Origin: Liopterus haemorrhoidalis
Lineage: Eukaryota > Arthropoda > Insecta > Coleoptera > Dytiscidae
NCBI GenBank assembly: GCA_963971575.1
Contig: OZ020622.1
Span: 28,922,301-28,986,300, forward strand
Direction of reading: 5' to 3'
Length of the DNA: 64,000 nucleotides
Within the stretch, counting starts at the first letter, position 1. Every line of letters starts with the position of its first letter. Below, piece after piece: positions 1 to 64,000 of the stretch. A program made the position numbers and the translations under genes. The notes below the pieces were generated by a model. The model did no database searches and was not told where the DNA came from. It saw only the letters and a program-made list of their open reading frames with translations.

Positions 1-152
1 ATCTTTTAATTATAATCTTTATTTATCATTTGTTTTTGTTTGAGAAGTCTCCTTTCTCAAAGACCCCCCCCCACAAGATTCGTCCATCATACTACATTTT
101 AGCCTTGACTTTTTATTTGTTGTGTCAAAGTATTGTTCTGGTATTATTAACC
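1..152. repeat. Direct repeat, copy 1 (partner at 561-697)
   Basis: The first ~150 bases recur almost unchanged at 561-697, starting ATCTTTTAATTATAATC and ending near GTTCTGGTATTATTAA. The two copies lie in the same orientation about 410 bp apart, just upstream of the hAT-1 pseudogene. They could be duplicated subterminal sequence of that element or an unrelated repeat. The short ORFs here have no recognisable homology. Between the copies (153-560) I see AT-rich sequence with poly-A runs and no gene. Confidence 0.6.
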
Positions 153-677
153 AGCCCACCAGATTCGTCTACGATGTGGTGGGAGATAAAAATACCTAAA
201 AACCAGTGCTTCTTAAACAATCACATATCATTTACGTAACAACAAAAAAAAAACACATTACAAAAACGGTAAAAGTAACTTTTAGCTGCTTATACTACGC
301 CCTGAGTTTGCACTTTTGCTCTGTTTGCACTGTTTCCATGTTTCAATTCAGTTTAAAATTCAATTTATTTTTAGGTGGTTTATATAAAAAAAAAAAGTTA
401 TCAATAATAACCTAAGATAGTGCTTTTAAGGTCACTTTTAGGGTCAGGAATCACTGTCTCTGGCCCTGCACAGAACAGTATGCGTATTAAAGGCAGCTAA
501 AGTTACCTTTACCACAAAAACCGTACGAAGTACGGGTACTCCAGCTAGTTATATTATATTATCTTTTAATTATAATCTTTATTTATTATTTGTTTTTGTT
601 TGAAAAGTCTCCTTTCTGAAATATCCCCCACCAGATTCGTCCATCATACTACATTTTTGTGTATTGTTGTGTCAAAG

Positions 678-710
678 TATTGTTCTGGTATTATTAATAC
701 CAGAACAATA
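678..710. repeat. Perfect 33-nt palindrome
   Basis: Two 16-nt arms (TATTGTTCTGGTATTA and its exact complement) flank a single central base. The palindrome is in the second direct-repeat copy. The first copy has only the left arm, so the palindrome arose after or during duplication. Function unknown. Confidence 0.7.
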
Positions 711-838
711 CGGCTACAGTTTCTTATACAAACTTGTAAACAAACAGACGCAGTGAGAGTACAATTTAAACTTATTAATAATAACTTGTATGTGTAGTGT
801 GTGATATTGTGATATAAAGTGTGATAAGTGCATAAAGA

Positions 839-2801
839 ATGGGAAAACCAAAATATGAACAACATTATCGGAAAGAATGGGAAAATGTGTATAAATGGTT
901 AAAACCTGTAGATTCAGATTCTTCTAGGGCGTACTGTGTTTATTGCAAAACAGAAATTAATGCGAAACTAACAGATATAAAAAAACATTCTGACACCCAA
1001 AAACACAAGTAAAAATCAAATCCGTTTATAAATAAAAAACAAACTAAAATACCGTTTCAGAACGAAAATAAAAGCACATCATTAACTGAGGGAAGATTAG
1101 CTTTGTTTATAGCGGAACACTGTTCTATATAAACTATAGATCATCTATCGGAATTATGTAAAAAGCGATTTTCCGATAGTAATGCTGCTTGTAATTTACA
1201 TTTGCGCAGAACCAAATGTACCGCAATTTTAACTAACGTTCTTGCACCACACTTCGTCGAAAATCTAGTATTAGATATAGGTGACAAAGGATATAGTTTA
1301 ATAATAGATGAATCAACTGATATTTCCATTACGAAACTATTGGGTGTTATCATACGTTATTTTAGCGAATCTTTAAAAAGAGTGTTGTCGAGATTTTTAG
1401 GACTTTTAGAACTTTCTAATAGTACAGCGCCTGCTATTGTCGAACAAATAAAAATTCTCTTACATGGTCTTAAACTTGATCCTACAAAAATGTTAGGCAT
1501 AGGAGTGGATAATGCCAGTGTGAATACCGGACTAAATAATGGTGTGTGTGAACTTTCAAGAAATGAATTGAAGATCCCTAATTTAATTATGATAAGATGT
1601 GTTTGTCACTCTCTTCAATTAGCCGTATCCCACGCAACAGAAGGTACAATACCTAGAAACGTAGATTTCTTGGTCCGAAACTGGTTTTCTCATTCGAGTA
1701 AACGACAATCTTTTTACAAAGATGTTTACAAAACGATAAATAGTCAGGAACCCTTAAAAATACTTAGAGTATGCGATACTCGGTGGATATCTCTTGAACC
1801 GGCGATTTGTCGTATTTTGGAACAGTGGGATGAACTAAAATTACATTTTGAAATAGTACGCGTTTCATAGGTCAAATAAATTGTACATGTTGTATCTTAA
1901 ATCGGTACTAAATGAGGTACAAAGGACAACGAAAGCTTTTGAAGGGGAAAATACGGATCCCACACGTTTACTGGAAGATCTGACAAATTTAGTTACCTTT
2001 ATTAGCAACAAAATATTAAATCCAACTGTTCGCGTAGATCCACTATTAGCTGATATTGACAGTTACGCGGATCCCAAGCCTTACTTTGGATATGAATTTG
2101 AGAAAATGGCTGAAGAAGCAGGTTCTCAAGTAGATACAGACTGCATAAGAAAACGATGCATTGAATTTACAAAAAAACTGATCAAAGAATTAAAAAGCAG
2201 ATTACCAAGTAATTTTGAAATATTGAAAAAAATGTCGTTGTTGTCGGTACCTAATTGTTTAAATAGGGTAAAATCTTCAATTTCTGACTTGGTAGAAATT
2301 ATGGGAAACAAACCAAATGAAATCAATTTAATTGAAAATCAGTGGCGAAATCTTGCAGTAATTCAATGGAGCAACGTTTCATCAACAATTGAATTTTGGA
2401 TTGAAGTTAATGGATATAAAGATTCTGGGGGAATAAATCCTTTTAATGAGTTGGCCAAATTTGCAATGACCGTGCTCTCTCTTCCGCACTCTAACGCCGA
2501 AGTGGAAAGATTATTCAGCCAGTTCAATCTCATTAAGATGAAACTTCGAAATAGGCTGAAGACCAATACAGTAAGATCAATTCTTCACGTCAGAAATGGC
2601 CTCAGAGTTATGGGGAAAACATGTTATTCATATGAAATACCAGATGCAGTACTAAAAATTGGTACTATGGAAACCTACAGTATAGAAGGAGTTCCATGTA
2701 CATCTTCTGCAAGTACATCACATGAACCAGAAGAAGATATTGAAGAAGAGGATTTGGTGTCTTATTTCGAAAATGTAAGTAAACAGCATGCATTTAAATG
2801 A
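839..2801 (+). pseudogene. hAT-1 transposase-like pseudogene
   Basis: Decayed hAT-superfamily transposase of the ZMYM/ZNF862-like kind. An ATG at 839 opens a BED/TTF-type zinc finger (Cys-x2-Cys and two His around codons 32-57), followed within 60 codons by an in-frame TAA and later another stop. The next open stretch (1202-1870) carries the RNase-H-like core, with 'IIDESTDIS', 'GVDNASVN' and 'CDTRW'. A frame change near 1860-1880, where some 20 codons seem missing, leads to 1881-2801, which ends with the hAT dimerisation region ('LPHSNAEVERLFS', 'KMKLRNRL') and an acidic tail. Not translatable as one protein. Clear terminal repeats and target duplications were not found. Confidence 0.85.
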
Positions 2802-3236
2802 CACTCTATTGAAGTACAAGTACTTCTATGGGCACGATTCGCAAAAATTTGTTACAAAAATGTGTATGAGAAATGACTACGAATTTTTGAAACTCACGAA
2901 TGGCTGCACAGAAGAAAAAAAAACACCAACGTTTTCATGGCTTTGCTTTTGGTTGTATATGCCTGTTTTTACAACTCTCAGAGTCTGAATTTTTTACATA
3001 ATTAAAATCAACCGAATCCATCGTATGTCGCAGAATCCATGTCGATGTAAATTCTCGCATAATTTCGCTTTCTACCTCTTCTTTACTTTTTTAGGTTGAA
3101 CATCATAATTTAATCAACATTTGAAGAAATAACTGAAGATGCAGATGCACCTGAAATTTTCTATTTTCGTCCTAATTTTTATTGTATTTTTGTATCTAAC
3201 TATATTATCATCTTTAAATTAGTTTTGTAACTGCAT
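2802..3236. other. AT-rich spacer, no gene seen
   Basis: Sequence after the hAT-1 coding remnant. It may be the 3' part of hAT-1 or host sequence. No coding potential, repeat structure or RNA gene is recognisable. Confidence 0.5.
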
Positions 3237-3535
3237 ATAAGCTGCTCACTTTTGTAAGAACACACTAGATCTGGTTATTTTGGTTACTTTTATAGTGTAT
3301 TACTGACTTTAAATATCAATTGAAAATAATCCTTACGCTGTAAAACCGACCTTAGGTTTGTAGGTTATGATCATTATAATTAAGATATCATTTTTCATTA
3401 TGACATATGTCAAATAGATCGATATTTTAAAAAAGTGAAATTTTTTAATAATAACATGACATACAATTTCAAAGATGCAAACTATTGAAAACAAAATTTC
3501 CTCTTAGTTTGTTCTTACAAAAGTGAAAAGCTTAT
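3237..3535. mobile_element. MITE family A, copy A1
   Basis: About 300 bp with imperfect terminal inverted repeats: AAGCTGCTCACTTTTGTAAG on the left and the complement of its core (CTTACAAAAGTG) on the right. No coding capacity. A second near-identical copy lies at 3926-4206, a reversed fragment at 10225-10380 and a split copy at 20974-52300, so it is a dispersed family. An internal stretch with GATCATTATAATTAAGATATC marks all copies. Confidence 0.8.
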
Positions 3536-3538
3536 ATA

Positions 3539-3870
3539 ATCTGTCATTTTGTAATACGAAACTAGATCTGGTTACTTTGGTGACTGTTGTGGTGTAAATA
3601 CACTTCTATGGAAACATGTGAACTTGTAAATCTGGCTTTTAAATATTTGGTTAAGTTTTATTATATCGAGGTTATATTCACTCAAAAACTACATATGTCA
3701 GATAACAAATTGACATGTCAAAATTGCAATTGACATGTCAAAATTGTGATTGACATGTCAAATATTTTGAAAATTACCACTTCAGAATTACCACCCTAAG
3801 ATGATATTTTAAATATACAACATAAAAACTGAAGTTTCCCTCTTAGTTTCGTATTACCAAATGAGACAGA
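3539..3870. mobile_element. MITE family B, copy B1
   Basis: About 330 bp with inverted termini ATCTGTC..TTTTGTAATACGAAACTA and its complement on the right. It abuts A1 directly. Internally it has a run of palindromic TTGACATGTCAA units (three in this copy, near 3708-3760). The subterminal motif ACTAGATCTGGTTA is shared with family A, suggesting a common mobilising transposase or common ancestry. Confidence 0.8.
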
Positions 3871-3925
3871 ATATTATTATTATTAATACTATATTATATA
3901 ATTTTATAATTTATTATTTTCAAAT

Positions 3926-4206
3926 ATAAGCTGTTCGCTTTTGTAAGAACACACTAGATCTGGTTATTTTGGTTACTTTTATGGTGTGTTACTGACTTTG
4001 AATGTCAATTAAAAATATTCCTTACGCTGTAAAACCGACTTTAGGTCGATAAGGTTATGATCACTATAATTAAGATATCATTTTTCATTATGACATATGC
4101 CAAATGGATCGACATTTTAAAAAAGTGACATTTTCAGCTTCAAAGGTGCAAACTATTGAAAACAAAATTCCCTTTTAGTTTGTTCTTACAAAAGTGAACT
4201 GCTTAT
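3926..4206. mobile_element. MITE family A, copy A2
   Basis: Second copy of family A, same orientation as A1 and aligning along its full length with a few substitutions and small gaps. Termini are AAGCTGTTCGCTTTTGTAAG and the complementary end ..CTTACAAAAGTGAACTGCTTAT. Confidence 0.8.
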
Positions 4207-4735
4207 AGTTTAATAAAGATTATTATTAGTATTGCAATACTGAATATCTCAAGTCCCAAACATTATAAACACAATTAATTGTAGGTAGTGTGTTTATTTT
4301 TGTAATAAAAAAATTAGCGACTTTTTATTGAAAATAGCGACTTTTCATCAATGCTTTAGCTACTTTCTTAGGAGTCGATTTGGCAACAGTGATAAGGATA
4401 AAATTAAGGTAAAAATGTATTTGATGTTGCTACTTGTTACCCGATGTGATATTTTCGTTTGGGTTCTTTTCATATTAAATCTTCACAACCAAACCATCCT
4501 AATCTAACCTGACCCCGTTTTTGGGTGCATATATTTTACACAATTTATTAACACTGCAACGGTTGTTTGTTTTAAAATTGCTAAGAATTGGTCGGAAATC
4601 ATTACGAACTGCACCTACGCTAAGAATGTAAAACCATGTAGCAACATAGAGTACATTTTAGCCAAACTGAATACTGTGTATTTTTCCTAAAATTTTCACT
4701 AATTTAGAAATTTGTTTAACGTTACAGGAACAACA
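4207..4735. other. Spacer with possible hAT-type terminus
   Basis: No gene. Around 4310-4391 a subterminal-looking repeat (AGCGACTTTT twice) leads to GGAGTCGATTTGGCAACAGTG, which read on the other strand resembles hAT ends of the CACTGTTGCCA type. No partner end was found in the window, so it could be the edge of a truncated element. Confidence 0.3.
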
Positions 4736-4971
4736 ATCAGAATCTAGTTATGAAGATATATGCACAAAAAATGCATCCTCTATTATAGGTACGAATGATA
4801 TGACTACCGTGAGTTCAGTTTCCAATTTTGATTTCAAAAGTCCAACAAAAGTACTAACAGATATCAACTCCAATTTTAGTATCACTTCAAAAGCACAGAA
4901 AACTATAGAAGGAACTTTTAAAAAAATTTCAAATTACGCTGGTGAGTTTTGTTTACTATATAAATACCTAA

Positions 4972-5152
4972 AGTCTGTTCCTTTGGTTTAGGCGGAACTA
5001 GATTAGCAAAACTAGTTACTTTTACCGATTGATTGAAGCTTTTGATCATTTTGTTCAGGCAAACCCAATTTCAATATATAAAAAAATAGCTAACGACAAC
5101 CTATAAAAATAAAAATTCCGGTCAGTTCTGCCTATTCGTTTGGAACAGACTG
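4972..5152. mobile_element. MITE family C, copy C1 (in hAT-2 intron)
   Basis: Starts AGTCTGTTCC..TTTAGGCGGAACTAG and ends with the near-complement (..CAGTTCTGCC..GGAACAGACT). Related to the copy at 9972-10194. It lies inside the hAT-2 intron (4942-5537), directly next to a family B element. Confidence 0.7.
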
Positions 5153-5156
5153 TATA

Positions 5157-5471
5157 ATCTGTCTCATTTTGTAATACGAAACTAGATCTGGTTACTTTGG
5201 TGACTGTTGTGGTGTAAATAGATTTTCATGGAAACATGTGAACTTGTAAACCTGGCTTTTAAATATTTGGCTAAGTTTTATTATATCGAGGTTATATTCA
5301 CTCAAAAACTATGTATGTCAGATAACAAATTGACATGTCAAAATTGTGATAAACATATCAAATATTTTGAAAGGTGCCACTTCAAAATTACCATCCTAAG
5401 ATGATATTTTAAATATAGAACATAAAAAATGAAAGGTCCCTCTTAGTTTCGTATTACAAAATGAGACAGAT
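5157..5471. mobile_element. MITE family B, copy B2 (in hAT-2 intron)
   Basis: Full-length family B copy with near-perfect inverted termini (ATCTGTCTCATTTTGTAATA on the left, its complement on the right). It has fewer TTGACATGTCAA units than B1. It fills most of the rest of the hAT-2 intron, ending about 65 bp before the acceptor. Confidence 0.8.
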
Positions 5472-7079
5472 AATATTACAATTAACCAATTGATAATTTA
5501 AATTTAACAAAAATAAAAATAACATTTTTCCTTATAGATGGTGGCACAAAAAAACAGTGAAATAGATGATGCAATTGCAAAATTTATATGTTTAGATAAT
5601 ATGCCATTTAATATAATAGAAGGACAAGGATTTGTTAGTCTGCTTAAAAAAGTTTGTCCATTACATTGAGTTCCAACAAGAAAGACAATAATAAAGTGTC
5701 AGAAATTTTTAAAGATTATTTAAAATCTAGTAAATATTTTACTTTGACTACAGACATATGGACAGACATGCAAATGAAAAGTTTTATTGGAGTTACGATT
5801 CATTTTATTTCAAATAGAACTTTATATTCTGCAACCTTGGGAATCGTAGAACTCTTTGAGTCACATACGGCAGATTACATAGGTCAAGAAGTCATAAAGA
5901 TTTTAGAAGAATGGAATGTAAAAAAAGAAAATATTGTAGCTATTGTCACAGACAATGCTGCTAACATGGTAAAAGGTATTAGTGAAAATTTTGGAAAAAA
6001 TAAACATGTGCCATGTTTGGCACATACATTGAACTTGGTGTGTGAAATTTCTATAAAAAAAGCAGATGGCCTACATGATCTTCTAGAAAAAGTACGAGCA
6101 ATTGTATTATGGTTTAAAAGAAGTGTGAAAGCTAGTGATGAATTACGAAAAAATCAAAAAGATAGGGGAATTTCTGAGGGAAAAATGAAAAAACTTATTT
6201 TAGATGTAAAAACAAGGTGGAATTCAACATTTTATATGATCCAAAGATTTATTGAAATGGTTTCCATTGTTAGAAATATAATTTTTGATAATTCAACTGC
6301 TCCCAATATGTTAACTGCATCAGAACTAGAGGAATTAAAAGAGGTACTAAAATTATTACAACCTTTAGAAAAAATTGATGTGAAGTGTGATATTTCACAC
6401 ACATCAGGGTTTTGCAGGTATTTAGTAAGTGAATGATGATTATTTGGGATGCCAAAACAAATTTTACATTAAAATATTTTTTTTGTTTATTTTAATTCCA
6501 ACGCCTAATACCATTATTTAGGTTTATAAATATGTGCAGTATTTTTTTTTTATATATTGTAACGGTTTTATTTAGAACCGTATATTGGAACCGTTTAAAC
6601 TGTACTGGTGGCTAAGATACTCGCAGTACACCGATGTTAAACGAGTAGCCTACATTTGATCACGTGACAGACCAACTGAATGGGTGATTAGGTACCTACG
6701 GTTAATAGGTGAGTGGTCACTCACGGAGTAGACTAGCGGTTGGGAGTGCTAGCGTGTAACAGCTGTGAGGCTGAGTACAAGAGAATTTTGTGTTTTGTAC
6801 AGTCTTGGGAACTGTGTTTTAGCGGCTAGTGAGAGTCGGTGGAAGGCCACTGTTGGCGTCCACGACCACGGTCAGAAGGTGACAAGAATTGAAGAGAAGA
6901 AGATACAGTCTTGGCGACTGCGTTGGAACGGCTTGTGAGAGCCAGTGGAAGGCCACGGTTGGCGTCCACGACCACTGTTAAGAAGGTGTCAGAAGGTCCA
7001 CTGAGGGAGCCTTATAGTTCTGACAAGAATCAAATACGACCGACGGACGGCGGCCATTGTTGCGTTCCGGAACACGTGG

Positions 7080-7195
7080 AGAAGAATCCACTAGAGAGGG
7101 ATTACCCGACCTCCACGGAGGAGAATCCGCTACAGAGGGATTATCCGACCTCCACGGAGGAGAATCCACTTCAGAGAAGTCATCCGACCTCCACG
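7080..7195. repeat. 39-bp tandem repeat (~3 units)
   Basis: Units built on GAGAATCCGCTACAGAGGGA followed by TTATCCGACCTCCACGGAG. Read as protein in one frame they give an ENPLQRDYPTST repeat, but the surrounding ORF (6911-7327) has no other support as a gene. Confidence 0.7.
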
Positions 7196-8589
7196 GTTTA
7201 TTTACGGAGGAGTATCCACCGTAGAGGGGTCATCCGATCACCCAGGAGGAGAGTCCAACTGCCCGAGAGCCGTGTGTGCTCTCTATTTCTATATGTAGTA
7301 TTGTTATATGAGGTCTTTTGGTGTTGAGGCGGACGTGAGTACGATTACTATAGTTAGCGATTATTTTTCTGTTTTACCGTATCAGAGTCGGGAGCTTTAT
7401 GTTATTATTGTCAATTCGCTGGTTATTCCTGCGAAGTGGTAACCTTTACCGATGTGCAAAACCTATCTACTTCCTGTCCTGGTCATGAATGAGTGAGTGT
7501 CTGTGTACTAACCCTCTCCACCGTAGGCACTGGGGTTCTATGGAACAAGGAACGTGGTTCACATATTATTACTGTTCAAAGTTAAGGTTATTGGAATGCT
7601 ATTTGATACCGTTCGGGTATAGACATCAGATATCGTACCCATCGAGGTTTGGAACACCAGGACTCGCTCCGTAAGTAACTATTGTTAAGTTAAGTAGTTG
7701 CGTTTAGTCCATCTTGGGACTGACTTATGAGTCACTTTGAGAAAACTCCTTCCGAGTGTTTAAGACTACATGATTATATTGGTTGTACCCGTCTGGGGTC
7801 ACATCTTTGAGTTAGAGCAGACTCGTACTAATTTATTGTCTTCATACGAGCCTAGGTGTCTCATAGATCCCGTGTGGGATAGTTATAGTTTATTTCATGT
7901 TGAATTAGTATCTTTGTACGAGACTAGGTGTCTCACAGATCCCTTGTGGGATAATTACAGATTATTTAGTGTTAATTATATTCTCAATTAATTTAGCGTT
8001 GGCGTTTTGATGTATGTTCACCTTGTACACATCCTACTCCGAAAGTCAATATCTGATTAGGAGCGTAGGTCGCTCAGAAACACCCCTCTTTCCTTTTAGG
8101 ATACGAAGCCGAGAGGTAGGTGCCCGATTTATTATATTTTTGTGTAGCCGCAGACGAAAACAGTTTCGTAGTGTTGTTAGGCGCCGTCTTCACTCCAAGG
8201 GCTGGGGACAGAACAGGTAGATATGTTCTGCTCCAGGTATTGTTAAATATCAGGGGATATTTACTGGCGCTCTTGATAAATGTTTACCCCCCCTACTCTC
8301 CGAAGCTGAGTTAGGTCGCGGTTAAGTTTCCTTGGAGCGAACAGTTATAACGTTTCTCTAATTTGGCTACAGACAGGGAATTCGTCATAATATATATATA
8401 GCAAGGTTCATTAAGAATTTTAAAAATTGCGCCTATGGCTTCCATTGGTTGTTATAAGTTCCGCCCCTCTGATTTCGTGTACATTGAAACAGAATTAAAT
8501 TATAATTTAAACAATTTCCACTGGTTATTAAATTTACGCTTTTAAAAATTAAATGCAAAATTTGCCATAATATAACTAGAATTTTGAAA

Positions 8590-8735
8590 AAATAATTTAA
8601 ACAATATAAAAATATAAAAAAAAAAAAATAATAATAATAATATTGTCTCTTCTCGCAGGGTTCGATCCCTCTCGGATCGAGTTACTTGGGTGAAAGTCCA
8701 GCGTTAAAACCACTACACCAGCATACACGTTCCAG
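8590..8735 (-). mobile_element. tRNA-derived SINE-like element
   Basis: On the minus strand there is a perfect A-box-like TGGTGTAGTGG (8710-8720) and a B-box-like GATCGAACC (8659-8667) about 45 bp downstream. The anticodon-arm-like segment GGACTTTCACCC recalls tRNA-Glu. The cloverleaf is not closed by a proper acceptor stem, and the element runs into ATT/T-rich simple sequence as SINE tails do. It could also be a degenerate tRNA pseudogene. Confidence 0.45.
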
Positions 8736-9971
8736 TGTAGCGTGTTATAAAGCTATAACTTGAGTACATTATTAGCCACAAATCACAAAAAATGCGTTTT
8801 TTTCCAAAAACGTAATCTGATCAAAAATTCCTGTTGTACTATTCCGGTTCACACCAATGTACATTATTTAGAATTTTTTCAGATTTTTAGTTTAAACCAT
8901 CTGGGGTACATGGTGTGGGACAAAAATTTTTTTGCACAACTTTGGCATAATTCGCTTCAAAATAATTTATTTTGCAAAAATAAAAATTTGATCGTTAATC
9001 CACGTACCAAGGGCTTTCATTTGATACCCTACTCAGAATTATAAAAAAAAAAAAAAATTCGATGAGCACATATTTGTTTATATTTTTAGGGGGATATGTT
9101 TTTTATATGTTTTAGTATTTTGCCTATGTGCGGGTCAAAGAGTTGAATAAGCGTGCCAAATTTCAACTCTCTAGGTTTAGCCGTTTGGCTACAATTTTTA
9201 CCGAACACACAGACTGTTTTTTGGTCATACCTACAAAACCCTAAAAATGACAGTAGAACTATGCGGAGAAAACTGTGACATTACGTAAAGTGATACCAAT
9301 GATTAGATGTGTAGAACATCAATATATTCACGATAAATATATTTATGAAATAGGTAAAAATTTGCAAAATGCTATTAAAAATTAATTAGTCAGAAAGTTT
9401 GGTCAAATTGAGAAAATATTTATTGTTGCTGCATCTACAATTTTAGACCCTAGATTTAAAAAATTACATTTTGAAGATACTTTAGCATATGCTAATGCAT
9501 TAACAATGATAAGATCTGAAGTACTGAATTACAATTCTGGTAATTCTGATACAAGTGATATTTCTGACCAAGGACTTGATGAAGATGAAGAATATGATTT
9601 GTGGGCTCATCATAAAACTATATCTCATAAAAAAAGAATAGGCAAAAAAGAAATTTGTGACGAAGTTTTCCAGTATCTCTCTGCACCAGTATATCCTTTA
9701 CAGCAGAATCCTATATTAATGTGAGATATTAATGAAATGCAATTGGTATATCCTAAATTATATAAAATTGCTGAAAAATATCTTGGAATATTTGCCACTT
9801 CTGTTCCTTCAGAACTTTTTTCAAAGGCTGGAGCAATAGCAACAAAAACATGCAATCGACTTATAGGAAAAAAGTTATCTCAATTATTGTTTCTAAATAC
9901 AGTATCTCGCCATTTTTGGTAAAAATTTATTAAATACCTAGTTTTGTATACTGTGTACCTAACTATGTACA

Positions 9972-10194
9972 GGTTATTCCAAACGTTTAGGCGGAACTAG
10001 CTGGAAAATTCGTTCTTTTAGGTTGTCACGAAAAGGGACCTTGCTTGGGTTATTTCTTGTTTCTGGTTTGGTATGTGAATATTTAAAATCCCAACAGTGA
10101 AACCACGGAAACGAATAGCATATGTCAAAAAATGACCAAAAGTCCGAGTTACTAGATTTCAAAATCTAGTTCCGCCTAAACGTTTGGAATAGCC
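9972..10194. mobile_element. MITE family C, copy C2
   Basis: Terminal inverted repeats of about 28 bp: GGTTATTCCAAACGTTTAGG followed by CGGAACTAG on the left, and the complement (..CGCCTAAACGTTTGGAATAG) on the right with one mismatch. Internal ~165 bp is non-coding; an ORF here is an artefact of the palindrome. Lies between the end of hAT-2 and the next MITE fragment. Confidence 0.8.
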
Positions 10195-10224
10195 TTTATA
10201 CTTATATTATACCTAACTTGATTT

Positions 10225-10380
10225 CACATTGTCAATTGTACAAACAGGTCTGAACTTTGAAACTGTATGTCATGTATTAAAGGTATTAAAAAATGGTAAA
10301 AAATGTCAATTTTACATATGTCATAACAAAAAATGATATCTTAATTATAATGATCATAACTAACAAATTTGAAGTCTGCA
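10225..10380. mobile_element. MITE family A fragment A3 (reversed)
   Basis: Reverse-orientation half of family A, recognised by ATATCTTAATTATAATGATC and the adjoining TACATATGTCATAA. It stops just before the TATA target duplication of the LTR element that follows. Confidence 0.6.
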
Positions 10381-10386
10381 TATATA

Positions 10387-10637
10387 TGTTAGCATCTAGC
10401 CTTCCACGAAGCCCTGTTACGTCACCATAAAATGTTATCTAGATGCAATCCTAATGATGACGACTCATTAACGATAATGATGACGGCTCATTACACTAAT
10501 TGGTTTTTATAAAACACACGTAGAATTTGATAGAGAGATCAGATGTTGTCTTACGTTGTAAGATAGAATACTTGGAATAAAATAGTCTGTGAACAACTTG
10601 AGTTTTATTTAAACAATAAATCCCTTATTTGTTTACA
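10387..10637 (+). repeat. 5' LTR of gypsy-like element
   Basis: 251 bp, TG..CA ends. Contains AATAAA-type signals near its 3' end (ACAATAAATCCC). Repeated at 16272-16349 + 20801-20973. Confidence 0.85.
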
Positions 10638-10655
10638 TCAGAAGTGGGATCGAGT
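10638..10655 (+). other. Primer binding site, tRNA-Leu-like
   Basis: Directly after the 5' LTR, TCAGAAGTGGGATCGA resembles the complement of a tRNA-Leu 3' end (TGTCAGAAGTGGGATTCGA type). Primer assignment is from memory of tRNA sequences. Confidence 0.55.
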
Positions 10656-12480
10656 CGAAGTTTCTGCTTGTGAATGGGATTCATGCACGTCTTAATAATA
10701 TTTTGTTATTTTATTGGGGATCTTGCTTTGTTGAATTTTTGCAGTGTTTTGTTTAAATTATTAATTTGATGATTAAGTGACATATAGTGATGTGATAAAT
10801 TATTACATGTCTGCGTTGTTTCGGATATTATTGATTTTAAGTTTTTGTGCTTGAACAGTTACAAAAGTTAATCATGCAATTTTGTTCATGAAAAACTTAT
10901 TTAATCAATTTGCGAAGGCGAACGTTCGAAAACGTTTCTGGTTGTGAACGGGAAAAATGGAACAAATGGGTATGAAAATAATGTTTGTCTAAGATAGTAG
11001 TTTGAAAGTGAAAAACGCAAGTGATACGTTTCAATTATTGCAAATAATAAGTGATTATGGTGGAAGGAAAACGAAGCGTTGGAAAACGTTCTCGGACGTT
11101 TTCAGATGAAACAGTTTTGCAGGCTATAATTGTTCAGCGATTTACAACAGATTGAGGTGCAGCTAAGACGAAATAGCAAATGTTTTGATGAAAATTATCA
11201 AAATGGACAAGCTTTGTTTTATTTAGGGACAGACAACTTGCATGCAGGAAAATCTTAAGATGATGAATAAAATGGTTCCACTAATGAAGCAGAAATACAA
11301 AAAAATTGTCAGAAGGGACGAGCGGTATTTAGTTTATGGACAAATTGTATGAAGGTAATGGTTAGAACATGAGTAAAATGGTAAGAGAAGTTTTATTAGT
11401 TTGATTATGTAGCACGTATTAGTCAATGCTTACTGAAAAACAAAGAACGAGGCGAACGATAAAAAGTCATGAGAATTGAAATTTGATAATTGAAATTAGG
11501 GATAAGTTAAAATTATTTAAAATTAAGAGTAATGCGTTTTGAGTTTAAAGATCTAAGTTCTGATGATTGAGTTCAAACTTTGATAAGAATTAGAAATTTG
11601 CATTCAGGATGACAAACGGCAGATCACTGATATTAGAAATGCGAAATACGAGAGTTATCTTTTTATGTTCTTACATGCGACCAATAGATGGCAAGATTGA
11701 ATTGTGTCATTGCTATATTCGTAAAATTTGACATTTGTTATTGTGAAATCGGTGGCAGCTTATAAATTGACAGAGTAGTTTGTTGACAGTGATGCGTAGA
11801 AGTTGAAATGTTCTAGCATGAATTTGGATAAAGTACGTTAGTAATAGTAAGGGCTGAACTACACTACAAGATGCAAATAAATTTTCCGATATCATTGCAA
11901 GGCTAAAATAAAGGGTAAATGAAAGATGGTAGGGAAATTTGGCACCAAATAATAAGAGAATAATGAGGTATGCTATTTCTAATTCGTTCTTGGTAATTTA
12001 GAAATTTTGCATAAAGACTTAACAAGGTAATTCAAAGAGTGTTATTATTATTGTGAGTATTCTAAAAAGAAAAGGTTTTGAAATTTCAGAGAACTAGCTT
12101 TTACAGAGTTAAAAATTAGAAAAATAATAATGTTTTAAATCTAATGAATGTTATATTTTTGGATTCTTCCGCGTTCAATAATACAGGAGTACCAAGTTGA
12201 GTCTGTAACTGATGTGGTGATTGTGGATACACAGATAAATATAGGCAAGCGAAAGGTGTCAAAGATGTCTTGTTTTAGTGCCAGGAGATAAACTCCAACA
12301 AGGACTAAAATAGTGGGAACCGTAGTATTCTACTTAATTTTACTTGTTTTGACAATGCGCTTGATAACAGACAAAGTCGCAGTTTACCTGAAATAGAAAA
12401 TGAAATGATCTGAAGAGAAATAAAAAAAAATGTCAGTATGATCGAGCGGTATATAGAAAATTCAATTGGTCTTGAATATC
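10656..12480. other. Degenerate interior of LTR element, no ORF
   Basis: 1.8 kb in which gag and the front of pol would be expected. All frames are closed by many stops and I cannot recognise any domain. Confidence 0.5.
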
Positions 12481-12514
12481 ACAATACAAAAAAACAAACA
12501 CAGGTAGGACACCT

Positions 12515-12912
12515 TTGCAACTGCTCCTGGGAGTAGATAATTCCAGCCCTTTGATACAAGCCCTTTTGCGCGATTTGTCGCAGGATTTAACACCATTATG
12601 GAATCGACAACTTGATCGCGAAAGAGTTGACAGAACAATGAGAGATAATCGTGGCTTTGAAAACGCTAACCGAAAAAGGCGAGATACTTTTTTCGCTGGT
12701 TAATTTTGTGCTGATACATAGGGATTCCAAAATGCACAGTAAAAACAGATTTTTTGGGTCCCTATGAAGTACTTAAATGCTTAGATAAAGGTCGATACGA
12801 GTTGATGAAAGTTGTTACGAATTTCATCACTAAGGCAGCAAAGAAACTAGTAAGTCGGTGGCCTGCCAGTTGGGTGGTGAGCTGTGATATGAAATACCTC
12901 ATCGAGATGTAG
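12515..12912 (+). pseudogene. Integrase C-terminal remnant (gypsy-type)
   Basis: An open stretch (12515-12703) contains 'LLLGVDNSSPLIQALLRDLS' and a basic 'NANRKRRDTFF', as in the region after the integrase core. After two stops, the other frame around 12755-12900 reads like the GPY/F module ('FLGPYEVLKCLDKGRYEL') and ends near 'AKKLVSRWPASW'. Only this tail of pol is recognisable. Confidence 0.6.
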
Positions 12913-13599
12913 GAATCTGATGAGTCAGGTACCTTTCAATGATAAGTATTAGTTGATCAGTTGTATTTTGTCTTTTTAGGGTGGTTGGATGGCAGATTAG
13001 TCAGTTTCTTAGATAATAAAGTAGTGTTGTGGGCGTGGTTTGTGACTCCAACCGCTCTAGTCTTAGAGTGGGGGAGGACACCAAACTTTGCTTATAAACG
13101 GTGCATTTTCTACTCAAGGGGACATTCGCTCCGTGGCAGGGGCACTGCTAAGTTGTGTACTCGAATTCTTGTGTTTTATTTATTATTTTGTACTACCTTA
13201 TCATCCATCCTACGCTCTCTACGTATGGTAATTCCCCCAGGAACCCCACCAGTGGTAATTCCTGGGCGGTAGCCCGTACAATGAGCTCTTCAACCAGTAT
13301 CCAGCAGGGGCTCAGTCGTAACCCCTTGCTGGTAGCCTGGTTCGTTCGCCGCCGTTAAGATGACTTCCTGGATGGCCTCCGATATCGCCTACGTCATCGT
13401 CAACCACCAGACCCTGAGCCGGGGTATTGTAGCGGTAGATGCGCCGCCTCTCAGAGGGAACTTAGGCCCTATTTTCCCACCCGCATCAGTAGAAATTGGT
13501 CTAATAGTTGATCTCTTACGGCCAGAGTTGTGCCGTTGGACGAGATTTCTCAACATTAATCGTTTTATTTTTTAGAACAACAGCCCTCAGACTTTTTAC

Positions 13600-13860
13600 A
13601 GCATTCGAGTTCTGCAGACCATGTTTCTGGAAAAGACTAGGAGATGACAGGCGGCGCTTCGAGAGCGGAAGCTATCCGTTATGAAATTGGAGAAAAAGTA
13701 GTAGTAGAAGACATACAAATGACCGGTAGCGGCAAGTTGGGGGCCAAGTTTCTACGGCCTTATGAAGTTTTGAGTGTAAGGGCTGTTATCGCCGATAGCT
13801 CGTGATCGGCTTGTCACACCGCGATCTATCGTACATCATTTTTATCCCCGAGACATGATC
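13600..13860 (+). pseudogene. Second integrase tail remnant
   Basis: A short frame with 'YEIGEKVVVEDIQMTGSGKL' followed by 'GAKFLRPYEVLSV' is again a GPY/F-like end of a gypsy integrase, followed by stops. It differs from the remnant at 12.5-12.9 kb, so it probably belongs to a second, inserted or recombined element. Confidence 0.55.
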
Positions 13861-14009
13861 TATCGATCGCGACCCGCAAAACCGCTGTATCATCGCATCT
13901 ACACCGAAATCCAGGAATTCCGCGAGAATAAGGTTCATTTTCGCAAGACTGGGCGCGGCCTAGCGCTCTCATTGGCCAGAACCTTACCCTCTCAAGTTTT
14001 CACTCAGCT

Positions 14010-15230
14010 CACCTATAAATACTGGTGTGTTTTCACACTCAGAGAGACTCTATCGACGCCAACCAACACAGACAGAACTTCAAGCATCAAACAGCTCTCC
14101 ACAACAACAACAACTCTACAAGGCTCTTCAAGACCTCCAAGACTCGCTCTCCAGCGAGTCCAACGATAGCGTGAGCTTGCGCTCGCTTCCTAGATCTCGC
14201 TAGACAAATAGCAAGAGACGCGTTTCCGTTCGCCTTCAGCGAACCCGACTCCCAAGAGCAGAGCCGCCGCATCCGCCGCCGCTCGCTCGGGCCACACCTC
14301 GCTTCGCTACTAGCAGAGTTGTCGCCTACAGAACCAGCTTCGCTCACCAGCGAACAGAGCAGAGCCGCCGCCATCAGCTGCCGCTCGCTCAGGCCGCCCT
14401 CGCTTCGCTACAAGCCGAGACGCCGCCTACAGGACCCGCTTCGCTGCCGCTCGCTACCGTCAACATCGTCAGCCATCCACACCGTTCCACGCTGGCCCGC
14501 CGTCGAGGAAAGCCATCGTTACGCCGCTACCGTGAGCGGACAGCCTTCCGACGCCGCCTCCGACCAGTCAACACGGTTCCATCCTACTCCAAGGTGCCCC
14601 GGTTCACGCAGCGTCAGCTGTGGTACAACGCCGACCCGCGAGCACGCCTGTTCGCGCCGCCGACGCCACCTCCAGCACGATCGTACGCCGCCCGCAGCGA
14701 CCCCCGCCTTGTGAGGACCCGAACGGAACAGCACGCCGGCCCCAATCCGAGCGTAGCACCCACCATCAGCTTGCTGCCCACGGACACGACTACTGCCGCC
14801 TCCACTGTGCGTAGCCACGCACGGCCAACTACTCCAGGACACTCAGTGTCGTACACGCCGCCGTTGACGTCGCGACGCCCGCAGAGCTCCACGCCAACCG
14901 CTGCTCCCACACGCAGTGTCACGACACAGCAACAGGAACTCATTGACGCCATCTTCGGCCCGATATCGCCGTCACCGCCGACATCGTCCGCCAACACACC
15001 GCTGACCTCCTGGTCACCCATCCAACTCCTACCACCGCTCAGAAGCCCGCCCCCACAGGCGTACAAACGCAACGCGCGAGAGCGCCTGGACTTCTAAGCC
15101 CACCACATCCATATTCATCAATCCCATACCGAATTGTACATGTTTCTTCAGATCATTTATCTCTTCTATTGCATTAATAATTTATATCGATGTATGATCA
15201 ATTTTATTATAACAATAAATGTATAATCAC
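14010..15230 (+). other. GC-rich putative transcription unit
   Basis: GC content rises sharply here compared with all neighbours. A TATA box (CTATAAATA, about 14010-14018) precedes a likely start ~25 bp on, and AATAAA lies at about 15213, giving a possible 1.2-kb unit. It could instead be part of a long LTR. The largest ORF (14594-15097, 167 codons) encodes a Pro/Thr/Ser/Arg-rich low-complexity protein without recognisable domain. Several overlapping frames are open, as expected from GC richness, so coding is uncertain. Confidence 0.35.
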
Positions 15231-15699
15231 ACTTGTTCGTTTCAATTGTACTCTTCCTTGGGGTAAACACGCTCTCTTTCAGACGCTTAGTGCGACCAGT
15301 TTCTACCATCCCCGTCTAGCGGCATACTGTCAGCCCAGCTCGTGAGCTAGCCTGGGTACTGTGTTCAGGGTAGTGACCTGCGGATCTTATCCTGGGGATC
15401 TACCTCCTGCAACAGGGCGAACGATCGCTATTTATTGAAGCGCTTAAACCATACGAAGGTAACTGATTATGTTGAGAATAACTAGAATGGTAAGAGACAT
15501 TTTATGGCTTTGATAAAATGATAAGGCACTGAGTATGAAGCAGCGATAGTCACTGAGCTTGTTGAGTACCGCAAGACACACTGGTCGTTTTTGCTTTGTG
15601 AAGGCACTGAGTATTAAGAAGCGACAGTCACTGAGCTTGTTGGGTACTGTAGACAATCTGTAATGAAATATACTGATGGATAGTTGAGTTGAGAATTGA

Positions 15700-16130
15700 T
15701 AGCTTGTCGAGTACCGCAGGACACACTGGTCGTGCTGAGGGCAGTTGAACGATCAGGGACCAACTTGCCAGTTGAGAGCATTTGAATGGTCAGGGATCGT
15801 CTCTGCCAGTTGAACGGTAAGGAACCGTCTCTGCCAGTTAAGAGCAGTTGAACGGTCAGGTACCGTTCATGTAAGTTAAGACCATGGTCTGAATGTAGAT
15901 TGAATGAGGGCCCTCGAATGTGGTGTGAACCTCAAATGGTCAATGGTGTGGATATTAAATGGTCATTGGTGTGGATCTTAAATGGTCAATGGTGTGGATC
16001 CCAAATGGTCAATGGTGTGGATCCCAAATGGTCAATGGTGTGGATCTTAAATGGTCAATGGTGTGGATCTTAAATGATCAGGGATCTTAAATGGTCAGGG
16101 ACCTTAAACGGTCAATTATATTGGACCTTA
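15700..16130. repeat. Tandem repeats before the 3' LTR
   Basis: Two families: ~40-bp units with CTGCCAGTTGAACGGT / GGGACCGTC motifs (about 15720-15870) and a ~24-bp unit GGTGTGGATCTTAAATGGTC repeated about six times (15920-16080). They end 140 bp before the split 3' LTR. No coding capacity. Confidence 0.7.
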
Positions 16131-16271
16131 AATCTTTTCTAATCTTTTTGAAGACTTTCAGACAATTCTAAGGCTTACATGATCATCCCCTGTTGTCATC
16201 TACCACATCATCATTTACCAGATATTCGTCTACAGAAAGGACGTGAGGACACGCCAGGAGCAGGACGGCCG

Positions 16272-16349
16272 TGTTAGCATCTAGCCTTCCACGAAGCCCT
16301 GTTACGTCACCATAAAATGTTATCTAGATGCAATCCTAATGATGACGAC
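16272..16349 (+). repeat. 3' LTR of gypsy-like element, left part
   Basis: First 78 bp of the 3' LTR, interrupted by the jockey LINE and continued at 20801-20973. The joined length (251 bp) equals that of the 5' LTR exactly. Confidence 0.85.
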
Positions 16350-16440
16350 CCAGTCTTGTCCGATCCATGGTCGCGACAACATCATATATAAATTTAGTGT
16401 GCCAAATCGCGTTAGTGCTGTGAATTCACATCACGATAAA

Positions 16441-17856
16441 ATGTTTGACCCTCCCGGGGGCCAAACTTCGATAACCACCACTGCAGGGCTCATTGCAGAA
16501 TCAGTTAATATAATTTTGAATAATGACAATAATATCGATAGTGAAGTGATACTCACGTCTACGGGTGTTAAAAGAACATTATCTCAAGACAACAATACTC
16601 CAGTGTACAATACCAATATGGACATGGAATATGGTGACAGTGTAAACCATCCATCACAACGGCCCAGGTTAGTTGACTCAATATCTCAATGCTCAAACTC
16701 GCAAAATTCATCAATACCCTCTTTAATATATAACGTCCCTGTAGTAAATCGATACAGTCAATTAGAAATCGACCCAACTCCAATCCAACAAACTCCACCC
16801 TCGAACCCACCCTCAAAACCAAGTAACACACAAGCTGCAAATAAAGACAAAAACGTTCCCCCCATTTTTATTTATGACTCAAAAAATTGGTCCACTCATT
16901 TCAAAACTATGAGTAGCAACATAAACTTTGAAGCTAGTTCAAGTTATGATAGTATCAAGCTAATATTTGAAAAGCCCGACGATTACAGAGCTGCTATAAA
17001 ATATCTTACAGACAACCACGTGCAAATCCACACGTATGAAATTGACAATGAAAAAAAACCACATAAGGCAGTAATCAGGGGCCTTCCCATAAATACCGAA
17101 ATAAAAGATATTGAGGAAGACCTCTTATCCAAAGGATTTGACATTAAAAACACAACGCAGTTAACCTCAACAAGAACAAAAGAAAAAATGCCACTCTTTC
17201 TTGTAACATTACCAAACAATGTAAACGCACAAAATATTTATCAAACTAAATACATACTAAGAATTTCGGTTTGTATAGAGTCTTATCGCGGTAAAACTGG
17301 CCCTTCTCAATGCTACCGCTGCCAAAGATTTTTTCATTCCGCCACTTATTGCTCAGCAACCCCTAGATGCATGAAATGTGCTCAAGAACACTTGACTAGA
17401 GATTGTAAAAAATCTAGAGAACTGCCTGCACTATGTGTAAACTGCGGTGGAAAACATCCCTCAAATTTTCTAAATTGCCCTTTTTATAAATCTATAATAA
17501 AAAATACTAAACCCACAGCAACTAAACATGTAACATCAGTTCAATTAAATGCCCCAAGCGAATGTACTGCCAATAACGACTTGTCGTTTACTCCACGTTA
17601 TAATAAATTTAAAAACTATAAACAAAACGCTAATAATAATAATAAAAGTAACAAAACTTACAACTCATACGCCGACGTGACAAAAAACATAAACAAAATT
17701 ACACAAGACACTATTGAGGGTATTACTTCAATACCTTTATCCGATATAATTAGAGAAATGAATGAATTATTTCACGTAATTAACAATTGCCAATTAAGAT
17801 TACAACAATTAATGAAATCTGTCATGACAATAAACTGCCAACTAAATAACAAATAA
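16441..17856 (+). CDS. LINE ORF1, gag-like nucleic-acid-binding protein
   Basis: Binds the element's RNA in the retrotransposition particle. The frame is open from 16339, but the ATG at 16339 lies in the target duplication (host LTR sequence). The ATG at 16441 is therefore the likely native start, giving 471 residues. A Ser/Pro/Asn-rich N-terminal third is followed by a jockey-gag region and then three CCHC-type zinc knuckles at 17311-17490 ('CYRCQRFFHSATYC', 'CMKCAQEHLTRDC', 'CVNCGGKHPSNFLNC'). The C-terminal part is Asn/Lys rich. No stop or frameshift. ORF2 begins 1 nt after the stop codon. Confidence 0.85.
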   Translation: MFDPPGGQTSITTTAGLIAESVNIILNNDNNIDSEVILTSTGVKRTLSQDNNTPVYNTNMDMEYGDSVNHPSQRPRLVDSISQCSNSQNSSIPSLIYNVPVVNRYSQLEIDPTPIQQTPPSNPPSKPSNTQAANKDKNVPPIFIYDSKNWSTHFKTMSSNINFEASSSYDSIKLIFEKPDDYRAAIKYLTDNHVQIHTYEIDNEKKPHKAVIRGLPINTEIKDIEEDLLSKGFDIKNTTQLTSTRTKEKMPLFLVTLPNNVNAQNIYQTKYILRISVCIESYRGKTGPSQCYRCQRFFHSATYCSATPRCMKCAQEHLTRDCKKSRELPALCVNCGGKHPSNFLNCPFYKSIIKNTKPTATKHVTSVQLNAPSECTANNDLSFTPRYNKFKNYKQNANNNNKSNKTYNSYADVTKNINKITQDTIEGITSIPLSDIIREMNELFHVINNCQLRLQQLMKSVMTINCQLNNK

Positions 17857-17857
17857 A

Positions 17858-20563
17858 ATGGCTACTGCCAACAATAACCTTATTTCTAACAATTTAAAAA
17901 TAATGTACTGGAATGCCAATAGCATCCGTCCACAAATTGAGCAATTTAAATTATTCATTTTTGAGAATAAAATTGACTTAGCACTTATCAACGAGACACA
18001 CCTAACCGATACAGATAGATTAAGGATACCCAACTACTTCGTTTATAGAAACGATAGAGACCAATATGGCGGAGGCACAGCAATAATCGTTCACAAAAAC
18101 GTTGATCATACTATTTTACCAAATCCACAACTAACAACAATAGAATCTACTCTAATGTATATCAATACCCCTCAGGGCAAAATCACTATAGGTGCAGTTT
18201 ATCACACTCCGGAATCTAAACTAAATGCAGCGGCTCTCGCGGATCTAGACTTGTTAACTACGCACAGAAAATTCATACTAGCTGGCGATCTAAATTGTAA
18301 ACATACTACTTGGTCAAGCCGTGTCTGTAATACCAAAGGTAGAAAACTATTCCAACATTGTAACCAAAACAATTGTTCGATTACTGCACCAAATTCATAC
18401 ACATACTTTCCTACGCAAAAGAACCATCTACCAGATGTATTAGACATTTGTTTAGTTAAAGGTATCTCCACTCCTATGAATCTGTCATCTATTCCGGAAC
18501 TAGACTCGGATCATAATCCAGTCTTATTTAACTTAAACATAAATACACCTAAAAATGATTCAATCATCAATTTTAAAACAAAAATTAATTGGTCTAACTT
18601 TAACAATTTTCTCGAACAAAATATAAAATGTAACTTCAAAATTAAAGACCCAGCAAACATAATTGGAAAAATAGAAGAATTTAATGATTTAATTAGTTTG
18701 GCTCTTAAAAATTCTGAATGTAAAGTTAAAATAAATTCTAAATTACAAAATGCAACCCCCGAAATTATCTCCTTAATCAAACAGAAAAACACCGCCCGTA
18801 AACAATGGCAGAAACATCACTTAATATCAGACAAAACTATTTACAACAGAATTAAATATAACCTGAGAAGAGTAATTATGGAGCATAAATCAAATACCTG
18901 GAACTCTAAACTTGCACAGCTTAATACACAGGACAAATCCCTCTGGCAAACTACTAAATCCATACTAAAGGAATATTCTGGCATTCCACCCTTACAAACA
19001 TCAAGTGGATATGCCTGTTCTGATACTGAAAAGGCGAATGTCATAGCGGATACCCTACAAAAAGCATTTCAGCCACACATCGATTACAATAACATAGTTC
19101 ACATCGCTAAAATAAACAGACAAATTGCTTCATTGCCACCAATAGACGTTAACGAAGTATTTGATTTCACCACACCCAAAGAAGTAAAATGTATTATTAA
19201 AAAATTAAAAGTTCGAAAGGCCCCAGGACATGATACTATAACAAATGCCTCATTAAAAATGTTACCCCAAAAAGGCATAATATACATTACTAACATCTGC
19301 AATGCCATACTTAAGTTTGGTAACTATCCAGACATCTGAAAAACGGCTAAAATCATAGTCATCCCAAAACCAGGTAAAGACAAAAGTCTACCTGGTAGCT
19401 ACCGTCCAATAAGTTTGTTATCATCACTGTCAAAAATCATGGAAAGGATAATACTAATTAGACTAAATAAGCACATTGAGAACAACAATATTATGATCAA
19501 CCAGCAATTCGGCTTCCGTTCGCATCATTCTACAACTCAACAGCTACTCAGGGTCACTGAGCTCATAACTACCGGCTTCAACGAATTTAAATCAACTGGT
19601 GCAATATTTCTGGACGTCGAAAAAGCATTTGACTCAATCTGGCATAACGGATTAATACATAAATTAAGACACTACAAATTTTCAAACAGAATAATTCACT
19701 TAATAAAATCCTACCTACAGAATAGACAGTTCTTTGTTCAAATAAATAAATCTAGCTCAGCAATTCGAACAGCTTTTGCCGGCGTACCTCAGGGATCCAT
19801 CCTAGGCCCTACCCTATACAACATCTACATTAATGACATTCCTCAGCCAGCTACTCCAGATTTACATCTGGCGATATATGCAGATGACACTGCTATATTC
19901 TGTCAGGATAAATCCCCAGAATATATAACCATCACCATAAATGACTATATTAAAAAAGCCGAACACTGGTATAAAAGATGGCGAATCAAAATAAATGCAG
20001 ACAAAACCACAGCAATACTATTCTCTAAAAGACGACATCTGCCTTTCCAGAATATTTCACTAAATGGTAAAATTATAAAATGGAGTAACGACAGTAAATA
20101 CTTGGGCGTCACACTAGACAAAAAATTATTATGGCATAATCATATTACAAATATTTTAAACAAAGCATATAGCAGACTCTACTTACTATACCCTATGATC
20201 AATCGACGTAGCAAACTCAGTTATTCAAACTCCATCCTTCTATTCAAATCCTTAATACAACCTATTCTAACTTACGCATCACCAGCCTGGGCCTTTGCCG
20301 CAAAAACACACTTGTATAAATTACAAATTATACAAAACAAATTTTTAAGAATCGTGGCAAATTGTCCATACTATGTCCGCAACACAACTCTATTAAACGA
20401 TTTTAAAGTAATACCTATCCAAGACATCATAGTTCAACAAGCCACAACACTGTATGGGCAACTCAAAGGACATCAGAACCCACTGATTGAAAACCTCGGC
20501 AACTACGACGAATACAGCAGGACAAAACACAAGAAACCAAAAATAATAATTGCAAGACGATAA
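17858..20563 (+). pseudogene. LINE ORF2, endonuclease-reverse transcriptase (one stop)
   Basis: 902 codons broken only by an in-frame TGA at 19337-19339. The APE-type endonuclease occupies residues 10-230 ('MYWNANSI', 'LINETHL', 'GGGTAIIV', 'LAGDLNCKHTTWSS', 'DSDHNPV'). The reverse transcriptase lies downstream of the stop, with 'GSYRPISLLSSLSKIMERII', 'FLDVEKAFDSIWHNGL', 'GVPQGSILGPTLYNIYINDI' and catalytic 'YADDTAI'. A thumb/C-terminal region ends near 'KHKKPKIIIARR'. The endonuclease and RT are otherwise well preserved. Initiation 1 nt after ORF1 fits a reinitiation mode of translation. Confidence 0.9.
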
Positions 20564-20800
20564 CGATAAATTAACACAATATGTTCTCATATGTGACAGG
20601 TTTTTTATTTTTTGTATTCTTACATTTTATTTTTTCCCTGTAAATATCCATAATATGTGCTTAGGTTAAGTTAGGATAAGTATAGTTTAAGATACTCATT
20701 TAACAAAATTGTATTGACAATGTAACGACAATGAGGGTAAGGACTTTTGTCTGGTACCTCTAATTCAATAAATCTATTATTATATTTAAATGATGACGAC

Positions 20801-20973
20801 TCATTAACGATAATGATGACGGCTCATTACACTAATTGGTTTTTATAAAACACACGTAGAATTTGATAGAGAGATCAGATGTTGTCTTACGTTGCAAGAG
20901 TGAATACTTAGAATAAAATAGTCTGTGAACAACTTGAGTTTTATTTAAACAATAAATCCCTTATTTGTTTACA
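20801..20973 (+). repeat. 3' LTR of gypsy-like element, right part
   Basis: Remaining 173 bp of the LTR after the jockey insertion, ending TTTGTTTACA. Target duplication TATA follows at 20974. Confidence 0.85.
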
Positions 20974-21177
20974 TATATACTGTTTATTTTGTAAGGACAA
21001 ACCAGATCAAACCAGTTATTTTGGTTGCTGATGGTAATAATGATAATTGATATATAAAGATATAATATTAATATATCAACAATTACTTTTATAGTGTATT
21101 ACTGATTTTAAATGTTATTTAAAAAATTTCCTTGTGCGGTAAATCATACTTCAGATTTGTTGGTTATGATTTTTTTT
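20974..21177. mobile_element. MITE A4, left part
   Basis: Family A copy beginning ACTGTTTATTTTGTAAGGAC, containing a ~60-bp AT-rich extra segment, and broken at ..GGTTATGAT by the copia element. It continues at 31293-31315 (ATGATCATTATAATTAAGAT) and then after the Harbinger element at 52141-52300, which ends with the complementary terminus AAATAAACAGT. Confidence 0.7.
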
Positions 21178-21283
21178 TGATTTTAATATAATTAGTTTAT
21201 TCAAATATAAAATTACAACAGAGCACTACTGCATTGCTGTCAACACTTTTTTTTCGAATACATGTTCAACTGTCATTACATAC

Positions 21284-21319
<36 letters not shown>

Positions 21320-22901
21320 TTTATTCGTGTTAAATACATGACAACATGCTTACACAAGTCAAAAGTTAAAAGTTATAAAATTGAATAATACAATACAACA
21401 GATTAAAATATTAGTTTCAAGTCAAAGTAATAAAAATACATAATAAAAATAAATATAAAAATAAAATAAAAATAAATAAATAAGAACATTATAATTATGA
21501 CAAATTTACAAATAGATGCAACAGAGATATATAAAATTAAATTAAAACAAGTCAGAATTTACATGGATTTCAAAGCATATTCATATCATCAGTAAGAAAT
21601 TCTTCATAGCTATAGAATGCTTTATTCTTAAGAAAAGATTTTAATCTTTTTTTAAAGGTGTTAAGTGGCAAACATTTAATGGTTTCAGGTAATATATTGA
21701 AGAACTGAATGCAATAGTAGTTAATAGAGTATCTTGCACTATTGACTCTAACAAATGATGGCCTGATTAGGTGTTTACCTCTTGTTCCATAGCTATGAAT
21801 TTGTTCCTGGCAAATGAAATTATCTCTGTTTATATGCATGTATATTAGGCATTGCAGTATATATAGTGACGGTAATGTCAATAGTCCCAAAATTCTAAAA
21901 TGCTGTCGGCAATCTTGTCTGTACTTCAGTCCACAAATCACTCTAATAACTCGCCGTTGCAGGCGAAAAATTCGCTGGGTATGTGTGGAGTGTCCCCAAA
22001 CCAGCAGAGCATATGTGATATGCGACTCAAACAGGGCATGATAAGCAGTTACTAGAACTTGCCTGGGTACATTAGATCTTAAGTTTCTTATGCAAAAGAC
22101 GGCTTTACATAATTTTACAGCAGTAGCCTCCGTATGTCTTTCCCAGTTTAGATTAACACCAATGGTGACTCCTAAAAAGGTCACAGGATCTTGGCTATTG
22201 TTTTCTGGTGTTGGTCTTAGAGAAAATAAGAGCTGTTGGGTTTTAGATTCATTTAGACTTAGTCGGTTGGCTAAAAACCAGTCTTGCGCAGCTTTTATTA
22301 AGATGTTTTTGGTTATTTTCATGTCCTGAAAGTCTACTGACTGATTAAGTAGCGTGGTGTCGTCTGCATATAGAATTGATTTTGTGTTATCCTTTTTCAT
22401 GAAAAACGGCAAATCATTAATATAAATCAGAAACAACAATGGACCTAATATTGAACCTTGTGGCACACCAAAATGGATCTCTTGTTCATCAGATTTTTTA
22501 TTATTAGTCCAAACAAACTGCTTCCGGCCTGTTAGAAAGGAGTTTAGCAGTTGACAACTGTTTGGACTAATGTTATAACAAGACATTTTTTTGATTAGTA
22601 AATCATGTGGCACACAATCAAACGCCTTTGTTAAATCGAAGAAAGTGGCAGTACTATACAGTCCATTGTCGAATCCATTTGTTATAAAGTCCATAAACTC
22701 CAGAATGGCAGTAGTTGTTGATATGCCTCCTCTAAAACCAAACTGACTCTTGTTTAGTAGATCATACTTATCAAGATGTTCCAGTAACTGCTTAAACAGA
22801 ATTTTCTCAAAAATCTTTGAAAAAATTGGGGTACATAACCTCACTTCTCAAATTCCAGTGGTTCTGTAACAAAATGTCTGCAGTATTAAAACATTCTAAG
22901 A
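21178..22901 (-). repeat. Copia 3' LTR, split by a LINE
   Basis: LTR sequence is at 21178-21296 and 22838-22901, total 183 bp. A purine-rich tract (GAGGAGGAG on the minus strand, about 22902-22910) precedes it, as a polypurine tract should. The terminal TG has mutated to TC. Confidence 0.8.
21297..22831 (-). mobile_element. 5'-truncated LINE in the copia 3' LTR
   Basis: Inserted on the minus strand with its (AAT/ATT)n tail at 21297-21320. Target duplication is TACATA at 21291-21296 and 22832-22837; the 5' LTR shows the uninterrupted site. Coding frame 22831-21570 (~420 codons) is open and holds most of an RT: 'FFDLTKAFDCVPHDLLIKKM', 'FGVPQGSILGPLLFLIYIND', 'YADDTTLLN', then a thumb and a C-terminal 'WGHSTHTQRIFRLQRRVIRV' region. 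It resembles CR1/L2/Daphne-type LINEs and the LINE in hAT-3. Endonuclease and ORF1 are missing through 5' truncation. Confidence 0.85.
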
Positions 22902-23006
22902 CTCCTCCTCGATTAGAAGTTTTCTTACAAACAAAAATCGCAAAATAATTACATTCACATAAAAATACAAAATTCAAAATACAAATTATCAATACCTTAA
23001 CACATG

Positions 23007-24071
23007 TTACAATATATTTAACTTTTCTCTTAGTTCACAAAAATGTTCATTTGTTAAGCTTTTAGTAAATATATCTGCTAAATTATTTTTTGACTCTACG
23101 TACTGTACTTTCACTTTTCCGTTCATCACCAAGTCTTTAATAAAATGATATCTAATGACTATATGCTTCGTTCTCTTACTGTTTTCAAAAGAATGTGTCA
23201 TGTCTATTGCACTCCTGTTGTCCACATATAAAACACTAGTAACTTTTTCTTGATAGTCATTACACAGTCCTTTTATGTTTATTAAATCACATACACTTGT
23301 GGCTGCAACTATGTACTTGGCTTCAGCCGTAGACAAAGATACACATGCTTGTTTTCTGGAAAACCATGATACTGTATTTCCGTAATAAAGACTCACACAT
23401 CCACTTGTACTCCTCCTATCTTGTTTGTTGTTAGCCCAACCTGCATCGGAGTAGGTTTCGATTTCCTTCTTCTCGCTTTTTCTGTAGGTTAAACCGTAAT
23501 CCATTGTCGCTCTCAAGTATCGTAATACCCTTTTGGCTTCTATCCATTCGCTCTTTTTTGGCTTGTCTGGGAATTGGCGTAAATACGCTGTAGCATATGT
23601 TATATCTGGTCTCGTTGCTGTACTTACGAACATTAAACTTCCTATTAACTCTCTGTATGGTACTTCAACTTCTTCTTCATTAATATCCACTTGGAAACCT
23701 TTAGTCATTGGTGATTTTGCTCCTTTACAGTCTGTCATTCTAAACTTTTCTAACATTTTCTCTATTTGTCTTTTTTGTATTATTTTCATTTCTGTCCGTT
23801 TTCTTTTTATTTCCATTCCAAGAAAGTTAGTAACTTCACCAAAATCTTTTGCATTAAATTCCTTTTTCAGATTCTTTATCAATTCATTCATATCTTTGTC
23901 TTCTCCCGTAATAAGTATATCATCGACAAATATAACTAACCACACTTTCTTTCCGATGTATAAACAAAAATCATTCGTAGATTTCTTTAATTTATTTTTT
24001 ATTGCACATTGTTGAAATCTTTTATTCCAACATTTTGGACTTCCTTTTAATCCATATAATCCTCTATTCAT
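23007..24071 (-). pseudogene. Copia reverse transcriptase-RNase H, C-terminal ORF
   Basis: Longest surviving copia frame (354 codons), separated from the upstream RT block by stops. It has 'GLYGLKGSPKCWNKRF', the catalytic 'LVIFVDDILI' (FVDD form of the YVDD box), 'DFGEVTNFLGMEI', 'YRELIGSLMFVSTATRPDIT' and RNase H motifs 'YSDAGWANN', 'VSLSTAEAKYIVA', 'VDNRSAIDM' and 'TKHIVIRYHFIKD'. It ends in 'DIFTKSLTNEHFCELREKL', typical of a complete copia pol C-terminus. Confidence 0.85.
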
Positions 24072-25262
24072 CTATAATACTTTACCTTCTTTTACTTTTA
24101 ATCCCTTAGGTATTTTCATGTATATTTCACTGTCAATTTCGCTATTAAGAAATGCTGTAGGTATATCGAGTTGTCTTACACTACAATCTTTTTGTAATGA
24201 TTATGCTAATAATAATCTTATAGTTGTTAGTCTTGCAACCGGTGAATAATTGTTATTGAAATTATTTTCTTCTTGAAAACCTTTTGCAACTAAACGTGCC
24301 TTTTTGGCTCCGTCTTCCTTCGTCTTGAAAATCCATTTTGCTTCAATTGCTTTCTTGTCTTTTGGTAAATCTGTAACAGTCCAAATATTCATTTTATCAA
24401 GTGCTTCTAACTCACTTTTTATTGCTTTTCGCCATCCTTCATCTTTATTGATCGCTTCTTCATAACATTGAGGATCTTATTTAGCTAATAAACAAAAAGC
24501 TGTATACAATTCATAGTCATTAAGATACTGGGGTTCCTTAGCTGTTTTTTCCCTTCTTGTAATTGTTTCTTGTTCGTTTTCTGTGCTTGTATTTTCTTTT
24601 TCATCTTCCCCATCTTCTGCTTGATTTTGTGCTTCTTCATTCGACTCATATTTTCTTTCATATTGTACATCTTCTGTTTCTATTTTTTTATTATTCGGTT
24701 CATATTTTATTTGTGATTCATCGAATTTAACATCTTTCGATATCAATATTTCATCATTTACTGGATTCCATAATCGATAACCATTTTTACCGTATCCAAC
24801 CATTCTTGTTTCTAGAGCTCTTTCTTCTAATTTTGATTTTTCAGGTAAGTATTATTGCCCATGCTTTTGATCCAAATACCTTTAATTTATACAAATCTAA
24901 TTTACCATGATACATTTTAGCTGGTATTTTATTGTTTATTGCTGTCGATGGACTTCTGTTTAATTGGTATGCAGCACACATTATTGCTTGAATCCATAAA
25001 TATTTAGGTAGATTGGTCTCTGTGATAAGTGTCCTAGCTTTGTTGTATAACGTTCTATTTAGTCTTTCGGAGACTCCATTTTGTTGTGGTGAATATGGTT
25101 GTGTATATTCAATATTAATACCTTTCTTTTCGCAAAACTGTTTAAAATCTCTATATAAAAATTCTCCACCGTTGTCACATCGTATCCTTCTAACCTTTAC
25201 TCTTTTTTGTGTATTTATTTATCGTATGTAGTTTTTAAGATTTTCTGCTGCTTGAGATTTAT

Positions 25263-26690
25263 TTCTTAATAAATTGCGACGCTCCTACCTCGATACCCTT
25301 TTACTCTCAGGCAGGTAGTGGAGTTCGGTCGCAAATGACGCTTACCTGTACTCGTTCAGTTATGTTATTCGGGCGCCAACCGATTGCTCGGATTTCTCAG
25401 TGGAGCGAGGTCCGGGTTCCAAGATAACACACACACTCTCTCTCGCATAGGCACACACCAAAGAAAACAGCAGATACTTTTAACCCGGATTTATTTTATC
25501 TCAAACGTATATTACAACGAAAAAACACAAAAATAATATAATAATACATTCAATGGTGGGATTCTCCGTCCCTGGTCCTCTGTTGGGGCGTCCTTCGTGG
25601 GCGACGGGGACTCTGCAAGGAAACAAACCCCCCTCTCTCTCGCGACACTCTATCCGCGTGAGAAGCGATACGTCTGGCGAAGCTGGAACGGACGCAACTT
25701 TGCCAGCGCGCAACGCTTCCCAATGCCTGTCTAAACCCCCACCCTTGGGCTAGAGCAAGATCTCCCCTACCCTGCTCTGTCCGTGGTATGAAGTATTGCA
25801 CCCGGCCTTAGCTGGAACGGACGCAAGCCTTAGCAGGGCGCAACACTTCAAGACCAACACAAATGCTCCCCTTTTCCCCTCAAAAAGAAAACAACAATCC
25901 CTCGCGGCACTCGAGCAGCGTGGGAAGTGATACGTCTGGCGAAGCTGGAACAGACACAAACTCTGCCAGTACGCAACACTTCCAAATGCTAGTCCACTAT
26001 TGTCCGTGATGAAGGAAGCGGGGTGTCTGTCGATGCTGGAACAGACACAGCAGAGCCAGAACACAACACTTCAAAAATCACAAAACAATATAGACAAAAT
26101 ACAATCGACAAAAATCAGATAATAAATTAACCACAAAATTTACTTACTCGTATATTCACTCGTATATTGCAGAGGTTCACTACCTCTGCTCGAAGATGCC
26201 TTATTTGAAATTCTCCTGTGAGGTCCTATACATGCAAATACCTATGTGCCACCGAGAGGCAAGCATGCTTGTCAGCGCCATCTGTTAGATCTAAAAGACA
26301 ACTGCTGCGGGAGGTCGAGGGAGGTCGATGTCTCCACTGGTCCTTACGCTAGCGAGAGGTAAGGATGTTCGGTCAGCGCCATCTGTTAGGTGTAAAAGGC
26401 AACTACATCCTCACAGAAAAATTTCAAACAAAAACAAAAAAAGAAATTCAGGAATTTAATTTTAAAAAATTTTTATGGCCGATTAAAATTTTAATTTTAT
26501 TAAAATAATTTGGGATAGGCCCCAGCCTATCCCAAAAACAAAAAAAAATATCTCCACCCTCCGAGGGGTGTCGAACCTGGGTCCCCCGAACGTCCATCTA
26601 ATCTGCCAAGCATTAAGACCGCTCGACCATGCTCGCCTGGTTAAAAATTTCAATTTTGGGACGATCACTTGTGCATCGTCACAAAATAAA
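25263..26690. mobile_element. Unclassified 1.4-kb insertion in copia integrase
   Basis: Interrupts integrase between '..FVKVYFVT' and '..NKSQAAENL'. No coding capacity. It contains four diverged ~110-bp units with the core AGCTGGAACGGACGCAA / CGCAACGCTTCC (about 25670, 25810, 25935, 26030). A second duplicated unit contains TCAGCGCCATCTGTTAG (26272 and 26372). A minus-strand GGTTGGCGCCCGAATAAC near 25370-25388 looks like an LTR-element primer site, so a truncated LTR element is possible. Its right part (26440-26645) is a tRNA-like SINE. No clear target duplication. Confidence 0.4.
26440..26645 (-). mobile_element. tRNA-like SINE
   Basis: Minus strand has an A-box-like TGGTCGAGCGGTC (26617-26629) and B-box GGTTCGACACC (26567-26577), as in class II (Leu/Ser) tRNAs. 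The flanks do not pair as an acceptor stem. It is followed by T-rich sequence and a small hairpin (GGGATAGGC..GCCTATCCC). Taken as a SINE head rather than a working tRNA. Confidence 0.45.
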
Positions 26691-27917
26691 CTTTGACAAA
26701 ATGTGTATAATCGTCTGTTATTGTTTGAAAATAATTGTATCCATCTTTGGACATTGGGGTAATTGGTCCCGCCAAGTCTGTATATATTAGCTCACCCATA
26801 TTTCTCATTCGTGGTCTTATTTGTGTTATAAAAGGTGATCTCGTCAGTTTACCTTTAATACATGGTTCGCATACTTTCTGGCATAGCGGTAGCTTCATTA
26901 TTTTTAACCCTCTTCTATTTAGGTGACCTAATCTCCGGTGCCATATATTGCTATTTTGGGTAATACTCATGTGTGTTTCTTCCTGATACAATCTTCCCTC
27001 CAGAATATAGATTCCATTGTTCTCCTTACAGGTCCATAGGTTTTTACCTTTAATTATCTTTACCCCTGTTTTATTAAATGTTACATAAAACCCATTCTTT
27101 ATAAGTTTTCTTATTGAAATAATGTTGTGAAAAATTCCAGGTACTATCAATGCTTCTATTTTAACCTTTTTTCCTGAACTATACATGGTTAGTGTTCCTC
27201 TTTTCTTTGCTATTAAAGTTTCTACATTTGCTATTTTTATTTTTACTTTGTTTTTTAATTCTTCAATATTAGACATATATTTTTCCATTTCTTCTTTAAT
27301 TAACGTCTCTGTGCCTCCCGAATCTACTATTAACTCTATAAAATTCTCTTCTTTCGTTTGAGCATTGTTGCATATAATTTCTTCTTCGCTTAAGGCAACA
27401 AAGTTAAATGTTTCATCTTTTGACCCCTTTTTATGACATCTATAGCATTCTACTAGCTTTGGTGCGCTAAACGCTGCTTCGTTGGTATTTGTTTTTTGGT
27501 TTTATGGCTTTATCTTCGTGTTTAATTTCTGCATCTAACAGACACGATTTTACGAAATCTAGTGTAATATCTCGTTCCATACTTATAGTCTCTATAGTTG
27601 TAACAACATTCTCAAAATTTTCAGGTAATGTAATAAGTAGGTGACATACCTTGTCTGTCTCTTCCATCTTTCTTCCTGTAGCTTCTATGCTGTTTATGAT
27701 TTCATCAAATTTTAGAAAATGATCTTCTAATTTCTCATTTGCTTTACATTTTAATGACAGCAGTTTCCTTCTTTAATGTAATTTATTGAATGTGCTTTTT
27801 CTTTCAAATATATCTTCTAAAAACTTCAGCATTTCTCTTGCCGTTTTTGCTTTGTTAACATATTCTAAATATTTGCCTGTTAAGCATTGTACTAATAGTC
27901 TGGTGCCTACGTCGAAA

Positions 27918-30805
27918 GATACTGCACTTGATGATAATGGAATGCCATTTGGCACACGTGTTGCTTATAAAAATTAAATCATTTTGACCCGCAGCACCTA
28001 TTTGTGAATCGAGGCAAATTCAAGATGGCGGCGAAACTAGCGCGCCAATTACGATAACGATAACTGATTCTTATGATACAGCAAAATAGCTAAATACATA
28101 TTTGTACAATGGATCTTTAGCTACAATTTGCCTTGTCGTACACGAATTTTCGTCACTTAGTTTACAAGATACCGTCCATAATTCATTCTCAGACGCAAAA
28201 AAGTGATTTCCGAAATGGCTAACGAATTTCGTATGGTATGGCTCGTTTTCTATTAATTTAATGCCGTAGATTATGAATCTGTTATCAAAATGGCGAAAAT
28301 TTAAAATTTTGATAGATTTTTTTCCCAAATTCGAGACATGATGATATTCTCTATCACTGCAAATCTGCGTATATTAATATTTTGTTTCAATTCTTCTTAA
28401 ATCTGTAGGGTATATCCTTGGCTACAAGAATATGTGCGAAATTTTTCTCTGCGGGGCGCCACAATTAAGGTAGCGGCCGAAATGTGTAAAATCTCAACTT
28501 CGTATTATTTTGACACTCTTTATATCGTTTTCGACCAAAGCGGACCTGTAAATTACAAAAATGAAATAAAAAATTGCATATGACTTGTTATAATTTGGAT
28601 TTTGCCCGAAATGAAATATGAAAAAAAATTACGTATCCGGCCGGAACGGCTGTAAATTATGACATTTTAGTAAGATACTCCATGCATATACGGAATGCAT
28701 CAATTTGCTTAGGTTTGTTCGCAGCACCTGGTCTCAAATGAAACCGCTTTCGAAATAACGCTCGAAAATCGAATTTTGCTATTTACAGCAAATTTGTTGA
28801 GTTGTATATCAATTTCGGGTATATTGAAGTCGTAGATTTCGAAAATTGAGTTAATTTAAATATTTGCTACACATAAGATTGTATTTTGCCCGAAAAAAAA
28901 TTAATTACATGTATTATTTACAGCAGTGAGATTCATTTACGACAGTGAAGTGACTCCTCATCCAAAAGAGTAGTATATAGCAGTTCTGACAAAATAATAT
29001 AGATTACTACACACTTAATACGATTCTAATGGTGGCCGAAAACTATTGTTTCGAAAATGGTTAAAATATTCTCTAATATTTTTACCAGTTATAAGGATAA
29101 CATTTTAATGTGTTGATAGTTCCTTCTGACTACTGACTTCCAGTCTTACCTTACAAAATAATTTATATTTGTTTACAAATCAAAGTCGAAAGCCTCACTA
29201 ATTGGGTGGGCCTATGTAAAGATAAAATTCTAGTGAGATAGAGTATGTCCATTCATGCCATCAATTGTACTGATTATTGCCGTTATTAATTTTAATTTAG
29301 GTTTATTTTAAATTTTTAAAGGGGTAAAATATTTCAAAATTATATTTTTAAAAACTACGCCTAAGAAAACGCCAGTCAAGTTCAGGGGCTAATTACGTCC
29401 GTTCCCTAATAATTAAAAATTATTTATTAGTTCTTAAATTAAAGTTTATTTAAAATGTTTATTCAATTAATTATGCAAAATAATGTTTCACACCAGGTTT
29501 CAACTTCGATTCAGACTAGTGTTGAATAAGAATTCATCGAATATCTTCATTTTGTATAGAATTAAGTAGTAGAGGAAGTCAGTATTATTGGCACATATAG
29601 AGGATATATCAACACATTCAAATGTTGTCCTGATAACTGGTAAAAATATCTGAGAATATTTTAACCATGTTCGAAAGAATAGTTTTCGGCCACCATTAGA
29701 ATCGTATTAAGTGTGTAGTAATCTATATTATTTTGTCAGAACTGCTACTTACTACTCTTTATGATGGAGAGACACTTCATTGCCATGTAATGAATCTAAT
29801 TGCTATGTGAAGAATACGTGTAATTATTTTTTTCGGGCAAAATAAAATCTTATGAGTAACAAATCTTTAAATTAACTCCATTTTCAAAATCTGCGACTTC
29901 AATATACCCGAAATTGATATACAACTCAACAAATTTGATGTAAATAGCAAAATTCGATTTTCGAGCGTTATTTCGACAGCGGCTTCATTTGAGACCAGGT
30001 GCTACAAACAAACCTAAGCAAATTGATGCATTCCGTATATGCATGGAGTATCTTACTTAAATGTCATAATTTACAGCCGTTCCGGCCGGATATATAATTT
30101 TTTATATTTCATTTCGGGCAAAATCCGAATAACAACAAGTCATATGCCATTTTTAATTTCATTTTTGTAATTAACAGGTCCGATTTGGTCGAAAACGATA
30201 TAAAGAGTGTCAAAATAATACGAAGTTGAGATTTTACACATTTCGGCCGCTACCTTAATTGTGGCGCCCCGCAGAGAAAAATTCCGCACATATTCTTGTA
30301 GCCAAGGATATGCCCTACAGATTCAGGTAGCATTGAAACAAAATATTAATATACGCAGATTTGCAGTGATAGAGAATATCATCATGTCTCGAATTTGGGA
30401 AAAAAATCTATCAAAATTTTTAATTTTCGCCATTTTGATAACAGATTCGTAATCTACGGCATTAAATTAATAGAAAACGAGCCATATCATACGAAATTCG
30501 TTAGCCATTTCGGAAATCACTTTTTTGCGTCCGAGAATGAATTATGGACGGTATCTTGTAAACTAAGTAACGGAAATTCGCATACGACGCGGCAAATTGT
30601 AGCTAAAGGTCCATTGTACAAATATGTATTTAGCTATTTTGCTGTATCATAGGAATTAGTTATCGTTATCGTAATTGGCGCGCTAGTTTCGCCGCCATCT
30701 TGAATTTGCCTCGATTCACAAATAGGTGCTGCGGGTCAAAATGATTTAATTTTTATAAGGAACACGTGTGCCAAATGGCATTCCATTATCATCAAGTGCA
30801 GTATC
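27918..30805. mobile_element. Foldback element with ~1.2-kb inverted arms
   Basis: Left arm 27918 to about 29100 and right arm about 29600 to 30805 are inverted copies, roughly 93% alike, separated by ~500 bp of AT-rich sequence. Outer ends are GATACTGCACTTGATGATAA and its complement. It splits the copia gag. An 85-codon ORF occurs once in each arm (28071-28328 minus, 30395-30652 plus) only because the arms are copies; no domain is recognisable. No transposase is present, so it is non-autonomous, of MULE/foldback type. A target duplication was not evident. Confidence 0.8.
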
Positions 30806-31090
30806 AACGTAATAATGGATCTCTCTTTGGCATCTTTTGTTTTTATTTTATTGTCTCTCATAACTGCTTCATTTTCTATTTGTAGGACTTCAGCAACACC
30901 TTTTTCTTCTAATATTAGCTTTACTCTAAATTTAAAATTTTTAAAGTTTGCACCGTCCTTTAATTCAGGTAAATGTACGTTTCCTGACGCCATTACTGTT
31001 TTTTCAATTTTGCACGTTTTCACTTTTATTTTGTTTCTTTTCTTTTTAACATTTAATTACACGAGAACTGTTTTTCTTATTTACTGTGTG

Positions 31091-31108
31091 CTCTGGGCCC
31101 ATAACCTG
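31091..31108 (-). other. Copia primer binding site, initiator tRNA-Met half-molecule
   Basis: Minus-strand GGTTATGGGCCCAG lies just inside the 5' LTR. It is complementary to the anticodon arm of initiator tRNA-Met (CTGGGCCCATAACC), not to a tRNA 3' end. Drosophila copia is known to prime from such an internally cleaved initiator tRNA-Met. Confidence 0.75.
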
Positions 31109-31111
31109 TTT

Positions 31112-31292
31112 TGATATTAATATAATTAGTTTATTCAAATATAAAATTACAACAGAGCACTACTAATTGCTGTCAACACCTTTTTTTCGAATACATTGCA
31201 TACATGTTCAACTGTCATTACATACATAACCTCACTTCTCAAATTCCAGTGGTTCTCTAACAAAATGTCTGCAGTATTAAAACATTCTAACA
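31112..31292 (-). repeat. Copia 5' LTR
   Basis: 181 bp. On the minus strand it starts TGTTAGAATG and ends TAATATCA. It aligns throughout with the split left LTR. Confidence 0.85.
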
Positions 31293-31651
31293 ATGATCAT
31301 TATAATTAAGATATTCAGTGGGATTCTGAAAGTTTGCGTTAAGTCACTATAAGAGTTAACGTTAGGTAACGGAGGTTTTTGTCGAGTTGCGATTCTGAAC
31401 CAAAATTGACGTTTACGTAAACGCCCAGAGTTGACCTGACTTAACGCTAGCTGAATCGTTGCGTTATCAGTTACGTGTGTTGACGTTTACGGAATATAAC
31501 CTGTAAAACAGTTTAAAGTATTAGAAAAAAGTAAGTAAAATATTACTATACTACTAAATGTGTATAAAATATACACATTTTATAACTATATATATGTAAT
31601 TCTAATCACAAAACTGTTTTTACAACATTATTTATTATAAAAATTATTTTA

Positions 31652-32621
31652 GTGGCAACTAAAGGTAAAAGAACAACAATCCAACAATATGAAAAATTAT
31701 TGAGTTTTATGGAAAACGACAAAGAATTTGCACTTGGCAAATGCTCTGGGCCAAATAGCAAGCAGAAAAATAAAGAAAATTGGGAACTCTTGACACAATT
31801 GTTAAATTGTGAAACTGGACCCACGACAGAACCAGTTAAGTGGCAAAAGGTTTGTAGATTAATTTAAATACTTTATTTTGTTTCATAAAATGGTTTACAA
31901 TCACAACATTGTGAATCCCAAAACAATGCGAGCCAAATTTTTGTCATCACTACACAATTTAACATTTTTATACAGTTTTGCATTTAAATAAAGTACAATA
32001 TAATTTACAGGCATGGAATGATTGGAAACATAATACAAAAACAAAGTATTCTAAAATAAAAATAGCCCGAAACAAAACAGGTGGAGGGATCGATCCGTAT
32101 GTGGGCCACCTGACAGATTTAGAAGAGAAGCTGTTATTTCTTTTAGGGGAAAGTATGGTTGAAGGAGATGGCATAACTCCAGAAAGATTTAATGTATTAT
32201 CACTCGATAAGTATTTATTATTAATTTATTAACTATAAGTTTTATGTAGGTACAAGTATCTCTTCAAACTTCTGATCATATACTGACAGAAATGGTTATA
32301 CTGCCGGAACCTTCCTTCCTCACCACACCGTATCCCGAACCTGACCACATCCCTACGATAAACAATAGTTTAGATGACATAGAAGTGATTTTTGAAGAAG
32401 AACCACCAGATATACAACCAGAGGTTAGAGAACCGGCAAGGAAAAGAAAAAAGTTGTCTATACATAATTTAATAGAAAAACAAACGGAAGACCTAAGAAA
32501 TTTAACGGAAGACCTAAGAAATTTAACGGAAGAAGTGAAGAAAATAAATTCAAATTTTAATACGCTCAATAATTTAATGGAAAGAGTAGCAAATTCTTTA
32601 GAAAAATTAGAAAAAAAATAG
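31652..32621 (+). CDS. Harbinger Myb/SANT-like DNA-binding protein (multi-exon)
   Basis: In PIF/Harbinger elements this partner protein binds the termini and helps import the transposase. Exon 1 (about 31652-31849) has a helix-rich SANT/MADF-like start ('QYEKLLSFMENDKEFA', 'NWELLTQLLN', 'VKWQK') and ends at AAAAG|GTTTGT. Exon 2 starts at 32011 after TTTACAG ('AWNDWKHNTKTK') to about 32223. Exon 3 begins around 32250 and ends at 32621. The first codon is GTG, so the start may be mutated or completed by an upstream exon. The exon 2/3 junction does not join in phase, suggesting a small indel. Exon 3 has three 21-bp repeats giving 'DLRNLTE' and ends as a coiled coil. Confidence 0.65.
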
Positions 32622-33205
32622 TTATTTATTATTATTAAAATATATTTAACAATACTACTCAAAATTTTGAATTATTTGATTTCTTAAAATTATTGCTGCA
32701 TTGTTTGCAATTTCTTCCAGACGATGATCTTGAATTTCTGGCTCTGCTTCATTGTAGTTTTCTGCGTTATTTTGGGGGTTGAAGTGCAGGTATAAATTGT
32801 GCAAAACAGCACAAGCATTTATTATCAGGCCAGCCATCCTTGGTGAATATCGTAGGGTCCTTTCTTTTAAAATTGCCCTGAATCTATTTTTTATGAGCCC
32901 GATTGTCCGTTCCACTGTGTTCCGAGCTGATGCATGTGCTTTGTTATATCGTCCTGCAGGTGTGTCAGCAGCAGCTCCTAGCACTGGAGTCATGAGCCAT
33001 GGTTCCAGCGGGTAGCCGGAATCACCTGTTATAATTTTGTTGTCAATAATGTTAAGTATTATATGTACTAGTTTCAGGTCTTAAGGATATAATGATCTGT
33101 ACCTAAAACCCATGAGCTCTTCTCTCCGTTTTCAAAGCAATTTTCCAGGTGCCGACGTACACCGCTGTGTCTCCAGATGAAAGAGTCGTGACTGCTTCCT
33201 GCGTG

Positions 33206-33302
33206 AGTAGTATAACAGAGCAGGTACGGGCTCATTACCCACGAAACCCTGAAATTTGAACAAATTCACATTTCGCAAACGTACGCGACCATCGCTGTGC
33301 GT
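33206..33302 (+). repeat. Polinton left terminal inverted repeat
   Basis: 97 bp, matching the complement of 50787-50883 with one mismatch (GAACAAA against GCACAAA). In protein-primed replication the terminal bases would be where the primer protein is linked. Confidence 0.95.
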
Positions 33303-33488
33303 TTAGAGTCGGACTCGGACAATCACCGACAATACCATAGCAGCATAATTCGGTTGGATAGTTCCAGCAAAAGCGTATGTTTTTTGTACGCGTACAAAGA
33401 GGTGAATTGCGTTGACGTTGGAACTTACCGCCGAGTTTGCGCGCTATGTATTTATCGGTTTTTAGAAGAGGAGGTCGGCTACGTCGCT

Positions 33489-33846
33489 ATGACGTACAGC
33501 CGGCATATGACGGTGAACCCTATGACGCGTAAGAAAAAAAGCAATATATGAAGTTATAAATAATTATATATAAAAAATATATTATTTCCAACAGATGAAG
33601 TAAGAGCTACTGCGGCCGACTACCGTTGTGATGTTTGTGGGGATTCCTTGGTGTTGGCAATCCCCACAGACGTATGCCCCCGTTGTGTGAACACTGAGTG
33701 AGTATTAAATTATTGTTTTAACCTTTTTTGAGGGTTTTAAATTATTTTTTATATTCTATTTTTACAGAAATGATCAGGTTCAACACATCTGTTCCCCCCC
33801 AGCATCACCGCCCCCTCCATAAAAAAAAATTTAATTATTACTAATA
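33489..33846 (+). CDS. Small zinc-ribbon protein at the Polinton left end (spliced)
   Basis: Predicted exons: 33489-33528 (first in-frame ATG), 33595-33697 and from 33768. Junctions are C|GTAAGA..TTCCAACAG| and GA|GTGAGT..TTTTACAG|. Exon 2 encodes two Cys-x2-Cys pairs 15 residues apart ('CDVCGDSLVLAIPTDVCPRC'), a zinc-ribbon pattern. The third exon is uncertain: in the spliced phase it runs to about 33846, while another frame ends in a proline-rich tail at a TAA near 33823. The frame is open upstream into the terminal repeat without an ATG. Role unknown; a DNA-binding or transcription role is only a guess. Confidence 0.5.
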
Positions 33847-34066
33847 TTAACTAATAAATCAACTATAATTCAAATATATATTGACATGATGAATGACCAA
33901 CTTTTGTTTTTAAAACAATTAACTGTGATTAATTAACTGGGAGTCGGGAATTCTAAAAATAAAACAACATGAGATTAAATTACATTATCTTTATTTAAAA
34001 CACAGAGTATAACATTGTATTTTAAAAACACATAAGTTGAAAATTTATCTTATACTTATTTTATTC

Positions 34067-37000
34067 CTACTTAATCCTATCCTTATAACCCCACGGTATC
34101 GTGTCGGTGTATAAATAATTTACAACCCTTTTGTCATCATGTGGACTAAGCGCAAGTTTTTTTTGTTTAATTGTGTATACATCGTGCCGTATAGATTTTA
34201 TAATGCTTTGTTCTCTGATAAGTGTAATGTTTTGAAATAAACAATCGTAATAATCTTCAAAGTTTATAGTTTTTAAAGCGGCTAGCGTGATACCCTTCGC
34301 CCGTTTACCCGTTTTCGCATTCAACACCTTGTAACTGTACATTTTTGATCGTAATCCTATTAAATCTGTCATAATCTGACCGGCGCACTCGTCCTTCATC
34401 AAACCTATTTTTTTGTTAACCTGAGGCATGCCGAATACGTTATCCTTGGGATAATCTGATGTGTCGAATTTACTTATATCACGTTTTATCATTTGGTAAA
34501 CATCAAAATTTAAAAAATTATATATGAGGCTATCTGCATCTGTGTAAAGTAATTTCGCATTATCACCGACCGTTGCTTTAACATAGTTGTAATGGAAATC
34601 ATAAATGAAAGTTTTGGAAAGATCGAGTATTGAGAACCCGACATAAATAGGTTTATTGAATATCACCATATTTTTATTCATTTTAATCAGTATAATGTCT
34701 TCATCAAGTATGGTGCAGCTGTGAAAATTAGGTTGTGATATGTATGATTTGGCTCCGTAACGCCCCCCTCCATTTTGTAACTAATTTCACATTTGAATGT
34801 TTACGAACGTTCTCCATCGTCTTCCCGAACACGGAATTGTTCATCAACTTAAAAAAAAAAATTTCGAATTCATTTTTGGCTACTTTTCTCAACGATGTGT
34901 TTAAATCTATATATTTCTTTAACCAGGGACTTTGTTGAAATTTGAGCACGCGGTGTATTTTCATTATTTTCATTCCGAATTGTACACATTGTTGTAAATT
35001 TTGATAGTGTATAACATATTTTTTTTATAATATAAATTCGGAATTAATTTTGCAGTCTTTGAGGTGGGGGGTGTAAAATGTTCAGGGCATAAAGGTAGAT
35101 CTTTATGCATTCTATGCAATTCTACGGGGTATTCTAGATCCACCTCGAAAATATAACCGGTATCGGCTTCACCAGATAAATTTAATAAATCGATTTTATA
35201 AAAGTCCATTTCCGCCACCCACTCAAATTGCGCAAATGGTAAATTCATCCCCATAGCCGCACCGTACAAATTGTTAACATCGAAATACATCAGGTGAGAT
35301 TCGGGTTCGTCGGGATTGTAATATTCACCCATATATTTATTATTGGCTTTCCCATATCTGTTCGAACACTGTGACACACCGCCTCGGATCCCTTTTTCCA
35401 AAAACAAAACTTTATCAACGTCGGTCAATAACTCGAGCTCAATTTCGGTACACTTTAACATCGCGTCGAAAGAAAGACCGGGTGCCGTGTAATAATGTAA
35501 AGCATCCAATCGGTACGTTTGTAAACAGGTACCCCGAAAAGCCTCAAAGACATCCGCTAATAATAACACATCCGTCTTCAAGTAGAGGTCGTTGTAGTCA
35601 CCCAATGTCCGCCCGTTGAACGTATTCCAAACTTCTCGAGCGTGCGAATAGTCTTCTTCACTTATACTTTCATTTCGGAGGGAACTGAAGAATGCGGTTT
35701 GCGGGGGTAATTGTACCTCATCGAGTTTTTCCCACGAATCGATGTACTCGTACGGGAACACACCTTTTCTCGTTAATAATTTGAACTCGGTTGCGGATGC
35801 GCAATGGGATCTGGTGATCGGCATCTCCGGATCTTTCAGATAGGATGATAATTTATCAAGACTGCTCGCCATAAAACGAAACGAATCGATAAATCTGAAT
35901 TTCACTTTTGTATTCAACACGGATTTAGTGAAGGATATGTACCGTTCTTTATTTATCGGTAGTAATGAAACAGATCCCGGTATCCCTTTAGCTATATTTG
36001 TAATGATGTGATGTGCATCGTACCCGGACAAGTTATGGAAAACTACAGGTATCGTGTGACTGGCGTGATACTTCAGGTTGCATGATTGATGTGCTGCGCC
36101 ACGGTAATTACAGGTCAGGTGGTCATGGTCCCTGACCCAGACGTCGTTCGCGTGAAAATTTTGGTGGCATATATGACAAATTGTAGCGTTTATGAACCGG
36201 TTTTGTTCCTCGCGTGTCAGTTTCATCGGCAAAGCGTTGCGCATTATTTCATCAACTTGCGTGGCGATGTTACTAAGTTGATCCGTGAACCAATTTATGC
36301 AATCTTTACCGCGATTAAATCGGTAACCGGATAACGAACCATCATAAGAACACTTCATGTAATATCCCACGCTCGACGGAATATGTTTATGCGTGTTAAT
36401 TGTATTTTTCCCACTTTTGTCATCAATTTTTTCGAGAATGGCCTCGATGTCCGCATACAAAACGAAAGTACCTTTCTCTTTATTGCTGAAATTTTTAAAT
36501 TTTAAAATTTTATGCGTCTCGTCGGGCAGTTCAATTCGCGTGCACGGATTCGTGACACGACAATTTAATAAATGTTTTTGCAGCGAAGTCATGGTTATGA
36601 AGTGATTCAAACATCTATCGCACAGATATGCTTTATGGCGTGATTTGGAAATCTGTGCGGAGAGTAATCTTGATAAATTCTTAATCCACATGAAGTGGTA
36701 ATTTTGCGGTGCTCTAATATTCTCGACGATATCCCCCTCTTCCATTTTTTCTTCTTCATCTTCCACATTAGAGTACATCATTAAAAGATGTATGGTTTTC
36801 ACGTCAGTTTTTTTACTCAATTTAACGGGGGCGACTTCATGTTTATTCTTACCAACTTTTAAAAGCGTGTACACGTTTATCGATAATTTATTCATCTCTT
36901 CAAATTTCGGTATGTCCTTAATTCGAATCGGGAACTGAATTCCGTCATAATTTAATGATGTACTAAAATGTGGGTATGACGTCACACGATCTGAATTCTT

Positions 37001-37831
37001 ATCTGCCGGATACAGTGCGGACATAACAGCCCACAAGAAACAATATTCATCACGGTTCTTCATATTTATTACGGCTTGTTTCCTCTTCACATCACCCGGT
37101 AAATCAATATATCCACGTATGGTGATGGGCGAATAATTGTTTATGTTCACGTTTAAATGCATTATCTCATGCAACGACCATCCGGAATCACGTTCCTGGA
37201 ACTCCTCCAGATCACGCAATATATTTTCTTTCACGTTTTCATTATACCACACGTTGATATCGGTGGCGTTATCGATAATTTTATTGCTCGTGTTAAATGT
37301 TTTTATTTCTATCCTACCGGTTGATGGTAACACAAATTCCCCACTAAATATCACGTTCACTTTTAAAATCGATTTCTTCAGGCTGGCTTTAATTTTATTC
37401 GTGAAAATCCTTTTGGATTTTTCGAGAAATGTTCTCGGATCTTTAAACCCTCCTTTGTTTATTATGGCACCGGTTTTTATTCGATTATTGAACACGGATT
37501 TGATGTCTTCCCAAACCAAATTTTGCTTCCTCCTCCTCCGTGTCGATAGTCCCGCTCCGGTTTTTGTCGAACTCGTTTTGATATTCTTCAGCTTCTCGCG
37601 GAAAAATTTTAAAATAGTTAAATTGCCTTGCAATTTGGCTAAATTCTCATCTTTACACCTGAACACCGTGATTTGGTTCTCGATACATTTCTGAACTATT
37701 ATTATAATTTTGTTAATGTGTTTCCGCCATCTTTCGGCTTCATCAACAGTTCTAATGAGCGATAAAGCTTTTCGAATGTTAATAATAGCCCGATCGCTAA
37801 TACTGCAAACTCTACTGTTAGAACTCATCAT
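34067..37831 (-). pseudogene. polB: Protein-primed DNA polymerase B (two frameshifts)
   Basis: Replicates the element using a terminal-protein primer. The frame opens at 38023, but the first 64 codons overlap a repeated intergenic motif, so ATG 37829-37831 is the likely start (total near 1250 residues, normal). From the open-frame start: a Polinton N-terminal module ('NMKNRDEYCFLWAVMSALYP', ~320), C2H2-like finger (~468-488), exonuclease motif I 'VLYADIEAIL' (~521), HNH-like 'RDHDHLTCNYRGAAH' (~631), exonuclease II 'FHNLSGYDAHH' (~662), motif III (~814-826), polymerase A 'YFDVNNLYGAAM' (~913). Polymerase B '[14 protein letters not shown]' and C 'LYTDADSLI' follow in other frames. Breaks: a 1-nt shift in an A8 run (35019-35026) and one at a G6 run (about 34771). 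Both are homopolymers, so assembly error is possible. Confidence 0.95.
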
Positions 37832-38141
37832 GAATTTATCAGTTCTCGAACAATACTTTACCAAAACCCCCCCTGAGCAGGAGCTTTTATACCAAAAACC
37901 TGTCGATAAGGAAAACTTGTTTGAACTTGTTCGTGCGACCTCGGACGTGTTAGAAACTTTTCGCGCGACCTTGGATGCACGCGTCAGACATCGCAACTGA
38001 TAATGGGGATTCGACCTTATCAAAACATGTTTATATAATTAATTAACTGGTTGGAATTCTAAAAATAAAACAACATGAAATGAAATTACATTATCTTTAT
38101 TTAAAACACACAGAGTATTACATTTTATAACTATAATAATA

Positions 38142-39629
38142 TTACAAGTTATAATAAGATGTAAGTTTGGTTAATAAATTTTTAAGTTGTTTAAATATTC
38201 CCACATGAGGACACTGTATATCAAATATAGACAAGTCAAATGGTTCCGCCTTTACAAGTTTGTTAGTAAATTCACTGTACGCGTAATAGATTTTGTTTTT
38301 GAAAAAATATATTAAGCCATCCGTATATCGGAAGCCTCCATTAACACCCGGTGGTATTTCGGGGAACATTTTATCAACGTATGCGTTATCTTTAACATAC
38401 ATATTACATTCATCGATTTCCGAGCAATACACATCATTATAGAAAAAGTACGTGCGCCCCGTATATGAATTAAACGCACTCGTAATGTTTTTCATCGAAT
38501 TAAAGTTTACTACACGGTTTTCAAGTTAAAAAGATGGGAATTTAACGTTGTATATTATATTACCGGTAACGAGTATAATATTACCGTTAGGTCTCTGATA
38601 GACAGCTGATATTTTATCAAAATTTAATAAAAATGGTAGCCAGTCGGTAATGGGTGTTGGTTTATGATTTAAATTATTATCAGCTAGATTTTTCTGCCAC
38701 ACCCAATCCGCATGAAATATGTACAGATGTTCATTTATTATTAAGAATGTATTTAATTCATTATTTAAATCACAAATGTTGGGTGGGGTTGCTCCTGCTG
38801 CTGCTGCTCCTGGGGGATGTTCTTTGGCTGTTGTTGTTGTTGTTGTTGTCGTTGTTGTTTCTAGAGGAGGGCCGTATAAGGATTGAATAGCATGTTTGTC
38901 ATCCTCTTCTAAATCCACAGCCGTGAGGTTGTTAAACATTTTTGAAAAATAATAGGGGTACATAATGGAGAAAAAGTTGTTTGAATGATGGATTCCGAGT
39001 GAGTGCCCAATTTCATGTACCATCATTTCAAAGAAATTTGTAAAATTATCCAATGATGTGTCCAAATTATAGTCCCAATTTTCATCTGAATCAATATGCA
39101 TTTCTACAGGGGTTTGATTTGCGTTGGGTAGGTTGGCGTGTGCCAATGTACATGTTTTACAAGTGAAATGACGTTTCTTTCCGAAACTGATTAATATATC
39201 AGGTCGAACATTTTTTCTCATAAATGTAATATCGGCATGCTTCGACCAAATATCGAATGCTCTCTGCACCAGGTTGATAGCTCGAGTATTAGAGGTTCGA
39301 TATATTTCCCAAAATACGATTTTATTCATCCATTTATTATGACCGATAACATAGTTTAAGGTATCGGAATTACCACATCTCCGCTTTCTCATTAAATTCA
39401 ATGTTTCTAAATTGGACGTATCATCAATGGACAAGTTGTGTTGTTTTTGAAAATATTTTAACGCATTTCTGTATTTACCATTTGTTTCATCGATCGCTTC
39501 GAAATTTAACTCGTCGCTAAAGTTAAAATAGCCGTATGTGTGTAGGTGGGTTAGAATTTCTTCAAATTCTGACGCTTGTATAAGGTTATAACACGGAAGA
39601 AGAAAAATAAACAGCAGTAACCACAACAT
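38142..39629 (-). pseudogene. Secreted matrix metalloprotease with hemopexin domain (one stop)
   Basis: Zinc endopeptidase of the MMP (M10A) family, expected to cleave extracellular matrix such as basement membrane. Signal peptide residues 1-20; peptidoglycan-binding-like prodomain (~22-82); cysteine switch RCGNSD at 84-89, overlapping a basic RKRR; catalytic domain with HEIGHSLGIHH (His205, Glu206, His209, His215) and Met-turn Met223; Thr-rich linker (257-267) and Pro/Ala stretch; hemopexin-like domain from Cys286. An in-frame TAA at 38526-38528 interrupts the propeller, whose remainder (to a final Cys-containing strand) continues in the same frame to 38142. The catalytic part is intact, and MMPs without full hemopexin can be active. 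It sits between PolB and capsid on the same strand. Confidence 0.9.
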
Positions 39630-39691
39630 CCTGAAGAAGACTAACTAATTTTCCATAAGTGTTTATTATTATAACAAATTTACGATACCGG

Positions 39692-40858
39692 TTAAGGGTG
39701 AATAATCAGTAATTTTATCATGCAGTAAGCCGTTGTTTGAGCGGGGAAATTTTCGGTGGCTTCAAATTCTAATCGGATATCAACAGGACCGGATTTGATT
39801 TTTTCGTTCTGTTTAGAACAATCGATTACTATTAAACAAACATCCTTGAAATTAGCCCAATTTAACAGGGGGCTGGTCTGTTGATTATAGTAGGACTTTT
39901 GAAACTGTGTGTACATTTCATACAATACGGCATACTGATTTTTTCCAAAATTTATATTTAGATTATCGTACGGAAAGCATTCTGAATTAAGGTGGAGTTT
40001 AACATTTGTCAGATTGCAATGGTTAAATTTACCAGAATCCGTATTGGTTTTATTTTTAACATCGCTCTGAAATCCGAGTATTACATATCTGGGTGTCTCT
40101 AACCGGCTCGATGATTTTATGGCCCAAATTTGTTTTGAAGCGGTTGGTAATACGGGGTACTCGTAAAGGTCCCAACCTCTATATGGCGCCTGTAACACCC
40201 CGCCATTGTTAATAATATTCAACAAATTTAATTTTTCCTCATCGCTAGGATAAATATGTTTAATTCGCCATTGTATCTTAAATATATTTATTTTAAATTC
40301 TACATCGTTTATATACACATTTTTATCGTTTCAAGAACGGACGAGTATGAGTTCTTGTTTAGCATTTAAAATGATTCGATTGTAGTCTTCGGCAAAACCG
40401 AGCAGTAATTTTAGCGGTATTGATACGGTGAAATCTCCAGTGGCGTGCACGAGTTTTGCATTATTCCAACCGGCGGTTTCATAGTTAGATACCTCGTTTG
40501 ATGTAATCGAAATATAACCTTTCATTGTACTTGTAATACCTACATTTTTAACCTTATCGATTTCAATACCGAACAATTCATAGCGAATTTCATCAAACAG
40601 AAACGCGAACCCATTTGTCGCTAATTTCACATCGACCGGTGCTGTTAAAGCGGTTTCATCAGGTTTAGTAAATCTACTCTCTATAACAATGAAACTATCG
40701 TACGGTGTTGTGCAGATATCTTGATGGTGAATCGGTATTCTTATCTCGTCACTGTTTTCATATCTCGTAGATGAATATGGATCATACGTATGCCACTCTT
40801 CACGTCTGACGGCATTGTTAAAGCTTACTTTACCGCTCACGTTTAGTATTTCACTCAT
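39692..40858 (-). pseudogene. MCP: Double jelly-roll major capsid protein (one stop)
   Basis: Forms the hexon-like capsomers of the predicted icosahedral virion. Start ATG 40856-40858 ('MSEILNVSGKVSF'). About 388 codons, a usual size for Polinton capsids. The N-terminal jelly roll has strand-rich segments ('YDSFIVIESRF', 'GFAFLFDEIRYELFGIEID') and 'LLGFAEDYNRIILNAKQELI'; the second has 'PYRGWDLYEYPVLP', 'PRYVILGFQSD', 'HLNSECFPYDNLNINF'. An in-frame TGA at 40331-40333 splits the halves; reading continues in the same frame without indel. The ATG overlaps the stop of a small upstream ORF (ATGA). Identification rests on my recognition of conserved capsid motifs. Confidence 0.9.
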
Positions 40859-40977
40859 TGTTGTTTCTTTAATTTGTAACCTTGAGATAAGAGAAACTGA
40901 ATATTTTCAGGTGTTAACGCAGGTCTTGTTGGAGGGAGATTGAATTTATATTTGTCAGACGTGTTATTTATAGGCAT
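40855..40977 (-). CDS. Small ORF overlapping the capsid start
   Basis: 40 codons, ATG at 40975-40977, stop TGA overlapping the capsid ATG by 4 nt (ATGA). The peptide begins 'MPINNTSDKYKFNLPPTRPA' and ends in a basic Lys/Gln tail. Pro- and Asn-rich with no known domain. It lies 41 nt after the penton gene. Its tight fit suggests a real gene or a leader that couples translation to the capsid; it may be a small virion component. Confidence 0.55.
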   Translation of the reverse strand: MPINNTSDKYKFNLPPTRPALTPENIQFLLSQGYKLKKQQ

Positions 40978-41018
40978 AGGTTTTTTTTTTGTTAGGGGAG
41001 TATTAAAATCAATACCCA

Positions 41019-41804
41019 TTATAACTTTCTTAGATGTAATCGAACTGTGATTATTTCGTTTTCGAAATTTATCAGATATCCGTTCTGGTCACAAATTCGG
41101 AGAGTTAAGTTGTTCACAGTTCGGACGTTTACAGGTAAATAAATAACGTTTCGTGGTGTCTCTATTATTTTATACCCCGCCGGAACAGTGGGGTAGAATT
41201 CATGGATAGTGTGCACTAACTCGTTGTTTCTATATACACCCGTTACAATATTACACTCGATTTGTATCGAGTTAACCTTTACTATGTCCACAGGAAAATC
41301 TGATTCGTGAACTTTATTAGGTTCTAATATTCTTTTTGAAAATCCCAACATATCCCCGATACAATCATCCTTGGTAAAATCAATCTCGCAGTTACTGAGC
41401 AGCTCGCATTTAAATGTGGTGTTGTTAGCGTATAGAGTTAAGAAGTTTTCTTTTTTAATCACGGATGTGGATGGGGTTTGGTTATGTTCAAATATATGTT
41501 TGGCATTCGGATCACCGAGCTCGAGCCGTAAATAATTATTAATGCCTTCTATCTCATAAGCGCCCACCGGTAAAGTTATTACTTTATCACCATCATAATA
41601 GAATTTATTATTACCCACATCGATATTAGGTATTGAATTATATGTATAGAAATTTATTAATCCGATGACATAATCACCATCAGTCAGATCTAGTGGTGGG
41701 AAAAAATCACAACTAAGTTCATGTGATTTACCGGTCAGTGTAAATGTGTTTGTGCTATCGCCCGACATGTTCGTTAATAATGATGTAAAATCTAAGATGT
41801 TCAT
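41019..41804 (-). CDS. mCP: Penton-like minor capsid protein
   Basis: 261 residues, intact, in the position and size of the Polinton minor capsid (single jelly-roll penton) protein. Begins 'MNILDFTSLLTNMSGDSTNT', with the conserved 'DGDYVIGLINFYTYNSIPNI' and a 'ITLPVGAYEIEGINNYL' segment, and ends in a strand-rich 'ENEIITVRLHLRKL'. Expected to occupy the fivefold vertices. The ATG follows the protease stop codon directly (TAAATG), so the two genes abut without spacer. Confidence 0.85.
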   Translation of the reverse strand: MNILDFTSLLTNMSGDSTNTFTLTGKSHELSCDFFPPLDLTDGDYVIGLINFYTYNSIPNIDVGNNKFYYDGDKVITLPVGAYEIEGINNYLRLELGDPNAKHIFEHNQTPSTSVIKKENFLTLYANNTTFKCELLSNCEIDFTKDDCIGDMLGFSKRILEPNKVHESDFPVDIVKVNSIQIECNIVTGVYRNNELVHTIHEFYPTVPAGYKIIETPRNVIYLPVNVRTVNNLTLRICDQNGYLINFENEIITVRLHLRKL

Positions 41805-42152
41805 TTATTTATGTAGAAATTTAAGACATAAATGACCACATTTTATCGAATTATAATCTTGATCAGCGTTGTAATTATAGGTTATTTTAGCCCGCTCACC
41901 AAAATAATTAATCAGTTCAAGCGGTGGTGGTAATTTTCCGAAACTATCGTAATACTCAACATAATTACCGAATTTCTTGTAAGCCACCCAGTGAGTGCCG
42001 GGGCCATCCGCATTGTCTAGATTTATAATGGCGCATTCGTCAGTTTTAGGTTTTTTCGGTAAAGCATTACGCATAAACACACCTCTAAAATTCGGTATAT
42101 TTACAGCATAAATGTGCAGATCGTGATTTGTTAATGCTCGATTGGGTAAAAT
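41805..42152 (-). CDS. PRO: Adenovirus-type cysteine protease (adenain-like)
   Basis: C5-type protease for virion maturation. Catalytic His in 'GPGTHWVAYKK', Asp in 'EYYDSFG', Cys in 'CGHLCLKFL' near the C-terminus. The first in-frame ATG is at 42072-42074, inside the conserved 'FRGVFMRNALPKK'. Conserved-looking sequence ('LPNRALTNHDLHIY..NIPNF') continues upstream in frame to about 42150 without an ATG; a TAA closes the frame at 42177-42179, 4 nt below the PLA2 stop. Either the start codon is lost, translation starts at a non-AUG codon (CTG 42117-42119), or it is coupled to PLA2. The start given is the approximate edge of the conserved part. Confidence 0.85.
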   Translation of the reverse strand: MLPNRALTNHDLHIYAVNIPNFRGVFMRNALPKKPKTDECAIINLDNADGPGTHWVAYKKFGNYVEYYDSFGKLPPPLELINYFGERAKITYNYNADQDYNSIKCGHLCLKFLHK

Positions 42153-42180
42153 TAATGTTTTATTATTTTTATTTATTTAT

Positions 42181-42759
42181 TTATTTTTTATTTTTCCGCT
42201 GTAATTTACCACCGCGTTTATGAGGATACGGACCCAGATACAGACCGCCACCCAACGCCTTTTTCGTTCCGTAGGATGCGGCTCCGCTGGCCACACCTGC
42301 CAATAACGCTTTCCCTATCAGCGGTAACAGCGCCGGTAGAAATGGTAGAACGCCACCTGTTTTTAAAGTTCTCGATCGTTTTTTCGTTTTCTTCGTTTTC
42401 GGTTTTCTTTTCTTATGCCCCATACCGAGTTTTGTTTTCGCTTTCATAGCACCCACCACCGCCAACGCCGCTGCTTTTTCACCTATGGAAGCGTCTTTTG
42501 ATATAACTCTTAGCCAGGCCTTCTGCTGCAACACTTTATCCGCTTCGTGTCTTTCTTTTAATTCCTTATTCTGAGAATAAGCTATTTCGTGATCCTTACA
42601 CGCGGAGTCTAAAGGGTTTATCCCGGGATCACCTCGTAATAATCGTTTCTGAAGTTTAGTACCAGGTCCGCAATGTTGATATCCGGGTAAATGCAATTCA
42701 AACGGTAGAGAATTTATCGCGGAATTAAGTAAACCGGAGCCGCTATGATGCGTAATCAT
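42181..42759 (-). CDS. Parvovirus-like phospholipase A2 with basic core-like region
   Basis: ATG 42757-42759 chosen ('MITHHSGSG'); an upstream in-frame ATG at 42802-42804 would add 15 hydrophobic residues overlapping the ATPase promoter. Numbering from the upstream ATG: PLA2 domain ~40-80 with calcium loop 'CGPGT' (45-49), 'PLDSACKDHEIAYS' with catalytic His72. The residue after His is Glu where Asp is usual. In parvoviruses such a domain helps virions leave endosomes. Residues ~129-146 are strongly basic (KKRKPKTKKTKKRSR), then a hydrophobic/Gly-Ala stretch (~150-187), recalling adenovirus core or membrane-lytic proteins, and a basic tail. Intact. Known in adintovirus-type elements as far as I recall. 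Confidence 0.85.
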   Translation of the reverse strand: MITHHSGSGLLNSAINSLPFELHLPGYQHCGPGTKLQKRLLRGDPGINPLDSACKDHEIAYSQNKELKERHEADKVLQQKAWLRVISKDASIGEKAAALAVVGAMKAKTKLGMGHKKRKPKTKKTKKRSRTLKTGGVLPFLPALLPLIGKALLAGVASGAASYGTKKALGGGLYLGPYPHKRGGKLQRKNKK

Positions 42760-42782
42760 CAGGTGATGAAAAGTGAATGATA

Positions 42783-42790
42783 TATAAATA
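42783..42790 (+). promoter_or_regulatory. TATA box of the ATPase gene
   Basis: TATAAATA 39 nt before the ATPase ATG, so the leader would be very short. It lies within the divergent 69-bp space between the PLA2 and ATPase genes. Confidence 0.55.
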
Positions 42791-42828
42791 GGAAATCCAC
42801 ACATATATACCCCTCATTATTTGTTAAG

Positions 42829-43530
42829 ATGCACTTCACGAAGCACAAAATCCGTCTGCATGTAAAAAATTTTGATATGATGGATAACAGCTGTGGTGAT
42901 GGTGGTGGTAACGTCTGTAGAAGACATGGAGATTTATTACCAAATACCATCAGATGCATAATTTGTGGTCCGTCAAATTGCGGTAAAACTAATGTGATGT
43001 TGAGTTTATTATCAGATAAAAACGGATTACGATTCGAAAATATTTATATTTATTCTAAGTCACTTAATCAACCGAAATATAAATTTCTAGAAGAGTGCGT
43101 TTTTCGTGTAAAAGGCATGGGTTACTTTACGTTTACTGATAACGCTGATATCGTGAAATCTCAAGATTCAAGGTCAAACTCGGTGTTTCTGTTTGACGAT
43201 ATAGCTTGTGACAAACAGATGTGTATTCAGGAATTTTTTAGTCGGGGGCGTCATTATTTTATAGATTGTTTTTATTTATGTCAAACCTACGCTCGTATAC
43301 CTAAGCATTTAATACGGGACAATGTGAATTTGATTGTCATTTTCAAGCAGGACGATATGAATTTACATCATATATATAAAGATCACGTGAATACCGATAT
43401 GACGTTCATAAAATTTAAAGAATTTTGTTCTGATTGTTGGCGGGATAAATATGGATTCGTCGTGATCGATAAGGACAGCGATATACTAAAAGGGCGGTAT
43501 CGAAAAGGTTTTCATAATATTCTAACATAA
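42829..43530 (+). CDS. ATP: FtsK/HerA-type genome-packaging ATPase
   Basis: 233 residues, intact. Walker A GPSNCGKT (47-54) and Walker B VFLFDDI (119-125), followed by 'FFSRGRHYFIDCFYLCQTYA' with a polar residue at sensor position, as in A32/FtsK-like Polinton and virophage ATPases that pump DNA into capsids. The N-terminus begins 'MHFTKHKIRLHVKNF' and includes a short Gly-rich insertion before the core. First gene of the plus-strand block. Confidence 0.93.
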   Translation: MHFTKHKIRLHVKNFDMMDNSCGDGGGNVCRRHGDLLPNTIRCIICGPSNCGKTNVMLSLLSDKNGLRFENIYIYSKSLNQPKYKFLEECVFRVKGMGYFTFTDNADIVKSQDSRSNSVFLFDDIACDKQMCIQEFFSRGRHYFIDCFYLCQTYARIPKHLIRDNVNLIVIFKQDDMNLHHIYKDHVNTDMTFIKFKEFCSDCWRDKYGFVVIDKDSDILKGRYRKGFHNILT

Positions 43531-43539
43531 GAAAAACAG

Positions 43540-43690
43540 GTCAAACTGACAGGTTGAACAGGTCTAACAGGTCGAACAGACAGGTCTAACAGGTCGAACA
43601 GACAGGTTGAACAGGTCAAACAGACAGGTCGAACGGGTTGAACAGGTTGAATAGGTCGAACAGACAGGTAATATAGGTCGAGAACAGGTC
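43540..43690 (+). repeat. Minisatellite ACAGGTCGAACAG
   Basis: About 150 bp built from degenerate 10-19-nt units ACAGGTCGAACAG / ACAGGTTGAACAG between ATPase and the next gene, followed by (TA)n (43703-43716). Purely non-coding; could be a spacer, an origin or a regulatory array. Confidence 0.8.
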
Positions 43691-43776
43691 TACCTGACTG
43701 CTATATATATATATATACGGGTGTTGTTATATCGCATTCATTAAACAAACCTGTATAAGGTGACACGTAGAAACGG

Positions 43777-44820
43777 ATGGGTGTGAAAACAACAGATGAT
43801 GATACTCTCAGACGAATAATAGATGTGAGTAATGCTATTCGTCTGAAATATAACAGTCTGAAGCGGGGGCGAACTGAAACCGAGAAAAATCTTGAGGAAA
43901 CCTTTAGACCCATAACTCACTCCTTAAAGAAATTAAAGTTTGAAAACATTGTTAAAACCACACCGCGATCGTCAGTGGTGACACCTCTTATAAAACCTAA
44001 AAAATTATACCCGGGTGTGGATGGGGATGATGAGGGGGAAGGTGAAGCGGTAGGATCACGAACCTTCAAAACACCGACGAGAACATCATTTCTGAACACC
44101 GAATTAATTGCCGAAGCTCGAGGTAAAGATGAGGAGGATGTTTTTAGACCTGTACGTGAATCGCTTAGAACCGAGGAGACGCGTGCTGAACTTAGTAATT
44201 TACTAGGTGACAGAGCTGCGGAATATTTTCACTTCTTCATAACGGCGGACGATAAAGAAAAAGATACGGTGTATGGAATTCATAGGGATTCTGACGGTAA
44301 TTGGGTGGTCGGTAATACAATAATTACAATTAAACATAATGATATATCCGTCAACGATAAATGGTACGAGGGCACGAGGGGATTATATGAATTATTATTT
44401 AAGAGAAGTCCTTTACATTATACTCCAGAAGATGTGGAATCCTACATTGACATTGTTGTAAAAACAAACGCGCATAGAAGGGGGTATCGTGCGGATGGTC
44501 AGTTAAACGGAAACGGTGGTAGAAAGTAAAGAGAAATTATTAAACCGGCGATGACTGCTTTGAAAACAAGACAGCGATCTGGTACAGGATTAGGTCTTAC
44601 TCAAAACCCTCAGTTAACTGTAAACGATAATGATTATAATTGCATATATTGGTATTGGAATAATATAAACGAAATCGTAGACAGATTACAGTTGTTAATC
44701 GCATCTAAAAATGCCGGTCATTCAAATCATAATAACGAAATTTTAGCGATAGAAGAGGAGTTGTATGAAGAAGGTATAATCAAGATCAAAAAGAAAGAAA
44801 AGGAGGAGAAGGAGGAGTAA
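43777..44820 (+). pseudogene. DUF8207-like conserved Polinton protein (one stop)
   Basis: Two open stretches, 43777-44526 and 44530-44820, are in the same frame and separated by one TAA (44527-44529). The N-terminal half is charged and probably helical; then 'DTVYGIHRDSDGNWVVGNTI', 'YEGTRGLYELLFKRSPLHYT' and 'YIDIVVKTNAHRRGY', the conserved core I recall from DUF8207-type proteins of insect Polintons. The second stretch has 'INEIVDRLQLLIASKNAGHS' and an acidic/Lys-rich helical tail. Function unknown; its place between ATPase and integrase is usual. The family name is from memory. Confidence 0.75.
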
Positions 44821-44833
44821 TTATATGATGATA

Positions 44834-44843
44834 CTTATATAAG
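44834..44843 (+). promoter_or_regulatory. TATA motif of the integrase gene
   Basis: CTTATATAAG, 50 nt before the integrase ATG. The same core CTTATATAA occurs before the membrane-protein gene (46796-46805). Confidence 0.45.
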
Positions 44844-44892
44844 CGAAATTCCAAATTTTTAAAAACAGAACGTTTTAATTCGTCTGTGTATA

Positions 44893-45816
44893 ATGAGTAA
44901 ATTAAAAATCGTAAACGAGTTACACAGATCGGCTCGTAGAAATTACCCGCGAAGACGTGTGATAACTAAAGGTATTGATGACTTATGGCAGAGTGATCTC
45001 GTTGAAATGATTCCTCACGCTCGATATAATAAGGGTTACAAATATTTATTAACAATTATAGATGTTTTTTCCAAATATGCTTGGGTGGTACCGGTAAAAT
45101 CAAAATCTGCCGAAAATATATCGCTTGCTCTTTCAAAAGTTTTCGAGCAAGGTCGTGTCCCGAAAAATTTACAAACAGATAACGGTAAAGAATTTTATAA
45201 TTCAAAATTTAAAGAATTAATGAAACGGTATAACGTCAATCATTATTCTTCGTTCAGTAATCTTAAGGCCTCCGTTTGTGAAAGGTTCAACAGAACACTT
45301 AAGAATTCTATGTGGCGAAGATTTAGCCACCAAGGTTCACATATTTGGTTGAAGATTTTATCGAAATTGGTCGAACAATACAATAATAAACGACACAGAA
45401 CTATCGGTATGAAACCGGTCGAAGTTACGCATAAAAATGAGAAACTTTTATTACAAACGGTGTACAGTAATATTAAAATTAGCGGTAAAGCTAAACTTAA
45501 AGTTGGAGATTATGTACGAATAAGTAAAATAAAGCACTTATTTGAAAAAGGTTATGAACCCAACTGGTCCACTGAAATATTTAAAATTGATAAAATTCAA
45601 CACACAAATCCGGTTACTTATAAACTACAAGATTTTCAAAATAACCCTATTTCAGGCGGGTTTTACGAGTACGAGTTACAAAAGACCGCATACCCCGATA
45701 TTTATCTAGTTGAAAAGATATTGCGCACTAAGGGGTCTAAGGTGTACGTTAAATGGTTGGGTTTCGATAAATCTTTCAATTCTTGGGTTGATAAATCAGA
45801 TGTAATTCAAAATTAA
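44893..45816 (+). CDS. INT: Retroviral-type integrase with chromodomain
   Basis: Inserts the element into DNA, making the 6-bp duplication seen. 307 residues, intact. The rve catalytic core has Asp35 in 'LWQSDLVEM', Asp96 in 'LQTDNGKEFYN' and Glu130 in 'ASVCERFNRTLKN' (DD34E spacing). A middle basic SH3-like region is around 195-250 ('KLKVGDYVRISKIK'). The C-terminal chromodomain, from ~264, has 'YLVEKILRTKGSKVYVKWLG' and 'FNSWV', predicted to direct integration to particular chromatin marks. Confidence 0.95.
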   Translation: MSKLKIVNELHRSARRNYPRRRVITKGIDDLWQSDLVEMIPHARYNKGYKYLLTIIDVFSKYAWVVPVKSKSAENISLALSKVFEQGRVPKNLQTDNGKEFYNSKFKELMKRYNVNHYSSFSNLKASVCERFNRTLKNSMWRRFSHQGSHIWLKILSKLVEQYNNKRHRTIGMKPVEVTHKNEKLLLQTVYSNIKISGKAKLKVGDYVRISKIKHLFEKGYEPNWSTEIFKIDKIQHTNPVTYKLQDFQNNPISGGFYEYELQKTAYPDIYLVEKILRTKGSKVYVKWLGFDKSFNSWVDKSDVIQN

Positions 45817-45829
45817 AAGACGACTACGA

Positions 45830-45955
45830 CATGTTTGAACTTGTTAGAACCTGTTCGTGCGACCTTGGACGTGTCTGCACGCGCTGGACATCACAACTGA
45901 TAAGGGGATTACCCAGTTTTGACCTTGAGTCCCACAGTGATAACGATTTCCAGTT
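45830..45955 (+). repeat. Dispersed intergenic motif, copy 2
   Basis: Contains GAACTTGTTAGAACCTGTTC, GCGACCTTGGACGTG, GCACGCGCTGGAC, ACAACTGATAAGGGGATT and TTTTGACCTTGAGTC in this order. Related blocks occur at 37905-38015 (beside the PolB start) and 50570-50760 (beside the right terminus), all in the same orientation. Each includes CTGATAA/CGATAAG, a GATA-type site. Likely regulatory or structural. Confidence 0.7.
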
Positions 45956-46058
45956 GTACTCCCCACCATGATGGAAAAAAATTAAATATAAAAAGAGTTT
46001 GCATAGAGATGTGGAACATTAACCGTTAACACCTCGCCCAACACATATCTTCGTCAAA

Positions 46059-46691
46059 ATGCGTTCACAACCACCATCTGAAAATTATGTTTCGCTCGGT
46101 AATGATATTTTTGCGCGAGTAGAATTGGTGGATCTTTACCATTTACATATTAATTTAACATTTAAAGTTGATGGTGATATAGTAAAATGGTACATACCCA
46201 GCAAGGTTTTCACCGGTCGTAACACGGATCAAGTTCGTTTCAAACTGAACTTAACATCGAAACATTCATGTTTGTTGAACCTCCAAAAAGAATACCCCTG
46301 TTATAACGATTATGATATAAATTTTGTTCTACATCCGGGGGACAATTCTCTCCGTTCTTGGGGTAATGAAGGTGGTGATTTGTACATATTGAATCCGGAA
46401 AGTAAAGCGACACTTTTACTGGATGAGTACACCGATGATAAACCAACACGCTTAATTCTCACCACCTATAGACAACTAAAACGACAACGAAAATATCATC
46501 ATTATTATGACTCCGGTGATAGGATCGTGTGTGATGGTACAGCTTCCTCTCGCTCCGAAGTTGATGGTGATATAGCACACGCTCATTTTGCGACGTATGG
46601 AGAATCATCGCAACAATTCTGCGAAGTGCGGTTTCAGAAAAACGAAGACACGGCCCGTGGAACCATATTCCATTTTATTGTTATCGACTAA
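46059..46691 (+). CDS. Unknown Polinton protein, 210 aa
   Basis: Intact frame starting 'MRSQPPSENYVSLGNDIFAR'. Predominantly strand-forming with alternating polar and hydrophobic residues ('LYHLHINLTFKVDGDIVKWY', 'KPTRLILTTYRQL', 'TIFHFIVID'), few Cys (4-5), no signal peptide and no membrane segment. A beta-sandwich virion or receptor-binding protein is possible, but this is only inference. TATA-like ATATAAAAAG lies 75 nt upstream. I do not recognise a family. Confidence 0.75.
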   Translation: MRSQPPSENYVSLGNDIFARVELVDLYHLHINLTFKVDGDIVKWYIPSKVFTGRNTDQVRFKLNLTSKHSCLLNLQKEYPCYNDYDINFVLHPGDNSLRSWGNEGGDLYILNPESKATLLLDEYTDDKPTRLILTTYRQLKRQRKYHHYYDSGDRIVCDGTASSRSEVDGDIAHAHFATYGESSQQFCEVRFQKNEDTARGTIFHFIVID

Positions 46692-46731
46692 CGTAAACAG
46701 CAAATTAATGTAAATATTTTTAATTAATATT

Positions 46732-46796
46732 AATAAATAATGTTATGTAAAATGTTGTGTTTAATTTCTACTTTCCCTTCACCCCCCTCCTTACCC
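46732..46796. repeat. Inverted repeat arm, left (partner 49750-49814)
   Basis: 65 bp including AATAAATAATGTTATGTAAA and TTTCCCTTCACCCCCC, recurring in inverted orientation at 49750-49814 with about five differences. In both places it lies between the 3' end of one gene and the upstream region of the next. It carries AATAAA and runs into a TATA motif on the left side. Confidence 0.8.
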
Positions 46797-46805
46797 TTAT
46801 ATAAC
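46796..46805 (+). promoter_or_regulatory. TATA motif of the membrane-protein gene
   Basis: CTTATATAAC, 53 nt before the ATG at 46858 and at the inner edge of the inverted repeat arm. Confidence 0.45.
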
Positions 46806-46857
46806 TCATCATGAGTTGTGAAATTTTCAATTCTGTGTCGCACTCCAAACATACACT

Positions 46858-47313
46858 ATGTATAGCGCGATCGGTGTCGTGAACTTTATTTTATTAACAA
46901 ATGTTTTAAATTACACCACTTTGTATATTACAAAACCGCAGGGGACTGATCAGTGCGTGATTACAATAGATTATGATAAAACAATGACCGAATCTTATCC
47001 GCAGAGATGGTCTTTAATGGAAAATTACTATCAGTTTTGTCGAATAAATATCGATGAAAATTCGGATGATGCATTTATCCGGTATAAAATTCGTTATATA
47101 TTACATGATAACAGTCACTGGATGCCTACGAATGAGTGGATATCAACGCTTCGCGATGTAAAAACCTATGAGTCATTACAAAAATCCGTGATAATATATA
47201 TTTATTCTAAGATAACTTTTATGATATTTCTTGTGTTATACATAATAATAATAATAACATTATATTACTTTAAATACCCGCGCAAAGGACGAACTCTCGC
47301 AATTTCAAAATGA
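46858..47313 (+). CDS. Small type I membrane protein
   Basis: 151 residues, intact. Hydrophobic N-terminus (1-22) that may be a signal peptide, a ~90-residue ectodomain with two Cys and two N-glycosylation-type sites (NYT at 18-20; another candidate is weak), a long membrane segment (~119-137, 'IFLVLYIIIIITLYYF') and a short basic cytoplasmic tail. Its stop TGA overlaps the next ATG (ATGA). Located just before the fibre-like gene. Could be a host-membrane or entry-related protein; no family recognised. Confidence 0.7.
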   Translation: MYSAIGVVNFILLTNVLNYTTLYITKPQGTDQCVITIDYDKTMTESYPQRWSLMENYYQFCRINIDENSDDAFIRYKIRYILHDNSHWMPTNEWISTLRDVKTYESLQKSVIIYIYSKITFMIFLVLYIIIIITLYYFKYPRKGRTLAISK

Positions 47314-48065
47314 GCATCAACAAGTTCGGACATTATTCGGATGAGCTATATTCTTCAGCAAATGTTCGCGGACCTGTAGTAAATACAGGATTCAATCGTA
47401 CCAGAGATGGGAATTTAAATTTTAACCTCAAACGACTGGTGAACGTCGCCGATCCGCAGGATGAAAATGATGCGTGCATAAAAAAGTATGCGGACTCGGT
47501 GACGCACGAGTTAAAAAATGAATTTGATTTAATCGGTGGCAAAATGGAAACTAACATTGAAAATTTAACCCGTAAAGTAGATAATATAGTAAAAATTATA
47601 CCCGACATTGCTGCCGATGAATGTATAAAAACGCGTGAGAAAACACAGGCATATTTACTACGAGAGTTGTGTAAAATAATTGATGAGAAAACGGGGGAAA
47701 ACAAAGAAAATTTGGAAAAAACAATGAATCAACTATTTATTAAAATGAATGATAATTTAAAGAAAATACATAATTATGTGTTAGTTAATTTACAACTAAA
47801 ATTAAATGTGGATGTTTATGAAGTTTTAAATAGTCCGAATGATGAATATTATACATCGCCATTTAGCGGGAAAATAATACGAATTTCCTACAGCGGTAGG
47901 AACTTAAAGTTCATCGCAAATATAAATAATGAAACACCTTTATTAAAAAATAATAATAATGAAATTGTGGAAAATGATAAAATACGATTTTATTGCGGTG
48001 ACTCTGTTGGTCAATATCCTAAAAAATTATATGTAGAAATAATAATATTATTAAATAATTCATAA
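47310..48065 (+). CDS. Phage-fibre-like coiled-coil protein
   Basis: 251 residues, intact. Residues 40-60 hold the pattern L-V-N-V-A-D-P-x4-D-A-x-x-K-K-Y, closely resembling the shaft-start motif of bacteriophage tail-fibre proteins. It follows a 'RTRDGNLNFNLKR' segment and precedes a long coiled coil (~62-160, heptads such as 'NIENLTRKVDNIVKI'). A C-terminal ~80-residue strand-rich domain ('SGKIIRISYSGRNLKFIANI', 'IRFYCGDSVGQYPKKLYVEI') looks like a trimeric head. The architecture suggests an elongated trimeric attachment fibre, comparable in layout to adenovirus fibre. The assignment is inference; coiled-coil proteins of unknown role are usual in Polintons. Confidence 0.7.
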   Translation: MSINKFGHYSDELYSSANVRGPVVNTGFNRTRDGNLNFNLKRLVNVADPQDENDACIKKYADSVTHELKNEFDLIGGKMETNIENLTRKVDNIVKIIPDIAADECIKTREKTQAYLLRELCKIIDEKTGENKENLEKTMNQLFIKMNDNLKKIHNYVLVNLQLKLNVDVYEVLNSPNDEYYTSPFSGKIIRISYSGRNLKFIANINNETPLLKNNNNEIVENDKIRFYCGDSVGQYPKKLYVEIIILLNNS

Positions 48066-48199
48066 ATAAAACTTGATTCGACTTATGGTAAACTAACAGG
48101 TGTGAGGGTGGGGTTAGATAAGAAATACAATTGGATAAATAAAAGGAGATTGTTTAACCGGAGCTCATTCAAAAACTACTACTACTACTTCTGTGAAAG

Positions 48200-48523
48200 A
48201 TGGTTGATCACGGTCAGATTATTAAATACTTTGACGACGATCGTTGGGTGGATTTCACCATCACCTGCGGTGTAGATGTAAAAAAATACTACGCCGATGG
48301 TTGCTGGATGTTCGCGTCGGAAGAATTCCACCGAGGTCAACATCTTGACCCTGTGGAATATGAAGGATTTAAAAAGGAAGGATATCCGGTTAGAAATTGT
48401 GACGAACACTCCGACGCTTCGAATGATGTCTGGTATAAAAAGATCATTGTTGAACAGCCGAACCATGATTATACTTCATGTCTGTGGGATGTGGATATGA
48501 AGAAAGAAAAACACCAATTTTAA
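48200..48523 (+). CDS. Unknown 107-aa Polinton protein
   Basis: Intact, starts 'MVDHGQIIKYFDDDRWVDFT'. Rich in aromatic and acidic residues, with four Cys (24, 35, 66, 94 approx) and a Lys-rich C-terminus. No signal peptide or membrane segment. Last gene of the plus block; converges on the 66-aa gene across an AATAAA-rich spacer (48524-48686). Not recognised. Confidence 0.6.
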   Translation: MVDHGQIIKYFDDDRWVDFTITCGVDVKKYYADGCWMFASEEFHRGQHLDPVEYEGFKKEGYPVRNCDEHSDASNDVWYKKIIVEQPNHDYTSCLWDVDMKKEKHQF

Positions 48524-48686
48524 TCATATATATGTTTTATTAATGTATTATTACAATGTACAAACAATAAATAATATTCTAAAAAATAAATGTGTTTTAA
48601 TTATTTCCATATATCCCCCGACCATTCTATACATTCATTATATTATTCAATTACATAACTAACTTATTACAATAAAACATCTGAAA

Positions 48687-48887
48687 TTATTCAGTCGGAT
48701 ACATTTCTTTTTTTTCTAAAACATATTTAAATTTTTCGTTAAATTCAATTATTCTACGCTGGAACCGTTCTCGATCACGTGCATGCTGCTCCCAACACCC
48801 TCGTCTCACCGATCGGGCCGCATACCCCCACACTATGAGATGATGCACCCGAACGACTTCATTAAATTGAACTTTTCTTTCTTCCAT
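48687..48887 (-). CDS. Unknown 66-aa basic helical protein
   Basis: ATG start, 'MEERKVQFNEVVRVHHLIVW', then an Arg-rich stretch and 'ERFQRRIIEFNEKFKYVLEK', predicted helical. Its start overlaps the end of the upstream 53-codon ORF by 26 nt. No family recognised. Confidence 0.5.
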   Translation of the reverse strand: MEERKVQFNEVVRVHHLIVWGYAARSVRRGCWEQHARDRERFQRRIIEFNEKFKYVLEKKEMYPTE

Positions 48888-49023
48888 CCTTGTGAATATC
48901 TAACTTCTTCATAGCTGTTGTTATTTTACATATGTTTTCATACTGATTTATGTCTTCTTTAAGTTTTTTTATGTTGCAAATATGTGTGTTTATTTTATTC
49001 AGCAAATTCACGCGAGCGTTCAT
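48862..49023 (-). CDS. Unknown 53-aa helical protein
   Basis: Short ORF with ATG at 49021-49023, encoding 'MNARVNLLNKINTHICNIKK' and a continued heptad-like helix, ending in a basic tail. Overlaps the following 66-aa gene by 26 nt in another frame, like other tightly packed pairs of this element. Support is arrangement and coiled-coil character only. Confidence 0.45.
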   Translation of the reverse strand: MNARVNLLNKINTHICNIKKLKEDINQYENICKITTAMKKLDIHKDGRKKSSI

Positions 49024-49176
49024 CTTTCTCACCGAACAAGAACTTTAAATGAATTGTATGCAAAATTCTTTTGTTAACCAATATATACAGAAGTGGAAGT
49101 GAGTTTATCAAATTTTAAAAATAATTTTTATATCACCCCCCCGCCATTATTTATTATTATTATTACACATCACATT

Positions 49177-49656
49177 TCATTTATTATTATTATATTTTAA
49201 AATATTCGCAATTTTGTATGCATTATCTGTGGAACATATTTTATCATCGGTATTATGATGGAAACATCGTGTTTTACTCACACACTCTTTCAGTGATGGT
49301 TGTTCGGGTACATCCACAATGATCGCTTTAAGATTCAGAGATGATAAAAATTTCATCTTTTGATCACCCTTCACATAAATCACCGTTGCTGATTTTAATA
49401 AATTTGGTAAATGATTTTTAATAAATTCTTCATAATCCACGAATCCATCGGACCACCTCAAACCGTGATGGTGAGAATAAAGCCAGCCCGCTCGTTTTTT
49501 GTACTCGCTGTCTAATGAACGCCATTTAAAAGGAGGTTTCAGTATAAAATGACCGATTTTAGTTTTTTCACTGCCTTCACCCGAGGACAGAATAGTTATT
49601 TCTTTTAAAATAAATGTATTTGTATAAAATCCTTGAAGATCAACAATGAATTTCAT
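49177..49656 (-). CDS. RNase-H-like/nuclease-like family protein, 159 aa
   Basis: Intact. Begins 'MKFIVDLQGFYTNTFILKEI' with an Asp after the first strand, then 'GHFILKPPFKW', 'HHHGLRWSDGFVDYEEFI', 'ATVIYVKGDQKMKFLSSL' and a Cys/His-containing end ('CVSKTRCFHH'). I recall this layout (D-x-Q-G-F, KE, PP, HGL-W, YVKG) from a family common in invertebrate transposon- or virus-derived proteins, with a fold resembling DnaQ/RNase H. Catalysis is not proven, because only some of the acidic residues are obvious. Confidence 0.65.
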   Translation of the reverse strand: MKFIVDLQGFYTNTFILKEITILSSGEGSEKTKIGHFILKPPFKWRSLDSEYKKRAGWLYSHHHGLRWSDGFVDYEEFIKNHLPNLLKSATVIYVKGDQKMKFLSSLNLKAIIVDVPEQPSLKECVSKTRCFHHNTDDKICSTDNAYKIANILKYNNNK

Positions 49657-49749
49657 GATAATATGTGTTCACTTGAGGGGGGATTAGTTGATAAATATCA
49701 AATATTACAGTTGAACTATTATTATATTCTCTGTTACGGACTATTATGA

Positions 49750-49814
49750 GGGTAAGGAGGGGGTGAAGGGAAATTAGATATTAAACACAACATTTTACAT
49801 AATATTATTTATTT
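49750..49814. repeat. Inverted repeat arm, right
   Basis: Complement of 46732-46796 with about five differences including one C/G length change. Lies downstream of the 167-aa gene and upstream of the 159-aa gene, both on the minus strand. Confidence 0.8.
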
Positions 49815-49824
49815 GGTTTCCTTT

Positions 49825-50387
49825 TCATAAAATTTTTTTTGCACGTTTATGTGATGGGGCCTCTTCATCTGAGTCGGATGCTGCTAACAATTTTTTCACG
49901 CGTTTAAATGGCAAGGCCTCTTCATCCGAGTCAGATGCTGCAAGTGCCGCTGCCGCCGCCGGTGTCCCCGCTGATACGGATGGTGGTGGTGGTGGCGGTA
50001 ACTCCTTCACCGATGGGCGTCGCGAGTTGCCCTCTTCATCATCCTTCAGCTGGAAGGCGAACCTTTGACAAGCTCGCTCGAGCAACGCGAACTCCTCAGC
50101 GGTTTCGAGCGCGGTCCTAAAGTAGGCGACCGGCAGGTTACCGAACTTGGCGGCCAGGGTGCTGCTCTTCGGTGAGTACGTCAGACTCACAATCACCCGA
50201 TCTCCTCGGACTATCACGTTAGTCAAACCAAATCTTTAAAAAATATAAATACATGTAAAAATTATGAAAAATAAATAAATAAAATAACTCACCTGAATAA
50301 ATGCTTCACCACCACAACTAACATAGGCAAGGGAAGTTTCGCCTCATCCTTCGATATTACGACCAAAGTTGTAGGTATTCCCGCCAT
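49825..50387 (-). CDS. Spliced 167-aa protein with SDSDEE-K/R repeats
   Basis: Exon 1 50387-50293 (ATG, 'MAGIPTTLVVISKDEAKLPL'), 59-bp intron 50292-50234 with CAG|GTGAGT donor and TTAAAG| acceptor, exon 2 50233-49825. The joined length is 504 nt, in frame throughout. The globular N-terminal ~100 residues ('VIVRGDRVIVSLTYS', 'YFRTALETAEEFALLERACQ') precede a polyproline stretch and two tandem copies of 'LAASDSDEEA..KR.KK', an acidic, casein-kinase-like plus nuclear-localisation pattern. A nuclear regulatory or DNA-bound role is inferred. Not recognised as a family. TATA-like TATATATAGAG lies about 60 nt upstream. Confidence 0.75.
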
Positions 50388-50445
50388 TATACTGCAGTAT
50401 AACTATGATGCTGTCGTCACTGTGATACAACTTCTGAAATTCCGC

Positions 50446-50457
50446 TCTATATATATA
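50446..50457 (-). promoter_or_regulatory. TATA motif of the spliced 167-aa gene
   Basis: TATATATAGAGC on the minus strand, about 60 nt before the ATG. Confidence 0.4.
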
Positions 50458-50569
50458 CGAAACGATAAGTTAAAAAACCTTGAATCTGCGTACAAAAATC
50501 AAATTTTTGCGGACATAAATAAACCTTATCTTATCAATACCCGTTCGTAAACATGTTTACACCGATCGA

Positions 50570-50760
50570 AAAACATATTGCGTTAGCAAAAATTGTCATG
50601 ACCCGGTTTTGACCTCGAACAGAAAAACATATTGCGTCAGCAAAAATTGCGATGACCCGGTTTTGACCCCGAACAAGTTTGAACTCGTTCGCTGCACGCG
50701 CCGGACGCCGCGACCGATAAGGACCCTGTTTTTTGACCTCGAGTCTCGCGGTGATCGGAC
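50570..50760 (+). repeat. Dispersed intergenic motif, copy 3, with internal duplication
   Basis: Starts with a ~52-bp direct duplication (AAAAACATATTGCGT.AGCAA and GACCCGGTTTTGACC, at 50573 and 50624), then the shared motif (GTTTGAACTCGTTC, GCACGCGCCGGACG, CGATAAGGACC, TTTTGACCTCGAGTC). It ends next to the right terminal repeat. Confidence 0.7.
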
Positions 50761-50786
50761 GAGCGAGGCGGGGGGAGGGGCGGGGG

Positions 50787-50883
50787 ACGCACAGCGATGG
50801 TCGCGTACGTTTGCGAAATGTGAATTTGTGCAAATTTCAGGGTTTCGTGGGTAATGAGCCCGTACCTGCTCTGTTATACTACT
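50787..50883 (-). repeat. Polinton right terminal inverted repeat
   Basis: Partner of 33206-33302. The sequence just inside (50760-50786) is very G-rich, unlike the left end. Confidence 0.95.
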
Positions 50884-52140
50884 TGCGTGCCTGGCATTAA
50901 TATTTATTATTTTCAGATCAGCATCACAAATCTGTAATATTATATTTTAAGTAATAAAAACTTATTACAAATGGCATTTTTTTTTATTTATTTATTTAAA
51001 ACCTTACTATTTGTACGTTTTTAGAAAAAAATCCTTTACGGTTGTAATAATTATGGCCTTCTATGGTTGGCTTCATAATTGATACATGTGTCCCATCCAC
51101 ACACCCAATAACGCCTGGGAAATTAAATTTATTCATAAATCTGTGAAGAATGAACAGTTGGTAAATAAAATATATGTATAAATAAATAGGTAAACTCCTA
51201 CTTTCTTTTATTTTCTGTTTTTTCTTGCTCTGTAGAGGGGAATATTACCCATAGCGGCAAGAGAACCCGCTCTATTGCTTCCCCCATTTCACTAACACAT
51301 CTACAGATGGACGATTGACTTGCACTTAAATTAAAGTCTTGTCCAATACACCTCTGTTAGCTGCCTACCGCAAAAAATCTTAAAGATATCAGAACCTTAA
51401 GTTCTACTGATAAACCAGCTCTTGTTTTTGGTTGTATCAGGACATTTCTTAAGCTGTTAACTATGAAAGTTACTGCCTCCTGATTGAAACGGAAAAGTTC
51501 CTTAAATCTTCTCTCAGGGATATTCATAATTTCCAAGTGATCCCTAAGTTCTTTTCTCAATATCATGTAATTTTTTTTCTTCCTTTCTTCACCATAAAGG
51601 AAAAACAGCGCTGCACCATTCATTTTTACTAAAATAATATGTTTTTAATTATTTCTGATAAAATTAATTAAAATTATTCGTATGTTTCAAAAATCATTAA
51701 ATTGGTAAGTACTTACGTATTTGTTTAAAATGTGATATATGTATATTTATTTATATATATGAGAAATATATATAATGTAATATAAGACAACAATTATGTA
51801 TGTAAATTATACAATTATAAATTATATAATAATAATTATTTCTACAGATTTTTAAATAATCAAAAATTCAGTATTGTCTTTTTTAACTGGATTGTTATTA
51901 CAACAATTCACTGACAGATAGAATTATATCAATTGTTACAAAATACTCTTATTTGATTGGCTGAAAGTTAAATCACGTACAAAGATCTGCAGAACGCATA
52001 TAGTTAATTAAGGTTGGCGTGATACAACGCAGGACAGGTCACTCTAAGATTTGAGAATACCAATTTAACGTTCGATCGTAACTATGGTGAGCGTTATTTG
52101 ACGTATACGTAACTTAACGCAAACTTTCAGAATCCCACTG

Positions 52141-52300
52141 ATTATTTTTTTATTATGACGTATGTCAAATTAAAACAAAAAATATTTTTATTATGACATA
52201 TATGTCAAATGGAACAACATTTTAAGAAATTTACATATTTTGCTATTTTTTGAGTTGATTAATTAAACAAGTAACAAGTTTAATAAATAAAATAAACAGT
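52141..52300. mobile_element. MITE A4, right part
   Basis: Continues MITE A4 after the Harbinger element: TTATTATGACGTATGTCAAA and a repeat of it, then AACATTTTAAGAAA, ending AAATAAACAGT, the complement of the left end at 20978. The 340-bp MITE is thus stretched over 31 kb. Confidence 0.65.
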
Positions 52301-52492
52301 TTAATTGTGTTTTATTCTTCAAATTTACCTATTTTCCATTGTAATTAAACATTTTAATATAAAAAAATAAAATGCGATATATCGAAAATATCAGTATTTT
52401 GACTTCGATATATATCGAATATCGATATCACACTTACGATATATCGAATCGCGCATATATCGATATTCAAAAATAAATTCCCATCCCTACGA
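52301..52492. other. AT-rich spacer with ATCGATAT repeats
   Basis: Contains repeated ATATCGATAT / CGATATATCG palindromic units (52370-52475). No gene. Confidence 0.5.
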
Positions 52493-52870
52493 CTAATTAC
52501 AAACGCTGACAGATACACAAGAATTGCAGAATTACATCAACAAACAAACATACCGTACATTAAAGACTACATTGACAAATTCGCACAAAAATTCTATCTG
52601 ACTCAACTCAACGTAAATCCCCTGCTTGAAAACATACTTGACGAATTAGAAAATGACCAGAACGTACATAAACTACCATATCAGACGATACCCCTTACTA
52701 CTAATTAAGAACGAGAATAAAACAACAGAGACAGCAGTGACCGCCGACAGCATCTCCCATGTTGATGAAGCTGCCCAACACACACTCAAGCACACACAGT
52801 TGCACACATCCACTCCACACTCACACCAACACTTACAAACACTCACAGGCGATCCTGCAAACAATAACAA
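52493..52870 (+). pseudogene. LINE 3' end (ORF2 C-terminus), host of hAT-3
   Basis: 72 codons (52493-52708) matching the extreme C-terminus of jockey-type ORF2 ('RIAELHQQTNIPYIKDYIDK', 'FAQKFYLTQLNVNPLLENIL'), then 3' untranslated sequence interrupted at 52878 by hAT-3. The untranslated region continues after 62692. Strongly 5' truncated. An ORF at 52653-52877 is untranslated-region artefact. Confidence 0.6.
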
Positions 52871-53281
52871 TTTTTAGTTAAGGTGACCAGACGCCCCGGT
52901 TTAGCCGGGACGTTTTGGATCAGTTGTCCCGGTGTCCCGAGAGGTACCCTTTGTGTCCCGGTTTAGAATTTTCAAGAAATAAACTTTATATTTTCACATA
53001 AAATGTAATATTTTTACAATTATGTCCATCAAAAATATTAATTACAATTATTTTAAGTTTATAATATCTTGCACCTACAAATAGTAAACATCTTAAAATC
53101 GGAGTGCCAATAAAAATACATATATCACACCTCCCCTCTTTCTGATTGGTCAATGTGGATCACACACGAATTGTTTTGCCCCTTCCCTTTCCCTGCAGTT
53201 TCTACTATCTACATTATATCCCTACATTATATTTTCTGTTAACGTCAGTTAGTGCCAGTTATGTTTCTCATGTGTTATGTA

Positions 53282-53471
53282 TGTAGGATGGTAGTGCGAA
53301 AAGACACATTAACAATGAAAATAGTTTTAATTAATTTAACAGATACAATAACTAAATTTGATACATAAAAAACAAAGCGTTCGACTGCACAACATGTCGG
53401 CCTCTAACTTCTAATGCAACTGTCTCCCTCTCTCTGTGGGTCGACTCAGTGGCGGAGGGTGCATCATTCCC
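53282..53471 (-). repeat. Gypsy 3' LTR
   Basis: 190 bp, from TGTAGGATGGTAGTG to ..GCATCATTCCC on the plus strand; same as 57952-58141 by eye. Confidence 0.9.
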
Positions 53472-56400
53472 TCAAGTCGGCCCTCCTGCATCGGTCTCCG
53501 CCTCGGAGTCCGCCGCCTCGCTGTCATCTTCGGAATCGGATAGATCGCCTTGCCACCTCTTCATCAGATCCGCACTGGATGTGGTGTGTCTGGGCCCCTC
53601 GCCTGAACCTACTCGCTCTACAACATACCTGTCATGTTCGTTAACGGAACTTACTTTGTACGGCCCCAGATACTTAGGATAAACCTTAAGACCTGGGCCA
53701 AACTGGGTGCGTCTAATGGCCACTAACTCTCCTACTTCGTAGCTCTTGGCCTCTTTTCTTCTTCTGTTGAAGCTTCTTCGGTTCTCTTCTTGCACTTTTC
53801 TTATCTGCATCTTGGCCCGCTCTCGAAGCTCTTCTCTGTAGTCTTGAAAACTTTTCAAATACTCGTCTTCGAGAAGTTCCTTGAGCTGGATATCTTCTTT
53901 TCTCCTCATCTTGACGCCAACCATAAGTTCAAAGGGCGTCACCCCGATGCTTCTCTGGTACGTTGAATTAATAAATCGTTGTACGTCGGCTACGTACTTA
54001 TACCAATCTTGCGGGTTTTCTAGAGATAACTTCGTTAGCACAGAGATGATAATCTGGTGCATCCTCTCAATCTGGCCGTTGCCTCTTGGTACGCCTGTCG
54101 TTATCATGAGATGCTTAACGTTCTGTTTCTGGCACTCATCCTGGAATTCCTTGGATCGAAATGCGGAACCTCGATCCGATATGATCCTTCTCGGGTTACC
54201 GAATACACGTCTGACAATCTCCATCTTGTCAAGCACTTCTTTGACGTTTGTAGTCTTGGTTGGAAATATCCACAAAAACTTGGTGAAGCCGTCAACTATT
54301 GCAAGCGTATACTTATAATTCTTATTGCTTGATGGGAAGGGTCCCAAATGATCAATATGGAACGTGTCTAACGGTCCGTCATTCTTATTGATCGGGTTAA
54401 GGAAGCATTCTTGTTTACCCGTCTTCGCCACTGCTAGTATACAGGGTACGCAGTTCTGGATCACTTCATTGATCTTTCTCTCCAACTTAGGTATGTAGTA
54501 ATCCCTGTCAATTACCTCTTTTGTTTTCTTCAGCCCGAAATGTCCTGCCTCATGCACCTTCCGAATGATTTCATATTGCATCTTCTTCGGTATGACGAGT
54601 AATTCATTTCCATCTAACAGTCTGTACAAAACATTGCTTCTAATCGAATAACTGTCATTTCTCTCTTCTAAAACCTCTTGAAATAACTTCTGTATTTCTT
54701 CATCTTTCTCTTGAGCTCTCTTCACTCTCGCACTCAAGCCATCTTCTATAATAGTCATCACCGGATTGCGCGATAACGCATCCGCGTGCTTCAATCGAAC
54801 CCCTGGTCTATGTTCAACGGAATATTCGTAGTCTTCCAGCATTAATGCCCATCTAGCAATCCTATTATTCAGTTCTGCCTTCTCCATAGTCATCTTAAAT
54901 GCTGAACAATCCGTGACTATTCGGAACTTGTTGCCCAATAGGTAAACTCTGAATTTCTTGACTGCCTTTATGATGGCCAAAACTTCCAACTCATAGCTAG
55001 AATATTTTTGCTCACATTCTGTTGTCTTTCTACTAAAATAGTATACGGGATGTAACTTCCCGTCGTCTGTGCTCTTTTGCATCAAGATCGCTGCTAACCC
55101 AAATTTTGATGCATCCGTATGCAGTTCTATTTCTGCATCTTCCTGAAAAATAGTAAGTACTGGCTTCTTAGAGAGTTTCTCCTTCAAAATCTGAAATGCG
55201 ATTTTCTGTTCTGGTCCGAACTGAAAGGGTTTATCCTTCTTCAATAATTCGCTAAGCGGTCTCGCTATTATAGAGTAGTTACAAATAAATTTGCGGAAAT
55301 AACCCGCCAACCCTAGGAAACTTTGTAGATGTTTCACATCTTTTGGTTCTGGAAAGTTCATTACCGCTCTAACTTTCAAACGATCCGGACAAATTGTACC
55401 GTTTTCTATTTCATAACCTAAGTAGGTTATCTTACGGCAAAGGAACTGGCATTTTGACCAATTAATCTCTAAGCCATAATCCTCAGCTAATTTTAGAACT
55501 AATCTCAACCGATCTACTGCTTCTATAGAGTCTTTAGCCATGATATTCACATCATCAAGGTAAACAGCTAACATACCCTTTTGCGCAAGTGGTCTAAAAA
55601 TCTCATGCACGTATTTTTGAAATACTGCAGGGCTGTTACAAAATCCAAATGGCATTCGCTTAAATTCGAATTGCCCCGTGCTGGTAACAAATGAGGTATA
55701 TTTTCTACTACTTTCCTCAACTAGTACATGAAAGAAACCATTTCGCAAGTCAATTGTGCTAAACACCTTGGCTTTCTGAAGTTTATCTATCTGTTCGTCT
55801 ATTAGGGGTAAAGGAAAACGATCTCGTATTACCTGCTTATTCAATCTGCGGTAGTCAATACAGACTCGAATCGTGCCGTCCTTCTTCTTAACAGGAACTA
55901 CAGGACTGCTATAGTCAGATGTACTTGGCTGTATTATATCTTTTGACAACCACTCTTCAATCTGCTTCTCAACTTCCTTTTCTTCCTTTGGAGGTAGCCT
56001 CCTTGGTCTCTGTGAAACAGGCATTTCATCTTTCAATAAAATTTTCATTTTAACCGAAGTTGTACTGCACGGTTTAGGGGAATAATTATCAATCATTTCC
56101 CGTATCTCACGCTCATAATCAAGATCACCTATTTTTAATGGTAATTCTTTATCCTCATCCAGTTCGACATGCATTACCGGATTTTCTAAGTTCAGCTCCT
56201 TATTAACTTTTATCTCCGTTTGACCGAAGGTAATCGTAGCATGTTTCAATAATTCGGTCCCTATAATGCATCCAACTTTCATCACATTCTGGTCTACGAC
56301 ATGAATAGGCATTCGGTATTCATCGTTATCAATCGATAAGCATGCATCGAACAACCCCAAAGTTTTTATTTCGCTCTGTCCTATCCCAGTCAAACTTTGT

Positions 56401-57416
56401 ATTTCTCGAGTTATCTTAGGTGCCCCAATTTTAAAATATTCATCGCATCTAATTAAATTAATACTACTTCCCGTATCAATTAAAGCATGAACAGTCTCAC
56501 CTAGTATCATAATGTCCTTATAAGCGACATCTCTGCCTACTTTCTTACTTATTTGCATTGTTGACCGGTCCCTTTCATCCCTCTTTGCAGCCATCGTATT
56601 AGTGCACTTCGCTGCAATGTGACCGTATCTTTTGCAGGCATAGCATTTGGGTCCTTTGTCAATCTCCTTACAATCCTTCTTCCTGTGACCGTAACCTCCA
56701 CAGTTGTAGCAGTTACCGGTTCCACTCCTCGTCTTTTCATCCTGCTGTTTACTCGAACTCGTCTTGCTTTCGACTGGCTTCGATTTCCTCTTAATCCGCT
56801 CATAAGTGATCAGCTTTTCCTTCAACTCAAACAAATTCTTAGCCTCATATAAAATGATCTTATTTACCTCTGAGTCCACAATCCCGTCAATTATGTACTG
56901 CACGATCGCTTCTTCTTCCATAGAAATCCTTCTACCTATTTCCGTCATTTGCAGCACGTACTCTTGCAGCGTTTCATCGGTCCGTTTCTTCCGCTTTTGC
57001 AACTCCTGGTGAACATCAGCACTATTTCTTGCACGTCCAAATTCAGCTTTAATTTCGGACTTAAACAGCTTCCAAGACTTGATTACAGGCATGGAATCCA
57101 ACCATATTTTTGCCGATTTCTTCAATAATTTTTTAGCACTAACCAGCATTTGCAACTCGTTCCAGCCTAACATTTCACTGTTTTCTTCTATTGCTGCTAG
57201 CCATCTATCTACTGTGCATACCTTGTCACCATTGAACTGCGGTAAACTATCTTCAACTTCCCTCAGACTCAATTGTTTCCCTATCGTTCCTTGCTCTCGC
57301 TTAAAAAGCTCATTTTCTTTCTTCAAAATCTCTATTTCACGCATCAAAAGCTCTTTTTCTCGCGCATCTAACTCATTTGCGACTGCTTGCTGTTCATTTG
57401 TAGCTTCTACTTCCAT
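53472..57416 (-). CDS. Gypsy gag-pol polyprotein
   Basis: Uninterrupted frame of 1379 codons from 57611; the ATG at 57414-57416 ('MEVEATNEQQAVANEL') is the likely start, giving 1314 residues. In numbering from 57611: gag coiled start (~66-115) and retrotransposon gag domain (~120-270), two zinc knuckles (301-336, 'CYNCGGYGHRKKDC' and 'CYACKRYGHIAAKC'), aspartic protease 'ALIDTGSSINLI' (~376), reverse transcriptase with 'VCIDYRRLNKQ' and 'AVYLDDVNIMA', RNase H 'LHTDASKFGLAAIL', integrase with zinc-binding His/Cys, 'FHIDHLGPFP', 'IISDRGSAFRS' and 'GNGQIERMHQ', then a GPY/F-like end ('FGPGLKVYPKYLGPYKV') and an acidic tail. gag and pol are fused in one frame. Confidence 0.93.
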   Translation of the reverse strand: MEVEATNEQQAVANELDAREKELLMREIEILKKENELFKREQGTIGKQLSLREVEDSLPQFNGDKVCTVDRWLAAIEENSEMLGWNELQMLVSAKKLLKKSAKIWLDSMPVIKSWKLFKSEIKAEFGRARNSADVHQELQKRKKRTDETLQEYVLQMTEIGRRISMEEEAIVQYIIDGIVDSEVNKIILYEAKNLFELKEKLITYERIKRKSKPVESKTSSSKQQDEKTRSGTGNCYNCGGYGHRKKDCKEIDKGPKCYACKRYGHIAAKCTNTMAAKRDERDRSTMQISKKVGRDVAYKDIMILGETVHALIDTGSSINLIRCDEYFKIGAPKITREIQSLTGIGQSEIKTLGLFDACLSIDNDEYRMPIHVVDQNVMKVGCIIGTELLKHATITFGQTEIKVNKELNLENPVMHVELDEDKELPLKIGDLDYEREIREMIDNYSPKPCSTTSVKMKILLKDEMPVSQRPRRLPPKEEKEVEKQIEEWLSKDIIQPSTSDYSSPVVPVKKKDGTIRVCIDYRRLNKQVIRDRFPLPLIDEQIDKLQKAKVFSTIDLRNGFFHVLVEESSRKYTSFVTSTGQFEFKRMPFGFCNSPAVFQKYVHEIFRPLAQKGMLAVYLDDVNIMAKDSIEAVDRLRLVLKLAEDYGLEINWSKCQFLCRKITYLGYEIENGTICPDRLKVRAVMNFPEPKDVKHLQSFLGLAGYFRKFICNYSIIARPLSELLKKDKPFQFGPEQKIAFQILKEKLSKKPVLTIFQEDAEIELHTDASKFGLAAILMQKSTDDGKLHPVYYFSRKTTECEQKYSSYELEVLAIIKAVKKFRVYLLGNKFRIVTDCSAFKMTMEKAELNNRIARWALMLEDYEYSVEHRPGVRLKHADALSRNPVMTIIEDGLSARVKRAQEKDEEIQKLFQEVLEERNDSYSIRSNVLYRLLDGNELLVIPKKMQYEIIRKVHEAGHFGLKKTKEVIDRDYYIPKLERKINEVIQNCVPCILAVAKTGKQECFLNPINKNDGPLDTFHIDHLGPFPSSNKNYKYTLAIVDGFTKFLWIFPTKTTNVKEVLDKMEIVRRVFGNPRRIISDRGSAFRSKEFQDECQKQNVKHLMITTGVPRGNGQIERMHQIIISVLTKLSLENPQDWYKYVADVQRFINSTYQRSIGVTPFELMVGVKMRRKEDIQLKELLEDEYLKSFQDYREELRERAKMQIRKVQEENRRSFNRRRKEAKSYEVGELVAIRRTQFGPGLKVYPKYLGPYKVSSVNEHDRYVVERVGSGEGPRHTTSSADLMKRWQGDLSDSEDDSEAADSEAETDAGGPT

Positions 57417-57951
57417 TTTCAATGTGTTTCGCGTTAAAAAGCTCCCTCGTACAAAAGAAAATATAATTTGACGCCGCCACTGGTCGATCGATGCTATTGA
57501 CCCAAACCACGTGATCAGCCAGCGCACCTTGCTTGACGCTACGGAACTAAAAATGGCGCGGACAGCCGCTATAACCTCAGTTTTAACCGTTTTTTCACTT
57601 CTAAAGTTCAATCTACACTTCTAATATGCATCTAAATCCGCCCTAAGTATTATTTCAGTTCATCTAATTTAACTCATCTAGTTCAGTTCATCAAATTCGC
57701 ACACAGCATTCGACACAAAACGCGTGTTTTTACTATCACATCTAACTGTATCTGTTCCTTCTAGTTCTAATTCACTTCTAATGTTCACTTCTAACGTTCG
57801 TAAAGTCACATCTAGTTTACTTCTTAACAATTCATCTAATTAACGCACTTAGCTTCAAACTTTTTCACCGAAAACATGAACTTATACGCACTTTTAACAA
57901 AGAAGTTGGCTCATTTCACATATATCCCGGTTCCGAGACCCCAAATATTCT

Positions 57952-58141
57952 GTAGGATGGTAGTGCGAAAAGACACATTAACAATGAAAATAGTTTTAAT
58001 TAATTTAACAGATACAATAACTAAATTTGATACATAAAAAACAAAGCGTTCGACTGCACAACATGTCGGCCTCTAACTTCTAATGCAACTGTCTCCCTCT
58101 CTCTGTGGGTCGACTCAGTGGCGGAGGGTGCATCATTCCCA
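57952..58141 (-). repeat. Gypsy 5' LTR
   Basis: 190 bp. The 57612-57951 stretch between it and the open frame is the leader, with several CATCTAATTTA-like repeats. Confidence 0.9.
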
Positions 58142-58241
58142 CATGTATATGATTGTGATATGCATTGAAGCATAAATTATTGTTAAGTATTTTGTTACTG
58201 TGCTAAATTATTATTGAATTTTTTTGTGAATTTGCCCTAAC

Positions 58242-59745
58242 ATGACTTCTCAACATAAACGTAAGTGCAAATTTACTGAAACTCAACAAAAAGAATTTAG
58301 TTTTATTAAAAAAATAAAAGTTGAGAATGAGCATGATGTAAGATGTAGCATTTGCGGGACAACGTTTTCAGTGAGCCACGGCGGTCGATCTGATATTATC
58401 GACCATATTAAAACAAATAAGCATCAAAAATCACTTACTGCTTCAACTTCAAGTCAAATGGTTTCTTCTTTTTTCAAGAAACAAACAATGGAAGAAGAGG
58501 AATTCCTTTTAGCTGCAAAAGAAGCTACACATGCCTATCATACAATTATGCATAATCACACATTTCGATCCGCAGATTGTACATCTAAGTCAATACGATC
58601 GTTTTATGAAAAAAAAAAAAAAAAATCAGTTGTGAACGTACAAAAACCGAAGCAATAATTTTAAACGTAATTTTTCCTATGTTGGATCAAGAGCTTAAGA
58701 ACGACTTAGCTGAATGTAATTTTATTTCAATAAGTACTGATATGTCTAATCATAAATATATAAAATTAGTTCCAATTATGGTGAGATATTACAAACCAAC
58801 TGTGGGCATTCATTCAAAAATACTTGAATTCAAGGATCTGTCTGGTGAAACCTCCGCCTTAGTTACAAGTTATTTAGCAGACACTTTAAATAAAAACAAC
58901 TTAACAAAAAAGATTATTGCGTTTGTTTCAGATAATACCAATAGCATGATGGGTGGATCAAATCAAAAGGGGCATAATAATGTACTTAAAACGCTTAAAA
59001 GAAAATGTTTGTAATCTGAAAAAAAAAATCTGATGTAATCGGTATAGGGTGTGCTGCTCATATAATTCATAATACCTCTCAAGTAGCAGTTGATCGACTT
59101 CCGTTTGACTTAGAGGCTCTTGTAATCAAAATATATAAATATTTTCACATTTATATTGTTCGAGTAGAAAGACTAAAAGAATCTTGCCTGTTTGCCGAAA
59201 CAGAATATCAACAATTACTCGGCTATAGTTCTACTCGTTGGTTGGCTCTTTTGCCTGCTGTTAAGAGAATTATTGTCGTTTTTCTTTCGGAAAAAGCATG
59301 TCCAGTTGTTATCCGTAAGTTTTTTGAGGACAATACAGCAGAATTATGACTGAATTTTGCCCTAAATCAATTACAAATATTTCATGATACTGTATTAAGT
59401 ATTGAAGGAGAACATGTTTCGATAATGGAGGTTTATACGGCTGTAAGTGATTTGCAAAATCAACTGACTGCACGTAGAGAAGAAAAATTTATTAGTTCTA
59501 CATTATCGGATATGGTCGATCATCTTGTTGAGGAGGGTTTGTTACATTCAAACAAATTCTACCAGACGGTTGATGCATTCTTTAGCATATCTTTAAATTA
59601 TTTTTCAATGGGTTTTACTAAAAGCAATACTAGTATGGAAAGATGTTAAAAAATCAATAGACTTGGTGAATAAATTTCTGAATATTACAGCGCATAAATT
59701 ACTCGCAATTGATGAAGAGTTGCTATTTACAGAAACAACCAGGAT
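58242..59745 (+). pseudogene. hAT-3 transposase pseudogene
   Basis: Starts 'MTSQHKRKCKFTETQQKEFS' with a BED-like finger (Cys-Cys-His-His, 'VRCSICGTTFSVSHGGRSDI'). A stop follows at 58656-58658, and the next frame (58679-59014) has the catalytic 'FISISTDMSNHKYIKLVPIM' and 'IIAFVSDNTNSMMGGS'. Further stops separate 'GCAAHIIHNTSQ', 'YSSTRWLALLPAVKRI' and 59425-59649. The last recognisable part 'VNKFLNITAHKLLAIDEELL' runs into the LINE. The C-terminal dimerisation domain is missing, so the LINE insertion or an earlier deletion removed it. Confidence 0.8.
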
Positions 59746-62340
59746 AAAGAAATTTTTCACCAGGAAAAACATAATACACGGAGGAGCTATAATTTTAGTG
59801 AAAAATCAATCAAAATCGGAACCCGCACGCAATATTACTAAACTAAGCATAGAATTTCACCGTGAAACAACTGCCACTATTATTGAAAATTTAGACTTAG
59901 TAATTATAAATGTATACCGTTCATCTTATGGAAATTTCAATGTTATCACCAACAATTTAAATAAGATTCTAATTGCTAGCAAATTTAAAACAAACGTCAT
60001 CATCTGTGGTGATTTCAATGTACATTTTAATCGCATAACTAAAGAATCTTCTGAATTGTTGGATCTATTAAAATCGTTTAATATTAGTACCTATGTAAAT
60101 TTCAACACCAGGGGAAACAATAGGTTGGATAACGTTTTTTAATTTTAAATCTATAGATTTCTCAACTGCTTTTGCTCTTAAGGTACAAGTTCCTTTCTCT
60201 GATCATGATGGCATACACTTTTCATTTCCTACCTTAGTAACCAGCAATACGATTAAGGGTGAAATCACGTCAAGACCTATTACGGTAGCTGGAAAATTTT
60301 CACTCTATAAAACTCTTCAAACAACAGACTGGAACATGCTAAATAATACCAATCATGGTAATACAGCATTTACATTATTTTTTGACAAATTTCTTCACGC
60401 TTTTGAAGCAAGTTTCCCAATAAAAACCTTTAAACCCTCATCACACAGCAACCAGATAAACATAAAATGGTTCGACAATCGGATCAAAATCATGCGTGAC
60501 AAACTACAACATCTTCAAAGTTCCTTCAGATCAATGGCCAATGAGACCACACGTGCCCTAAGAAACAAATTCAGAGCAGAATACCGTTCAGCAATAAAGT
60601 CCGCTAAAATTCTTGCCAATTCCAGTTTTGTATCTGAATCTAAAAATATTTCAAAGACTACATGGCATCATTAATAACAATAGAAATCCACGAAACTCTT
60701 CTTTGACCGATACATCCATTTCATCAAATCAGTTCAATATATACTTCACAAACATTGCCAGAAAATTAGTAGAATCTCTACCAGAAACCGACATATCGCC
60801 TATAGACTATTTAAATCTTCCATTTCCTATGCCAAAATTTTCTTTTCATGAAGTGTCCTTCAATACAGTTAGAGATATAATAGACTCACTCAAGAACGGC
60901 AAATCTAAAGCCACCTACGGTATTACTGTAGATCTACTAAAAACAATCAAGGACACCATTATCCTTCCGCTCACCAAGGAAATGAACTGCTGTATTAGAT
61001 GCAATACGTTTCCCGACGCATTAAAAATTGCAAAAGTGATTCTACTGCACAGGAAAGGCGATAAACACGAACCTAACAATTATCGACCAATATCTCTTCT
61101 ACCCGTCTTTTCTAAAGTTCTAGAAAAAATTATGTACATTCGAATAATTTCACATTTTGAAGTACATAATCTGTTTAATGATTCGCAGTTCGGCTACCGC
61201 ACGAAGAGATCTACATGCGACGCCATATCCGATCTCATATCCGAAGCTACAGATAGCATGGAAAAAGGAAATTTCTGCCTTTCAACCTTTTTCGATCTAT
61301 CTAAAGCGTTTGATTGTGTTTCGCCCAAGATTCTCATTGAAAAATTAATAAAATACGGATTTGACGAAGCTAGCTCTTCTTTGATAGAATCCTTCCTTAG
61401 CAACAGAATCTAATTCGTCTCTGTAAACAATTCCAATTCGACGCATCTTCCCCTCGATATCGGTGTTCCACAAGGGTCTATTCTTGCAGCATTACTATTT
61501 ATTATATACGTGAATGACTTTCCATCCGCTGTAAATAATAAATGTGTATTATATGCTGATGACACTAACCTTATAGTGACATCTAATTCCTTAGAAAGCA
61601 CGATTAGTAAAAATAACGCAGTTGTTAACAAAGCCAAACTGTGGTTTACATCAAACGGCCTCATCTTAAATGATAGCAAAACTCAACACCTCCTATTTGC
61701 ATTGAGAAACCATAATTTTGACAACCCAGACTTCGTAAATTTCTTGGGTGTTCATCTCGACCCCACCCTCAAGTGGCATCATCATGTTAGCTCCCTATCC
61801 AGTAAATTATGTAGCAATGTATATCTATTAAGGAATCTTATGGCCTCAGTTTCCAGAGAAATTGTTCGCATCACTTATTTTGCATTGTTCCAGTCGCAAA
61901 TATCCTATGCCATTTTAGCCTGGGGACATTCTCCGGCGGCAGAAAGAATCTTTTCCTTACAACGACGAGCTGTAAGAATTCTGGCCGAAGTCTCTTACCA
62001 AAGCGACTGTAGGCTTTGTTTCCCTGAACTGGAAATTATGACACTGCCTTCTCTATTTATTTACAATTCCCTACTGTATGCCCACAGAAACTTCAATGAA
62101 CTTGTAACACATGAACAGGTACATAACTACAACACTCGAAATAAAGGCAAAATCTATCCAACCTGTATAAGACTCCAAAAATCAAGAAATAGTACTAACT
62201 ATTATTCAGTAAAGTTCATGAACTTACTGCCTAATAATTTTAAATCTGACTGTTTTAATACTTTTAAAAATAAAATAAAAAAATTTTTAACAGATAATCC
62301 ATTTTATTCTGTCAATGAATTCTTGTCTTATAAATTTTAA
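59745..62340 (+). pseudogene. LINE endonuclease-reverse transcriptase (broken)
   Basis: Endonuclease part 'GGAIILVKN', 'IINVYRSS', 'VIICGDFNVHF' (to 60142), frame change, then 60336-60674 and 60613-61413 with 'KVILLHRKGDKHEPNNYRPI', 'DSQFGYRTKRST', 'FDLSKAFDCVSPKILIEKL'. An in-frame TAA at 61411-61413 is followed in the same frame by 'IGVPQGSILAALLFIIYVND', catalytic 'LYADDTNLIV', and a C-terminal region with 'WGHSPAAERIFSLQRRAVRI' to 62340. At least two frameshifts and one stop. Confidence 0.85.
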
Positions 62341-62640
62341 CGCGCTTGCTAGCTAGTCTCTCTGAACTCTTGTTTTAATATTTTGTACTATATTTATTTA
62401 TTTTTTCTTCTATTTTTAACTATTATTTTGTGTATATTATGTGTAATTACGACTGACTTTAAACAATTTATGTATTGTAACATAGTCAATAAATTATGTT
62501 TCATTCAAAATATGTGTTCATTTATATACCCATGTTTTTCTGTGTATCTGCGGCTTATGAATACATAATTTGATATAATATGTGGCTTATGATTTTTTTC
62601 CTCTTGACAGTTTAGGGCGGAAGATTATTATTATTTTTTT
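59745..62640 (+). mobile_element. LINE (CR1/L2/Daphne-like) inside hAT-3
   Basis: 5'-truncated within the endonuclease, joined to hAT-3 at about 59745, with a 3' untranslated region after 62340 and a TTATTATT + poly-T tail at about 62620-62646, next to the hAT-3 right end (GTCCCGGTTTACG). Same lineage as the LINE in the copia LTR. Confidence 0.8.
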
Positions 62641-62691
62641 TTTTTTTGTCCCGGTTTACGATTTTCTAATTCTGGTCACCTTATTTTTAGT

Positions 62692-62939
62692 ACATAATTC
62701 ATTGTATATATTGTATATATGTAAAATGTGAATATTGTAAATATTGTACAGTTAGTTATAAATAAAACATAGATTAAGTTAGATACTAAGGTAGACTAGA
62801 CAAAAATACATAAGAAGACACATGGACAAGTTCCTAAACTTCAAACATAATACAAACACATACTAACATTATCAGATGTTCATTGAACCAAACCAATACA
62901 CCGCACTTGTATACTCAAAACCTTTAACACACCCATGTA
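62692..62939. other. Continuation of LINE 3' UTR, no gene
   Basis: Resumes after the hAT-3 target duplication with ATTGTATATATTGTATATAT repeats and AATAAA (about 62760). Ends at the mariner insertion. Nothing else recognised. Confidence 0.5.
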
Positions 62940-64000
62940 CGAGGGCAGTTCAAATATGATCGAGACAAACGCTGTAGATGGCGCGCATGCATGTTTTGAA
63001 GGTCGCGGCTTGAGTATGTGATAGCTGGGTCCCTTACGATCAGTGTGGCAATAGTTTTTGTCGCGAACGCATGTTTCACGCGCGTGTTACAACCATGATT
63101 GAGTTTCAAGTGCCGACCGCCGTTGCGCAACGTATTGTCATTCGTCTTTTAGGGCGGGAAGGCGTTAAAAACACGGAAATTTGATTTCTGCGTTTGCGAA
63201 ATCAGTTCGGTAGAGTGCCCGAGTAGGGTTGCTGTGTTTAAATGGGCCAAAGCGTTCAAGAATGGCCGCGAAACCGTCGAAAATGAGCCGCGAACCAGCA
63301 TCGCACCACACAACATTCGCCGCGTAGAACAACTCATTTTGGAGGACCGTAGGATGAATGTTCGAGACATTTCGGCTGAACTCGGCATCAGTGTTGGTAG
63401 TGTAGAATCTATCATCCATGAACACCTTCAATATCGCAAAATAACGGCGCGATGGGTTCCCAAACTGTTGCACTTCGAGCAAAAATTCACGCGGTTAGAA
63501 GTTTGTCGCCGCTTGCTGATGCGATACGAGGCGGAAGGGGACATGGGTACACTATTACACTCCCGAAAGCAAGGTGTCGTCTAAAGAGTGGAGGAAGAAG
63601 GAGGAAGGGGCGCCAGTTAAAGCGAAGACAACCAGGTCCGCGGGTAAGGTTATGTGTACTGTGTTCTGGGACCGGCGGGGCGTGCTGTTCGTCGACTTCT
63701 TGCGCACACAACGTTCCATCAATGCTGCATACTACTCTAACCTTCTGAAAACACACGTGAAACCTGCTTATCGCTCGAAACGGAGTAGCATTCCAGCGCG
63801 AAGTGCGATTCTTCTCCAGGATAACGTGCGCCCTCATACTGCGCGTCTCACGCTCGATACAATATCGGAATTGGGGTGGGAGGTACTAGAACAGCCCCCC
63901 TACAGTCCGGATTTATCACCCTGCGACTACCACATGTTTGGACCACTGAAAGAAGCCCTTGGAAGTCAAAGATTCAACACCGACGACGAGGTAGAGGAGT
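62940..64000 (+). mobile_element. Mariner transposon (runs past window)
   Basis: Starts CGAGGGCAGTTCAAATATG after a TA, a typical mariner left terminal repeat. Coding remnants follow. The right end is beyond the window. Confidence 0.8.
63095..64000 (+). pseudogene. Mariner transposase pseudogene (partial)
   Basis: ATG 63095 ('MIEFQVPTAVAQRIVIRLLG') soon meets stops. The next frame (63234-63584) has the helix-turn-helix region 'MNVRDISAELGISVGSVESI' with 'WVPKLL'. After another change, around 63650-63990, 'VFWDRRGVLFVDFLRTQRSI', 'ILLQDNVRPHTA' and 'PPYSPDLSPCDYHMFG' give the DD34D catalytic core. Cut by the window edge. Confidence 0.8.

What the first reader, a model, noticed from the sequence alone, without database searches (positions are those of the whole stretch)
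38142..39629. A Polinton carrying a secreted matrix metalloprotease with hemopexin domain
Seen: signal peptide, cysteine switch RCGNSD, HEIGHSLGIHH zinc site, Met-turn and a hemopexin-like domain, placed on the same strand between PolB and the capsid gene and well inside the terminal repeats. Known: MMPs remodel basement membrane in insects; some baculoviruses encode MMPs. Inference: an insect MMP was captured and could help virus-like particles cross tissue barriers. I do not know of MMPs as standard Polinton cargo.
Basis: partly seen in the sequence, partly recalled or inferred. Interest (0 to 1): 0.9.

Follow-up and report, generated by a model that had tools for sequence, protein, structure and literature searches.

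The report
Polintons carrying a matrix metalloprotease gene
At least three families of virus-like mobile elements (Polintons) in this animal genome carry an intact gene for a matrix metalloprotease, an enzyme predicted to be secreted and to cut the mesh around tissues, which likely helps the elements' particles spread, while the copy in this window is itself broken.

Summary
In detail: the minus strand at 38142-39629, inside a Polinton (33206-50883; 97-bp terminal repeats, 6-bp duplication), encodes a matrix metalloprotease (MMP). This copy is decayed: 12 catalytic-domain residues are absent and the hemopexin frame is broken. Sister copies are whole: frames of 510-555 aa at 17 of 30 Polinton MMP places whose DNA I held. 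The gene is resident cargo, not a nested retrocopy: it lies among Polinton genes in three families, in two gene orders, and in family A is under purifying selection (pN/pS 0.11-0.17). It is patchy: 33 of 150 scored capsid loci have an MMP within 12 kb. Polinton MMPs, unnamed public proteins and locust proteins named as MMPs form one clade (99/93), apart from this genome's four intron-split MMP loci, so capture from this host's MMPs is rejected. Most likely role (inferred): a secreted zymogen that opens basal lamina for spread, as is thought for betabaculovirus MMPs. Activity, substrate and spread are untested. I found no report of Polinton MMPs in the library searched; the main adintovirus paper was not held.

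The parts
33206..33302 (+). Left terminal inverted repeat of the Polinton; TGCGTG just outside at 33200-33205
   Evidence: (97 nt, 99%)
50787..50883 (-). Right terminal inverted repeat; TGCGTG at 50884-50889
38526..39629 (-). MMP, main frame (367 aa): signal-like N-terminus, prodomain, catalytic domain, Thr-rich hinge, start of hemopexin domain; lacks 12 catalytic-domain residues present in sisters
39363..39380 (-). Cysteine switch RCGNSD
   Evidence: read
38985..39017 (-). Zinc site HEIGHSLGIHH
   Evidence: read
38142..38495 (-). Rest of the hemopexin domain, separated from the main frame by a stop (broken in this copy, continuous in intact sisters)
34067..38023 (-). PolB, split into two main frames in this copy
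39692..40858 (-). Double-jelly-roll major capsid protein, split into two frames here
   Evidence: PF21738 E 1.7e-75 and 9e-33; one 399-aa frame in L022
41019..41804 (-). Putative penton/minor capsid protein (by position only; no family match)
   Evidence: inference
42181..42804 (-). Phospholipase A2-like protein
   Evidence: PF08398 E 1.5e-12
42829..43530 (+). Packaging ATPase (A32 type)
   Evidence: PF04665 E 9.2e-9
44893..45816 (+). Integrase, rve core; weak chromodomain
   Evidence: PF00665 E 1.4e-15; chromo E 0.00098, under the Pfam cut-off

Best explanation
The window holds a decayed copy of a matrix metalloprotease gene that is resident cargo of at least three Polinton families in this genome, under purifying selection in family A, and whose product is predicted to be secreted as a zymogen and likely loosens the extracellular matrix so that Polinton particles can spread. 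Shown: gene anatomy, element membership, multi-family distribution, intact frames, purifying selection in family A, and separation from this host's MMP genes. Predicted: secretion, zymogen control by the cysteine switch, zinc-dependent cleavage, and a four-bladed hemopexin domain that would choose the substrate. Inferred and untested: that particles exist, that the substrate is basal lamina, and that cleavage lets particles reach new tissues, perhaps the germ line. The gene's ultimate source was likely an animal MMP captured long before this genome's present copies arose.
Against: The window copy cannot encode a complete enzyme. 117 of 150 scored capsid loci have no MMP within 12 kb, so Polintons do well without it. 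12 of the 17 fetched family-A sisters are not whole either. In family B the copies are so alike that dN/dS (0 to 1.2, some undefined) says little. One of six family-A pairs is not significant, and the pairs share branches. Between families dS is about 2 or more, so those ratios are unreliable. The viral fold matches are by domain: over the whole length TM (by query) is 0.28-0.41 and rmsd 8.6-23 for the twelve best insect-virus rows. No expression, particle or enzyme data.
Confidence: 0.6

Rival explanations
1. The MMP is a selected Polinton gene, but it acts on something other than basal lamina: it processes other Polinton proteins, activates a host or element protease, helps particle release, or blunts melanisation and haemocyte defence.
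For: Anatomy and selection fit any extracellular protease role. Passages of PMC4192325 mention a distinct melanisation pattern with a granulovirus MMP.
Against: The pro-catalytic-hemopexin architecture is that of matrix-directed MMPs; the signal-like N-terminus argues against a capsid-internal role. Neither point excludes it.
Confidence: 0.28
2. A host MMP retrocopy or fragment landed in this one Polinton and is a passenger.
For: The gene is intronless; this copy is broken; close relatives of family A lack it.
Against: Same gene within 12 kb of the capsid gene in the 14 high-identity family-A capsid loci plus one broken one, in two more families with another gene order, under selection in family A, and not sister to this host's MMPs.
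Confidence: 0.02
3. The host has domesticated Polinton MMPs, and the intact frames reflect host rather than element selection.
For: 13 merged MMP loci lie on contig C13 at 12.05-12.41 Mb without a scored capsid gene within 12 kb; locust genomes have relatives annotated as genes.
Against: Intact frames lie in near-identical elements beside other intact element genes; the C13 pieces are mostly partial.
Confidence: 0.06

Closest known systems
Betabaculovirus (granulovirus) MMPs
   Same: Matrixin of an insect dsDNA virus; fold match E 3.0e-25 to Helicoverpa armigera granulovirus MMP. Passages of PMC4192325: present in every betabaculovirus sequenced by 2014, thought to play a part in spread.
   Different: There the gene sits in a large virus that does not integrate as part of its cycle (recalled); here in a 17.7-kb integrating element. 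No sequence tree with baculovirus MMPs was made.
Nudivirus, ascovirus, entomopoxvirus and iridovirus MMPs
   Same: Fold matches: HzNV-2 E 1.2e-31, Trichoplusia ni ascovirus 2c E 6.1e-21, Amsacta moorei entomopoxvirus E 7.8e-20, Wiseana iridescent virus E 2.8e-18.
   Different: Other virus groups; common origin with the Polinton gene not tested.
Insect adintoviruses / Polintons (Mavericks)
   Same: Capsid, ATPase, integrase, terminal repeats, 6-bp duplication. Family-B PolB is 55% identical to the Megastigmus wasp adintovirus PolB.
   Different: No listed paper of the 7 library searches that paired element names with MMP terms reports MMP cargo as far as listings and passages show; one of the 7 was swamped by unrelated papers.
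Animal MMPs (MEROPS M10A, label recalled)
   Same: Prodomain, RCGxxD switch, HExxHxxGxxH, Met-turn, hemopexin domain with conserved cysteines.
   Different: Intronless; named cellular MMPs are mostly 22-30% identical, up to 34% over part of the length; this host's own four loci are intron-split.
Schistocerca proteins annotated as 'collagenase 3-like', 'MMP-14-like', 'MMP-27-like'
   Same: Inside the same supported clade.
   Different: Their genomic context could not be read here; that they too lie in Polintons is a guess.

Membership tests
Polinton/Maverick | Terminal inverted repeats with a 6-bp target duplication | tested here: met
   97 nt, 99%; TGCGTG on both sides
Polinton/Maverick | Protein-primed PolB | tested here: met
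   No Pfam polymerase match to the window or sister frames; by homology: the family-B PolB of L038 (45-49% to the window's PolB pieces) matches insect proteins with PF03175 and a named adintovirus PolB. Protein priming itself was not tested.
Polinton/Maverick | Retroviral-type integrase | tested here: met
   rve E 1.4e-15
Polinton/Maverick | Double-jelly-roll capsid and packaging ATPase | tested here: met
   PF21738 E 1.7e-75, PF04665 E 9.2e-9
Polinton/Maverick | Adenovirus-type maturation protease | tested here: inconclusive
   No match in the frames scanned; the frame at 43777-44529 gave nothing convincing against solved structures
Adintovirus | PolB with OTU-like N-terminus, hexon recognisable by BLASTP, integrase with chromodomain (definition from passages of PMC11071296) | tested here: inconclusive
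   PolB similarity to a named adintovirus PolB and integrase with a weak chromodomain match; OTU domain and hexon BLASTP not tested
Matrix metalloprotease (M10A) | Prodomain cysteine switch | tested here: met
   RCGNSD; R84, C85, G86 and D89 invariant in the 7-row alignment
Matrix metalloprotease (M10A) | HExxHxxGxxH and Met-turn | tested here: met
   Matrixin E 2.3e-29
Matrix metalloprotease (M10A) | Structural FDG loop of the catalytic domain | tested here: not met
   Absent from the window copy; present in 14 of 17 fetched family-A sisters, the other 3 not read by the pattern. The family as a whole meets it; this copy is a broken member.
Matrix metalloprotease (M10A) | Four-bladed hemopexin domain | tested here: met
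   Predicted on relative P0052; one PF00045 stretch each in L004, P0003, P0004. Broken in the window copy.
Betabaculovirus MMP | Orthology with baculovirus MMPs | not tested
   Only fold similarity seen

The most novel reading that the evidence does not exclude
Insect Polintons own an ancient MMP lineage that has been kept, lost and possibly traded between Polinton families; it works as a secreted barrier-breaching enzyme that carries particles through basal lamina between tissues and into the germ line, the missing step between a Polinton particle and a new heritable insertion. Locust 'collagenases' in public annotation are part of this viral lineage.
Probability: 0.3. Interest if true: 0.82.

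Novelty: new variant of a known kind. Interest (0 to 1): 0.64.

Why it matters
Whether animal Polintons make particles that travel between cells is, to my knowledge, still open. A selected protease that looks secreted makes most sense if the element has business outside the cell, so this cargo is indirect evidence for an extracellular stage and gives an enzyme that can be assayed. It also adds Polintons to the insect DNA virus groups that carry an MMP. Practically, public annotation may list Polinton MMPs as host collagenases.

Tried and rejected
Nested retrocopy: rejected. Capture from this host's MMPs: rejected. The four own-genome Polinton rows as a clade of their own: also rejected (p-AU 0.00115), so the lineage's split is older than this genome's copies. 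IMG/VR relatives (8 loci): I scanned 9 large frames from 6 of the 8 contigs; 4 contigs (L010-L013) gave terminase or portal matches, L009 only a glycosyltransferase, L014 nothing. I read them as tailed phages and left them out of the tree. P0065 (lizard) was grouped with the hits beforehand but fell outside the clade. Not done because the genome search stayed busy: a count of terminal repeats; genome searches with the ATPase and the family-C MMP were asked once and not repeated.

Library searches: 7 paired Polinton/Maverick/adintovirus with MMP terms; no papers; swamped (20,649 papers, 20 listed); 3 papers: 7 papers, unrelated by title (listings only); 1 paper, where the metalloproteinase is a poxvirus one (passages); 1 paper, irrelevant (passages). 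One search (68 papers, 20 listed) showed no 'hemopexin' in any listed paper. Term look-ups in PMC11071296 and PMC11071308 gave no word beginning 'metallo'. Not held: among them the 2021 adintovirus paper. So absence in print is not shown.

Limits of the counts: one search's 93 matches merge to 67 loci, at least one of them a host MMP exon; 34 of the 67 have no scored capsid gene within 12 kb, but by eye at least 7 of those 34 have a scored integrase within 4 kb. Only 150 of 254 capsid, 45 of 551 PolB and 129 of 3360 integrase candidates were scored. The Matrixin profile search added no Polinton place, only host loci (against, by eye). One search listed 120 of 7850 proteins, 120 of 178. The 61 tree rows were chosen by hand from the listed hits and loci.

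Full report
What was checked. The finding names 38142-39629. The protein is on the minus strand: a 367-aa frame (39629 to 38526) and, after a stop, a 117-aa frame (38495 to 38142). Pfam gives Matrixin at E 2.3e-29 and Hemopexin at E 2.4e-4. The cysteine switch RCGNSD, the zinc site HEIGHSLGIHH and the Met-turn are plain in the translation. The surrounding element runs from 33206 to 50883: 97-nt terminal inverted repeats, 99% complementary, flanked by the same six bases TGCGTG (read). It carries a capsid gene, a PLA2-like gene, an A32-type ATPase, an rve integrase and PolB. Pfam does not name the PolB. The family-B PolB of L038, 45-49% identical to the window's PolB pieces, has 7850 homologues among 7980 scored candidates; the 120 listed include proteins with the PF03175 domain and a named Megastigmus wasp adintovirus PolB.

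The window copy is decayed. Against the intact sister L022, 361 of 367 aligned residues are the same, but 12 residues around the catalytic domain's FDGPGG loop and 4 in the low-complexity hinge are absent, and the hemopexin frame is broken. The loop is present in 14 of 17 fetched family-A pieces; the other three (L034-L036) were not read by the pattern. PolB and the capsid gene are also split in the window.

The gene is resident cargo. A genome search gave 93 matches, merging to 67 loci, at least one of them a host MMP exon. The Matrixin profile found no Polinton place beyond these, only host loci. I fetched pieces around 22 MMP places (17 family A, 4 family B, 1 family C); all 22 contain other Polinton genes, the barest (L036) only a capsid fragment. 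In family A the MMP follows the capsid gene and precedes PolB; in families B and C it lies next to the integrase. Capsid genes were then located: 254 candidates, 150 scored. With a 12-kb limit, an MMP is near 14 of 14 capsid loci at 88-100% identity to the window's, 1 of 15 at 66-72% (that one, C1:56910752, is a broken family-A copy, L021), 0 of 81 at 48-56%, 14 of 17 at 45-46% and 4 of 23 at 42-44%: 33 of 150 in all. In one copy of the 72% family, the space between capsid gene and PolB holds a 124-aa frame of unknown kind and what reads as the end of PolB, but no MMP. So the gene is family-specific: absent from the nearest relatives of family A by capsid identity, present in more distant B and C. 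Loss or exchange between families would both explain this; I cannot choose.

Intactness and selection. Frames of 510-511 aa occur at 5 of 17 fetched family-A places (L020-L036), 522-555 aa at 11 of 11 family-B places examined, 523 aa at the one family-C place; with the window copy that is 17 of 30 places. Three family-A copies on three contigs are 99.8-99.9% alike over about 10 kb, so the family was active recently. For selection I looked at 9 family-A places (L025, identical to L024 in this gene, left out); 4 have an intact MMP. All 6 pairs have pN/pS 0.11-0.17; Fisher p lies between 9e-7 and 2e-3 for five and is 0.11 for the pair with only 3 differences. These pairs share branches and are not independent. 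MCP gives 0-0.26 over 15 pairs; PLA2 (28 pairs) and ATPase (6 pairs) spread more widely, up to 0.89 and 0.95, with one PLA2 pair showing 6 replacement and no silent changes. Between families dS is about 2 or more, so the ratios 0.13-0.27 are only rough. Among near-identical family-B copies the ratio runs from 0 to 1.2 or is undefined and says little.

Origin. The host's own MMPs were found as intron-split hits at four places and their catalytic exons read. In a 61-row catalytic-domain tree (199 columns), four own-genome Polinton rows, 14 unnamed public proteins and three Schistocerca proteins named as MMPs form one clade of 21 rows, support 99/93. Host locus C1a sits with two beetle MMPs and an unnamed one (98/87), the other three elsewhere; locus C8 fills under half of the columns. 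Holding family A with host locus C1a is rejected (p-AU 3.6e-90), as is holding all 21 with the four host MMPs (4e-7) and holding the four own Polinton rows alone (0.001). These groups were named after the tree was seen, some rows have long branches, and the deep part of the tree is unresolved, so the donor lineage is unknown. That the host is an insect, perhaps a beetle, is an inference from these neighbours and from the PolB hits.

How it most likely works. The model of the public relative P0052 (510 aa; pLDDT 86, pTM 0.71) has a prodomain, a catalytic domain and four blades of four strands; its best solved matches are human proMMPs. I infer a secreted zymogen opened at the cysteine switch, with the hemopexin domain choosing the substrate. 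Matrix or basal lamina is the likely target by analogy: insect tissues are sheathed in basal lamina, a barrier to virus spread (passages of PMC11865517), and MMPs occur in every betabaculovirus sequenced by 2014 and are thought to play a part in spread (passages of PMC4192325). Fold matches include MMPs of nudivirus, granulovirus, ascovirus, entomopoxvirus and iridovirus, strong in E-value but poor in superposition over the whole length. None of this is an assay.

Known or new. Viral MMPs are known; Polintons are known; the joining of the two is what I did not find in print, in 7 searches of an open-access library that lacks the main adintovirus paper, one of the searches being swamped (not held: 48, 120). 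I rate it a new variant of a known kind.

Noticed in passing
G000 contig C13, 12.05-12.41 Mb (and C11, 27.85-27.98 Mb): 13 merged MMP loci, mostly partial and on mixed strands, within 360 kb of C13, none with a scored capsid gene within 12 kb; could be a graveyard of elements or a piRNA cluster.
   Followed up: no
L028, L032, L033, L035 against L020, L022-L027, L030, L031: Of 13 fetched family-A pieces with a PolB match, PolB is on the same strand as MMP in 9 (and in the window) and on the opposite strand in 4: PolB flipped within the family, or a neighbouring element.
   Followed up: no
window 33930-34007 and 38036-38113: A 78-bp direct repeat (86%) with AATAAA on the gene strand flanks PolB on both sides, perhaps a shared 3' end signal.
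   Followed up: no
whole genome G000: 551 PolB and 254 capsid first-look candidates (45 and 150 scored): a Polinton-rich genome.
   Followed up: partly
window 27918-30805: Nested inverted repeats (arms of 708, 277 and 182 nt, 91-96%) form a large palindrome, probably a foldback element.
   Followed up: no
window 32655-32993: A DDE_Tnp_4 transposase fragment beside the left Polinton end; the Polinton may have landed in an older DNA transposon.
   Followed up: no
window 53282-58146: LTR retrotransposon with 196-nt repeats, 99% alike, and a 1379-aa gag-pol frame.
   Followed up: no
L038 PolB, 1188-4235: An endonuclease VII-like stretch within PolB passes the Pfam cut-off (28.1 against 23.6 bits).
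   Followed up: no
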